From assembly GCA_003194525.1 (NCBI GenBank), contig NBIV01000361.1, positions 1 through 64,000 of the forward strand: a DNA stretch of 64,000 nt, read 5' to 3'. Source of the DNA: Gracilariopsis chorda. Lineage: Eukaryota > Rhodophyta > Florideophyceae > Gracilariales > Gracilariaceae. The notes under the pieces were generated by a model. It did no database searches. It had not been told where the DNA came from and was given only the letters and a program-made list of their open reading frames with translations. Every line of letters begins with the position of its first letter. Positions within the stretch are counted from its first letter, which is position 1. Positions 1 to 64,000 of the stretch are shown piece by piece. Made by a program: the position numbers and the translations under genes.

Positions 1-262
1 GAAGCGACCTGAGGTCAACATGGTTGAAGACCCAATGGATAGCGTCGAACCTGGACGGACAAGGCGATCTTGCGGTGCCTACGCCACGAGAAAACGACCA
101 GAGGGACGCATAGAGGCGTATCGTCCCTTTCAACTGCTGCCTCAAACTATCAGACTCGCGACCACAGGAGCTGAGAAGTGAAAGAAACCAAAGGACGAAA
201 TGGCAGGGGTCTCGAGTGGGTGTATGCTGTGGACCAATGGGAAGACCTAGAGGAAGCTGTTT

Positions 263-586
263 GTGTCTTTGAGGAAGGATAACTACAAGGTACAGGGAAC
301 CTTGGGACTACAGGCCAATACCACAAGGACATTTACGGCCGTATTGAATACTGGAGCAGGCCCCAATCTGGTACATCCGAAGGTCTTACCATTGGGCTGG
401 GAAAGGATGATACAGGAAAAGAAGTCACCGAAGGTAACGGACGCATCACGTGGGCCGATGGACATTCGCGGAATACTTCCGCTTTACGTCCAATTGGGTC
501 ACCTGAAGGTTAAGACTTGGTTTCTTGTATGTCCGAACCTGGGGCCGGAAGGGATCCTGGGACGAGCTTCATTGACAAATATGTAA
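263..586 (+). pseudogene. E1 retropepsin-like aspartic protease domain
   Basis: Retroviral-type aspartic proteases cut the Gag-Pol polyprotein and carry a D-T/S-G catalytic triad. Here the motif reads NTGAG around residue 29 of the ORF, so the catalytic Asp is Asn, a change explained by one G-to-A transition. A glycine-rich ILGRASL stretch near the C-terminus matches the second conserved retropepsin motif (I-L/I-G-R/K). The same frame is open upstream with two stops, at about 178 and 230, so the listed start is only the first ATG after a stop and not a real initiation site. Confidence 0.82.
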
Positions 587-1238
587 AGGCAATCTATCCT
601 GGCCAAAAGAGGGTCGCTTTCCATCGAGGACCACCATTGGCGATTGTTGGCTCGCGCCCTGCACCCGAGGCTGCCCCACCTAAGGTCAAGTTTCTCACGA
701 GGACCGTGTCCCACAAGGTCAGAATGGCAAAAGCGATAGTCATACCGCCTATGACCCAGGTAGCCGCTGCAGCGGTATCGTGTCCTCAGGTCGGGTTTTG
801 TTGCAAAACCATCCAAGTTGGTAACGAAACACCTTTCCCTCATAGCCAATGGAGTAATGAATGTGGTACCCCCACCGGCCCTTTGCGGTCACCATGAGCA
901 ACTTCCGTGACAAGCCTACAAAGCTACCCAAGGGTGCAGTGGTGGGGGTATCTATGCCTGCTCCAGTGGCCATTATGGAGATTGATGCGGAAAAGTTGCT
1001 TCCTGGGGGTGAAGCACCGGCCAATTGGGAAAACGACGTCAACCTTGGCGATCAATTTGAGCCATATAGGAGAAAAGTCATTGATCTCTTCAAGGACTTT
1101 GCTAGCATGTGGAGTGGAAAGCTGGCGAGATCGATGCCAAAAGGCATCGAACTAACCTTAAGGACGGTGCTACACCCCAATATGAGCATCCCTATCGGAC
1201 TGCCTAAAAGAACGAGAGGTGGTAGCCAAGGAGGTTGA
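587..1238 (+). pseudogene. E1 protease-RT linker, split over three frames
   Basis: Between protease and RT the coding thread moves from frame 1 (about 590-787) to frame 2 (about 787-870) and then frame 3 (861-1238). Each piece ends where the next begins and together they resemble the linker found in gypsy elements, ending with the short segment (PKGIELTL and following) that usually precedes the RT. This needs at least three independent indels in about 650 bp. No catalytic function is expected for this part. Confidence 0.7.
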
Positions 1239-2169
1239 GAAATGAAGTCCGCTGGGTCATTGAGCGTCACCACTCACTGAGGCCGAATGGGCTAGCCCTT
1301 TTGTCCTAGTGGCCAAACATGACGGGACCGTACGGTTTTGTATTGATTACCGCACACTAAATGCGGTGACCAAGAGGATACTTACCCTATCCCCGTATGG
1401 ACGACTGCTTGGATTCCATTGGGGACGCGCAAATTTTTCACCACTTTGGATGCCAATTGTGGTATTGGCAGGCTTCCATGGACGACAAGGCGAAGTCGCT
1501 GACTACCTTCACGACCCACGAGGGATTATTTCGATTTACATGGATGCCCTTTGGTCTTATGAATGCGCAGCTACTTTCCAGTGGGCCATGGACATCATTT
1601 TGTCCAGGGTCAAATGGAAATTCGCCTTGGTCTACCTAGATGATGTGATCATCTTTTCCAGGTCCATTAGGGAACACTTCGCACATGTGAAGGCAGTCCT
1701 TAGATTACTCCAGCAGGCGGGTGTCACACTGAAATTGAAGAAGTGTTTCTTCTTCCAGCCCTCCGTAGACTACCTTGGCCATGTGGTCCTGCTGGGTAAA
1801 CTCCAAGTGGCCCAAGTTACAACAAAGGCCATACGGGAAGCACGATCCCCTAGGACCCATACGGAATTGCGTTCCTTCCTTGGCCTTTGTAATGTTTACC
1901 GCAGGTTTGTCCCAGGGTTCGCGAACATTGCAGCACCTCTCAATGAGATGCTGAAGAAAGGGACCCCTTCGGAATTTGACGACCTCACGGACGAGCAGTA
2001 TGAGCCCTACCAGAACCTCAAGGACCATTTGGTTAATCCGCCGGTCTTGGCGCTACCCAAGGCCAATAAACCGTATACCCTAGATACGGACGCATCTGCA
2101 ACCCAAGTGGGCTGTGCCCTTCTACAAGAACAGGAGTCCCCTAAGGATTATCGCCCAATTGGCTACTAG
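1239..2169 (+). pseudogene. E1 reverse transcriptase domain
   Basis: RT copies the element RNA into cDNA. Recognisable parts are a FCIDYRTLNAVT block near 1336, the catalytic YLDD box near 1633-1645 followed by VIIFSR, a DYLGHVV block near 1767 and the FLGLCNVYRRF thumb near 1876. The segment between about 1385 and 1565 is out of frame in the 286-residue ORF. Its expected residues (MDDCLDSIGDAQ and WMPFGLMNA) appear in frame 2, with a short third-frame stretch near 1437. Compensating indels therefore restore frame before the active site. The Asp pair is intact, but the domain as a whole cannot fold from one frame. Confidence 0.92.
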
Positions 2170-3361
2170 AGTAGGTCCCTGACCATGGCCGAGAGGAACT
2201 ATAGCACCACGGAAAAAGGAATGTTTGGCCATCGTGTGGTCAGTGCTCCATCTTTGGCATTATTTGGAAGGAACTCGCTTTACCATTAGGACAGACCACC
2301 ACTCCCTCCGCTGGGTAGTGAACATAACGGACGCATCTTCCCGTCTGGCCCGATGGAGATTGCGCCGTGCCGAATTCGATTACGAAGTGATCTATAGGCC
2401 ACGGCTGAAATATCAGGCCGCAGATGCGCTGTCACGCATCCTCACCGATGGTACGTACCAAACTCCCCTGGACGATGAGATTCTCACCATCTGGGTTGGA
2501 CCACAGTACAATGATGACGAGGAAGAGGAACCACCGGTGGCTGAGGTGAGAATGGCCGAATGGACGGACGGACATGGCGCAGCGATCTTATGCGCCATGG
2601 ACTGGGAATATCCACCGTTGGATATCCATATGGCCCAGTTGGAAAGCTCGGATCTTACGCCAATACCCCTAAAGGAATTTCTTCAGGCCCAGAAAACGGA
2701 CGAATACTGCGCCCAGATAGGAGAGAAAGTAGGGACCCCGGGGTCGCTGTTTGATTATGACCACCAAGGCATATTATGTCGCAGGTCACCATTGGACGGG
2801 GCGATACAGCTGGTAGTGCCTAAGGCTTTATGGGCACGCCTTCTTTATCTCGCGCACAATCCGAGGTTGGCTGGCCATCCTGGAGGGTCTAAAATGTATC
2901 AGACCCTGAGAAGATACTTATACTGGCCCCTGATGGCCAATGACATAATGAAGACCGCAAGGACTTGTACAGCATGCGCAAAGATCCGAGGGACAAGAGC
3001 GGTACATCAACGGAAACTAAAGTTATTCCCAGCGGCCGGGCCTTTGGAGTTCATTGCTTTGGATATCCTAGGGCCATTTCCGAAGTCGACCCATGGCAAC
3101 CGATTTATATTGGTGATTACCGATCGGTTTACCGAGTTGACCCGAGCAATTCCGCTCAAATCAACAACCGCCACCGACGTCGCCATGGCTTTCGTTGTCC
3201 ATTGGATTTACCCCTATGGACTGCCACTCTATCTCCTTGCGGACAATGGCTTCCAGTTTATCTCCAAAATCTTTGAGCATGTGTGCTCGGCCTTAGGTGT
3301 AGAAACATCTCCTCTCCACTGCGTACCATCCTCAGACCACTGGACAAGCCGAAAGGTTTAA
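2170..3361 (+). pseudogene. E1 RNase H and integrase core
   Basis: RNase H starts in the preceding ORF (LDTDAS near 2082) and continues here with TIRTDHHSLRW near 2278, the end of the RNase H fold (ADALSR near 2420). A Zn-binding H2C2 region follows (HPGGSKM near 2876 and CTACAK near 2965). The integrase core keeps the first Asp (ALDILGPF near 3058) and the second (LLADNGFQF near 3235). The ORF runs out of frame near 3318. In the other frame a YHPQTTGQAERF block preserves the catalytic Glu before a TGA. All three integrase acidic residues survive, unlike every other copy in the window. Confidence 0.92.
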
Positions 3362-4343
3362 CTGAACCTTGGCCAAGAGGCTAATTCACTACTTTTCCGA
3401 GCGCCAATTGGACTGGGATGACTATGTCCAGCCGCTGGTCTATGCATATAATAATCAAGTGCATAAGTCTACTGGTACAACTCCTTTTGACCTCACCCTC
3501 GTACAGGCCCCTGCGCCGTACATGGTTGACCTACAGGACTTAAAAGCACCTCAGGACATAACGGAGGAAATCACTCCTGCCCAGGCCAAGCGGTATTCGC
3601 GGAAGCGAATTGATTCTATCTTGAGAGCCGCACAGACCACGTTGGACAAAGCCCAAGCGCGCTATAAGGCCGATTTCCATCGGTCCGTCTGGTTTACACC
3701 ACAGGTGGCCGTGGGAGATTTCGTCCACTTGAACAGACCACCGAAGGAAAAGCCCGAGGACGAGAACATCAACAAGAAGCTGTTGCCAAAGTCTACTGGG
3801 CACTTAAAGGTACTTAAGGCTCGTGGGCACACGGTTACTATCGACCGAGATGGGCTCCGGGACACCTTCACAATGGACCGAGTCTCTCTGGCACCACGCC
3901 AACCTTCAACTGAACCATTGGACTCGCACGCTTTCCCTTCGTCCCACACCCCACCCTCCATCCCTATGCAACCACGTGTCAATGGCCGTACAGGCCCTCA
4001 GGAACCGCAGGTCTCCGCGGATCCAGAAGGCCCTTCCCCCGATGGCTACGGTCCCCTGGATGAAATGGTACTTCCTGAAGAAGTACCCGATCCTATGGAA
4101 ACCCCCGACGCTGTTCCCTCGGACGCTGACGGGTACGGTCCCCTCGACCAGATGGACCTACCACAGGATGCCGGAATGAACGACCAACGGGAGTATGTCG
4201 TCGACTGCATCGTCTCCGCTGGGCTCACAGACGATGGCGAAGTGCGCTACAAAGTTCGTTGGTATGGCTATGAGCCGAAGGACGATACTTGACTTCCGAG
4301 GTCAGACATCTCGGATACGTTTGTGGCCCGCTATTGGTCAAAA
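3362..4343 (+). pseudogene. E1 integrase C-terminal region and chromodomain
   Basis: The ORF from 3369 holds the C-terminal integrase helices (YAYNNQVHKSTGTTPFDL near 3442), the GPY/F-like barrel near 3690-3880 and a proline-rich spacer. A chromodomain follows (YVVDCIVS near 4195, RYKVRWYGYEPKDDT to 4290). A TGA at 4290-4292 replaces the Trp expected after DDT. The chromodomain then continues in the same frame to about 4343. Chromodomains of these elements bind modified histone tails and guide integration to heterochromatin. Only the single stop and the upstream shifts break this copy. Confidence 0.9.
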
Positions 4344-4788
4344 ACAGGCCACACGGAGCGTGACCTTAAGGAGGGAGGTATCCCAGGCAATATATTTGCG
4401 CCAGCACGGGCCCAATCCACCTCCACCCAATAGGAACACTGCTTTTGGCCACGGCACCCACGGAACCGCCTCCCAGGCCGCCCAACTCGCTGGCCGTGCG
4501 CCACTTCTTCCGGAGGTTTACCGCGACGATGACCAACTTGGACGTCACATAACTCCGAAGTCCCAGGGTCATCAAGGCTGAAAACCTCAGGAACGAAGCG
4601 CGGACGGCTCACCTATAAAGAGAGTGCACCAAAACCCCAGGGACTTGTTTCAAAACCGACCTAGTGGTATTCAAGGGTAGAGATGAAGACCAATGGAGCG
4701 CGACAGAGAAGACGCATACCTTGACGCTAGAAGGGCCAAAAAGGGAACCATAGTGTTTACTGAAGACTACTGGGTATAAAGACGACAA
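4344..4788. other. Junction between E1 and the minus-strand reading, no gene seen
   Basis: No open frame with recognisable similarity was found. Any 3' LTR of E1 should lie here, but no direct repeat of this stretch is visible elsewhere in the window. Confidence 0.4.
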
Positions 4789-7203
4789 TTAGGACGACGC
4801 AGCCGGTTGAGAAGGGGATCCCATGCGGCCGCGCTTGCAAGCCGGACTCCGGGCGGAAGAGGATGAGGCAACACCAGTGGAATCCGTGTCCGAAAGGTTA
4901 AGACCAAAGCGGTTATCAAGGTCTGTCGCGACACGCTCGGACAACACCTTAGAGTTCTCCTCCAGGATGGTCGCTAAGGCGTCTTTGACCTCTTGGTTAC
5001 GCTGAACCAGCGATTGGTACCGCGAAGCCCGGCGAGCCCAGGACTGGGCGGAACGAAGAGCCTCTACGATACCAGTGGGTTCAAGTATACCAACGGACGT
5101 GCATAACTTCTTCAGGTCATCGAAGGCCATTTTAATGACCTCTGGAATGAGCGGCACGAAAGGCAGAGGAGGGACCACAGGGGCGGAAACCGTCATGGAT
5201 GTAGGAGGTGGGGAAGCCAAGGGACCGATGGACGGCTCTGGGGGCTCTTCCACGGCAACCTCATGCGCCGGCACGAAAGACGGCGCTACCGATGGGGCCG
5301 GTACAGAAACTACCGCCCGCTCCCAGACTGAAGGACGAAGAAAATCTTCGTGAAACCCAATGGCCTGAGGATAGTAATCGGGCACGGACTGACGTGGCTC
5401 GTTCACGGGGACAGCCTGCAATGGTTTGGCCTGGTAGACGTTTCCGTCGTCATTGCCTAAAGGATGTGGCGGGATCTAAAAGAAGGTGTCGGTGTCATAA
5501 TCGTACCAAAGGAACCCGGGGGTCTGCGCCCATTCGACCAGGAGGACATAATCCAATAGAGCCTCGGCCTCTTCAATCTCGTACTCCGTACCCCGGACAA
5601 GCCTCCCGGACGTTAGCTTGGACCCCATAGCGGGCGATATCCAGAAAAGCCATCAAACAGAACACGGCCCATTCGGCAAAAGGAACCTGCCAGGTCAGCC
5701 AGGGGAGACGTTTAGTGAAGTCCCCCTGGAGCTGATAGGTGTGGTAGGCCACCATGGGCGGATTAGGGACCATAAGGAGATTGGAAACGTGTCAGATGGC
5801 AGCCTCAGGTCCGGCGGTAAGTGAAGGTAGCTTGAGATATAGAGAAGACCTACGGGACGGAGGTATATCGTGAAATTCCACTTGGTGCCAACAGAAGAAG
5901 TACTTGAGGTTGGTTCGAATACGACCATCGGGTTCGATCATATCATTCCAATAGGTCCGGTTCGATAACCAATACAAGCGGTCGTATGGAGGTCTGAAGC
6001 AGAGTAACCCCAGGAGGCTATGACCAGGGGGAGGAAAGGGGGCCTTAGGGTCACCATGCATCGAATACAAGTCCTCCAGGAGCTTGTTTACTCTCCATTG
6101 GTAATCAGACTCCTCGCCGCAGCGGACGAAGGGCATATCCGGTGGGACCAGAGAGCGCAACGCGCAACCGAACGGGCATCAGCAGGAAGGTGGAGCCAAC
6201 GGTTGTACCAGGAGCCCTCTTGGCAGTTCGTCTTCGCACGGGCATAGTTGGGGATCGCAGCAAACCGCAGGGCATCCAATTATTGATCAGCATACCGCAC
6301 GAACTCGGCGACCGAACTGGGTAGACGGGTACTCCTCACGGCCATAGGAGTCCGACCCAAAATGTGGTCGTACTTGTTCCCGGGGTGGACTTATGCGCTG
6401 CTGGGGACCAGAGCCAGGTTGGTCGAGTCTACAGTTATTGCCACCCGAGGGATACGCTCGAAGCTGTCATAGTCCAAGACGTAGCCATGGGAGCCCTTAT
6501 ATGCCCCCGAGGACATGGCGTAGACGCGATCGACAAGCCGGCACAGCGGACACGGCGCCAGGGGAGACCAACGGTCAGGAACCTGAAAGGCCAAGGGAAT
6601 GCACCACGATCTACCGAAGGGGCGGGTATGGTGGATGCACCAAGGGGGTATGCGAAGGAAAGAGCAACGAGAAGGACGAGATAATCTAGAGGGAAGTATG
6701 GGCGCCCGAGCCAGGGGTCGGTGAGATGCAGGAGCACGAGTAGCGCCTCGCCGTTGAGACTCATTAGTGAATGAGGCCCCCTCGTAGGCCACCAATGACA
6801 TGGTAGCGGCCACGTGCCACTTGCCGAAAAAGCAGCCAAATCGAGGCAAACCGGTACCGCCGCCGTACCTGCTGTGGAAGGGCCTACCAGCCATGTCAAC
6901 AGGAGGCGAGAGACCTAGTCCGGAGAGAGCACGTGAGAAGAACAAACCCATTGGGCGGAAGGAAAGGATGCCAGCAGAAAAAACGGATGGCCCACCGACG
7001 GGGATGTTTCCAACGGGACGTCGGATCTTAAGGGGGGAGGTCTGTAGGAGAATGACCATTGGGCAGATGCAGTGGTGAGGTAACCATGGGGCTGGGCTGG
7101 CGGAACTCAGAACATTGCTGGCCGAAATATTCCACGTGGCCAAGCTGGGTGCGTATGCAGGAGATATGAGGGGACAGTGCGAGTGCCAAGGCACTGTGGC
7201 CAT
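4789..7203 (-). pseudogene. Unidentified long polypeptide, broken into about five pieces
   Basis: Reading the minus strand from 7203, coding-like segments follow each other: 7203-6391 (270 codons), about 6390-6090 in another frame, 6160-5792, 5773-5573 and 5421-4789. They read as one protein of roughly 800 residues broken by shifts and stops. The middle is rich in aromatic residues (RLYWLSNRTYWND, PWLTWQVPFAEWAVF). The C-terminal 210 residues are Pro/Val-rich, then helical, then Ser-rich with a basic tail. I recognise no domain. A gag or extra ORF of a retroelement in inverse orientation to E1 is the likeliest origin, by position only. A host gene cannot be excluded. Confidence 0.5.
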
Positions 7204-7620
7204 AAGTTTTATTATGTAGCTAATTTTATTTAATTTGTTAGGATAGTGTCCGGAGGTCGGAACGCCTCGCCAGCCATATAGGCTGGCTCGAGTGCCACCG
7301 ATCTCTGAAGAGTAAAGGCGAGCACCCTCACCGTCTTCTTGACGCCATATGCAGCCAGTCGTACTCCAAAGGCCTTCAAGCCGTCGCTACCATTCTCCCG
7401 ACCTGTAAAGACTTGAGATAGCGCCCGCCCATTGCGCCTCGCTGCCAGTTGGTGCCCGTGTCACTAGTAGACCCAGTGGATTGTCACCCCAGTGGTTGGC
7501 TCTCTGCCGCTACTACCTCCTAGTAGACTACTACCCTAGTTGGCCAAAGGACATAGTATTGTACTACAGCCAGGGGAACTGGATCTCGATGCTGAATGCA
7601 ATGTGGCTGTCTGCTGAAGA
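7204..7620. other. Non-coding stretch, nothing recognised
   Basis: It begins at the start codon of the minus-strand polypeptide and ends at the C1 RNase H. It could hold promoter or LTR sequence of either neighbour, but no TG..CA-bounded repeat was found. Confidence 0.3.
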
Positions 7621-7621
7621 A

Positions 7622-8560
7622 ATGCAAGTCGTCTAAGAATGTTCTGGAGCTACATACAGTGTCGCGTTGCTGAGGTTGTGGTAAAATAATCGGACTCTGT
7701 TGTAGAGAGTGCCATTAGGTTTTGTTTTCTGGATGGTAAAGATACCGTCGTGGAAGCGATGGTGTGTATGCTGATGGTACTAAATTTTGGTTTCTAAGCA
7801 TTGGCAAAATCTGCATGGCAGTACGCTTTTAGAAGAGGAGTAAATTTGGTTGTGTGTTCTGCCTGGGGATCGAAAATTAATCCGTTGGTGCATGTCACTT
7901 TAAGGTAGCTTTAAAAGATTCTCAGAGCTTGGTAATGGTGCTTCTTGGATATTTCATGTGTTGCGGTAGTCGATTTGTGATTTCCATGAGATTGGGGTGG
8001 GCTCTGTATGCCAGATAGCGGATATTCTTTATGAGTTGGTGGAAGGTTTGGGCACAATTGTCGTCGAGTTGCAGCGTCTGTTCTTGTTGCTGGATGTGAT
8101 GCACTGTGCAGCATGACGTTCGTGCAGGGTTCCAGTTCACCATTTTCGCGTATGCGAATATAGCGTCGATGACGTCCGCCTGAGATATGTGAACCAAACC
8201 GTGCTGTGGGCGAGTAATAGTCCAGTTCAGGGATCCTGATGTTGGGCCTATTTTTTTGAGCGTGTACGTGACAGATAACTGTTTTTCTATTGTTCATTGA
8301 TGAGAGTTGTTTTTGATGCTAAGATAAGTAGATCATTGACAGTGGTGCTCAAAAATATAAATGCTGCACCCACAGGTTTAATATACCAGCAGGAGACATG
8401 TGTGAATGAGACGAAGGAAAGTTTCGTGGGTGTCTTTTTTAAAACCAATATTTTATTACTATGTTGCAGATGGCGAGTCGTTAAGGTTGCCTTACTATCG
8501 TCCATAACTGCTGTTGTTGATGTATATTTCGTCGAATTTGGGAATTTTTGCGACATTTAC
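7622..8560 (-). pseudogene. C1 RT second half and RNase H
   Basis: From about 8310 leftward the minus strand reads TVNDLLILAS, a decayed form of the copia YVDDLL active site with the first Asp changed to Asn. After a frame change a block starting VHISQADVIDAIFAYAK follows near 8195. Next comes the connection motif QLIKNIRYLAYRAHPNLMEI near 8050. RNase H is recognised further left by a KAYCHADFAN block near 7800 and a SRKQNLMALSTTE block near 7730, then an LQNILRRLAF end near 7660. Stops and at least two shifts interrupt it. The match to copia RNase H is strong by pattern and was not checked by search. Confidence 0.8.
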
Positions 8561-9300
8561 TGGGCGTTCATGTTCATATTATTCGTGTAGGTATGCTGTG
8601 TTGAGAACAAATTGCTGTAATGAGAGCGGGTGTTCGGTATGTATCGTTATCAGGATGCGTTGGTTGGTACGACCGACTGTGCAGGTGGTGCTTTGGCGTA
8701 GATCGTATCGAATAACAGGGTTCATGAGATCACCTCTCAAGTCGCAGCGTGCTGTTTTCTTTGTGATGTTGTATCTCTGGGAGTGTGGGAGTCGGTACTG
8801 TTCCCAAGCGCGCTATTGTAGAGGTCTGCCATGTGGTATTGTGTGTGCCGTTTTTCTTTCCATCGCAGGCGACAGCTTACGCGGTTGTAAGTATCCGTGT
8901 GGAGATGCGGTGGTGGGGGGGGTTATACTTGTGGCGTGGTGGAGTCCTGTGAGGGCCGATAAACTGTAAAAAAAGGACCTGTCCTTCTTCTTTACTACTG
9001 TCTCTGATTTCGCTGAGCTCCGAAGTATATGCTGCTACGCACTGTAATGCTGCTTGACATCGCACGCTATGCAGTCGACGGTTCCAAATTTGTCGCATTA
9101 CGCGAACCTTAATGGCCAAATTGGGGGTAGGAAGCTTGATCTCACTTTAAGAGGGAAAATCTACAGGTCTGCAATGGCCAGGGGTTCTAGGGGTTTTTGC
9201 GATTTTGCACGGAGTGGGTTTTTAGGGGATTTTTGCGGAACCCATTCCAGCTCCAACGTCAGGTGGCAAATTTTAAGTTAATTACAGCATATCTTTCTAT
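8561..9300. other. Left part of the insertion in C1, no gene recognised
   Basis: Short ORFs occur on both strands but none gives a recognisable family. The insertion boundary in C1 must lie near 8.56-8.6 kb. I could not identify matching termini or a target duplication. Confidence 0.3.
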
Positions 9301-10125
9301 GTAATTTGTCGCCATCGACATCTTCGGTGCTTTCCTCACCACCAAGATGGGCAACAAGTTCTAAATCGTTATTAAGGGTCACTTTTTGGAACTTTTTCGA
9401 AGCGTACCGGTAGGGAAGATCTCCGCCACGAGCCTCACTCAATCCTTTGTTGTACATTGGGCTTTTGTCTACAGTCCATCGAGTAACGGTCTCGCCGGTA
9501 ACGGGAATCCATTCGCATTGCGATTCTTTGAGGACCTCTGTAGACGTTTGGACATCAAGGACCTGGTCAACGCTACTTATCAGAGCAAGACAAATTAGCA
9601 AGTCAAACGGTTTGACCGGACTATTTTAGCGTCACTCCGTCTTTACGTTGCAAAGTAGCCCAAGAATTGCAGTTTGTCCACGGATGCGCTCACTTTCGTG
9701 CACAGCACTCAGAGACACAGAACGAATCGTCTAATGCCATTTGAACTGGTGCGATCACGTACTACACATCCCGTGGCTCTCGGACCATAGCCTAGCTTTG
9801 ACACATTCCCTTCACCGAAAGGCTCGTTGTTACGAATGAAAAGCCTGGCTCACCAAGCTCAACTTCGCCACTCCCCGCTTTGTTACACGCACTCAAGCCA
9901 CTTGCAAGCGCACTTTTGACGCTCAAATCCAGCTTCATCAAAGACAGATATTTTTTCATCCGTAGGAACCAATGGAGCGCAATGAATGGAAACGCTAGAA
10001 ACTGTGGTTCAAATCACATGCCCTCTTTAAGCATATCTCTGTGGACTCTGACACAGTCGTTGTAGAGATTTACAAGAACTACGAACGTATCTCTTGCGAC
10101 CTCGTTATGCCCGCCCCTCCTCTCT
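9301..10125 (+). pseudogene. G2, Ty3/gypsy integrase fragment inside C1
   Basis: Frame reading from 9311 gives VAIDIFGAF (first catalytic Asp kept), then a TSLTQSFVVHWAFVY block. The second catalytic motif reads AGNGNPF, with Gly in place of Asp. The third has Lys instead of Glu just after a TAG (QVKRFDRTILASLRLYV near 9600). The C-terminal part includes LMPFELVRSR near 9733 and a GPY/F-like HISVDSDTVVVEI block near 10035. Two of three catalytic residues are gone. No chromodomain was recognised behind it. It lies antisense to C1, which is evidence for nested insertion. Confidence 0.86.
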
Positions 10126-11657
10126 TCAACGCTCAGCCATCTAGCAAAGACAATCCTGTTTCTGCTGATCCAGGAACTTTGGGACTACAAACCACTTACA
10201 GACCCTAATATTCATCGCACCGTTATCGGAAACTCTCAGCCCTACACAATCTTTCGGAAACTAGCTCTAGGGGCATCTTTTTTTCTCACGAGCCTTCGTG
10301 GACTTCGATAATTTCGGCAACCCCCACGTTCTTTCTAAGGCGTGGAAGAGTCATGGAAATTCTGTCCCCGTTTTCGAGACGCATGGTGTCAAATCAAGAG
10401 TTACACGGATGGAAGACCCCACGCAGAATGTCGAAGATACCACAATCACGTTGAAATCATCTTCTATTAAGTATGGTTCTTGCCAAACCTCAAAGACTTC
10501 ATATAGGTTGCAAGACCAGCCCGCCATGTCAAGTACTGCTCGCGACGCGCATATAAAACTGAGTCCGCTGTCGTCGAAGTCATATGAAGAGGACGAAACC
10601 CACCATGAGGAAACGCCTTATCGTCCAAGGTCCGAGAGAAGATTTCGAACCACTTCCAAGAGAGTACACTCGCGTCACAGGACATGGCACTTACTCCGCC
10701 CTTGGAAACAGCGCACAAGGTAAACGCCTACGCATGGGAAAGCAACCCGCTGGAACTGTCGACACAGCTACCTTAGACAATTCCAACTAGTATTAAAATG
10801 ATTCCAGATGTGCCAGGCACCCCTACGACATGTGCGAACCACTCACAGCCAGCAGTAACAAGTCCCACGGTTAGCGTGGCGGATCCAACCACACGTAAGA
10901 TGAACGACAGACTATTCCTGGATATGTCACGTTCGAACGCTGTTCATTTGGCCGATTTGAACGCACAACAATGCTCACCGACTTCATCGTTGCCACTAAT
11001 TTCAGAACGGGCGAAATCTTACAAATGTGGGGAAGCCGTTCAGATAAACCTGTTGGAGAAAACGATTTCCTCCTAAAAAAGTAAAACATTTGCCGTCGTG
11101 GCCCAAGTTGGGATGTTCATACCGCCATGGGGACAATTCGCCTTCAAGAAGGACGTGTAACCTGACCCAAGTATCGGCGGAGCTGACACAATTGAGGATC
11201 ACACCAATTCAACGGAGAACACTCGGTCACATCGGACTTTGCCATCGCCTGCGCTTGTCCACACTACCACCTCGCCGAAAGAAAAGGTCGCAGTCGAGAA
11301 CTCTATTGAAAGATCAGTACGGCACTGAAGTTGAAATATGGTCAACAGAGGGCAAGGCCTGGATTTTTACCGTCATTTATTCGTTTTCAACTACCTCATG
11401 TAAACTTCGTATCATCCATCAGAATAGATTCAATACGTTGTCCATTTACTCAGTTCTGGACACACGCTTGATTCTGATGAGCCGATAGAGTAGCTTCCAT
11501 GTTCGAAAGCTGTTTGGTACCATCCTTGTACGCTCAAGGGATTGGTCGCAAAACTTGACAGTGTACAGATAGGATACGTCGCTCTAGTTCGGGATTGGGA
11601 GTGTAAGACAGTAAACCAAGACACAGAATAGGACAGAAAGAAAAAGAATAGTGTCTC
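10126..11657. other. Right part of the insertion in C1, unresolved coding-like remnants
   Basis: A + strand thread from about 10298 to 11076 is hydrophilic and could be the C-terminal tail of G2. The minus ORF at 11430-11624 might still be C1 RT. Neither gives a motif I would name. Confidence 0.3.
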
Positions 11658-12430
11658 TTATGTCATGGCCAGAACTGTAATTCCTCCAAAAGAATAATAG
11701 TGTGTCTTACTTTGTGGCCGGAAGTAGGTTTCATTCAGATATCTCACACACACAAGTCTATAAAGAGGGCGGAGAAGTTCCAACAACATGTGTGCTGGAA
11801 GGTCCAGTTCTTTTGGGGGATTCAGATATACTCTACGTATGAGCTTCTGTGCGGATTGCAAGTATGCTTCACGAATTCTGTGTACCATACTCTATATCCA
11901 AGAATAGCGGCGACCGTAACGAGAATTCGGGTTTAATATTGTCTTAGATAAGGCGAATTGGGCACTAGAAAAGCTTTTTCTGGATCGTTGTGTCCTTGGG
12001 CGACAAATCTGGCTTTGAATATTTCTTCATCAGTTTCAGAATTTTTGATGGCGATCACAAAGTGGCCAGTGAGGATATTGGCCGCTTCTGACACTTCATC
12101 TTGTCTAATGACTTTCCACGTTCCGCGGGATACTAATCTTGCCAGCTCTTTTCGTTTGGCTTCACTGAATGCTGGTAGGTTCCGACGGTGATCGGAAGGA
12201 CCTACCAGTTCAGTGATTTGAACATCATAGAGTTCAAAATCACAAGGAAGTATTGTTTGGAGACAAGTATGAAGGTTGTCCATTAGTTCGTCACGATGAA
12301 AAGGTTTGACCTGCGCAATAGAATGTTGGACTATTTCACCATTGCGATTGATAAAGACTTGTTTGTTATCAATCCTTACAATGTTATAGGGTCCAGTCCT
12401 TTTTATTGGCTTTAAGTATTCTAGATACAC
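11658..12430 (-). pseudogene. C1 RT first half
   Basis: The ORF starting at 12430 begins with the C-terminal integrase tail (GPYNIVRIDNKQVFINR). It then enters the copia RT N-terminus: KRKELARLVSRGTWKVI near 12150, followed by a KARFVAQGH block near 11995. After a shift near 11935 the thread continues in the ORF from 11888 with REAYLQSAQKLIRRVYLNPP and LLELLRPLYRL, the RT fingers/palm motifs upstream of the active site. The active site itself is found only beyond the insertion, near 8310. Confidence 0.85.
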
Positions 12431-12451
12431 TAGAACTTCTTGTCCAACTTT

Positions 12452-13260
12452 CTAGCTTGTGGATGCGGCAGATGGAATGCGGTCGACAATTGCACGGCGC
12501 AAACGGAGCTCCGAAGTGATGGTTTTCATCTCAGTGCGCGCGAATTGAAGAGCTCTCATTCGCTCCTCATTATTTGGAAGTTCTGTGCTAAACGGTGGAA
12601 AGCGAGAAAGAACTCCAAATACGAGTAGTGAAGGCAAAAGTCTTTCGGAATTCATTGTATCGTTTATAACCTTGACAGCACGTCCAAGGGCTAAGGCGAT
12701 GTGGACATCAGGCTCACTGTATCGAATCTTTTGGTAGATACGACGTAAGGGTTCATGGTACCGATCACCAGTTCCAAGGAAATTATGACTTTCGACGCCT
12801 GAGAATTGTAAGGTAATTCCAGCCATGCTTGTCACCTCTTTCCATCGAGTGGATGGGAATTGTCTGGCCTTACCAAGTCTCATCCTGTCTGGATAGCCGG
12901 TGTATAATGTTGCCCAGCGACTGAGAAATGCATACCAGATTGCTTCTGTGGTTTGACTCTTTAAGTATACTGCAGAGCTGAAGTGCGTTTGTGTATGAAC
13001 AACGTGAAAAACTGGCAGTTTATCCAAGAACATAGGGTCCAAAGCAATTTCACGGTTAAATATTATCTTGCCTGGAATGGATACTTGGAAGGATTGTGGC
13101 CACTGCGTAAAACGTTGGCACGTGGCACATGATTTTTAGATACGCTCGGTGAGTGTTGTGGTCTCGGGTGTGGCATTTTCTGGCTTTTCTCGGGAGATCA
13201 AGTTGAAAAGCCTATTTGCGCTTGGATGGAAAAAGCGCATATGCATTTTTCGGAGTTCGC
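12452..13260 (-). pseudogene. C1 integrase
   Basis: The Zn-binding region (MHMRFFHPS near 13245 and CATCQRF near 13130) precedes the core. The first Asp motif is present (ALDPMFLD near 13045). The second catalytic block reads RMRLGKARQF, lacking the Asp expected in a T-D-x-G type motif. The third reads LGTGDRYHEPLRRIY near 12740, with Asp where the family has Glu. The enzyme therefore keeps one of three acidic residues as expected. One TAG breaks the frame near 13140. Confidence 0.87.
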
Positions 13261-13288
13261 TTTTGGTGTAAAGAATCTCAGAGAAGTC

Positions 13289-13650
13289 TCATTCTAAGTA
13301 CATATGACCGAATTTCCTAGTGATTGGTATCGCCCAGTTGAGCTTCTTGTTGACTAGCCTGTTGTCCACATTGTCAGCTACACGAGCCTGTAGGTCCAAA
13401 GTATCTAGACCAATAAGGAGAGGTACAGAGGCGTCAACAACGTCAGTCTTCAGTGGAAGGAAAGTGTTGCCAGGTAACGGACTGCGTACTAGCATAGTTC
13501 CTTGGCTGAAGTAAACGCCATCTCCAAATTTAAAGGCTTTGTTGGAGTGGCTCAGCTTTAATGGAATGGCTACAAGTTTACAATAAGCTTGGGCCTGTTC
13601 TTTTTATTATGGATTGTTGTGCGCCAGAATTCAGAAATGCGCCCTGAAAT
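13289..13650 (-). pseudogene. C1 aspartic protease
   Basis: Upstream in the minus frame the catalytic motif is FLNSGAQQSII near 13630, with Asn instead of Asp. The C-terminal half, VPLLIGLDTLDL near 13420 then a WAIPITRKFGHMYL block, matches the second conserved glycine region and end of copia proteases of this type. A stop and a shift separate the two halves. The substitution alone predicts loss of activity. Confidence 0.75.
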
Positions 13651-13852
13651 TCACGACGTTTTCTGTCGAGTGAACTTGTCTTCACATTGTTAGTGTCAAT
13701 AAGGTTGCAAAGAGGTGTTTGAGAACTGTAACGTGCTTGCTTTCGTGTACAAAAACGGATGATTCGAAGTGAGCCATTGGAAGACTTGTCTGGGCCTTTC
13801 TTGTTCTGCTGCTTGGGAGGAGCACTAAGGCAGAAATCGTTAGTACTCCGAG

Positions 13853-15434
13853 TTAAAAATCCTCAAGGCAGTTCGAGAGAAAGGGGTCGGTACTTTGCGT
13901 TCCAAAGTTCGACGCAAAGAATTGTTCGGAAAGATCAGAGTTTTCGTTGTCTGCATTAATATCTGCCTTGCGGTTGCAAGCCAAGAATTTTTCCGCGCTT
14001 TCGAGTTCATCGGAATCACTGGACTCTTCGAGCTGTTGGCAGATTTCATATAGGACGCATTTCAAAGCATTGTTCTGATCCTTGCAGGCATTGCGTTGCA
14101 AATATTGCACACGGCTGGCAGCATTGTTGGTCAGGTCATTGCGTTGCCTGCAATCGGCAATTACGTGTCCGAGTTTTCCACAATTCCAACAGTGAACGTT
14201 TCGTTTGTTCCTGGATTGACAAAAGGTTGCCTTTTTTGTGGAATGCTGGTGACGTACGTATCGGGATTGGCCAGCATAGAACGCTTCGCTCGTGTGAGAT
14301 GTCTGAAAATCGTCGGTGGAAAGTGAATCCAACTGAAGTCTCTTTTGATCTCGCATGCGACCGATTCTCCCTTCTTGGTCCAGTTGAATTGCGGCTTCCA
14401 ACTGACCGTAAAGTTCATGATAACTAATCAGTCCCGCATTGGCTCTGCTGCAGGCATCTCGCGCTCAGGAATACCAACTACAGAATTCTGTAAGTATTCG
14501 ATTCTGTTGCGCTCGGATCGGTTGTGGGGACAACTTCGAAATTTCTTCGTGGAGTTTCTCCAAACCGTCACCCAATGAACAGCTCTTTGAAATAAATTTT
14601 TGGATTCAAAAGTTATGTAAGTAGGCAGCAATGCGGTTCTGACGGGAAAGAGAGTTATACTCCTTTTCCATTAGTACTGAAGCTTCCCTGAAACTTCTCA
14701 CTCTGCCATCAACGTTTTGTACGTAAATATGCTTCGCGTTTCCACGCAAAAGGTGGTGTAAATATTGGAGTCGTTGATGGTTGGATAGATTGTAAACTAG
14801 AGCGGCATACTTATATTCGCTCAGAAATTCCTCCCAACATTCACCAAGCGCTTCTGAGAAGTTAGAAGATTCATCTTTGAAATGAGACGCGATATAATGA
14901 GTAGTCCTGTCTCGATTGTCTCCAAAGTTTGTAGCTCACTGTAAACGTTTTGAGGACGGCACGGCTGGCGTTGGCGATTTTTTCATCAAGACGTTTTGGA
15001 GGTGAGAGCTCACGTTGCTGCTAATCCTCGGTGTCTTCTTCTTCGTGTGCATATCTTCTGGCTTGTGTCGGGTAGGCGGAGCAGGTGCCAGCTTTGCTCG
15101 AATAAACCTATAGCAGTGAAAGCATCCTCTAAATGAGACTCCTCGAAAATAGTTTTGGCAATTCCTTTTAAGAGGTGACCGCTTTCATGTTCTGCGAGAT
15201 TAATTACACGATCTTCTAAGAACTTTGCAACTTACGCATAAGCAACCCATCACTTAAAATTGTAAACGTAAGTAGCTTATCTGGAGGATATTCAGCTCTC
15301 AGAAGTTAGACTATTTGAGCAGGCTCTGTTTGGGTATTGTTTTCCTGAATTTTCTTTATGAATTCGATAAATTGTCGTGGCTGCGGATTTGCATACCTAA
15401 CATTGCTAGTAAAATTTCCGTTAAGTGGCGGCAT
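13853..15434 (-). pseudogene. C1 gag with zinc knuckle
   Basis: The reading starts at an ATG at 15434-15432 (MPPLNGNFTSN) and moves through three frames. The central block near 14870-14640 has SEALGECWEEFLSEYKYAAL and VLMEKEYNSLSRQNRIAAY, typical helical capsid-like sequence. The nucleocapsid zinc knuckle CWNCGKLGHVIADC (residues 71-84 of the ORF from 14401) has the full C-C-H-C set. Gag packages element RNA into particles. At least five stops and three frame changes break it. Confidence 0.8.
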
Positions 15435-15589
15435 GATGACTTATACCAATTACTACTACTGTGTTTTGTATGCTAATGAAATAGTGTACTGCGTTTAACT
15501 AATTTTTACTCGTACGAAATTAGCCTAGTACTTTTGTTAAGTAATCGTAGAGTAATACGCAAAAACCAAAGTATTTATCGATTTGAATT

Positions 15590-16198
15590 TTAATTGTAAA
15601 GCACTTTGTGATGTGCTTTGCCGTTTTTGTGACGTTTCAAATGATGATGCGACTCAAATGAGCGCTTAGAGATAGCACAGTAAAGGGGAGTACGTTTGCA
15701 CTGCACGCGGTTGCGGTGTGTTTTAAACTGACAGTGGTCAAAAAAGGTTTATGCACTGTTGCATTGAACTTTGCACAACGTGCAGAAGCGTTTGGCACGT
15801 GCTTTCTTTCTTCGGTTGTAATTGGTCAGCCAAACACTTAGCTTATTCCTGCGGAGCTTCTGTATGCCACCGGTGCTCGGCTGCCCTGGCACTGGTGATG
15901 TCTGGCGGAGGCGTGGCACGGGTACCCCTTCGGCTTCAAGGTCAAAGACACTTGGCGGCTTGCGGATGGATGTAGTTGAGTGGTGACCTGGTTCTGATTC
16001 ACTTTCCACTTCTGAAGGGGTTAGATGGTTCAATATGTTCGGTCGTTGCTGATTGGTTGGTGGCGCTGGTAGTGCAGCAAGGTGGTGACGATGCGGGGAG
16101 GCTGGGTGCTCTACGGTTACCGTAGGATAGATTGGATTATAAATAAAGACAGTGCCTGGCTGTTTACGAGCCACTGTAGTCATATGCTGATTGGACAC
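15590..16198 (-). pseudogene. Protein with two U1-type C2H2 zinc fingers, broken
   Basis: The 149-codon ORF from 16198 has a Pro/Ser-rich, disordered N-terminus and a basic segment, then enters a zinc finger (FCTLCKVQCNSA). A TAA at about 15747 interrupts it. The same frame continues with FFDHCQFKTHRNRV, completing a C-x2-C ... H-x5-H finger of the U1/matrin type. A second finger, YCAISKRSFESHHHLKRH followed by KNGKAH, lies near 15650 and has Ser at the second Cys. U1-type fingers bind RNA or DNA duplexes. It lies between C1 gag and repeat A, and a TATAAAAG-like box on the minus strand near 16519 could serve it. Either a host gene or an extra retroelement ORF. Confidence 0.6.
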
Positions 16199-16367
16199 TA
16201 AAAGAATATAAATTAGAAAACATGGCTAGTTAGTAATTACGTCTTCTACGTATTGGTTAACAACGCGTAATCAGTACCAAAAGAATTTTTCAATTCTTTG
16301 GGTATCGAATGACTTACATGTTAACAGTAACACTCTGCGCATATCCACGGATAATTCCGGAATGTCT

Positions 16368-17870
16368 TGAAATAATACTTAAAAAAAAGGAGGCGGCCTA
16401 TAGCAATAGTTAGAAACGGCCCAAAAAGGAAAATTCCTTTGCTTCAACCCAAGTTGAAGTAGTTGGAGTTAAGTTGATTGAGAACAGAGACCGGGGTTGC
16501 GCTCTGTTCACTCCCTTTTATAGTAGAGAAAGGAAGACGCTACTCGTCTTCCTCGTAATAAGCTAGATGAATGCAGCAATGTATGCGGCATTGTAAGCAG
16601 GCCATGTCACCATCCTTAAGTATGGTGAGAAGGCAAGAAGCTTTCTCACCATTCCCAAGGATGGTGAGATGGTCTGGTGCATTCCTCTGTGTCTCACCGG
16701 CTGATAAGGACGGTGAGCACACCTACGTCCTCACATTAAGGTTATCAGTTGTGGCGTGGACCAGACCACAGTGGCAGGACACCACAGTTCATTTAACCTG
16801 AATTAGTACACGAGAGATTCCAGCAAGCTGACTGTTTTGGTACAGCACACCAGATAGTCTAGATCAATTGACCCTCGCACCTCATTATACAACACATCTC
16901 TCTCCTACCGACAGACATGACCCTGGGGCTGCACTCGCGGTAAGCATCGTGCAAATCCAGTGTATAGAAATGGTTTCCATCGCAAATGCAACGCATGACC
17001 ATAGTTGGTTACGAATTAATCCGAAGCGTAGTAATCCCCAAAATGTGATTCGCCCAATGAACCCAGGCTTGCGATCCGTACTACTACCACTGTCTGGTTT
17101 GCGTACCAGCCTTGGTACCTCTGCTATGCTTCGTATCCCATTGTGTGGAATTACGGACATCGGTCATTCAATGCCCAAGTGGATATCGAGAAGAACACCA
17201 TTTCCGTTACAGGTTCGCGGAATACCAATGCAGTACATGACACCTTCCCCTCTAGTCCGACGCTGACAACTGTCCGATGCACCCGATAAGAGAGGGTTGC
17301 ATTGACAGCTCCTGACGTTGGGGCTTGAAATCGTAATGATAGACGAGAGGGTGGACGTGACCGATGGCAGTGCCGGAAGCCGAGATATTCTTCAAGTCAG
17401 ACCCAGACGGTGTCTAAGTTAACCTCCGCAACCCAACGTTTGCAAGCATCGCCGGTCTACTCGGTCAGATTTGCGTAAGATTTACAGCAGGTATTTACTT
17501 TAACTGGAGGGTGAACCGATCATGCATTGTATCACACAGTACAGCAAGCGCACAACACTGGTACGGCTTTTTTTATATCTGTAACTTTCTTGGATGTCCA
17601 TTTGATTTCCGAAAATTGAGTACCTTCTCTTGCAAACAATTTTCTTGATTTCTGGACATCACTTGGATAGCGGGGAAAATCTTGGATGTGCGTCAGGTGC
17701 GTCAGGTCTATGTACGTTGTGCTTCATATATGTCGCTGGTTACTACCCGCCATGTAATATGAATGGAATCAAAGGATATACTTTCTGTGCATCATTCAAG
17801 CATCATCCTGTCTCTCTGGGTCACATATTTCCGGCAGCGCTTTTGGGAGAACGGCCCGTGGCATTATGAA
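16368..17870. repeat. Repeat A, long dispersed repeat related to 38493-39632
   Basis: Both copies begin TGAAATAATAC and share most of the next 250 bp (here 16368-16625), including a box that reads CTATAAAAGGG on the minus strand and a CTTCAACTTGGGTTGAAG-like hairpin. Similarity resumes at 17540 (ACAGTACAGCAAGC) and runs to about 17870. Copy A is about 700 bp longer in the middle. The TG start, the TATA-like box and the length suggest LTRs of one family read on the minus strand, but I found no primer-binding site, polypurine tract or CA end that proves it. Confidence 0.6.
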
Positions 17871-20800
17871 CCCAGTCTTTTGTTCTCGTACGCATGGTTA
17901 CGACCGTGGCATTTCGAAAAGTCTTCCCCTTCCAGTTCAGAGATCTCAAACTTTTCGGGATATCCAGCTACCTCAAACATCTACCTGTGCATTTCATCAC
18001 CTTCCAAGTCCAAGTTCAACCCCCAATAAAATCTATAAACTCATTGCCCATACTTTCGCGTCCCAACAGGCTGCGGCTTTTGGCATTTCTGTGACTACTC
18101 CAACCGATGATTATAAGGCCAATATCGAGTAGTTGGGTTTGGTACTATCTGTCTCCGAACTGGGATGGATCCGGAGTAGGTCCTCGACCATTGCAGAAGT
18201 CGAGCACATGCGGAATGGTTTTCAACCTCCAAATTTCAAGTGGTGTTTCTTTGGAAAAGGTAGAGTTGCCATCTCCTCCTGCTTGTCTCTTTCAAACCAC
18301 CAACATGAAACAGGGAAACACTTCAACGTTCTGGTAGCCGAGTTGGTTCTCACAATCGGACACATCATTCAGAGTTTTACTATTGCATCCTGCTGCGATT
18401 CCAAGTGACTTACCATGTTTAAGGTACAAGGACGAGCTTCCTTTCCGCAGTTTGGTCGATGTCTTTTGCGAAGCTGGTGATTCTTGTGTTGGGTTGGAGC
18501 TCAGTCCCAAAATGGCTGGTTTCCTCTCCCACTTCGACTGTAGTTCTTACATCGACCGTCAACGGTGAGGCACCGATGCGGCTTGAGAATTGGCGATTTG
18601 GAATCATAAAAGTGTTTTCCACATCATGCATTGTTTTTAGAACAACAAGTCCCTCGCTAATAATACTGAGGATCGCCTTCTCTCGTATACAGAGCAACCC
18701 ACATAGTAGCATTTGTACGAACTTCCAAAATGGTTATCCGTCCAACCTTCTCCTGCAGTTGCCTATATTGGAACTTGAGGCTTCAAAGTACCCCCTGTTT
18801 CCAAACCATTTGGACAGCTACCTCCTGCAGTTGGGGCGTGTCGGTGGCCATACAGGCTCTCGAGGCAGCCCCAACAGTGTAAATTGGAATCTGAGATCCG
18901 CACATTTAGACTTATACATCCATGGGTATTCTCCAGTTGTTCGTCACTTCTGCTTACCGACGTGGCTAATCAAATTTATCCGCCGTCTCTGTGTGAAGGG
19001 TATCTTTCATAGAGTCTCACATACCCTGGAAGAGCTTAGGGCTTACATTCAAGGGCCGAGACCTACAAATAGGGAAGGTACCAATCCTTTAGTGCATGAG
19101 ACTCCACCGCCCAGATGTTTTACCCTCAATGTGAAATCAATCTTCATGTGAATGTCAATGGTAAACAAGCTCAGTATTTTTACCTCATGGAAACCCTCCA
19201 TGCTCATTGATCTCAGCAGCTCCTACTTATGGTGGTGTTCCACCGCTTCCTACGTCCTCTTCTGCACCCATATGGACGTCCGGTCCTTTTCAACCCTTTA
19301 GATCTCTCTAGATAGCTCTTGACAGTGGTCACCCTGTTACAGCTTCCGCCATAAATGGTGCTCTCATGCGTATCAGACAGGTCTGCATCAGTCACTGTAA
19401 CCCTCCAGTTCCACGTTCTCTTCAACAAGCCTTCACTTTCCCAGGAGCTTTGATCCCCATTCGCGCTCAACCGGCTTGGTAACTTTCGGACCGATATCTG
19501 CACATACCTATACCGTTTGGTTGTTGGGGAACGTTCAATGGTGTTGGAGAACGCGTTTATCTTTGCAGGTCCGCTTCTTCACATATTAATTAGTCCTAGC
19601 ATTGGGTCCGTATGCCATTAATTAGTTGGTAGGGTGATGTTACCAGGTCCGTCCCCTTCTATTTCTGCTTCTGTTTTGTGTGACACCCCCCAGCCTCTTT
19701 GCCTACTTCTTTGGGTGTACTAGATCCAACCCGAATAGGTGTGTTGTTGTTGGTCTATTTCTCTCCTGGCCTACAGGGGCAGTTATACTTCTGCGTACCT
19801 GAGCCAAAATTCTGATAGCCATGCTGGTCCTGTTGGCAGCCATTTCGCCGCTCCCATCACTGTGGACGTCCCCTAACCAGTAGTTTGTCGTTCGTTTCAC
19901 TACTTATAAGGAAATTAATTTTGGTTTCACTGCTGAGCGTTGTGCTAGTTTTCGATCAGTCATCTTTAGTCACATACCAAGCGATTACGATCTTCAACTA
20001 CTTTCACAGTTCTTAGAGTGATGATTCCGTCGTTTACGCTTGTATGGGATGTTAAAGGTGCGCGATATACGACCAAATCATTCCAACTTATCTCGTTCAG
20101 TTGAAAATCCATATATAACGTCAGAGATGCTGCGGTCATGGCCGATGACGGGATCCATCGCAATATCCAAGGTGACCGGTGCATGGGATTTCGCAAAGAG
20201 GTTTCCTGGATAGAGTAAAGGGACCACGTTGCGCATGGTGTAACCTGGAGATATAGTCGAAGCCGCTACGATCTTCGCCACGGAAGGCAAGGGCTTCACG
20301 AGACCAGAGTCTGAGGTTATTATTTGGCCTGGAGGCTCAGAAGCCCCCAAGAGTATGTTTGGTTTCGGTAGGACCTTCGCTGTATTTTTGACCCATATGG
20401 TATTCTCCGAACCGTCCATAATTATTGTAGATGCTTGGGAGTCTGTCCGAATTGTCGTATATGGTGTAGTAGGCTTCAGTAAGAGTTCGGAAGTGATACC
20501 CTTATAAATACCGATATCTCCTTTTCTTCTGCCGGCGTTGGACGCGACACACTGGGTAGGATATCAGTGACAACTTTTTCGCCAGTTTCTACTTCGGTAA
20601 CCTGCCGCTCTTTCCGACCGTACCCTTGCCTTACTGCTGTGTAGCTTTGGTGATCTTCGCATTGGCGTGATTCAAAGTGAGCCATAATCTTTGAGAAGTA
20701 CCTTTTCTTACCTGAGCAGGTGTGGTGCGTTGGGAAAAAGTGCTCAGTATTCATTTCAAGACCAGTCCTTTGTGGTGAGAGAGATATTACTACATCAAAC

Positions 20801-22112
20801 GCGATGGTTTGTATGGTTCAGGGAAACAGCAGGTTAGATGCTCAGGTTGGGATTTGTACGTACTCATCTCAATTTGCCTCATGTTGCTCACCATAGTGTC
20901 CGCAACTCGCCAATATAGTTTTATTGAAAGAGTTTCTACCTGAAAAATGGTATGGGGGTGGGACGCTGTTGTGAATTAGTGCTTTATACCCAGAATGATG
21001 CAAATAGTTTCGAAAAGCTTCAATGCCAAGTGCGAGCCACTATCGGTAAGCAGGTAAAGCCGAGCAGGACAATGGTAGGATCAGTTAACTGAAGAAAACG
21101 ATAAGATTTCAAGAAGTCCTCTCCGGAGATAGGAACACCAACGTGGTCTTTCTGGTTGGTTACCAAGGTTGTTCCCTAGCTAGGAGTTCGTAGCTCCGTA
21201 CCTCCGAAAACTTTTTCATAGGTCTCTTCACAATTAATCGGCTTCTCAGGATATTGAAGCATGAAGTGCAACGCCCTCAGGGAGGGATTCTTGGTACTTG
21301 ATGGTTTTCCCGATATTATCGGTTGTGTAGTGTGTGTATGAACTACGCCCACAATGGTGGGTATGGACACGTGGGACACGGTTTTAGGCCAAGTGGCGGT
21401 TGGCCACAGTACTGGATGTTGCCACGAAATGTGGAGTATTTTATTTAATACTATTTATTATTTTCACACCCATTTCTGGGAAGCTAGTACTTAGTGCGAC
21501 GGCGCACTGCCGTCGCACCAGTAAACCTTCCCCAACAAGGGACCCCAACCTGGGGAATTGGCTCTAGTTGTTACCGCTTGCCCGCGTGCTCTACTCCTCC
21601 TTGGAGGGAAACGCCGTGAACCACGGGACATCTAACCCCCTTGCACATCTAAAGAGGCCCATCCTTGGGAATATAATTGTTCCAATCACATTGGTGTTTC
21701 GCCCTGTATAGGGAGTCCTGTCCACTGGCATTGCCGTATTTGTTCGTCGCTCTCGCGACTCACCCTCGCCCACTCTTCCTCCTTTTCCTTTCACTCTTCT
21801 CCTTTCCCCCTTTCAGGGTAGTACATCCCGCTACCCGCGGCCCTCGTGTGCGCGTCCGCTCACACACCCCCACTTACGTGGAAACATACCTCTACTGAGG
21901 ATCACACCCCGCTCACGCGGATATCGATTCTTTGCACTCACCTCCCTGCGCAATTCGCGACAGGTGTCCCTGGTCTTACAAACCGGCTTCGCCGTGACAC
22001 CTCTGGGAGGGCTCTACCCAACTGGGTTCACCTCTTGAGAGGAAGATCCCGAACGTCTTTCGGTGTTCTTCCCCTTTGGGGCGTTGCACCACAAAGCATG
22101 GTGCTTTATCAT
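17871..22112. other. Decayed sequence, several coding-like threads, none identified
   Basis: Minus-strand threads at 18712-18419, 20754-20476, 20419-20078 and 20196-19966 read like protein (for example DLVVYRAPLTSHTSVNDG), but I recognise no family. On the + strand a Pro/Ser-rich thread runs from 18459 to 19151. These may be gag or linker parts of older retroelements. Around 21430-21470 the DNA is AT-rich. No complete gene, RNA gene or terminal repeat was found. Confidence 0.35.
21494..21518. repeat. Perfect 10-bp inverted repeat, hairpin
   Basis: GTGCGACGGC at 21494-21503 and GCCGTCGCAC at 21509-21518 are exact complements around a 5-base loop. The hairpin is GC-rich and lies next to an AT-rich run. 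It may be part of an LTR or a 3' processing structure. No neighbouring gene explains it. Confidence 0.7.
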
Positions 22113-22388
22113 CTACCTAGTAGCTATCCAATACTTTATGCTCAAGCATGTTACATCCACAACGTCATGCTCTACAGCAGGTCGGTCATGCACCTCGTAC
22201 TCTAATTCCGACAGGCGTAACTTACATTGCGTTAACCTCCCGGAATAGTCTACAAACCCGAGTAGCCACCCTACGGCAAAACGGTTTCTCCTGAAAGCGT
22301 ACTTTGCACTATACAGTAAGGAGTGGAGCATAATCATAATCCAAAACACTGCGCGGCATTCATTTTCTGTCTGCCACAGTCTAATGGT
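22113..22388 (-). pseudogene. G6, Ty3/gypsy RNase H fragment cut off at the C2 LTR
   Basis: From 22380 leftward the minus strand reads TENECRAVFW, then GWLLGFVDYSGRLTQCKLRL and SELEYEVHDRPAVEHDVVD. This parallels the RNase H end in E1 (2225-2440: WRLRRAEFDYEVIYRP and the following ADALSR). The similarity stops exactly where the C2 LTR begins at 22389, so C2 probably integrated into this older gypsy copy. I did not find the other half beyond 28327. The final D-A-L-S motif is lost. Confidence 0.78.
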
Positions 22389-22535
22389 TGTAGCGGGGTT
22401 GTATTTCACTCCCTGGCTTCTCCTTTGACCTTTCGGGGAGGGCAGATCGGGGAGGTCAATTATTTATTTCCTCCAGTTGAAACGAGAGGACTGTACTCCA
22501 CGCACCACCTGGTGGCTAGCGTAGTTCCATCTACA
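22389..22535 (-). repeat. C2 3' LTR, 147 bp
   Basis: It reads TGTAGCGGGGTTGTATT at the left edge and ends CCATCTACA, so the termini form the TG..CA inverted ends of LTRs. It aligns without gaps to 28181-28327. It is short for a copia LTR and has no obvious TATA box. Confidence 0.82.
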
Positions 22536-22787
22536 CCGTCTCTTGAGATCAAGTCATTTAGCGCAGATTGCGACTTCTAAGATTACTAGCCACCTTAAAA
22601 ACCTATACTACAGCCAAACCATATAGGAAAAATATGTAGTCTAGGAAAAGGTATGATACTCTTGCTACCTACTATGCTTATTACAATTAAACCAATATAT
22701 CTATTTTGAATACAGAGTTGATAGAAATAAAGCAAAATTAGTGATACATTAATGTATTCAAATAATACTTACAAGGTTGTGATGATG

Positions 22788-23640
22788 TTAAATTAAACCA
22801 CAAAGCAACATCAGTCTTTTCAGCGTGTCAAAGACCACAGGCTTAGGAAATATGCCGTCAGCTTGCACTTCAGTCCTTATTGACTTTACGTCAATTACCT
22901 TGGTCTCCAGCAGCTCTTTTATGTGGTGATATTTAAGAGCAATATGCTTCTTCCTTTCCGAGACCTTTGAATTCTTCAAGATCGACATAGCAGTTGAACT
23001 TTCCGTTGGTACTGATATGCGGTACAAGTGAGGTTCATCCTCCAGGCCTGTTTCGTTGCTTAATTATCAGTAATTTCTACGCAACCAAGTTACCGTTTTT
23101 CCACAACACGATACTGCAATGATTCTGCCTCTCCGAACGACAGTGCAACAAGGGTTTGCTTTTTGGTCTTCCACATCACAGATGCTTCGTTTTCCTTTAT
23201 TAATAGTCCAATCGTAGACTTTCTCGTCTCAAGACAACCAGCCCAATCTGCGTCACAGAACGATTCAATTTGTGCTATATTATTCGCAGGAAAGCACAAG
23301 CAAAGACCCTTCGTAACCTTTAAGTATCTCAGTAATCTTTTCGCTAGCCGAACATGCTTCATGCATGGCTCATGGACTTGCCTTGCCAGAATTAAAGCGG
23401 CAAACATGATATCTGCCTTCCATGAGACCGCTAAGTACATCACATTTCCTACTAGTGTCCGGTAGTGGCCATGTACTTCAGATGAAACATGTCCTTTGTC
23501 CTTTTGACGTGCTGTAATGTCACATAAGGACGGTAATGGAGTCTGTGCAACTTCGGAGTTGGCCAGACTAATTTCTAGCAGTATCTTGTCAATATATTTG
23601 TTCTGTTGTACCTTTATTCCTTTCTTGTCTCTCATTATAT
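22788..23640 (-). pseudogene. C2 RT connection and RNase H
   Basis: The ORF from 23635 carries the copia post-palm region (NKYIDKILLEISLAN, GHYRTLVGNVMYLAVSWKAD) and the RNase H start FCDADWAGCLETRKST near 23245. After a stop near 23090 a last block from 23027 (KHIALKYHHIKELLE, then a VIDVKSIRTEVQ run) gives the RNase H C-terminus. The DADWAG acidic motif is intact. Two shifts or stops break the reading between 23090 and 23030. Confidence 0.88.
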
Positions 23641-23674
23641 CGAATCACACGAAAAGTTTTGCCTTGCCAAGAAC

Positions 23675-24446
23675 CTAAACCTTGAAAAGCATCTCCATCT
23701 CTGAGTTGAAGTCTTCCAGAAGAGTTCGGGAGTTAGAAGATGGCAGTAGGTCATCAGCGACGACTACGATGGTCACGGTTCCACTGTTGGACTTATATAT
23801 ATATAATCCGCTCTCTGTGCTAGACTGCTTGAATTCCAAGCGCAATAGCTCCTTGTGCATCAGGGATCCCCATATTTTTCCTTCCTGTTTGTGCCCTATA
23901 TTGACTTTAGAAGCAAGCATTCCTTGCCAGGAACAACTGATGATCCAGGAGCGTTTTGGGGTTGTTCCGTGATTGACGGCTCGTCTAGATCTCCGTAAAG
24001 GTATGCATTGCTAATATCTATCGTCGCCTGTAGCAGGCCTTGAGCTGCAGCATTTTCCAACAAAAGACGAATGGTTTCAAATCGGGCAAATGGGGCGTAC
24101 AAGATGTCTGGGTCGTAATCCAAGGACGGACGCTGCAAGTCGCCCCGTGCTACGCAAAGTGGCTTTGGAAGAATGTGCAGAGGGTCGGAGCTCAATAATT
24201 TGCTAAGAACCTCCATAGGAATGGCAAGGGTTTCCTGCCAGCTTTTCTTTCAATCAGCTTCCAAATGCCTCTTTCTGCCAACGCATCTTGCTCGCTGTCG
24301 ATAGCTTCTGCCCATCCTGGCATCACTCTCGCTTCTTCAAAGCTCTTGGGGACTCTGCCATCATCACCAAGGTCTTTGGATCGTGATTTTGCGACAAGTA
24401 AATGAGCAAAATGAGCATCTAGATGATCTTCATCATTGTCACGCAT
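23675..24446 (-). pseudogene. C2 reverse transcriptase
   Basis: The RT starts in the ORF from 24446 (WAEAIDSEQDALAERGIWKL near 24320). It shifts near 24220 and continues in the ORF from 24216 with FETIRLLLENAAAQGLLQ and the palm Asp block ATIDISNAYLYGDLDEP. A further shift leads to the active site VVVADDLLPSSN near 23770, where the Tyr of YVDD is lost but both Asp remain. The order and spacing are those of Ty1/copia RT. Confidence 0.9.
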
Positions 24447-25400
24447 GGTTTTCTCGGCTTCGTATGGTATGAGAGACGAAAAGTTTGTAAGGTCTTGGGT
24501 TCAAGGAAGGCACTCCTTCGTAATCTTAAAATCTGCCTTGTGGCACTTTATTACTTTTCCCGTGGATGAGATGTATATCCTGTACAGTTTCCCCCGCGCT
24601 CTGCATCCCCATGAAGTTTTCAGCAATAGCGCCTTGTAGGAGCTATTCGCGAAGGCTTTAGGCCTGTATATGAACGCGTGGCCATCTTGCCCGAACTTCA
24701 GTAAGTTTTTGAAGTCCGGTTTTCGTCCGAACCATAATGTGTAAGGTACCTTCATTCCTGCTCGAAGATTTGGTACGCAGTTTCTCAAGTAGTTTTAAGA
24801 GAGAGAGGGCTTCGTCCCTAAGTTCATGCGGTAGCTTGGAGGTGAACAGGAATGTTCTAGCCATCTTTCACAAGTCTTGGATGACTTTCTCGGCTACGCC
24901 GTTCGATTTGTGTGCGTATGGTGGGGTAAACTCTAGTACTATACCACTCTCCATCGCGTATGAGACAAAGTTGTCGCACCTATTCTCACTTGCCCCGCCA
25001 AGGCGAACGTGGTACATTACGTTAGGAGGTAGTCCGGTTTCCGCTCGAGCTTTGTACCAGCGGACAGATTCAAAGAACTGTGTCTTTTTACTTAGAAATT
25101 ATATTGAGCTTGCCCTGGTTTTGTCATCAATGAGGAATTGCATATACTTGGAACCTCGTAAAGAGGTCGTGTTAATGGGTCCAGTGAGATCCGTGTGCGT
25201 TAACTGTACTGTTCTCTGCACCACACACTGTGATTGCCGAAGAGGAGCACACTTGGCACCGGCGTCAATGAACGGAGTGCATATGACATTGTTCACTTCG
25301 TCTGCGGAGAATTCGGGACACCTTGACACAAGTCAATGCATGTCAAGAGCTGATCTTGGCCAGGGTGTCCCAGTTTTTCGTGCCAATCCTTGGCTCTAGT
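24447..25400 (-). pseudogene. C2 integrase with GAG-pre-integrase motif
   Basis: The pre-integrase block WHEKLGHPGQDQLL lies near 25385. The core begins LTHTDLTGPI near 25200 with the first catalytic Asp. The second block reads RLGGASEN near 25010, so the DNGGE-type Asp is missing. The third, PYAHKSNGVAEKVIQDL near 24910, keeps the Glu and is followed by MARTFLF. The C-terminal part (VPYTLWFGRKPDFKNLLKFG) is in the ORF from 24788. Loss of the second Asp predicts an inactive enzyme. Confidence 0.87.
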
Positions 25401-25800
25401 GTCAGGTGCGTGTGCCGTGGCTTGTACCTGTGGTGGTGATACGGGGCTCGGTAGGGGATAGAGTCCCTCTCTCGGAGGGGATTGTTGTGTGGCTTTGCCC
25501 GTTGTGCGGTCTCTAATAATGAAGCGTTTTGTGAATTTTACCTCGACATACGTCGCCCGGACGGATAAGGATACCAAGTTATAGTCGAAGGTTGGGGTAT
25601 GTTTAGCCAGTAGCATAAGTCCAGTTCCGAAAGGTAGCTTTATTTTTCTACACCCTACGATCTCTGACTGGTGGTCGCAAGTGTTTTCTGTTTGCGGAGG
25701 TGTTTGGTGATATTCCCAGAACAACTATTTGTCCTGGATGAAAACACGACTAGCCCCAGAATGTACCCATGTTGGGGTTGTGTTGTCCTGATGGAGACTG
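25401..25800 (-). pseudogene. C2 aspartic protease
   Basis: The copia motif W-x-x-D-S-G-A-S appears near 25770 as WVHSGASRVF, so the catalytic Asp is His. It is followed, after a stop, by a beta-rich stretch (KLPFGTGLMLLAKHTP, YNLVSLSVRATYVEV) to about 25540. This is the third protease in the window with its catalytic Asp replaced. Confidence 0.75.
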
Positions 25801-26638
25801 GCAGTAGCTATTGCTATGAATCCGCGGTGGTGGTTTCTGTTTCTGTTGCCATGGTTGCGGTTAGCGTTGGTCGCCCTTGGTTGTTGGAGTCGCGAAAACT
25901 GTTCGAGTCCCAAGCTCGATTGTTGTTACGTCCTTCCCCTTTTTTATATTTGTTCTTGTTTATTTTTGGGCTGTTGTTGGTTATTGTTCTTCTTGAGCCA
26001 ACATTCGGCCCTGATGTGGCCAATGCGTCCACAGTTCCAACATACGACTCCCTTCTTATTGCCTTTTGTACGCTGCTTGTGTCGGGTGGTAGATTTCTTC
26101 GCAGCGAGGTAAGGGTGACTGGCATTCTTTCTTGGCCTCTGTGATCTTCGTTATAGATGTAGAAGCCCGGTGAATTCGTCGGTCCATTTCAGATCCCACA
26201 AGCGAAATGACTTGATCGTACTCTATGTTGGTTCCGTCGGCCAAAATTTTGATTGCCGTTAATGAGTCCTGCAAGGTGCGAAGCAAAGTCCCAGTTCGCT
26301 TCTTGTCCATGAGACGGTCACCCAGTCCAGCGAGTTCTAAGTAGGTGGTTTCCCACTCTAGCAAATGTCACTGAATGTCGTCGCCGTGCTTGAATGTCAA
26401 GCTTAGCTTTTGGCGAAGGTCCAACTTGGATTGTACGTTGTGCTCCTTGTAGGTGGCCTCCAGTTTATTCCATACCTCCAAAGCAGAGCAGTGTTCTCGT
26501 TCGAGTAGTTCCGAGACTGCGACGATCGTCTATCGTTTGCGTGCCAAGGTTCTAAAAAATGACCAATCTTGCCTTACGATCGGCATTGTCCCATCTCTTT
26601 CGAGCTGCGGTGGAACCCTCATTTGTACGAGGTTCCAT
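25801..26638 (-). pseudogene. C2 gag, UBN2-like, with zinc knuckle
   Basis: An ATG at 26638-26636 opens MEPRTNEGSTAARKRWDNAD. After shifts the capsid-like core follows: EREHCSALEVWNKLEATYKE near 26510, then KRTGTLLRTLQDSLTAIKIL near 26290. The nucleocapsid knuckle CWNCGRIGHIRAEC is encoded at 26042-26001 in a different frame and has all four ligands. The helical pattern is that of copia-type gag polypeptides (UBN2 family). Three shifts and at least one stop break it. Confidence 0.83.
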
Positions 26639-27659
26639 CAGAACGAATAATGATTGTAGGGAGTGCATGAGATCCCTAATGTATATGCTCCAAGTATAAT
26701 AATCAGCTCCCCCTTTTAGACGGGGTATACATTTATTTTCGTTGTGAGTGTCAGAGTCTATCGCGAAGTACCAGTCAAAGCAAGACTAAGTGAGACTGGC
26801 AGAAAGGATTCTTCACTGGTCCCTTACTGGTCAAGGGATCCTTTTACTACTTTTTCGTAGCCGGGTCCACTGGCGGAAGATGCTATCTCCGGTTCCCTAA
26901 AGGTTACAGCTCCGGCTCCGAGTAAGACTCTATCTGTGAGATGCAATTACAGCAGCCTATCCACGTTCTGCACAATCTAGAATGAGTGTACGTGTAACTT
27001 ACGGAATGCCCAGGAGAGTTTACTAACAGCAGGATATGCGTTCACCAGTTGGCCTCCTCTAATTCCTTACGGCTACTTGCTCGGCGACCGTGCTCCGTAA
27101 GACGTCCTTGTACTCAATAAGGTCCAGGCCAAACGACGAGACACCATGTCCTTGTACGAGGGGCTACACTCACACTAGCTGAGCCAGTTATACGGCAAGT
27201 GCGCTACCCGCAGGTTTAGTTCAAGTCCCCAGTCGAATCCCAACCGGTATTTGGCTTGCGAAGCTCAGCTCAGCCAATTGCTAACTTCCTTAAAGGTGTA
27301 ATAGAGGCGGCGGTCTTCTTCAGGACTTACGAATTTTCTCGTCTTATATTGAAGTTTCCTTGCGGGGTAATGAAAAAGCGAGGCTTATTCAGAATTTTAA
27401 GATTCCCAGTTCGCCGTTGGTACTCTTATTCCAAGTTTGAAGAGTGTTATGCGGAGCGTGCAGTAACTGCAATGAGTCGCCACTAGAAGCTTCAGGTGGT
27501 CGGTCTAGACCGCAAGCCAGGGGCAAGGGTTGTTCAACGACACGGTGGCTTTCAAGAAGCTTCTAGTGCGCATGTTCTAACACAAAGAAGAATAAGGGGG
27601 TTACGACACGACAGACAAGTAGAGTGCGTGTGGGGAGGGGGCGATGGTAGTGACAGCAG
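26639..27659 (-). other. C2 leader between gag and the tandem repeats
   Basis: No coding thread was recognised. A tRNA-like stretch is seen near 27180-27245 on the + strand (see findings). A leader of about 1.5 kb, repeats included, is long for a copia element. Confidence 0.5.
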
Positions 27660-27982
27660 ACAAACCAAGTATTATGTGGGCCAGAGGGGGTGGGGAGGGC
27701 GGCAAGAACATGGCAGCCAAGTAGTATGTGCCACGAAGGGGGTAGGGTTGCGGCGACAAACATGCAGCCAAGTAGTATGTGCCTCGGAGCGGGGGTTGGC
27801 GGCGACAACACGGCAGCCATGTAGTATTTGCCCCGAAGGGTGGGGGTCGCGGCAACAACATGGCAGCCAAATATTATGTGCGTCAGAGGGCTCGGAGGGA
27901 ACGGTGGCGACAACACGGCAGCAAAGTAGTGTGTGCCCCGGGGGGCCGCAGCAAAAACAAGGGAGCCAAGTAGTATTTTCGC
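27660..27982. repeat. Tandem repeat, about six units of ~56 bp, in the C2 leader
   Basis: Units share a core near CCAAGTAGTATGTGCC, then a G-rich run, then GGCGACAACA with a CGGCAG-like end. Six successive units can be followed from about 27660 to 27975 with substitutions and small indels. On the minus strand the array is open for over 200 codons because of its base composition. I regard that reading as non-coding. Confidence 0.85.
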
Positions 27983-28140
27983 GCGCGCGGACGGAGAAGG
28001 TGAAAGCGTGGCAGCGCGCGCGTGTGTAGAGAAGGCTGTTGCACGGCAGTGCGTCCGAAGGCGGAGAAGGTGGGAGTGCGATAGCGCGCGCGCGGGGGAG
28101 AAGGTGGCTGTGTGGTAGCGCGCGCGCAAAGGTAAGCACG
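27983..28140. repeat. Second tandem array, GCGCGC/GAGAAGGTG units
   Basis: About four units of 35-50 bp alternate an alternating-purine-pyrimidine run (GCGCGCGCG) with GAGAAGG. The (GC)n tracts could form Z-DNA. The array lies directly inside the proposed 5' LTR of C2. Confidence 0.75.
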
Positions 28141-28180
28141 GAAGGTGTGGTGAGAAGGGGGTTTGGCGGCGATGCAACCA

Positions 28181-28327
28181 TGTAGCGGGGTTGTATTCCA
28201 CTCTCTGGCTTCTCCTAAGACCTTTCGGGGAAGGCAGATCAGGGAGGTCATTTATTTTGTGCCTCCAGTTGGAAGGAGTGAACAATATTCCTCGTTCCAA
28301 CTGGTGGCCAGCGTAGATCCATCCACA
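28181..28327 (-). repeat. C2 5' LTR, 147 bp
   Basis: It begins TGTAGCGGGGTTGTATT at 28181 and ends CCATCCACA at 28327, matching the left copy along its whole length. On the minus strand it is followed by TGGTTGCATCG, which could pair with the 3' end of a tRNA and prime DNA synthesis. Confidence 0.82.
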
Positions 28328-31089
28328 GTTGGCCTCCGATTTTATTGGATCGTTACTTCATTAACCAACTAGTAACTTGCCCCAGTCCTACTGCTTCTGC
28401 ATGAGGCAGCAACCAATTTAGGTATACAGCTCATCAGTACTTAGGGTGTGGGGTAGACCGTTTTTGGAAATTGCAAATATTTGTGGGTACGGGAAAGCTG
28501 CTTTTTAGCTTTTGGAAGTGCTCCACTACATTGAAGGCCACGTAATCGAACTGAGCTTGTTGTTTTTTTCATGCTCAGATTGTGGTCATAGAATTCCTAC
28601 AGGGGTGTACGCTCAAATGTGACCTTCTTGGAAGTGACCGCCATATGGCTGTCCTACATCTACGGCAACTGCCAAGCTGATAAGTTGGTGCATAGCCGTC
28701 TGAAGGGAGACGAGATGACGGTTGATGTACGCTAGGCTGGTATTCTTTCCAGGATCTCCAAGTGGTGAGCTCATTTCTGGAAACCTGTGCGACCGATGAG
28801 GTAGTACAGGAGGCCAATAGTGAGGTGTTGGCTTGCAGACAGAGACCTGAGCAGACCGAATTGTATCTTGCATGATCGCCCTGTGTCTTGAGGTCTCGCT
28901 GTGAGAGCGTATTTATTACCACTCGGTCATAGTATATTTGCATCCAAAACTGGGACAGGTCCGCTAGGGCTCAGATCCGCAATTACTTAGGATATCACCA
29001 TAAGGTCGACTATGATTCCCTTGCTAGGTACGCCTAAGAAAGTGGTGACACCGTGCGAGAAGGGAAGAGAGGCGCCTCTAACCCTCGTTTCCGGACCAAA
29101 AAGGGGAGACGGAGCTTGTCCCTACACCCCAAAAAAGAAACAAACCATGCGTAGGATACAACAACTAGTGGCCAAAAGTCCATTTCGTAAGTGCGATTTT
29201 GGGACGACGAACAGTAACCTTGTCGTTCTACTGGTCTAACATCAGGTGGAAGGGATCTACATTCCAGGGAAGCGCAGTACCGATTATGGTCTCTGCACCC
29301 ACTGGTAATAAATACATCTTGCCACATTTCAGAAGTCGAAACTCTTCCTACTGCAGTGAATATTTGCAGGTAACGGGTGGATCGCCGAAATACAATCTCA
29401 TGGCGTTCCGGGATACAAGGAATAGAAATCCGTTTTGTCGATTCGGTCTATTCCCCCACCCTCTGAGAACTGCGTAACCCAGTGTAGCTCCCCAAATGCA
29501 AGAGACACTGCTCAGGGCACTTCAGGAAACCCATGCAGACATGTTCGGTGGAACAGATTCGCCCTGTACCGACCTCTGGAAGAACTTTTACGAGTATGGT
29601 CTGCAGCCAAGTTGGAACTACGACACAAATGCTTCAACCTCAACAGGTGTTGCTGCTTACTAACATTCGTAAAGATACCGATATCACCCCTTAGATGGAA
29701 AAATCGAAATGGTCGGCTTGAAAGACATTCCCAACCGTCAACACCAAGAAGAACCTCCAGAACTAGAGGGATAACGTATGAATGAATAACCAGTACTGAC
29801 TGGTGCTAAAGGTATTTCAAATGATTTGGTCCTATTCTGCTTTGCAAACCACAGAAACAGTGAAGTAAACAGTGCGCTATAGGCTATTGCAAACCATTTG
29901 TTACCTATGGTAACCGTCCTGCATACCGACGCAGAGCAGAATGTGGTGAATGCCAAAAGTTTTTCAATCCAGGGCTTGAAGTGGTTACGCTCGTGTACGC
30001 TCCCAACCCAATCAAGAGATGGTAAAAGATCTCTGCTATCCGTTAGTGGATACATCGATTTCATGCTTTTTGTGGCTAACCTTCAGGTTCGAGTTTGGAT
30101 TGTCGTTGTTGAGTAGTCGGCAGTAGAGTGCATTCTTAACACTATGTTTCCTGTTCGCCACGCCGGGGTGATCTTTCCGCGCTCCCGTGCAGTGCATTTC
30201 AACAACTTTCCATGCATCACTATTGTAACTGACTACAAAAGAACTCAGGGTTGGAATGGAAAAAGCCGAGTAATCACAATCGGAAGGTACGGTCTCCAAT
30301 AAAGTATGGCCTTCCAGCTCGGTTTCTATAAAAGCAGGGATCAAAATGGAGAAACTGGTTACTCGTCCTGAACCTGGCCTTATTTTGGTACAGAATCAAG
30401 CCAAACTGCATAATAAGCACATGAACGTTATGGCGACTGGTATCTGTGACAACAACCCTAATAACCTATTTTAGATATACGGCAGCCACTTTGGGAATAA
30501 GCCCGCGATGCTACCGAAATGTACTGCCATTGAACACGTCTATATTCTTTTGTCTCAGAAGTTTACCCTATCGAGGTCAAACCATGTCGGTCAACCTGAA
30601 GAACACGGATGGGAAACCAAACCTGATATAGTTTAGGACACAGATTCGGAAGGTAAGGCACGGGACCTACAATGAGAATAAGTTGCAAAGGATACCAGGA
30701 CGGAAATGAACGTGGAAAAGATGGAAATTACCATGAATGTGAAGAAAAGAAAAAGAGAAAGGAGATGAATATCGAGACCATGAAGGTGAAGTAGAAGATG
30801 CCAAAGTTTCGATACCGGACATCCACATTAGAATTGAAGACAAAACGTTGATTAGGATAATGATTGAGATGATGGAACCATTTAAGGCCATGGTCAGGAG
30901 GCCTTGGTGTAATAAAGGCCACCAACATTGCATTGATCTCGTTCCATGTGATCATCCACAACTGTACCATGCTGGTTTGAATTCCTATGAAGTGGAAGAC
31001 TAAGCGGCCGAACTAATCCTTCGTGAAGTTGTTGTGGAGCCCTTAAATGCAAAGTAGGCCCGTTTCCGGGTACTGGTTCAGAACGTATT
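28328..31089. other. Decayed sequence, no gene identified
   Basis: A minus-strand thread from 28873 to 28613 and + strand threads at 29199-29785 and 30290-30460 look protein-like but match nothing I know. The RT that follows suggests some of the + strand thread may be gag, protease and linker of the same gypsy copy. Confidence 0.3.
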
Positions 31090-31760
31090 CATCAATGTAT
31101 CCGATTCTGCGTATAATACAGGAAATTAAATGCCGTAACGACCAGGGATTGGTATTCCGAACCTTAAATGGATGAGTATATAGATTCCCTGTAAGATACG
31201 AAAGTCTTTACCACATTGGACGGAAGCAGTGGTTATTTCCAAATGGAAAGACCAGAAAAGCGCAGATATAAAACAACGTTCAAGTGTCACTCTCGCTTTT
31301 TCACGCTTCTCCCAGTTCAGTTTGATATGAAGAATGAACCTACCGCTTTTCAAAGATGTTTGAACATTATCATATCCAAGGGAAGGTGTAGTATTACTGC
31401 ACTGCTTTTCTTGGACGATGTGATAATCTGTATCAGAACTGTTTAGAAACATTTTCACCACGATCTTACTGTGCTACAGATGCTGAAGGAGGCGTGAGAT
31501 TCGCAGAAGCTGAAAACTACGTTTTTTAGCATAGGGTAGAATGCTCGGGACAAACCGTTAACCCTGGAACGTTGGAGGTAGCCCAGCAAATTATTCGTGC
31601 GCTGCAGGAAGTGAGGAGCCCTACCTCTCAAAAGTATATTCCTTCCTGTACAGGATTATTTAATTTTAACAGAAGGTTGATCAAAATGTTCGCATAGATT
31701 GTATCATTTTCTAAAACTTTCGTGTTATCCACTTTGAAACTAAGCTTTTCGTGATGCTGA
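31090..31760 (+). pseudogene. G3, Ty3/gypsy RT fragment
   Basis: The reading starts near 31110 with a decayed Y-R-x-L-N-A-V block. It continues as WMSI-like MDEYIDSL with a TAA. The palm reads MDGSSGYFQMERPEKRRYKT from 31216, then the active site LLFLDDVIICI near 31408. After two stops, thumb residues continue as NPGTLEVAQQIIRALQEV (31560-31620) and LFNFNRRLIKMFA (31650-31695). The Asp-Asp pair is intact. It is closely parallel to the E1 RT. No matching integrase was securely found downstream. Confidence 0.85.
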
Positions 31761-34700
31761 GTAATCCACTGACTAAGAATGGGGGCTACCACGAATCAGT
31801 TTTGGGTAACCTCTAGTTCTGATATTAAACCCTTTTGGTAAGAAGGGCGCTGAGCGGCTGGAAAACCCGTAGATCATTGTCACGGTCTTTGTCTGACTCC
31901 GGCAAATTGTACAGCATAATTTTGGCATTACGGTGAGAATTCCTCTTTTTCCGGCTGTAGTGCTTCCTTCTCTTACTTTTGCCTTTACAATCTCTTTACA
32001 GTCTATATCACTTGAGTCCGAATCGGTGTCTGAGGTCGAGATATCAGGGCGCGACAGCCTTCTGTTCTTATTCTTTAGTCAGTTATTTCTCTTCTTCCAC
32101 TTGGGTCTCTCTTGCCACCTGTCTTCGCAGCTGTATGGACCACCGGAACCACTGTCAGGGTCCGTACAGACTGCATCCTGTTTTGCTCAATTAATAGGTC
32201 CACGGAGGTATACCCCTTCTAGGCCATCCCCTATCTAACGCTCTTCTGGCCTCTTCATGCGTTCTATAAGTGCTTCACCATTTCGGTCGTTGGGGACAAT
32301 CTGGGACTGAACAGCGTCGAGTTCTGGATACCCTTTGGTCTTTCCAAACTTGTTCTGTTAGCATCAGAATATCCTTTTGCAAGCCCTTGCAGATCCTTTC
32401 CACGGATACCTATCCCATACCTCAAAAGTATTTTCGATCTTTTTGCTCGAGAATTGAAACACCAAGACCGTAGAACGATGGATCAGTTTCTGTACTGCTT
32501 CTTCGATCACCGTTTCGGTAATGTGTTTCAATTCTAATTACGGTATTACCAAGTTCGATCCATTGTACTGGGAATTTGACAGACGTTTTGTGCAGCGCTA
32601 GTCTCTAGGTACACCAGAGACCCAAATCTAACCACACAGATAACCTGGGGAGCAGCACCCAAAGCCGTCCGCCCTCTTGCCTAGAACACAACGTATTGGT
32701 GTTTCTACGGAGCACACCCTCAATGTCATCCATTTTGGGGTTAGGGTGTATGACACCAGCTCATCTGCTGTGGTGTGACGTGAGGAACCTCTGGACCGAG
32801 TGGTTTGTGTCTGCATATCCAAAGTAAACCTAATAAGGCACAAAAGTGCTTGTTATTGGTCACAAACAAGAACATGGTTTTCCAATTTCACTTTTCTCGT
32901 GTCGAACTAAGTGATACTCCGACATTCTATGTCAGAATACCAAACTGTGGTATGAATGACAGTGGGTGTTGACCAATTGCGTAGCTGGTGTAGGACGTGG
33001 TTGTAGACCGCTGCGACGTCGGTTCACCTAAGAATGTAGAAGAGAGGAATCTTGTAATGTCTGTCATGGTACCAAATACTACCCGTACAAGATAGTTAGG
33101 CCACGATACTAACCCCCTTTGAAGATTTGGAGGGCGTGGCAGGGCCACTAGTAATAATCTGGAAGGTATTTGATATTCTGAATGGCGTACTGGAGAAGCT
33201 AAACAGTGTCACAACTAGCCAAGAGGGGCCTAACTTTGTCATGCTTAGCAAGAGATTGTCGCACACACCTTAGGGTTGAGAAGAGCTCCTCCTCCGGTGC
33301 AGTTTGTTACGTGGCACAGGTTGAAGCCCATCCTAGTGGAACGGTCTTGGTCACAGTGGCAGAGTAGCACTCTCTATGTAAAATAAGTTAGCACTGTAGT
33401 TAGTGTGGCACTTCCACGCACGTGGTGATACATACTAGCTGGTCGAAATCAATTGATCCCCGCGGCTTACCAAAAGAGCGGAAAACAGACTGGGCCAATA
33501 GAAGTTATCAGAACACTGGAGAACGTCATCACTTTCCGCTTCGAAGATGTCAAGAAGCATCACTCGTAATGCATAACAGTGTATGGTAGGAGCCATCTGG
33601 GGCGCTTTTTCTTTGAGATGTACAAACTTCTCGCTTACTTTGATATCACCGTTTTGGACGAGTACCCTCACCATGGCAATATCGACTTCTATCGCCATCT
33701 ATAGCGATCCATCGAACGTACGCTGTCTAGCATACTTGCCAGGCGAAGCCCTCATGTCACTTTTGACATCTTGGAATGGGAACGCTCCCAGAGTGAACAG
33801 AATATGTGTCTTATGTTCTCCAACGCAATTACCTCCAGGAAGATTGCGCTTACCCACGGCGGACACCTTCTGGGCAGCATGATTTCAAACCTCTCATTGT
33901 GGGTCTGTTAGCGCCTTTCAGGTTTCGGAGGCCTGAAGGTATGCTTTACGTATTTTGACTGTATGAGAAGCCTCTATGACAATACCTGCCACATTGAGAC
34001 GGCGAATACGTTTTGTGGGCGGAATTGGTGGATGGAAACGACGATCAACAGAGAGATCCACCAGTGTAAAAATCAATTTCCATATAGCTGGAGTTCCAAA
34101 TCACACCGTATCGGGCTTACCCCACATTTGCAGAGTACAACGGTTTAAAATTTATGTAAGCAGCGGCTGTCTTCATGGGTCAGAACTCTGAAATAGAGAA
34201 GCAACCAAGAGTTTAATACAGAAAAGCATTCCTGAACTTCGTAAAATGCCACCAACTGATGGTTGAATGCACGACAGAAGTGAATTTGATTTTTTTGGAG
34301 AAATATTCTGTGATGTACAAATATTATGTGGTACCACTCAAGATTTCGCTGTGACGAATGCATGATTCCAAGGCGGCATCGCCTCACCATCTTTGGCTGT
34401 CACTCCAACGAATAGGGTCTAATGAAGAGAGCAGAGCGAACACCTCTGTGGGAGCTTCTAATCATTCGGGAGACATTCCAATCATGTACCTCACGTTGGC
34501 CAAACGGATGAGGTATAGAAGCTCATAGTCACAAAATAAATCTGAGAGGTCACTTTGGATCGTATGCGGATTAAAGTGGCGAACCGCTGAGGGATGGGTA
34601 CGATCCTGAAACGAGGGCATGACGAGAAAGACGATGACGCCTTTCTCTATTCCTGTTGGACAGATTAATTAGGACCACTAGCCAGCGATGGAAGTCTTAT

Positions 34701-36040
34701 CGGCTCAAAGAGATGTAATGGTTGAAATTCGGATGTTCACATTCCTTCCCCCTGCGTTCGGATACCGCGATGCGCCATTACATAATACGAATACGTTTGT
34801 GTCAGAAACCTGAACGTAATAGCTCGATCTCTGTAATGTAAGTTTGATCCACATTGGTAAGATTCTCCACAGAGGTCATAAACCACAACACGTTTTGAAC
34901 GGAGTCCACCCAGTACGAACTTAGATATTTCGCACAGGGTCATGCCCTGGCCGCATTGGTATGCTTTCTCTGGAGGAAACACTTGGTAGGGATAGGAGTT
35001 ACGATTCTGTTGAAAGTTTTGAACGGGAAGACGGAGGCTCTGCAACACGCCTTCATTGGGTTCCTTGCACTTCCATTGGTCGCGAATCTGGCTCCTAGTG
35101 ATAGAGAAGATGGCAGAAGGGTAACGATGCAAGCTGCGCAAAGCAAATCCCGGTAGTCGGTTGCACAAAACAGCAGCTATTATAGTTCATTGCGTGCGAG
35201 AAGACACGCGCTTTTCCGTTCCTGCGTACTGCCACTGCAGTCACGGTTTCCTTCATTGAAATTCTTAAGGTTCCAGATGACCGAACAGAGCTTGGCGCTT
35301 GTTGCCGAACCTGATGCAGATTTTCCAAAGGGCCGGAAATCACGTCCATCCTTCGTTCGCTTACCAAATGACGGTAGTACTAGTGTTTTATACATGTCAA
35401 CGCACGGGTAATAAAACCTGCTGCTATTAAAATTGCCTGAGCAAATTATTGTAACCATGTGGCAATCGATTATCACGTCTACATTGCAAACCGCTGCCGT
35501 ACAAAGCACATCCCTACCACTCGCTGAGCGACGCACCCCGGGGCCGGGCTGATTGCAAGAGGGGGGTTTGTCTTATAGAAAGACAAGTGGCTCATCGACT
35601 TGAAGCATTTGACGAGTGGTACTATGTAGGATACAGTAGCTAACTAATTGGAATAGGAATGTTTTTATCTTAGAATAGATGGTGACACTCTACCATTGTG
35701 CCCATGGCCACGGCAATACGGGCGTCTCCAACTTCATCCAGGTAGCAGAATATGCCCCAGGTCGCTCAATGTTAAGGTGGGCGCAGCGCTGCTTTACCAA
35801 AAATGTCGAAGTCAGGGATCTATAGGCTAATTTTGATATCTTCTGCTTTCTACATTTGGTGTATGTAAGACCTTCCAAGGTAATACTATTCCGGTCACCA
35901 TCCCTTCACATCTATAGAGAGGGAACGTAGCATGGGACTGCTCTCTTGTACCTCTGTGATTGATGCCGGCAATTTCATTACAGGAGCCCATTCTTCTGCC
36001 TCCTAGATTGAGCTCAACTCGGGGCTCCTTTCATCCACGC
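31761..36040. other. Decayed sequence with unresolved coding threads
   Basis: Threads worth naming are a minus ORF at 33698-33435 (87 codons), a + strand reading at 33700-33900, which may be the tail of G3, and minus ORFs at 35168-34737 and 35536-35180. None shows a diagnostic motif. No repeats with clear ends were found. Confidence 0.3.
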
Positions 36041-36050
36041 CACACAATTG

Positions 36051-37330
36051 CTACCAATAGCCGCTGTTGGTTGTACCGCATCTGTGTTTGAGTGAACTGA
36101 GGCTCAGGATGCTCTTTGCCCATATAAAGAACGAATATCTTTGCCTCTGGCAATACCTAATTACCAGATCGTATAGCCGATCCTTTGAATCATGGAAGGT
36201 TTTTTCTTCTGCGGTGGACTCGAACCACCTCACTTTGTACTGGCAGTCCTCAGCCATACCGTGTGTATACCCCATGATATTATTGATAAATTTCCCGTCA
36301 TTTTGTTTCTCTGCCAGAGACGTGGGTCACAGATGACCAAATGTTCACGATTTTGGGACTCCTCGATCCCATCATTCTCAATGAGAACCGTGGAATTGTT
36401 GGCGTCAGTGCTAAAGGATTTGAATGGAACAATAAGCCTTCTGAGAAGCTTCCCGGAGAGCCTCTTGCTTTGCAAATCGTGTTTATTGAGATACCAAGTG
36501 CCAAAGAAGCTATATGTAAGTGCTGGTCTCAGGCATTTTCTGTTCAACAATGCAAGTATCGTATCCAAGCTTGTAGAACTGCTACGCTTTGTTGAACGTC
36601 TCTGTGGTATGCAGAATCAACTAATGCAGATGTGCCACAAACTTTATCTCAACGTCTTGAGATTGTTCTCCTTTCATAGACTTGAGACGCTTGGAAACCT
36701 GCGGCTCTGGAACCCAAGCAAGTGCAAACTCGAATAGGGAGTTCCCTGTGCTCTCGTGGACTTGAGTATCGTCCCAAACATTTTAGCGCGTCGCAGCATA
36801 GATTGCATATGTTCTATCCTTAGGAACTTGGTCCCTCCATGAATACAGCTGGAGTCTGTCGAACGTCCAAACGTTGCTATTAGCCTGTGGCTGATTGAAC
36901 AAATTAGGGACTTTCTTGATGTGGAGGATTCTAGAGAGGATCCAAAAAGCATTGAATCTATTTTGGAACACTTTTGCTGGACGAATATGACGCAAGGGCC
37001 TTATGCAAACCCTTAATGAGTTTAAAACGCTCTTGCGCCTGCAAATGGACTGGTTGAGTTTAGTGGGAGGATCTTCGTGAAACTAGAATAGCGATCGGAG
37101 AGCACCCGTAAGTACCCTCTTGTAATAATCTGCAACGTGCTCAATAATTTGGTCTCTATTCTCTTCAGAGGCCCTCTCACTGGGAAGAACTTCAAAGGGG
37201 TAAAGCGTTGCGTTTCAGAGACATATAAGTTTTCAGACATGATTCAAACTCATTCAAGATTAGATGCACATCGGGGACCATGCTTGGACAGTATAACCAT
37301 TGAAGCATTGTTGCACACATCCTTTGCTCA
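36051..37330 (-). pseudogene. G4, Ty3/gypsy integrase core, C-terminus and chromodomain
   Basis: On the minus strand a Zn-finger remnant (SKHGPRCASN near 37290) is followed by FFPVRGPLKRI near 37180 and the block LSDRYSSFTKILPL near 37100. The region of the second and third catalytic residues is scrambled by shifts. A NQPQANSNVWTFDRLQLY block near 36890 marks the Q-E-R site, where Glu is absent. A GPY/F-like region follows (FKSFSTDANNSTVLIENDG near 36430). The chromodomain is read as QYKVRWFEST near 36240, then KDRLYDLVIRYCQRQR. The C-terminal order matches E1, so both belong to chromoviruses. Confidence 0.82.
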
Positions 37331-38492
37331 CCTGGAGGTCAAGCCCGACAGGGGTAGCGGTGCCCGTGTGTCACGGGTTCTCGTAGAGATGGTGGTTCGA
37401 ACACTTGCTCGCTTAAGTTTATTGTAGGAATGCGGACTTATATTTCTTCAGCATTCTGGTTAATGGAATGGTATGGTCTCTTGCATATCTACACAGAACC
37501 GATCCGCACATTTTACTACAACTAACTCTTCCTTTGACACATTTTTCACTGCCCTCTGTTCGAAATCAGAAACTAGACGTATTGTATGTGAGTTTGAAGA
37601 TAAATAGTTGTTCCAAGTTGTCTTTGGTATGCATAAGAGATCGATTATGTCTTCTGAGGGTTTGACGGTGGTCTCATTGCCTCTAAGTGTGCACAATGTT
37701 GTACCTGCGATCTGGTTCTCTCACTCGTTTTGTTGAAGCCCTCGCAGTCATGCTCTGCGAGTCGTAACCTACTCCCATTCAATGTATGATTAGCTTTGGA
37801 ATCCGATAGTCCTAGAAGCCAATCCAAGGCTTGGGCGATCGAAAATCAGTTCGGAGCGTGTGGACTATAAGTATCGTCAAAGAATGGTCAATGATCATAC
37901 AGCTGCGAAACACTCTCGCTCTGTGCCAACAGAACTTCTGTCTGCAGACGACAAAGTAATAATTCAGTATTTCAATGTATGATGGGTTCTGCATGATATT
38001 GAATCAATACAAATGTAATCTCTGTAGCACTAGTTTCGGTTTCCCTCGGGAACGTTTTGTCTGCTATTTGCAGCTTCACGACTTGCATATGCAGCAGAGC
38101 GTGCTTCAGCTCGTCGAGCGACTCGACCTGCATACCTATGAGCTATTGTAGCTTAGAAGAGTACTATTTCGTCGTAAACTCTGTTAGCGTTGCTCCGTTC
38201 TTTGCGATGTCTCGCTCGAAACCTCTGTACGTGCTGTAGGCGCCCAGAAAAGTCCAGACTTCAGTATTTGTTGTAGTACAGGTAGACGTTTTGAAACCTT
38301 CAAGGTTCTTCGTCGCTACTTATATTAACACTGTACTGAATACGTAAACAACGTATTCAGCCGATCACCGAAAAATGATACACTCCTTCAGGCTTAGAGG
38401 TAACTCTCATTACTCAAGAATAGTGAGAACCTCGGCAAAATGACGCACGTGGTCTTCTGACGTTTCGTAAGACATCAATTAGCCATCTGTCG
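37331..38492. other. No gene recognised between G4 and repeat B
   Basis: The minus strand should hold the upstream part of G4. One ORF (37696-37460) is protein-like but has no motif. The region may include decayed RNase H. Confidence 0.3.
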
Positions 38493-39632
38493 TGAAATAA
38501 TACGTTTAAAAAAAGATGCGGCCTGTAGCAATAGCTAGTGTCTATCGGACCGGTGCGCTGACCTCATATGACGTGAGCACAACGGCACGCAAAATTAAAA
38601 ATAAAATTGAAATCTGATCCGCATGGCCCCACATTTCAAATTTCGAACTTGAAACATGGCCAACCAGGTGGTCTTTGAACTATAAGATCTGTGGACGGGG
38701 CCATTGTGTACGAATGTTATTGACGATAGTGCTTGATGTGACAGCTACGACTTTTGGGGATGTGTCGTGGATATGGTTCAGTGCTGCCGGCGTAGAAGAC
38801 ATGATGAGAAGATCAAAGTGAAAAAGTTTTTGGAAAAGTTTTAAGGTGTTGATTAAGTTCTAGAGTAATTAACATTGACCTCATATGAGGTCGCTGGTCA
38901 GATAGACACTAGAGAAGGCGCAAAAAGGAAAATTTCTTTGCTTCAACACAAGTTGAAGTAGTTGGAGTTATGTTCGTTGAGAACAGGGACCGAGGTTGCG
39001 CTCTGCTCTTTCCCTCTTATAGTAGAGAGAGGAAAACGCTACTCGTCCTCCTCGGACTACGCTAGATGCACGCAGCACTGTATGTGGCATTGTAAGCAGG
39101 CCATGTCACCATCCTTAGGGATGGTGAAAAGGTTGAACTGCTCTGTCACCATGTTGAGCAAGACTCCGACAAAAATAGTTTGTGTAAATTATGCTAGACC
39201 TACGAGCACTGGGCGACTTCACTATGACCGATTTCCAAAGACGCAGGATGATGTTCGTAAGATGTGCAGTCAATATCTTCGTTGATGACCGGGACAATCA
39301 ACTACGAGTTGTATCCAACAGTACAGCAAGCATACAACACTCGTACATCTTAGGTATATCTGCCAGTTTCATCGATGTTCAAATGATGCCCAACAATCAA
39401 AGAAACTGCCCTGCAAGCGATTCTCTTTATTTTAGGACGTCCCGGGATATCTGACAAAATATTTGATGTGCGTAAGTTCAACGGACTTTTGTTTCATATA
39501 TGCCGTTGGATGCTACAAGTGATTTGATATGCGTATAACCACAGAATATGCTTACTGCGTATCATTCGTGCATCAGGTCTTCTCTCTGGGATTAAAGGGG
39601 TTCGTAAAGGCCCACAATGACAGCTGTAGATG
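38493..39632. repeat. Repeat B, second copy of repeat A, carrying a MITE
   Basis: It starts TGAAATAATAC like copy A, is interrupted at 38539-38908 by a 370-bp insertion, then follows copy A closely from AAAAAGGAAAATT at 38922 to about 39115 and again from 39321 to 39632. On the minus strand the TATA-like box reads CTATAAGAGGG near 39018. If this is an LTR read on the minus strand it could belong to G4, which lies about 1.2 kb further along that strand. No priming signals confirm it. Confidence 0.6.
38539..38908. mobile_element. MITE-1, 370 bp, inserted in repeat B
   Basis: Its ends are inverted repeats of about 40 bp: TGTCTATCGGACCGG with GACCTCATATGA further in at the left, and the complement of GATAGACA with the same GACCTCATATGA at the right. 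CTAG flanks both sides (38535-38538 and 38909-38912). The corresponding place in repeat A (16397-16400, TTAG) is uninterrupted and has a single copy, which is an empty-site comparison. There is no ORF. Flanking CTAG and TIR length do not fix the superfamily. A 3-bp duplication would suit PIF/Harbinger. Confidence 0.82.
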
Positions 39633-41189
39633 CACCTGACGTCACTGCAATGACGATCTGCTGCAGCATGTTATCAGTGGTTCTCTACTGCTAGGCTACA
39701 AAGCCAGAAGATGGAAAAGAAGGTGGAGTCAACACCACATTTTGCAAACCCGCGAAGAGTTCTGGAGTCGTTGCGCTCAGCTCAACGCTTTCGTTAAAAA
39801 TGCTAGGGTTGAGAGTACTTCTATAACGACTCTCCCCGACAATTAGGCAGCGCCTCATTCAGTCATTGACTGTGTTTATCCGGAAGCCTGGCCATGGGGC
39901 CGAGTAAGAAACGCTGAGGAGTTCCGCAGATTTGATTTCACTACACGCCCCGCCAAATTTCTTATCAGAACTAGACTTACGGTCACTTTCCGATGAGAAT
40001 AATTATCCTTCGAGGTCGAACGTAGGTGAAACCTACAAACGTCGGTAAACATCTCGGAAAAACGGTACAAAATATGGATACTGCCGAAGAATAGACGGTT
40101 TAAAACAAAAGACAAATGATTTCAGTACTAGGCCAGAAGGCAGAACAATGAAGCTCAATGCGCTACTTCAGAGGACTCGCCGCTATCAGCGGAATAGTTA
40201 ACAGACAAAGCCTGAACTGAGAAGCCGAATGGGCCAAAAACGTTTGGAGAACTGAGTTTTTGGGCATCATATTGTCAGTGGAAGTATGGAAAAAAAGGCG
40301 GTGCCCAGAATTTTCAAAAGGACGAGTGTCTAGTAGATGTACAGCCGAGTGTCCAACTCGACACAAGAAGTTGTGGTTTACCTTCTGACCTCGCGTTGCA
40401 ACGTCCACAATGGGGACAGCACCGAAATAACGCCAGAGTCCAGGAAATGGCCTATGGCATGGTCTAAGACGCTTCCACCAAATACCCAATCGGCAAAAAA
40501 ACAGCAGAACAGGGTATCCTTCAATTTGACAAAATCCCTGACCTGTGCATCCGCTACGGTTGCGTCCTTTGGTACTGACAGTAAGATAGCTTTACGTACC
40601 GTGGTTCTCTTTCACATTCAATTGTCGTGATTGAGGTTACAGGTATGCTGTATACCTAAACAGAAACCGCCAGAAGCCGAAGAAGCTGAATAACAGAGCA
40701 CCGTGGACAACAAGCAGGCGAAAGCCTGAAGCGAAAGAGACTGGACGGGTAGTACCCGTCGTTTTTGCGATACGAGGTGAACCTCGACTATAGTTGCGCA
40801 GTCTATAACGTGCATTATCAGCGTAGACAATTGCAAAACTACGGCATGAATTGTGATGCAATGCTAGACCGAAAGGTCCAAAGTCTTGAAAAGTCCAGCA
40901 GACTGTACGTGGAAGCTGGGGCGTGAGCTAATGAATCAAATACCGTCAATGGACAAAACAGCCATCCTATACATAGGTATTAACTTCAAAATGAAGTATA
41001 TAACTCTAAAAGTTTACACGTGCCTGCGTGACGCAGTTTGTAAAAAGGTGGTGCCACATGAGTGCAAAGCACGGTGGTTAGGCGTTAATGCCTGAATGAC
41101 CAATTCGTATTTTTCACAGAATTGTATTTACTAGGCTAGAAACGGCGGTTGAAGTGACTCTGTTGACGTTGCTGTTCTCTTTCTTTAGC
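39633..41189. other. No gene recognised
   Basis: Several ORFs of 70-110 codons overlap on opposite strands without motifs. A hydrophilic + strand thread runs through 39860-40170. Confidence 0.3.
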
Positions 41190-41810
41190 GAATCGATGCT
41201 CTTTACCCTTGCAGTGGTCTTAATAGTGCTTTTAATTGTTGAACGACGATATACGGCAAGTATAACCACCAGACGGGGACGTTTTCGACAACACCTTATT
41301 TCTGTGCTTGGTGACGTGAAGGTGTTCCTTGACACCTACGCGGCTGTTGAAGGGTTAATCGCACTCGTCACACCTGGTTGAGTGGAGGCAACGTCGAGTT
41401 GTCAGCTTCTTCTGGTGGCGGATGCGACTGTTTGCCACGCCGTAAGGGATGGTTTTTCCATGGTTAGTGATCGCCAAGAAACCTCTGAGGGTCTGATGGG
41501 CCTAGTCGTACGCTTGACGAATACTTTCCCTGAGTGTGTGAAATATTGCAGCTTTTTGCACAACGGAGCCCTGTTGAAGTCCGTCTGGACCTTCTGTGGT
41601 CTTGTCAATTGGCTTGGGAGAAGATGGTTGACTACGAGGCGTCCGCAGCTCAAGCGAAACGAGGTTGTCAAATGGTTCAAGTGATGGCGTACGGGGTTCA
41701 AAGAAGAGGTTCCAGTCAGCTACGGAGGTTCCAGACTGAGCGTGGTCCACGGGTTGCAGCGGCAGCGCTGTTGACGGTGGTTCCGAGAATATGTCAGTGT
41801 TAGTGTACGC
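41190..41810 (-). pseudogene. Second protein with two U1-type zinc fingers, broken
   Basis: The minus-strand reading from about 41810 has a Pro/Ser-rich N-terminus (FFEPRTPSLEPFDNLVSLEL near 41690), like the pseudogene at 15.6-16.2 kb. A first finger is read near 41360: CDEC, a stop, then PFNSRVGVKEHLHVTKH, with a C-x2-C ... H-x5-H pattern. A second decayed finger near 41260 reads YTCRISSFNN then, past a stop, KHY and DHCKGKEH. Two fingers after a Pro/Ser-rich region is the same architecture as the first copy. The reading is broken by four stops. Confidence 0.6.
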
Positions 41811-42002
41811 AGACGGCGAAGACCGGGGTAACCTGAATCAGAGTATTGAGCTCAATGGAAACACAAATTTGGTCAGAAATCAAGATTCTGCATGCTTAGG
41901 ATCTCTGTGGGTCATCATTACTTGGGGAATTTTGTGTAGCAAAATCCACCCCTGCTAGACGATTACCAATTTCTAGTAAGGGCTATACTTAATTCCAAAT
42001 GC

Positions 42003-42686
42003 TACAAATGTTAGGAACAGAAGTGCAATAGTTGAAGTGGTTGGAAGTCGATGATGATGGTCCGAGTTGGAGTTTGGAGCATCCATCGGGTTGTACAGGG
42101 AGTTTCTAGCCTAGTTCGATCAGTGCCGGTACTCGATGAGAACTGGTCCGAGGTAAACGAAATTATGCTTGGTATTCTGGGTGGCTTCCGTATGTTGGTG
42201 GTTTACAGGTTTCAGCGCCAGATATTTTCGTGTGATTACTTGGCGAATTCCACCAGCGGTGATGACTCGTTTTATGACTTGGAATGTGCCAGCAACAGGA
42301 AGGGTCTTCATGGTCTGGCATGAATCTAGTTTGCCCGTGATGACTTGGCACGGATCGATAGGGAATCTTTTATGACCGCTTGATCATACCTGTACCGTGT
42401 TAGGTTTCTGCCAAATTTGAAAGTAGTAGGCGATCTGTACGTTAGAGCCAACGTTGTCTACGTGGTCGAATAGGTATTGACTGATATATGCACGGTGTCC
42501 TGTCATATTGACAGTATGTTACAAAAAAAGTCAACTCAGCTTGGAGGCCAGGTAGACATGTCAAATAGATAACCGATCTCTTCAAGAAATCTAGTAGAAT
42601 AAACCTAGGTACAGTAGACACGTTACAACTGATTCTAGAGCCAACTATACTCAAATAAAGGTAAATAATAACTCAATCTTACAAAT
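42003..42686. repeat. Left arm of a ~690-bp inverted repeat
   Basis: This arm aligns in inverse orientation with 43840-44525 over nearly its full length. Shared blocks include GCATCCATCGGG near 42079, CTAGCCTAGTTC near 42107, TGTCATATTGACAGTATGT near 42500, GGCCAGGTAGACATGTCAAA near 42546 and GAGCCAACTATACTCAAA near 42637. The same relation is visible in translated form on both strands, but I regard that as a by-product. Confidence 0.85.
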
Positions 42687-43041
42687 GTGTCAAATGTAAA
42701 GTGTTATATGTCCTTGAATGAAGAGATTTCACACGATATCGACGCATTACACGTTTTAATGAGAGATATATATGATCTGCAGGCTGACTGACTGATACGG
42801 AGAGTGGAATGATTCTCTGTATAGGTTTTTGGGAAGCGATACTCACAAGAACCAAATGTTTGAAACTAGAAAACTTTGCCGAAGCTGAATTGCTTCTAGT
42901 CCACATATTCGTTGTGTTCTTGATTCACGGGCTGGTGAAGAATGGTTGGAACGAGAGTGCCCATAAATTAATGAAAGGTTCTATCGTATTTTCGAGAGCT
43001 TCTTTTGCTGTGTTCCAACAAAATGTGAACATTTCAAATTA

Positions 43042-43450
43042 CCCCTAGAAGGAAGTTTTCACTTTTAGAAGTGCATTTGGAGTGCAATATTCAAGGGCCT
43101 CGCACCCCATTTGGGTTCTTGGGTAGAGGTCCATGTATCCTTCAAATGGACACCTCCGGCACACAAAATTGCAAGTTTTCCATTTTTGGATGTCGCACGG
43201 ATTGCAAATGGCGTGTGGCCACTTTTAAAGGATTGCAAGTGGAGTATAAATGGAATGCAAAGTGTATGACCAGCACTATATCTGCGTACCACTTGCGTTC
43301 TTTGGAAATTCCATTTGAATACCTCGAGTGCAGGCAAGAAACAGAGATTTCGAGACCTCCAAATTGCGTCCAATTAGCTTCCGTGCGTCATCCGCAACAG
43401 CCATGCACGCTCCAAAAGCACTCCTAGTATTCCAAAACATCCCCTTAGGG
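43042..43450. mobile_element. MITE-2, ~409 bp, in the spacer of the inverted repeat
   Basis: The left end CCCCTAGAAGGAAGTTTTCA and the right end, read on the minus strand as CCCTAAGGGGATGTTTTGG, are followed by matching blocks (AGAAGTGCATTTGGAGTGCA on the left, GGAGTGCTTTTGGAGCGTGC on the right), giving TIRs near 45 bp. TA flanks both ends. The interior is rich in TTGCAA-type words and has no coding thread I accept. The CCCTA terminus resembles the ends of T1, so it may be a non-autonomous relative, although the flank differs. Confidence 0.65.
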
Positions 43451-43839
43451 TACACCACGATCAAGATGAGAACTGGTACATGACCAAGCAGCTACGTAGA
43501 TGCTTCGCTGTGGAATGTGGCCACCTCTGCCCAGATCTGTTTTCGGAATAAGCAGATATTTGCACCGCACGTTCTAGCCTTCTATTCGTATTGTCGTCGG
43601 AATTCAACGAACTTCCCATGGCAGTTACCACTATGGTCTATACGTGTTATAACATATAGTACGACATAACCTCAGTTCCAGTCTGAAAAGAGTCTGTCTT
43701 GCATCTGAGGTCGCGATATGCACCTATATACCAATTATGCATCGCTATGAATGAAAACAGGGGTGACCGATCCATGAAAAGTTTCGAAAAGTGCTTTAGT
43801 TTGCCTTAGAGATGGTGAGGACTGATCTCCGGTAGCCTT

Positions 43840-44525
43840 TTGTTAGATTTAGGTACTATTTTACCTTTGTTTGAGTATAGTTGGCTCCATCATCAGTTAT
43901 GACGTGTCCACGTTTCCTTTTTTTATTCTATTCGATGTCCTGGAGAGATCGATTACCTATTTGACATGTCTACCTGGCCTCAAAGCCGAGTTGACATCTT
44001 TTGTGACATACTGTCAATATGACACGACAACATGCTCATGTCAGAAAAGCCCGAACCAACCACGTGGACAAATTTGGATCCGAAATAGACGTTGTCTACT
44101 ACTTAAAACGTTGGCAAACACCCCACATGGCACAGTAATGGTCAAACGGTCATAGATGGTTCTCGAGAGATCCGTGCCATGTAATCATGAGCACTTTGGG
44201 GTTATGACACATCATCAAGACCCGGTCTGTTGCTGATCCTTGCCAAGTCATAGAACAAGTAATCAGCTGGGGAATTCGTCAAGTCATCAAACGGCTAGAT
44301 CTGGCATTGAACCCGGTAAACCACCCACATATGGAGACCAACGAGAAGACCAAGCATAAAGCCGTTAAAGACGGACAATTTCTCATCAACTAGCGGCACT
44401 GATAGAACTAGGCTAGACCCTCTATATAAACCCCGATGGATGCTCTGAAGTTCAATTCGGATCATCACCATCCACTTCCAACCATTCTCAACCATTGCAC
44501 CTCTGTTTTTAACACCATTCAAGCC
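43840..44525. repeat. Right arm of the ~690-bp inverted repeat
   Basis: It is the inverted partner of 42003-42686, with a spacer of about 1.15 kb. It contains TATATAAA at 44423-44430, so both arms could point promoters outward, as two LTRs of one family in head-to-head arrangement would. A foldback-type element is the alternative. Outer ends fade out without a clean TIR or target duplication. Confidence 0.85.
44423..44430 (+). promoter_or_regulatory. TATA-like box in the right arm
   Basis: TATATAAA sits in a CT-rich context about 30 bp upstream of a C/A-rich stretch. The inverted arm on the left has the degenerate TGTACAA on the minus strand. It is a candidate core promoter directed away from the spacer. 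No transcript evidence. Confidence 0.45.
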
Positions 44526-45228
44526 CTGAGAACTTTCTCGTGAGACGTAAACCATACTTCTCGTCTCTCTCCTAACTCCGAGAGTTGCTCACTGTAACAG
44601 ATTAGGATTGATTTATATGGAGAGCCCAAAGGCCTGACCTGTATCGCGCAAACTCCGCCCAAGTACGGGTCAATGACACCGCTTTCTTGACTATTAGTGG
44701 AGTGACGGGCTACCCTTTAAGCTTCCATTGCGGCTGTGTTCAAGCTCTTGCTGCGCCGAGAACACCACGTTTCGTAAAAAGAAGAGTAGCGGTTCTGGTT
44801 TTACAATCTTTCCAATCCCTTGACCCCTTGTAACCTCGACTTAAGGAATTCTACTCTAGATACTCCGATACGTGTCCATGTTCTTAAAGCGAAGGGACTC
44901 GACCTTGAGACCTCAAACTTCGGCTTTTATGCTTGAACCCACTTGGTCACATCGCAGGTTTTTACTCTGGCAAAGTTCGAAAACATTCCGCATTATAATG
45001 ACCGATATCCAGTTTTTTGGCCCGATATATTGACCAATTTGGCAAGACTTCCGTACACAGGTACGTTGGCTGGAAAAATCGTTGAGCTTGACTTTTCTTT
45101 TCAGCCGATCAAATAGAAAGCCAACGTTTTCGCATATGCGTTTTTAAGATACCCAAAACATGCTGAAAGTTCTGAAGTGATGAACCGCTCATTACTCCAG
45201 GAAGCAGTTTTCAGAACTTTCAAAGTCA

Positions 45229-45739
45229 ATGCTATATCTCAGCTTGAAGAAGTATAGAAAGCAGAAACGCGCGTATTCATCAACAGATATAGAAACTGCA
45301 AAGAGTTTAAAAACTTATATAAGTATCCACAGGGCTCTTTTCACAAACAAAACGTATTTTTGTATATATAGAGACGACTCTGCGTGCCCAAAGGCCAAGT
45401 ACGACTTCAGATACTACAAGACTAACAAGATCCACCTGTATGAGGATATATATTCCATTCAAAAAGACATATGAAAATATTTGAAGGCTACACCACTGGA
45501 AGTCGTTACGATAAACAAAATAAAGAATACGTCAACTCGTTTCTTAAATGCTAAGAAAAGAAATGGCGAACCACAAAATCCCAGGGTGATCTTCAACCAC
45601 TACCTCCGCCGAAAAGGAAGTGGGTACGATTTACAATGAACGTCATCACACCGCTATCCAAGACGAAAAATGGAAATAGTCAATTGTATGTGGTAGTAGA
45701 CCACCTATCCACGTTGATCAGGGTTATCGCAAGCACATC
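45229..45739 (+). pseudogene. G5 left part, Ty3/gypsy integrase up to the T1 insertion
   Basis: The stretch at 45630-45739 reads as an integrase core start. It includes RFTMNVITPLSKTKNG, where the first catalytic Asp is Asn, and LYVVVDHLSTLIRVIA. The recognisable thread stops at 45739, exactly where T1 begins. The ORF at 45229-45474 and the reading after it could be the Zn-binding region but are too decayed to prove. Confidence 0.8.
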
Positions 45740-45766
45740 CCCTAGAAAACCTATACTGCTACAAAT
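45740..45766 (+). repeat. T1 left terminal inverted repeat
   Basis: It opens with CCCTAG, which is exact in the right end. The following positions agree at AAA, T, TA, TGC, CA and AT spacings. Some mutations separate the two ends, in keeping with the decay of the genes inside. Confidence 0.75.
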
Positions 45767-45801
45767 ATGTGATTCATGTCTTACATTGTTGTGTAGCAAC
45801 A

Positions 45802-45996
45802 GGCGTACAAATCATGAGTAGAGTGTACGCCCTTGGTAGGATAGCTACAAACGGCGTTCAATTTTTTATTGATTTTTGTGTGTTTTTGGTACGCCAACCG
45901 TATTATTGCAACGAGGGTACTGCGGTATTTTTCAGATGGCGTACGAAAGGCCTATTCAACGAAATTTGTACGCCTAATGTTCGCAACGGGTACGCC
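45802..45996. repeat. T1 left subterminal GTACGCC motifs
   Basis: Six copies of GTACGCC or its complement GGCGTAC occur here in both orientations. Clustered subterminal repeats are the usual transposase-binding sites of CACTA-type elements. Confidence 0.75.
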
Positions 45997-46099
45997 TGAT
46001 GTTCGCCAAGCAGTGAAAATTCGACAATTCAAAACTAATCGAAGGCCTTTGAAAACGTAGCCAGTTGGTAAGCAATTCGTCAGTTTTTGTCAACTAGTT

Positions 46100-48227
46100 A
46101 GATTCCTAACATTAGGCATTGAGCCACAAAGCTCGCACCGATAGGCCACGCTTTCGCTATCTTCTTGCGATCTGTGGAGGACGATTATGTTTCATGGTTG
46201 TACATTTATTGTGTCCTATAGCGTATGGACTGGTTCCTCAACCGTACTGTTACACAGAAATATAAACCTGTAAAGTGACGGCCCATGCCTCTCCGACTAC
46301 TTAATTGTCTCGAAAGCGACCCCTATAAGATTGAGTGAGTCCGTGTACGTTTGTGTGCCAAATGGGCCTGTAGCTCCAACACTGCAGTGATGTAGTCATA
46401 ATAAAATTCCGCTAGGATATCTGGAAAGAACAGGTCTGTCCATGTACTTTGTTTCCCACCCCTCGTGAAAGAAACCCACAATCACTAATGACACAACCCA
46501 AGGGCTCGCTGCTGCGCTCAAATCCTATGTGCCTGTCGTTCTCTAGCTAGGAGTCTGCCGGTTGTCGCAGTAGTGATTGATACAGACCAAATTTTACGCG
46601 CATGAGGCAATGTGTGTATCCGGATCCTAGCTCAGTAGAGTATGCTGGCAGTAGGCGTTTGCTTGAGGCAGTACCCTACTGTGGGGGCAAGAAAACATGA
46701 CGGGCGGAATGCATTGGGTGCAATGGAGACGATAGATCTATCTCAACTGAGAAGATAGCATGAATGCCACTTTTCTGGAACACCAGAGTGTGCGAGTATT
46801 CAAGGTTTCCGGTGCGCAGCGTGAGAAAGAATAATGGCTGGATGCAACACATTCATCATTTGTCCGAGATGATGTCGTCCATACATCAACAATGACAAAT
46901 GCAATAGAATTCGACAAGATGCCCGAATGTACATTATGTTCACGAAAGGATTTGAAAATATTTAGCAATATTCACGAATTATACGCCATGTAGTAATCAA
47001 GAACGGTGATCCTAAGTGCCTGCTTGCTTTCAAAGTCGATGGAATGATCTGAGAATCCAAACAGTTGCATAATATTCGCTCAGATACGGTTTCCCCACTC
47101 ATACCTGATCAGATCAAGTAGCGTGTTCTTATGTGTTTTGTGAGGACTCGGGTTCTGGTATTAGACAACTCAATCGCTTCCGCTGTTTGATTGACAGTTA
47201 ACTTGCCTTTGAATACAAACTCGGGCATAGTAGTAAAGGAAGTCGTCCAGTGCAACGGCTGTGGAACGCAATTTTTGTTGCTATACTTTCTTCCTCACAC
47301 ACTGTTAACGTAGCGCACAAGCAGACTCGACAAACCACACAGCTTGGTATTATGCCCACATTTTAAACTCGAGTCCTTCTGCGTGCCTTTCAGTGGTCCA
47401 ATTAGGGACTGGAACAGCTTCTAGTTCACTGAACGTAAATGTGTGTATCTCGATTCTTTGGATGCTCCGCATTGAACCTAATCTTCTGCCAAACGGTTAC
47501 GATACCACAACGAGCTATCCATTAATTGTAGTTCTCAGAGTTCAAAGGCTGCACACCATCTGCAGATAGAAATACGACCTGAGAAGAAGTCTCGATCCAC
47601 TAATTGGTGTTGGTCAAGAGCGATGGGCTGAGATTGGGCAAGTGGTGAGGCAAGAGATACAAACTGAATGCAATGTGAGTTACAAACGCAAAGAGACGGC
47701 GGCTGAAAGGCAATAAGCATTCATAAACTCCACATCGTGGTTTTCCTATGAATTGGTGACGGGATACAGCAAGGGGTAATGCATTAACGTAGCGGTAAAG
47801 AATGTGGCAGAACGGTTGAGAGAATACAGTGACTCGCAAAAAGACGCTGAAATAAGTAAGACAGTGAGGACCCACTTTGTAAAAGGTGTAAAAGCTATGG
47901 TACGGCTTCAAGCAAAAAGCTGATGCCACAAAGTATGAGAAAGGTTGAAACAATAATGCATCAAAGCAGAGAAAGACATAGAAGAATAAGAATTCACGTG
48001 CGGCATGGCATTCTCGTGGAAGCGACATAGCTCTCTGAGCTCTTGAGCTTGAGTAAGAATGCTTTCTTGTTGAAGGTGGCGAGTGTACAAGTGGATGAAG
48101 AACACAAGTTGCGCTTTGACATAGTGCTTGACGGGGGGATAGGGAGGTCTTTTATGGAACAAAAGAGCTGGGAGACGGAACTTCATAAAGCCAACCGCTC
48201 ATTCATATGGATGCCACCTGCCTTCAA
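46100..48227. other. T1 left interior, unresolved
   Basis: A minus-strand thread at 46968-46738 contains a SNSIAFVIVDVWTTSSRT run. Longer minus-strand readings at 48186-47600 are protein-like but lack motifs. They lie downstream of the transposase and could be its eroded tail or a separate gene. Confidence 0.35.
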
Positions 48228-48584
48228 TTATGCACCACAGCGGGAGCCACGTTTGTAACACATAGATGCCATTAGTTTTGCGTCTTTGTAATGGTACTGT
48301 GAGTGGTATTTAAGGAGATAGACACTCTCTTCCAAACGCGGTATTAACGGCACGATTGGAACGATCTTAGTGAACAGTGAAGGTATGGACGCGAGGTGCG
48401 CAGTGATTCTGAAATGTTTCTTCTTCACTAAGAGAAATTGATCTCTTAGATACGAGAAACATTTTGCGACGAAGAACTGATCTAGATATGACTCCAGTTC
48501 TGGAAACCATGCTTCACGTGCTTGCCTGGTTCTATTAATCATGATGCTGATTCTCTCGTCTTCATGCGCAATTTGTTCGGACAA
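48228..48584 (-). CDS. Hypothetical protein in T1, 118 codons, possibly a fragment
   Basis: The ORF begins MSEQIAHEDERISIMINRTR and is helical with a basic middle (LVKKKHFRITAH). It ends after MCYKRGSRCGA. No family recognised. It follows the transposase reading by about 350 bp on the same strand and may be an extra exon, an eroded end or cargo. Confidence 0.35.
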   Translation of the reverse strand: MSEQIAHEDERISIMINRTRQAREAWFPELESYLDQFFVAKCFSYLRDQFLLVKKKHFRITAHLASIPSLFTKIVPIVPLIPRLEESVYLLKYHSQYHYKDAKLMASMCYKRGSRCGA

Positions 48585-48933
48585 GTCCTACTTCTCACTG
48601 CCTCATGGGGTTGACAAAATAATTCAATGATTACCACATATCACGCTTTCAATCAGAGGGCAATACTTCTAGCCGTAATTCTACGCATCTTTTCCTCACA
48701 ACCCTGCCCACTTCATTCCTATGTTGCAGCGGTTCCACCCGGGCTTAAAGAAACCTGTTTCTTATATTAAAGTATACTGGGAGAATCACGTCTGTCTCAA
48801 GGTGCTGCCATGTCTCACCATTGTATCATACAGGGCTGGACTCAAGACAAAAACGTCGTGATCGAAGGCAGGGATGTTCTCTTACTATGATCGGGTTGAT
48901 AATCATCTATGCTTCAATTCCTTTCAAAGAGCA

Positions 48934-51903
48934 TCAAACAACGTCTTTGTTTAAATCCACGTACGTCATGACACCATCCGTGTCTTGCATTTTATTGACG
49001 AAGTATGTCCGCACGGAATGACGCTTCCCACGAACAGGATAGCCCGTTTGTACTACAGCGATTGGATGACTTATCATCTCAACCTCCTCTACAATCCGGC
49101 ATGCAAAAACATGAGTCACTATCAATCCTGGAGCGGGAATAAATTTGACCTGGGTTACCTCTTCTCAAACCTCAAGTTGCCCAGTCAGCCAGTACTAATT
49201 CGTGTGAAGCTGTGCATACTTCATGGCTCAAGAAGCAAAAAGTTTTCCCGTAGTACCTATCAACCTCATTCGAACGGTTGCAAGCAAACATTCCAGAAAC
49301 GTAACATGTCTATCTATGCTCGCTATATTGAGAAAATCCGTGATATGTCCATGGGCGCAGAGTCATCATCCTGATGTCCCGCGAACGACCCCAAACGCGT
49401 ATTGAGTCATTTCGGCTTCCAAAGTTACCAGCTTCAGCTCGTGGTATGCCCAATTTCGAAATATGATAACGGACAAAGAGATCTCTTATACCCGGTGTGT
49501 TAGTTTTTTCTTCGTTGGTTATAGATGTATAACATGAAGGTCCTAGGAGAAAGAATTGGGTTTGTCCAGTTTCGGCACTACTTTGTGAAGAAATACCTGT
49601 GAAATGAGAGATCCAATTGTTATCGACATCAGTTTCTTAAATATGGGGGATCTCAATTTCATATCGAAGGCTATACAAAGAGGCTGCGACATGATACTTG
49701 ATTTTCTCCCTTGCCGACTGGGCAAAGAGAGCCTTTGCTTGCGTGATTCTGTTCACGTATCCGACAAAGTTTTCAGTTGTCCATTGCCCTAGGAGCGAGA
49801 TAGGACCAAAATTTCTAATATTCTGAGCAAGTTGTAGTATCAAATGATATAAATACTTGCAGAGATGAATTCGGTCGGGTCTTTTCTTGTAATACAGATC
49901 CACAAAATGTCTGTAGAACCTCTCGGCCAAGGACCCAGCCTGATCGACATCTTTTTCACTGTGTCTCCACTGGCACGTAAGGCGTACAAGCTGAACGAAG
50001 TACTTCCATCCACTCAATACTTGGGCGGGTGTCCAGCCGTCCCGCACTACAAGACTTTTTGAGATCGTGAATAACTTCCATTCAGATGCTTTCTAGAGTG
50101 CAATTTTGTGTAGAACTCGTGGCACCCTGCAATAGTATGAGCCAAACCCCTTCCAATAAGCTCTCAGATTATCTTTCAAAGCTTCATACACCGTTCGCGA
50201 GGACAGGTATGCTAGTTCTACATGGCGACCAGAGTCATTGCACCAAATTGAAACAACATCTTTAGCAACATTCTCAAACAAAAAGTGCATGACATCGATA
50301 GGAAAAGATCAGAATGAAAGCATGGTATTCAGTTCCAATAAAGGTGTAGGATGGGTGGAAGAGAATTCCTTTTTTTTTAAATGATATTCAAGTTCTCGTT
50401 TCGGAATTTTGAACTCCATCTCTCTAAACCAGTTACAGGCCTGCATGATCTCATTATGAATTCGGAGAGGAAGGCATGAAGGATCCCATAAACCTCGATC
50501 TACAATCCTCCTCTTTGCGTTAGATTGGTCATGGCCAGAAAAAAACGGTAGAAAGTAACAATGGTGAACATGACTGTCTCTGATGAGGCAAAACCGACAA
50601 GGAACGAGCCCATTAGGGCCTTTCAGATGAGTAAGCTTTTTCATGGCAGGTAAGTCTGCCAAATCAAACAGCAGATGCACTCTAACTATCCCGCCTTCGC
50701 CGTTCCACAGTTTTGCATTCCATCCATACAGCGATAGACTCTGAATCTCCGTGATAAATGTACGGAGAAAGTTTGTGAGTTCCTTTGGTTCATTTAGGAC
50801 AGGGATGAGAAGCAAAGGCAGTTGTCGTCTTGGCTTGAACCTAATGGAAGGTTTAGAATAACACAAAGAGCTATCCAGTACGTGTGGGTATCCGACTTGA
50901 AATGCTGCAAACCATCCGCAAGTAGAGCAAGAAATATATCATACTTCACCATCCCTAGACCTCCTATCTGTGAAACAATATCCTGGAAAATGCGACGTGA
51001 GAAGAAGTTGCTATACACTCCCTCCTCCTGTTCAAGGACACCACGCCACAAATAACTGAGAAGGAGCGGCCCCTCCACCGGACTCGGAAGCAACATCTCG
51101 ATACGTCCTCACACTGGGATGTACTCAAACAGATCAGCTGTGGTACTGAAATCTTCGTTAGTGTACGAGCATTCTAGAACCGATCCATCTGATGTTTTCT
51201 CCAGAGCTTTGTAGAATTTGGTACAAGCTGGGTGCTTTGTTTTACATAGTCCAGAATTACGCAGTAGTGCTTTGCGTACACCCGACAATGACCTATATTG
51301 GCGCTGAGAGCTATCAAATACTAAGATGTCTTTGATAAGACCAGTCATGACTGCTGAGTGCTTGATGCCAAGTACAAGCACAGTAGCGTGCTTTTCCAGA
51401 AAAAGAGAAAACTTTCTGTCCAAGCACATGACATGTCCGTTGCTTCCAAGCAAATCAGAAGAAACTTCGTTCGCTGTGATGCGAACATGATCGATGACTC
51501 GTTCTGCTACGGGTATGAGACAAAGAGAATTCTCTGACTCCGATCTGGTTGAGAGAGTGATGGATACGGTACTATTCGATTCATTCGAGTTCGATGAGTA
51601 TCCTTGACCATGTTCGATATCGTTTTCATTTATTTCACTAGCGTGAGCGTACAGAGAATAGAGCTGCAAGGAGCTAGTGATGGGAGAAGGGAGCGGAAAA
51701 ACGATGTCTTCATCATGTTCAGTTCCATCAATTCTGTTGTGTGCTGCTGCCCGATGTCGGATTGCAGTTTCTCTAGAAACCAACTTTCCTTTCCCACATC
51801 CACATTTGTAGTCAGGATGGCAAATGTATCCTAGCATACCCATATCTGGATTCATTGAATAAAAAATTCGGAGTATTTTGCACAGAGAGTCCTTGAGATG
51901 CAA
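48934..51903 (-). pseudogene. T1 transposase, TNP2/Plavaka-like
   Basis: The reading starts near 51903. A Cys/His finger (CGCG near residues 34-37, H50, H55) lies in the N-terminus. After one stop at 51109 the same frame continues to SQIGGLGMVKYDIFLALLAD and GLQHFKSDTHTYW near 50900, a TNP2 signature carrying an Asp. A shift near 50830 leads to LPLLLIPVLNEPKELTNF, then KGPNGLVPCRFCLI near 50610 (zinc knuckle). The later block IDVMHFLFENVAKDVVSIW near 50290 matches the second Asp region. Stops follow at 50309 and 50093. The C-terminal block at 49125-48934 (EEVEMISHPIAVVQTGYP) resembles the end of such transposases. About 960 codons in all. Confidence 0.78.
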
Positions 51904-52454
51904 TATGGTAACGAACTCGAAAGGAGGGATCGGATATGTCGAGCAACATGAAAACAGCCTAACAGATATGACGTCATAAGTAGTGAAAAGGGATTCCTCA
52001 AAGTTGCGAATCTGAAAAAAACTTGTTTCCTTGAAAGCGTATCCTTCTTCACTCCGCCCATTTCAGGTTGTGCGAAAGGAAATGTGACGGACAGTCATAC
52101 AGAAAGTATCACGATATCGTCACGTCACGTTTCTCTTCAAAGTATTTTGTATCACCCAACTTCCACTCAGCGTTCTATCTTTCCTTTCGTTGATCGTGTT
52201 GTGTTGGTGCTCGTATTGTGCCGGTGTTTTGTTTCAAACTGTAGCAAGAATTGCCGTCTCCTTCCCAGAAAAGAGGAGCTCTTTTGATGCATAGAAGTGG
52301 TAACGATCTGGGCGGCAACGTGACTTTTGCCCATCCTTTTGTCAGGTGTTGTCACCCCATGGGAATACGCCGCGAGCAATCTTAAGTGCGCATTCCATGG
52401 CCATGCATTCAGATAAACAAAAGTATAATTTAATTCACTGGGGAATATCGTGGC
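51904..52454. other. Intergenic region between divergent T1 genes
   Basis: The transposase (minus) and second ORF (+) point away from this 550-bp stretch, so promoters of both are expected here. I see no clear paired TATA boxes. Confidence 0.4.
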
Positions 52455-54407
52455 ATGTTTGCGTTTGAAGTAAGTGAAAGCGACGATTATTTCATTTTGT
52501 ACGACCAAATGCAACGTCACAAATGTGCACACAGCGTGTGTAGGGATATTTGTCCTCAACAAAACACCAGGTTCAAACCCTTTATCGCTTGTTCATGTGC
52601 TGGGTTCTCTTATCTATCCCAACGAAGTGCGCAGATTCTGGAGCGCTCACGAAGGACTCACCATCTCAATCTCGCACATCAGTATTAACCACGGGGATGA
52701 TAGCGAACAAAATCGTTTTTCCTGCCCCTAGTTCTGGAACTTCGGCAAAGGACTCGAGCTCGTTTGGCATTGGCAATGACATCAAGAGAGCCATCGCGTG
52801 TCACAACGAAAGCCTTCGAGAAAACGAAGCAGATTATCGTGTAGAGATCCCATTGAAGAGTACTGGCAAGTATTTTGTAGGTGTCCTGGGCAGTGTTGGT
52901 CGCGTGCTGCGCTCTTCTGATGTATTTTCACAGCATGTGAGCGGAAGAAGCTTTCGTTCCATCCAACAGGCTACAGGCCAGAACATGTTCCAGAAGTCTG
53001 TGAACGGGTTGATTTGGGATACCGACGAAAAGCACAAACTTCTTGCGTAGTCAGAAGGTGATTGGGGAGCAATGAAATCCATTTTTCAGAATCTTCGCAT
53101 TGAGTTCGCGCATAGAAATAGCAAGAATAGTGCATGATTAATGAAAAGGAGGCAGCTTGCTCGGCGCCCATGGAATGATCCAGAGGCTATGTTGACAACC
53201 AAGCAGACCTTCGAAGAACACAGAGTTCAAACGCAGCGTTTTGCTTCACGGACTCCAAATCGTATGGAGCCGAGTACGAATTTGCCTCGTTATCGCGATG
53301 ATGAACATTTGCGGGGAAAGAGAAACGGAAAGCTCAGCCAAAAGGTCGGGAGGAGTGATCGCGGAATCTTTAACAACATTTGTAGTTCCGATGATTGCAC
53401 TGGTCTTAGCTCTTCGAGTTTGGATGAAAGTAACACGAAAGGCAAACCCACGAAGCATCGCAGCTTACGAAGCAGCCAAAAAGTGGAACGCCGTAAGGAA
53501 AGCGGAACTGCTGAAGATAGTGATGATGATATTCAACCAGTTTTCAGCGCACTAAAGTCCTCGCAGGCCAATGCAAAGACCAAAACGCTTAGAACTCATG
53601 CGAAGGGGAGAGAGTTACTTCATCGCTCGGATGGTGAATTATCTGAGAAATCTGATGAGGATGATATTCCTTCAAATAAGAGTCCATACAGCTCCTCCAC
53701 GCGGAGGCTGAGCCCCAGATAACAAAATGGCAATGGAAAGAAAAGAATGTTACCTCAGCGCGTTGATGCAGGCCAGTGTGTGGCTGAAAGCCGTCAAACG
53801 TCACATGCCTCTGATGTTGCAGTAGAACCAATTTTGAGGACGAAGACTAAAGCTTCCTTCACGACACTCACCGAACACCCCAAAATGGTGAGGAAAAATA
53901 GAACTCTACTTCGCTGCGTAGACTTCTCATTCCCTCAGGAGGGTAACGAAGTTGATGTGATCGGAAGCAAGAGTACAAAGAACGTTCCGTTGACGAAAAG
54001 GAAGCAACTTGCCAAAAAAAGTAACAAGCGCCTTTTGCTTGAACGTTCTGAAGATGTGCAGTAAAAAAACTCACGTCCACAAGAAGCCAAGTCTTGAAAC
54101 CCGTTTCGAGATTATTGACGAAGTTGTGCCAAAGGGATCTCATAACTCTGGATCTTTGCCTGAACGCACTTCACATATGGATGGCAACAGAATGCGTTCA
54201 TCGGGCGAGAAAGACAGTAGCAATTGTGATCAAAAGTGCAACGTAGTAGGTTGCAACATGCAAGTTGATCCAGCTCATAGATTCAATGTGTGCGGAAGAG
54301 CCATGCATAATCTTTATTGTCAACGAGTGCTAGGTGCTGCTCATGTTGAAGGAAAGTTCATCTGCCCTTTCAATTGCGTATCGAATGCTTTGAAGCAGAT
54401 AAAATAG
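52455..54407 (+). pseudogene. T1 second ORF, SANT-like N-terminus and Cys/His-rich C-terminus
   Basis: One frame runs from about 52550 to 54064 with only three stops (53048, about 53135, 53720) and then passes to the next frame up to 54407, so the original was near 620 codons. An N-terminal extension lies in another frame from 52474. A W-x(n)-LL-x(n)-W pattern (GLIWDTDEKHKLLA, DWGAMKSIFQNLR, 53000-53090) suggests a Myb/SANT-like helix bundle. The middle is basic and acidic low-complexity. The C-terminus has CDQKCNVVGC, H, C, MHNLYC and FICPFNC, a treble-clef-like set of ligands. A DNA-binding partner of the transposase is my inference. Confidence 0.55.
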
Positions 54408-54959
54408 GCCCCCACAACACGATTTACATCTTTTGTGACTAGGCTTTCGGTCCCAAGGGAACATATAGAGCACCGAACCTGCAAAGAAGGCTGATTTCGA
54501 TGTGCTGCGAGCGATTAAGACTGTGCTTTGTGGTTACAGATGGCTATCAGTCATCGCTTAAGGGGTCTCTGAGCTTGGACTGAACGATCGAATCGTGATA
54601 TTAGCCACAGAAACTGTAGAGCTTGATGTAAAGCATTACTTACTTCTGACTGGTTCGTCAGAATGCTGTACGACTTATCCCTTTGTGGAGTAAATAATAA
54701 CATTTGTGACGTTAAGAATTAGCTTATTCTTGTAGCCCCCTGTCATCTCAAGCCTCCAACACATCGTCATTACCATGGTTTAATCTAAAATGAGCACGAG
54801 TTCAGAAACGCGGACAGCAGATTTGCAGCCAGAAGTAGCCTAACATGCTGCAGACGTGCTCCACGATAATCAACTACTCGCAGCACTATCGCACAAGTTT
54901 GCGCACCATCGGCACGCATGGTGCTCTTTAGCATGTATTTTTTGTCATATTCATCAAAA
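54408..54959. other. T1 interior, nothing recognised
   Basis: No ORF of interest and no repeat was seen between the second ORF and the Sel1 fragment. Confidence 0.4.
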
Positions 54960-55390
54960 TCACTTGCGGCGGACGGCAGTTTCGTGATAATGTGTTAGGC
55001 GTTTCGGAGGTTTGTGAGCAGCCCATTTTCGGCAATATCTCCACAACCACCTAGTGGGGTGGTTTGCGCGTAGACGACGGCGTTCAGTTATCCAGAGCAT
55101 TTGTGTAGAAAGCATAGCGTCAGAGTTGAGCACTTCTACTCCTTTTTTCAGTAACATTTCCAAATTTTATATGGCATCCACATCACTTCCTTGTGCAACT
55201 GCCATTTCATACAGCTGAGCTCAACCGTTCGCCTCGGGTCAGCCCGAACTCTACCTGCGCCAGTTTTAAGTACAACTGTAAGACTATTTATGGTATAAGC
55301 ATCACGACCCTGTTCAATCGCTTTCTCATACAACTTGACTGTTCGTGTTTGATCTGGTTCAACATCTTCTGCATCAGAAATCAGCAGCAC
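54960..55390 (-). pseudogene. Sel1-like repeat fragment in T1
   Basis: The ORF from 55390 reads RTVKLYEKAIEQGRDAYTIN, then VVLKTGAGRVRADPRRTVEL. This is the 36-residue Sel1 pattern (A-x-x-L-Y-x-x-A-x-x-x-G followed by L-x-x-L-x-x-x-G). After a shift near 55225 a further unit continues (LYEMAVAQGSDVDA, stop, NLEMLLKKGVEVL) before decay. Sel1 repeats form TPR-like superhelices for protein binding. Only two to three units remain. It appears to be captured cargo or host sequence that became part of T1. Confidence 0.68.
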
Positions 55391-55472
55391 TAGCCAAAGT
55401 GGAGCTTGTGCAAACGTTATTTATAGGTATATACCAAACAGGGGTGAGGAGAATGCAAGTGGATGCGTCACG

Positions 55473-55682
55473 ATGCCCAGCAACGTAGCAATAAGAAGCG
55501 AGAGCAAGAACGACGAGCTCTTTCTAAAAGAAGACGTGAGTGCCAACGAATCTCTGCGCCTGTGGGTTGACCAACATGTTGCGCCGCCTCCTACGAAGTG
55601 GATGAAGATGCGGTCTGTCCTTGCGAGGGGGGATGAGGTGCAGATTCACGACGGAATAAAAGTCGCAAGTGACTTTTTGTGA
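55473..55682 (+). CDS. Small hypothetical ORF, 69 codons
   Basis: The product is hydrophilic (MPSNVAIRSESKNDELFLKE) with no recognised domain. It is short enough to be chance. It is listed because it is an uninterrupted ORF beginning with ATG in a region with few others. Confidence 0.2.
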   Translation: MPSNVAIRSESKNDELFLKEDVSANESLRLWVDQHVAPPPTKWMKMRSVLARGDEVQIHDGIKVASDFL

Positions 55683-55715
55683 GGCCACGATCAATGACAG
55701 CAACTTGATACGCCG

Positions 55716-56069
55716 CTAGACACGACAGGGTTGCTGCTGTAGTTGGTGGCCCCGACTACGTCTGTCGTGGTGGGGTGGGGGACGTTCAACTTCACTTCCA
55801 GAGCGCGCTTGCGCGCATGGATGGGTTTCCAGAGAATCGTAACTCAAACGGTCCGCCCATGCAATTGCTCTTCCATTGCAACGTAGAACGCATTCCCGAC
55901 AGGCCATAGCAGCAAAAAGAGCAACTTCAGCCGGGGTAACGCATTGAAAGCAATCAACACCATAACGGTGAACGTTGAAAATATCATCTTGAATCAGACA
56001 AAAACATAGTAAAAGCGCTACGAAGCCTATCAAAAAGCTTTCGCAAGCGTGCATACGAAGAAGACGCAA
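55716..56069 (-). CDS. Hypothetical ORF with hydrophobic N-terminus and several Cys
   Basis: 117 codons. Residues 9-25 are hydrophobic (ESFLIGFVALLLCFCLI) and could be a signal or membrane segment. Then comes a Cys-containing part (VDCFQCVTPAEVALF, CRECVLRC) and a basic, His/Arg-rich tail. The middle has an ankyrin-like T-P-x-x-x-A pattern, too weak to call. Confidence 0.25.
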   Translation of the reverse strand: MRLLRMHACESFLIGFVALLLCFCLIQDDIFNVHRYGVDCFQCVTPAEVALFAAMACRECVLRCNGRAIAWADRLSYDSLETHPCAQARSGSEVERPPPHHDRRSRGHQLQQQPCRV

Positions 56070-57589
56070 AGATTATCGCTTGTGGGCTGCGAAGAGAGTG
56101 GATAAGAAAACATTATAGATACGCGTAGCGTGTAGTATGGTGTTGCCATAAGTATTGTGAGGCGGTGCTTTCAGTGGCTCATTTAGGAGATGGAGGAGAT
56201 GCGACTTTGTTAGGGGGTTGGCTGTAGACGCACGCATGAGATTGGGCATGATGACGGGTCCACGAGTGGTATTCCTAAGCCCATCATCGTTTGTGTAAAA
56301 CTCTTTACATCAAGAGCTCTTTCTTATAGCTCTTTGGCTCTTGTTGGATCTGCATCAACACTTGCAGTAATAATTTAAGGAAAACCTCCAAACGTTTCCT
56401 TCACATCTGAACGTCTTGTCATATTCAAAAATTCAATCTAATCTACAGCGGACTGTACTGCAACAACTGTAATATGAGCATGGGTTTGGATCACAAAATG
56501 TCAGATTTTGAATATACAAAAACTATCGAAGCATGCACATCACACAGATGAACTACCGTAGTTCGTTGAGGGTTGACCGATAAAAGCTGCACATGCCGCA
56601 GTTTCTGAAACTGTTGAAAAACAATTGCTGGGATTAACCTAGCATTGGTGTTCTAGAGTATTGACGGCAGTGCACTGCTTTTCTACAGATTTTTGAACAA
56701 CAAGTTGAGGATATCCACACCCTATCTGTACACTTCGAAAATTATCGTCATGAGGCTCGGCCCTGGAAAGTTAAGTTTCCAGCACCACCCGAGCTTCGAA
56801 CCCCTAACCCCAACGGTCCGCCCAACAGTTTTTTACTGGCCCACAACTGCGCTGTGTGCCTCCGCTTCCCACGATGGTTATGTTCTGGGATATCGTGGTG
56901 TTCTGTATTTATATCAGGTTGTCATAAACAAGTACAATCCGAGTACCCATTCCGATTTCCTAATATCAATCTGAGGGCTGGTAGCTGCAAATGTCGTTAG
57001 CTCCCTAGTTCGCTACAACGAGCAGTGCCATTTAAATAATAGAGAGATGTATTAAGATCTGGCAACGTTAGATTTTTTATCAATGAATTTGGAGGTGTTC
57101 AAGTGGGCACCGTACCTCTATCTGCCATTTGTGTGCAAGGATTGGGCACCAAACTTCAGTACGTGCGTGGTTCCTTCACAGGCAGCACTTTGGAAGAGAT
57201 ACGCGTATCTTATTGTAATGAGACCGGTATCGAATGTATCGATGGGAGAAGCGCAAGTATCACAGAATCGTCATCAGGAAAGGGGTCGTTAGGCGGCATC
57301 AACAGAGCCTTATAAATATGGCTAATAGTGACCGCAGTTCAATCTATGCGAACGTACACAAAGATGCTATAGCTCGACTGACGAACGACTAGTGCGAATG
57401 GTCCACAGAAGGAGCGCGCAATGGTGTACAAAGTAGAGGGGTGAGATTTTCGGGGGAAGAAGGGTTACTGCCTGGGCAAGACAAGAAGCGAGGATATGTG
57501 TAGAACGAGAGAGAGAGTTGTCGTCTTACAGAGGTTCAAGGTGGGGGCGACATCGGCGCCGTTAAGTACCAATTTAGATGTTGATTCTT
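56070..57589. other. T1 interior, unresolved
   Basis: A reading at 57103-57315 (STLEEIRVSYCNETGIECID) is protein-like on the + strand. Nothing is recognised elsewhere. Confidence 0.3.
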
Positions 57590-57966
57590 CGTGTCATCAG
57601 CCTGCACTATTCATTGAATGCACCCTCTATGCGCCTTGGGCAAGCCCCGAGACCTCCCAAGTTTACCATCGAAGCCATCTTGTTCATCTGCGTCATGTGG
57701 GGATCCAAGATCCGCTCAATCAGGTCTCCGTCAACCTAATTTTTCGCACCCACACTGAAAGGGGGCACGTGTTTCTTAATCTCCGTTCATGGACCATGCT
57801 TCAGACCCTCGACCTCAGTAATCAATGCAGCCATAGCATTCTAAACCTCCACAAAAAATTGGTACTTGTCGGCCTTCAGTGTTGCGATCACGCCCGGCAT
57901 CCCATCCGTAGTTCCAAAGATCATCGTGTTCACCGCCGCTGGCTCGTTTTCCGTCACTTCTAGCAA
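57590..57966 (-). pseudogene. Unidentified coding remnant in T1
   Basis: One minus-strand frame from 57960 reads coherently for about 120 codons with four internal stops: ENEPAAVNTMIFGTTDGMPG, ATLKADKYQFFVE, ALITEVEGLKHGP, then a LIERILDPHMTQMNKMASMV block. The even spacing of stops suggests a decayed protein and not chance. No family recognised. Confidence 0.45.
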
Positions 57967-58368
57967 GAACTACTACGCTCTTCTCAATGCTCAAGCAAGA
58001 AGTCGAAGGCAAAGATGATGCTAGAGGGAGTTCATTTCCGTTTTCTTCTTCTGCACGTAACAATGGCAAGGATGTGAACGTCCAGCTGAGGTCTTCCACA
58101 CAACGATCATTTGAATACTACAGAGCATCTGGAGACCATCACATGAAGCAGTTTAATGATCGTACAACGACACTTGGCGCCTATGAATACACATCCATAG
58201 TTTCGAAGTATGTCAAGCCCACTTTCGTCTGTTGGACAATCGAAATGCAATTTGCTGAGCTTTGACAAAATAGTGCAGAGTTCAGACTTGGGAAGTTGTG
58301 CTTTCCAACATATGCCATCCACAGCATCACCTAAGATTCGAATGTGTAATCGTTATGGATCATAACAC

Positions 58369-58904
58369 GTTGACCTCACAGGCAAACTGATCAACGATTT
58401 GCAATCGAAACAATCTCGTGGTGCTAGGGAACGTATGGCCCATTTCCTGTCTGATATTACTCCGCATACCAGTGAAACCCCAGGACGAAAGCACATAGAC
58501 AGCATTGAGACAACAGATTATCACGTTGTTGTGTTCATTACTGCCAAAGAAACAGGTCCACCAGGATAAACTGCGAAATTTATGATCCTAAAACGATTGT
58601 ACAGCCGGCATTCAGAACAACGTTGAAGGTCACCAATGCATTAGTGGCAAAGGAAATTTGTCCTCAATTGCTGCTAGAGAAGAGTTTTGAGGAGTACGTT
58701 TCCCAGATCGAAAGCGAAGAGAAGATGCCATATCGACGGAGAAGAGACGTCGATCACAGCTTGTTTGTCCAGGTTGGCATGGGCATAGAAATGACTTTCT
58801 CTTGTTTCCAAACCCAAGCTCATGGTCTTTCCCAAAAGCTTTTCATACCCTTACTCTATTCCTATCATTCAAAAAGGTTGACGTGCAGTACTTCTGGGGA
58901 GTAG
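58369..58904 (+). pseudogene. Unidentified coding remnant upstream of the CobW-like gene
   Basis: From 58372 the frame reads DLTGKLINDLQSKQSRGARE and later SIETTDYHVVVFITAKETG up to a TAA near 58567. A shift then leads into the ORF to 58904 (FRTTLKVTNALVAKEICPQL, SFEEYVSQIESEEK). It is soluble and mixed alpha/beta in character. It precedes the CobW-like gene on the same strand and may be a separate cargo gene. No family recognised. Confidence 0.45.
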
Positions 58905-59464
58905 GTATGCCCAGGAGGAAGCAAATATGAACAAATATCTTGAAGGATACCGGTGAGGTATTCGTTATGACCCAACTGTGGTTGACTTTGACGTCTTCCG
59001 CGAATCATCAGAGTCTTCAATAGTTCTGAGAGCATCATTTTCGCAGGTCAGGTCTTCCAATGACCCAAGCTTGATGCTGACTGGGGCTAGTTCTCGATTT
59101 GGAACGACAGCAAAGGTTACCTGAGGTCTGTTTCCTCAAAGGATGCCGAAACCCATTGCATCTCATAACTACACTTCACGCACGTGCCTTGCAGGCTGTC
59201 TGGACGTTTCATAAAAACTTTAGGGAATACATGACGGCGTTCTTGAAGAGGTCGTAACAACGAAGGGTTGCATATCCGAAGTAACTCATGCAACTGGATT
59301 GATGACACCTTCTTCAGTTGGACTGAAAGCTCTATTCTCAAAACTGGCTGCTATCTGCTCTTCGAGAATTCTAGAATCGTTGCATGAATGAACATACAGA
59401 TATGAACAACGATCTGACTACGGGAGTTGTCTTTTCGAACAAGCAAGTGCCACCAGGAGAATCA

Positions 59465-60395
59465 GCCAAATGATTGGGTGTGACACTGGTGACTGGGCTT
59501 ACGGGAGCTGCCAAAAGTACACCAATGAGACGCACTCTCAAAGAGAGCCATACGTTGAAGCTAATTGTAATCTAGAATGAATTTGCAGATATTGCAGTAG
59601 TGGGAGGAGCGAAAGTGACTCACGGACCGAAAATTCATTCTTTGGAATGTTTCATTAAGCTGTCGAACGGGTGTAATTGGTGCGCAGCGCAGGACGACTT
59701 GGGGATGCTCTTCAAAGGTTGTTGGACTAAAAAAGGGGCGCTTTTGATCATGAAATTATCGAGGCTAGTGATATAGCAGGTCCCAGTCCCGTGGTGTCTT
59801 CTTTCTGGGTAGATCAAGGACTGGACTCTGCCCTCTATCTTGATACCGTTGTGCTGGCTTTGGATTGTGTGAACTCGCAGCATTTTGTTGATGATGGATA
59901 GACGCGGTTGGTGGCTAGGAAATTCATGAGGATTGCGGATGTGGTGCTACTGAGCAATATCGACCTGTTGCAAGGTGAAGCAACGCGGAACGAGGGAAAC
60001 CTTGAATAAGAAAAGTAGCTTATAAGGATGATTCGGGAGTATGAATGCAAATCGCAAATTATACTGACTTCGAGATGAAACGTGGAGCTACAGAAGCTGT
60101 TCACCATTCAAATGTATGACAGTGAAGCGACGTTAGGAGATGGGATACATAGCGATGGATATGGAAAGAGCCATGCCAGACTTGAGTCAATAAGCACGAC
60201 GATGGTAGCGTTTGAGAACAGGAGTTCTGACGCCGTCAAGTTGGAGCGTGATGTGGGTAGTTTTTTATGGGAGAAGGAACGCAGCGGTGAGGGAGGCGGG
60301 GGGGCAATACAGATATGGAGAATAGGAGCGCTGGTGGTCATTGTGGACGAAGCGAAAAAGTGGATACTGAAGACCGCATTCTGACATAGTTGCAT
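59465..60395 (+). pseudogene. COG0523/CobW-type P-loop GTPase (Zng1-like), broken, T1 cargo
   Basis: COG0523 proteins are GTP-dependent metal chaperones; the Zng1 branch delivers zinc. A P-loop GLTGAAKST is encoded at 59495-59521 (second Gly to Ala). The metal-site motif, C-x-C-C in the family, reads SNGCNWCA at 59663-59686. After a shift near 59740 comes AGPSPVVSSFWVDQGLDSA, then DTVVLALDC and the NKxD-like box SNIDLLQGE near 59955. The CobW C-terminal domain follows (DGIHSDGYGKSH near 60140, VGSFLWEKE near 60260, KKWIL near 60355). Stops at 59573, 59774 and about 59900. About 305 codons, near family length. Confidence 0.85.
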
Positions 60396-60818
60396 GGGAA
60401 GGATGCTCCGATGATTGTAGTATACTTGCTTGAGGGATTATTTTTCTCAGCTATCGCGTTTGAAGCACGCACTGCTGCTTTACCATTTGGCTTGAAACTA
60501 TATGGCCACGGATTGCGTTTGGGCGCACAGACAGGGGGCGCCGCAGAAGTGCTTCGACTCCCACACTTGTATGCTCGTGAAGCTGAGTAGAGAGAATCAA
60601 TTGATTTAGATGCCGGCGATGTTTTATTTCAGTACTAGGAACGGAGGGGGAGAGTTAACCTGCTTCATTGTATTACATTCGTACGCAATGCACTGCAATA
60701 TTGGGCTCTACAACTGGCCAACCCTTCACAGAAATTGGCAGTTGAGCTCTTGTGGCATACTCGTAGCGTATTCTGATAGGTTGCAGTTCTGTTTAAAAAT
60801 GGTTACATGCAACAAATA
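60396..60818. other. T1 right interior, no gene recognised
   Basis: A 66-codon ORF at 60390-60590 (GLFFSAIAFEARTAALPFGL) overlaps the end of the CobW-like gene. No motif. Confidence 0.3.
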
Positions 60819-60974
60819 GCGTACACCCACTCCTACTACAAAAATAACTGCACTGGCTTACGGCCCAAAGCGTACGCCACTTGCCGATTTCCTCAATACT
60901 ACAACGCTCATTCTGTCACATTATTGGTACGCCATTTAGTGTAAGATAGCACTACTTTTGCACATCAGTACGCC
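60819..60974. repeat. T1 right subterminal GTACGCC motifs
   Basis: Three exact GTACGCC copies and one close variant (GCGTACA) lie within 160 bp of the right end. The same word at both ends links them as one element. Confidence 0.75.
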
Positions 60975-61001
60975 ATCTGCGGCACTAAACTTTTGCTAGG
61001 G
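60975..61001 (-). repeat. T1 right terminal inverted repeat
   Basis: Read inward it is CCCTAGCAAAAGTTTAGTGC followed by CGCAGAT. It is closely matched by the end of T2 at 62390 (CCCTAGTAAAAGCTATGTGC), which independently supports this boundary. Confidence 0.82.
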
Positions 61002-61990
61002 ATCAGATTTCACTTCAGTTCAGATTGCAGAACTCAACTGGAAACATATACATGGACATTTTGGCTTCTCTGAAGTTATTATCTCTGACAGGAACAAGAG
61101 TTTTCTGAGCAACCTTTGGAAAGCACTGTTCCGTATCATTGGCACTAATATAAGGACAACATCAGCATATCATCCACAGACAGGTAGTCAATCCAAGGTC
61201 TACAACAAGATAATTGAAGAAAGTATTAGAGCATATATCAATTTCAAGCAATCAAAGTGGGATGGACAACTCATAGAGTTCGTAGTCGCATACAACTCGT
61301 CAGAGAACTCAATTACAATGCTTACACCATTCCTTTAACATATTGTGATCAACCAAGAGTACTACCACTCCATACTATAATATCTAATAATGATGCAGCT
61401 CTCAAGTTCATAAAAAGCAAAAAAAAGCAACAAGAGAAGCAAGAACGCAGATTGAAAGACACACTCGTTACTTCAAGTCATAGGCAGACCGGCATTGATA
61501 CCTTTGTACATTGAAATTTGGAAAACAAGTCAATTTGACCACAAAAAACCTGAATGTAGACCACATGGAGAAGACGTCCAAAATACAAATCCGATACTGT
61601 GGAACATTGCAGATTACGGAAAAACTTGGTCCAGTAATATTTCCACTAGAGTAAAGCCATACACTGACGTCAAGGATTCATGATGTTTTGCACGCTAGTG
61701 CTTTCAAACCTTACCAAGAAGAGAAGTCAATTCGTCCCGGACCATCTTATCAAACCCCAGTAACATTGAGAGGTGAAACAGAAAACTACGCCTTAGATGT
61801 ATCGTGAACGACAAAGAAAGTGCTAGATGGTTTGAATTTCTTGTCAAATGGCTTTGATATCCAGATCATGAGAACATTTGGATGAAATAGAAAGATCTCA
61901 CGAACTGCAAAGCACTTCTCCGGTAGTATAAGAAGACGAATGGAATGCTACAGAGGAAGAGATAGGCATTCCGGTATCAAGTAATCCTAA
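61002..61990 (+). pseudogene. G5 right part, integrase continuation and chromodomain
   Basis: The thread resumes immediately after T1 with a TSVQIAEL block, then a HGHFGFSEVIISDRNKSFLS block that keeps the second catalytic Asp. The third site has SKVYN where Q-S/T-E-R is usual, so Glu is lost (about 61193). Helices continue to 61340. A C-terminal barrel remnant follows, with ASAFKPYQEE near 61700. A chromodomain remnant reads FEFLVKWL, stop, YPDHENIW (about 61830-61885). The right flank joins the left flank in frame once T1 and one ATC copy are disregarded. Confidence 0.85.
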
Positions 61991-62389
61991 AGATGAATCA
62001 GAACACCGATATCCATGGCGCAAGAGCGTTCTACAACAATATCAACCTCGGTGGAACATGACTACATAACTGGATGGGTGAAATCACGAACGTAGAAGCA
62101 ATTAGGCTACTCTTTTCCTTAGGAGCTTGCCACATAACCTTGTCATTCGGCAAAAATCGTGGACAATTCTACTCCGACGAGAACAGCATACTTCAGCACT
62201 GACGTTTCTTCAGCTACGATGGTGGAATTCTAACGATTTTCGAAGATAAGTTCTGACACTGGGCAGCTGTCAATCTAGGTTGGACGCAAGTTGCTTCTCC
62301 TATGCGTACACTCCGCCAGGCATTACGTATCTTAATCGTACACGCTGTCCGGAACACTGCTCTGTCTCTCCTAATAGTTGGCGAAATGA
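61991..62389. other. Between G5 chromodomain and T2
   Basis: Non-coding or too decayed to read. A G5 LTR would be expected here, but no repeat partner is visible. Confidence 0.35.
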
Positions 62390-64000
62390 CCCTAGTAAAA
62401 GCTATGTGCAGCAAATGGAGTACCAATATGCTACAGTTCTACTATTGTAGAGCAAATGGCGTAAAGTTGTGAGGCAATGGCTAGTACGGTAGTTCTGGGA
62501 AAATCAACAAATGGCGTAAATTTTGGGGCATGTATTTCGTAACAAATTCTTCTGTACGGCACTTGCTGCATGTTACAAATGTTAGACAGTATTACAAAAT
62601 CTCAGATTTGGCTACGATTTTGTCACTAAAGCTCAACCGCAAATACCTGTTAAGGGTTCGCCAATGATAGATACCAACGAAATTAACAGAATTGCCATGA
62701 ACGGCATACGACTGCACTGTAGATGTACAGTAAGTAACCATCCCCCACTGCTCCTAAGAATGAAATGGTGCGTGGGCTGGGACTGCCATGCACTTGAATG
62801 AGGAATTTTTTCTAGTGGTGAGGCAATGCTTCCGTTCTCGACTCTAGTGAATCATTCACAGCGCATGTTATAGCGCGGTCCACCGTCATTGCAGCTTTGG
62901 TGCCATGCTAGGCGCGGCAAGAAGCTTGTTCTTTGGTACTAATTCAGCAAAGGAGTCGTGTTGGTTCCCAGTTACCTCAAATTCTATGCCAAGGGTAGCG
63001 TTGTTGCCCGTCAGCACGTTCAACTGCTTGTTCTCAAATCGCTCGTCGGTTTTACATTGCCCCAAACTCAAATGGGTAACATGCAGCGTAGATTTGGATC
63101 AGGCAAGAAGTGCGACTGTACCAGCAAAGGGGTTGCATCGCTTTGCAACAGATTTTGGTGACATTACTGTATCAATTGCAGAGCGTGCACTCGACATTTC
63201 AATCATTTGGTCAATTCTGTTGATTCTTTTCCAGTCCTGAGCACGTCCGTCAGCTTTCATTTGGTTTGAACAATCGCACCTAGGCTTGTAGCGTATAAAC
63301 GAGTGATATCATCCCGTATGTAACCGCATTCGGCACGGTAAATTGCTTCATGCCACGCCAGTACCATGGTCTAACGCATCCCGGCCATTCTTGTCGCTGC
63401 GCTCTGGCCTTTTTCTGCCCGTTGCATCTCGTCCATCTCTGTGTCCATGTTTAGTAAGCGACTTCTTTTCATAGCCATGAAGCTGCCTTATTGTAGGCTC
63501 GTAGCGTTGAGACCATTCTGTTTCAAGGCTTTCTCCATCTTCGGGAGAGAGGTGTGGTCGCCGCTCTATTGCATGTCACAGCCAACACGTTTTTTGGTAC
63601 TACACTCATCTTGGCTTTGGTTACAGTTATAGAGCTCGTTCCGTGTGTTTTCTTACTCCAAAGCTTGTTCGATGTAACCGTGTTTGCATTGGGATTGAGT
63701 GAAGGCGGCCTAAAAATAGTCCAGCTTTGCATGAAACGCTTGGTCACTAACGTTTTCTTTCGTCAATGCAATTGCGTCCGCTTCACTACTTCTTAATTCC
63801 CGCTTTGACTGGTATTGTTCCTGGGTTATTATGGACATTCGCCACTTCTTCATTCATTCTTACGACACAGTTGCATTATATGACGGCAAATTATGTCCAA
63901 CATCTGCAAATACTGTACTTAAACAACTGGATGTGGGCAAGTCGAGCATATATTTGAGAACTCGCTTTGATATGATTGCGTGCCGCTTGGATGGTACTTC
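62390..64000. mobile_element. T2, end of a second T1-family transposon running off the window
   Basis: CCCTAGTAAAAGCTATGTGC at 62390 matches the right T1 end read inward (CCCTAGCAAAAGTTTAGTGC), and the similarity continues for about 40 bp (CAAATGGAGTACCAATATG against CAGATGGCGTACTGATGTG). Variants of the subterminal word (AATGGCGTAA) recur to about 62550. The element is inverted relative to T1 and the other end is outside the window. Coding inside is unresolved: ORFs at 62905-63240 and 63554-63796 show no known motif. Confidence 0.75.
63554..63796 (+). CDS. Hydrophobic hypothetical ORF within T2
   Basis: 80 codons, strongly hydrophobic near the start (FFGTTLILALVTVIELVPCV), possibly one or two membrane segments. 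A further hydrophobic reading at 63766-63957 overlaps it in another frame. No family recognised. It may be a remnant of a membrane protein or an antisense artefact. Confidence 0.25.
   Translation: MVAALLHVTANTFFGTTLILALVTVIELVPCVFLLQSLFDVTVFALGLSEGGLKIVQLCMKRLVTNVFFRQCNCVRFTTS

Follow-up and report, generated by a model that had tools for sequence, protein, structure and literature searches.

The interruption of a gypsy integrase by a long insert raises the question of what kind of element this is, and how host genes came to be carried in it. The window analysed, a stretch of 64,000 nucleotides from the red alga Gracilariopsis chorda (contig C361), holds an insert of 15,262 bp at 45740-61001. 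We consider it highly probable that the locus represents a CACTA/EnSpm family which captured host DNA in one piece, later received tracts of host sequence lineage by lineage, and left a dead copy in the gypsy integrase of the window.

The insert and its target site

The insert begins with CCCTAGAAAACC from 45740 on and finishes with TTTTGCTAGGG, the last base of which is 61001, and an ATC triplet lies beside each end. The integrase reading frame, followed by eye, enters 45739 and continues in the same frame past 61004. The CCCTAG inverted ends, the ATC on both flanks and the clean split of the integrase, all proposed by the sequence-only reading, are thus present as described. The words GTACGCC/GGCGTAC are found six times in the left 300 bp and three times in the right 300 bp, with one in the 14.7 kb between the ends and four in the 48.7 kb outside the insert. 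The features of the boundaries are as follows (strand given where one applies).

45555-45739 (+): split gypsy integrase frame, left part (from the frame, paralogue alignment and Pfam on paralogue L044)
45737-45739: target site duplication ATC, left copy (sequence; single triplet in four gypsy paralogues)
45740-45763 (+): left terminal inverted repeat, CCCTAG, about 24 bp and imperfect (sequence)
45803-45996: left subterminal repeats, six GTACGC/GCGTAC words (word count)
60681-60974: right subterminal repeats (word count)
60978-61001 (-): right terminal inverted repeat, ending CTAGGG (sequence)
61002-61004: target site duplication ATC, right copy (sequence)
61005-61338 (+): split gypsy integrase frame, right part (same basis as the left part)

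Empty sites in other gypsy copies had been suggested as a check, and halves that are never contiguous elsewhere as a refutation. Such empty sites were found, as all four gypsy paralogues examined align over the joined flanks with a single triplet and no insert, this triplet being ATC in L042, L043 and L045 and ATT in L044. Three of this set align gaplessly over 120 bp, and the L044 alignment carries a 2-bp gap each way, about 40-50 bp off the junction. Because the four paralogues run across the flank junction with one triplet, it is confirmed that the ends and duplication at this site are not due to chance. Neither integrase piece alone gave a Pfam match; the uninterrupted L044 possesses RNase H and Integrase_H2C2 domains, with rve below its cut-off.

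The transposon family and its genes

The 15 kb first taken as the size of the element does not hold, the young form of the family being approximately 22.6 kb and the window copy shortened. This larger figure was assembled from overlapping contigs, no single contig having a complete young copy, and contig C426 would add about 2.5 kb. The proposed search for CCCTAG ends with 3-bp duplications was productive. It gave 12 left-end matches, with CCCTAG in all 11 that were read, and 13 right-end matches, 10 of these being near-full ends of the family, with CTAGGG in the 10 read. Equal triplets flank both ends at five distinct sites (ATC, ATA, ATT, TCG and CCT), four of them young sites with ends paired across contigs; at the ATT and TCG sites the right ends were read with the left ends already known. 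One end only was seen at three more distinct sites (TCA and TTG left, GTG right). Copies at different sites are nearly identical to one another. Empty sites for the ATA and TCG insertions, two of the four young sites, match at 99-100% over about 200 bp, among the 40 of 1691 candidate rows that were scored, a set without ATT and CCT.

None of the frames of the window itself passed the Pfam cut-offs, and the identity of the transposase came from intact relatives. That of the young relative C418 (L027:3142-6105) has a Transposase_21 domain (PF02992, E-value 2.4e-14) and the window remnant is 82-84% identical to it, which bears out the TNP2-type transposase and the CACTA/CMC group first suggested. 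Transposase and CCCTAG ends also occur together at other loci, where their never doing so had been named as a refutation. In C418 and C491b the transposase frame stays open for 988 codons. The family transposase looks conserved, with few changes to judge by (synonymous/nonsynonymous: 10/6 for C418 and C644, 0/3 for C418 and C491b, 0/2 for C418 and C552). The second element gene, an open 642-codon frame with a cysteine-rich end, had no Pfam match and no homologue in the searches; it is possibly a TNPA-like partner.

Set against the features of the CACTA/EnSpm (CMC) superfamily, the TNP2-type transposase and subterminal repeats are present and the target duplication, expected at 2-3 bp, is 3 bp at the five sites with equal triplets. 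The terminal inverted repeats agree with CACTA in kind and not to the letter, because CCCTA is one letter off. On these sequence features the element is a member of the superfamily. It does not belong with the Pack-TYPE elements, non-autonomous and gene-packed with no transposase of their own, as the transposase gene lies inside the same element. In its young form the family codes for the TNP2 transposase together with a second protein, and it moves by cut-and-paste, with 3-bp duplications.

Captured host DNA and its later overwriting

The cargo derives from one host segment of 11.3 kb (C102:45670-57015) that spans DDB1 in full and, beyond a spacer, two thirds of a gene of 3,569 codons transcribed divergently from it. 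The right capture boundary is identical in all seven copies compared, its junction sequence being common to C491a and the window copy, and the left boundary is common to C418 and C164. C208 stops short of the latter (host match from 2853), and in the window copy and its counterpart on C105 the host match starts at 2018, not 1976. An ancestral element would have taken up this single chromosome piece, perhaps as DNA enclosed by two insertions close together (the Pack-CACTA model), perhaps through gap repair. The 3,569-codon protein had no match in Pfam and PDB sequence searches and 16 relatives (33-83%) in a protein search, among them, at 60%, FGB62_2g10 of Gracilaria domingensis. Near its N-terminus the host protein has a membrane segment and a motif that are reminiscent of the BLTP1/Csf1 lipid-transfer proteins.

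The window copy is an old deletion derivative of the larger element, and it is dead because its transposase has seven stops and a 9.3-kb internal deletion has removed host segment positions 2335-11647. A large gene-carrying element and a possible vehicle of host genes had been proposed; the link to host genes stands, but the window copy is not a complete element and its cargo is only the tail of DDB1 and pieces of the second gene.

48913-51855 (-): TNP2/Transposase_21 transposase remnant, with seven in-frame stops and frame breaks (comparison with intact relative)
52544-54407 (+): second element gene, broken (open in C418 and C491b)
57636-57953 (-): what is left of the captured host DDB1, its 3' end (element 11897-12214 aligned with host 2018-2334)
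57953-57954: junction of the internal deletion, common to the C105 copy (comparison with host segment)
57954-59381 (+): inner part of the second captured host gene, as a remnant (host comparison)
59382-60378: about 1 kb carried also by C208, C105, C467 and C545 but lacking in the young C491a copy and in the host gene
60379-60608 (+): final captured piece of the host gene, reaching the capture boundary common to other copies (host comparison)

The DDB1 protein match in the window (57844-57969) ends a few bases beyond the deletion junction. An open frame at 57445-57963 (+) was set aside as antisense to the DDB1 remnant.

Cargo identity to the host is a mosaic, in which host-like tracts adjoin element-type tracts within the captured segment and differ between the C418 and C208 lineages. 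At 184 sites in host 11648-13092, C491a agrees with the host and C208 and the window copy have a common non-host state; all three have a common non-host state at only 9. C418, C208 and C164 all have a common non-host state at 95 sites in host 4000-5000. Identity to the orthologue P0005 over host 11500-13092 is 75.1% for the host, 72.5% for C491a, 58.8% for C208 and 53.4% for the window copy. Assembly joins could imitate some tract borders; the same borders are seen in C418 and C491a.

The captured DNA is probably in repair contact with its parental gene, the cargo of active copies being partly renewed from the host in lineage-specific tracts. The cargo would have been re-templated from the host locus by homologous repair (gene conversion), probably during repair of excision gaps. 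If so, such renewal keeps long open host frames travelling and resets the apparent age of the element.

Repeated independent captures of one locus, in place of conversion of resident cargo, would suit the differing tracts of C418 and C208, and CACTA elements of plants have been described as capturing genes (PMC8903248, PMC13317346). The shared boundaries on both sides and the abutting of host-like and element-type tracts argue against it, however, and we regard it as unlikely.

Similarly improbable is a functional role, maintained by selection, for the captured copies of DDB1 and the giant gene. Long open frames would favour this, namely 653 codons of the C-terminal part of DDB1 at three loci (C418, C426 and C273) and 606 codons from the start of the giant gene at four, as would omega values of 0.55-0.63 in host 6203-8499, where weak constraint may therefore remain, and of 0.28-0.85 in the majority of comparisons for the remaining DDB1 tracts, where host-derived sequence is mixed in. 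However, the only DDB1 tract that is clearly unconverted shows neutral evolution of the cargo, with omega 0.90-1.03 between elements and 2-5 stops. Host-to-element omega in a recently converted tract is 0.96-1.00, the C208-window comparison gives 0.75 with 7 and 6 stops, and DDB1 of C418 is broken into three separate frames. Selection is mostly rejected on these omega values and stops, the long frames being open because of recent conversion.

Conversion from element to host is very improbable. Host identity to C418 or C208 is by itself symmetric, and the host is 68-75% identical to P0005 in host 9926-13092 versus 79-85% in the other tracts compared; but the comparison with P0006 dips likewise (40-51% versus 54-65%), and this region is therefore simply more variable. 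In the tract, C491a is 80-87% identical to C208 versus 94% over the right-end 624 bp, its sister likeness being lost, and unconverted elements, at 53-59% to P0005, fall below host and C491a. Sister elements and an orthologue thus lend support to a host-to-element direction.

Two independent insertions at one gypsy site, which the two copies with identical flanks and ATC in the window and C105 might suggest, have a negligible probability given that C361 and C105 match collinearly at 96-97% to either side of the insert (window 36000 and 63000) and have the internal deletion in common. That gypsy retrotransposition carried the insert along was rejected, because flanks well away from it are collinear.

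Comparison with known systems

Autonomous En/Spm elements of plants are smaller than the G. chorda family. Red algae are already known to have giant EnSpm elements, and CACTA elements to capture genes. For conversion of captured cargo from host to transposon, no report was found in the open-licence literature as represented by titles and the starts of abstracts; PMC8547701 has the term gene conversion in its reference list only. As a detailed example from beyond the land plants, the locus presents a young giant CACTA family with a whole host gene (DDB1) and its neighbour in one block, and shows how captured cargo can be rewritten from the host locus. If this is general, a bias enters estimates of age and selection that are based on how far captured genes have diverged from the parental gene, and homologous exchange of mobile cargo with its parent gene can be put to the test.

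The combination of size, terminal motif and cargo had been thought unlike anything recognised. This does not stand, as CCCTA is so close to CACTA and the red alga Chondrus crispus has En/Spm families of 16-20 kb with 4-5 ORFs (Kojima, Bao and Jurka 2013, Repbase Reports 13:2577, cited in PMC6431247). Both are large red algal En/Spm elements with several ORFs; much of the length of the G. chorda family, however, is captured host segment, the Chondrus families being compared by description only. With autonomous plant En/Spm (CACTA) elements, whose structure is described in PMC8978399, the family has in common the TNP2 transposase, second gene, subterminal repeats and 3-bp duplication, but its ends are CCCTAG instead of CACTA and its host is a red alga. 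The gene-capturing soybean Tgm-Express, Arabidopsis Pack-CACTA and Chenopodium CACTA likewise have terminal inverted repeats, a 3-bp duplication and internal pieces of host genes. Unlike these, the G. chorda family bears a transposase and its cargo comes from one 11.3-kb segment, comprising a whole gene, a spacer and part of a second gene, later partly overwritten from the host.

Insertion site and twin of the window copy

The insert in the window, a CACTA/EnSpm element with a TNP2 transposase, occupies 45740-61001 (15,262 bp) and has the ends CCCTAG...CTAGGG, with ATC on either side and GTACGCC words clustered close to each end. A gypsy integrase frame is interrupted at 45739 and picks up again after 61004. 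The sequence-only reading had described this as a clean split of the integrase by an exact-ended element, and alignment of four empty-site paralogues bears this out. Of the 40 left-flank matches scored among 74 candidates, two are the window itself and contig C105; four other gypsy copies (L042-L045), cut out for alignment, are 77-79% identical to the flank. All four run continuously across the junction with one triplet, ATC in L042, L043 and L045 and ATT in L044, whose alignment is gapped by 2 bp in each direction some 40-50 bp right of the junction. This single triplet identifies the window insert as an insertion with a 3-bp target duplication.

The C105 copy (C105:82799-97972) is 96-97% identical to the window insert and has flanks, ATC and an internal deletion in common with it. 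Window pieces at 36000 and 63000 match C105 at corresponding distances (96 and 97% identity), the second also matching contig C467. Two independent insertions are ruled out by the common deletion and by flanks collinear far from the insert; the two are allelic or duplicated blocks. Their transposase frames (omega 0.94; 7 stops in the window, 6 in C105) are as expected if the copies decayed freely after parting. The window copy lacks 9.3 kb of the captured segment described below (host 2335-11647, numbered along the host segment cut from contig C102) and, with its broken transposase, is a dead, non-autonomous relic. Just upstream of the insert, the C105 match to window 41564-41094 is in reverse orientation and adjoins 44710, as if about 3.6 kb (41094-44710) had been inverted between the two blocks. 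Elsewhere in the window, three long adjoining frames (1264-4292), with reverse transcriptase, RNase H and integrase read by eye, look like another retrotransposon.

The element family and its recent movement

Searching the 91.3-Mb genome with the left end gave 12 matches, and flanks could be read in 11 (C418 starts within the element), giving seven distinct sites, ATC, ATA, ATT, TCG, CCT, TCA and TTG. The right end gave 13, of which 10 are ends of the same family, at six distinct sites (ATC, GTG, ATA, CCT, ATT, TCG). Two of the other three (C53, C102) cover only the query's first 168 bases, which are captured coding sequence, and the third (C151) is a lone diverged 151-bp end. Equal triplets stand at both ends of five sites; TCA, TTG and GTG were seen at one end only. 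Two of the young left ends (ATT and TCG) were at first without partners, and the last two right ends, read afterwards, proved to be ATT and TCG. By hand arithmetic with equal base use, the chance of four random triplets pairing off completely is about 24/64^4 = 1.4e-6.

The young copies carry, in order, the TNP2 transposase, a second frame, captured host DNA and the right end. Of the five young left halves, C418 and C491b have the transposase open over 988 codons, C644 has a single stop in it, and in C19 and C552 the frame is broken. Along 99% of its length, the intact C418 transposase has 100% identity to BWQ96_10587 (Gracilariopsis chorda). In C418 and C491b the second frame spans 642 codons, and it gave no Pfam match and no homologue. 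The young copies come to about 22,575 bp by arithmetic over overlapping contigs, adding to the C418 position plus 35 the 7,119 bases that separate giant-gene frame and right end in C491a and C273 (7,120 in C171); no single contig among those examined holds a whole young copy. In C426 the stretch between giant-gene frame and right end is apparently about 2.5 kb longer than in its sisters. In the window copy, a minus-strand frame at 55148-55420 has a Sel1-repeat-like match under the Pfam cut-off (E 0.0048).

Identity to C418 is 99.0-99.5% for C644, C552 and C19 across about 9 kb, and 99.5% for C491b across 18.9 kb. When their flanks are joined, the ATA and TCG sites have many empty-site matches (99-100% across about 200 bp), with 13 for ATA and 27 for TCG among the best 40 of 1691 candidates, a set from which ATT and CCT empty sites are absent. 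ATA and TCG are sites within one high-copy repeat, separated by about 1.24 kb, and one repeat copy (C491:12929-14180) carries a young insertion at each, 1,250 bp apart.

Synonymous to nonsynonymous differences in the transposase are 10 to 6 for C418-C644 and 9.5 to 5.5 for C418-C19 (omega 0.17 each), and 0 to 3 for C418-C491b and 0 to 2 for C418-C552, too few to tell. Omega between C418 and the older C164, window and C105 copies is 0.56-0.68. For the second gene, values of 0.49 (7 to 12, C644) and 0.47 (3 to 5, C19) are weak evidence. A transposase query, with 46 of 141 candidates scored, gave at least 63 matches genome-wide, many of them with 28-44% identity, and TNP2 elements are numerous and diverse in this genome; at C354:35838-38207 an uninterrupted 34% match lies inside a 1,176-codon open frame.

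The captured segment and its host locus

The captured DDB1 piece matches Pfam RSE1/DDB1/CPSF1 and, with a best value of 4.5e-103, PDB chains bearing the name "DNA damage-binding protein 1". The host locus has two divergent genes:

C102, between 53505 and 57012: DDB1 frames, divergent from the giant gene
C102:42079-52788: giant gene, a 3,569-codon frame, divergent from DDB1

The giant gene, possibly BLTP1/Csf1-like, has 16 relatives listed in a protein search, the one named being from Gracilaria domingensis. Further copies of its 5' part lie at C76:114262-116078 (71-78%) and C219:86711-88522 (92-97%). Two breaks of one base, each in or next to a G run, interrupt the frame of host DDB1 (C102 ~55260-55275 and ~55675-55690) and could be assembly errors; the second is also present in C491a.

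Homology between element and host, by BLAST limits, spans 11.3 kb: it begins at C102:57015, 3 bp past the stop codon of DDB1, and ends within the giant gene at 45670. The right limit is identical in all seven copies compared (C105, C208, C219, C467, C491a, C545 and the window) and the left limit in C418 and C164; for the window copy and C105 the match starts at host 2018, and for C208 at host 2853. One single capture event is the simplest reading. In the older lineages (C208, C545, C467, C105 and the window copy) the captured gene is interrupted by about 1 kb (window 59382-60378), a stretch that C491a lacks.

Capture may have taken place between two neighbouring element insertions, as in the Pack-CACTA model described in a review (PMC13317346) and extended more generally in a Pack-TYPE paper (PMC8903248). 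The 394 bp of element between captured host DNA and right end in C491a, and the two young copies 1.25 kb apart on C491, fit this model and do not prove it.

Later overwriting of the cargo from the host locus

Tract by tract, identity to host changes abruptly along the cargo. At host 2500-3500, C418 is 97% and C164 89-91% identical to host. At host 4000-5000, C418, C208 and C164 each have about 86% identity to host and 91-94% among themselves, with 95 sites of common non-host state. Across host 5000-8500, C418 and C208 reach 96-99%, and C164 has 85% over the first 500 bp and is then hardly alignable. At host 8500-9438, C208 has 97-99% and C418 88-92%. C418 and C491a lack the following 487 bp (host 9439-9925), at the edge of a host-like tract, host 9926-13092, where they are 97-98% identical to host, C208 81-88% and the window copy (from 11648) 76-81%. 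Within host 11648-13092, 184 sites group C491a with host against C208 with the window, and 9 group all three elements; at host 13160-13321 the element type is back (15 sites common to the three elements against 7). This mosaic indicates that captured cargo was overwritten later by host-locus sequence.

The direction is from host into element. Identity to the orthologue P0005 over host 11500-13092 is 75.1% for host, 72.5% for C491a, 58.8% for C208 and 53.4% for the window copy, and over host 9926-11499 it is 67.8, 65.5 and 58.0% for host, C491a and C208. Host itself is less like P0005 in host 9926-13092 than in other tracts (79-85%); the same dip is seen against P0006, which argues that this region is more variable, not replaced. 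C491a is 80-87% identical to C208 there and 94% over the right-end 624 bp, and so has lost its usual likeness to sister elements in this tract. Homologous repair from the host locus would be the likely mechanism.

The cargo behaves mostly as a passenger, to judge from omega. Element-element values for the DDB1 tract left unconverted (host 4000-4999) are 1.03, 0.90 and 0.91, with 2-5 stops; across host 9926-13092, host to C418 gives 1.00 and host to C491a 0.96; and C208-window gives 0.75 at host 11500-13092 (stops 7 and 6). Remaining DDB1 tracts, mixed with host-derived sequence, give mostly 0.28-0.85, and one short tract 1.92. The 0.55-0.63 at host 6203-8499 would allow some constraint on the giant gene's 5' part.

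The open-licence papers searched gave no report of capture of DDB1 plus its neighbour in a red alga, or of later host overwriting, and as far as that literature tells both are new. Gene capture by plant CACTA elements is already known (PMC13317346 and PMC8903248). For Chondrus crispus, En/Spm families of giant size (16-20 kb, 4-5 ORFs) have been reported (Kojima et al. 2013, cited in PMC6431247).
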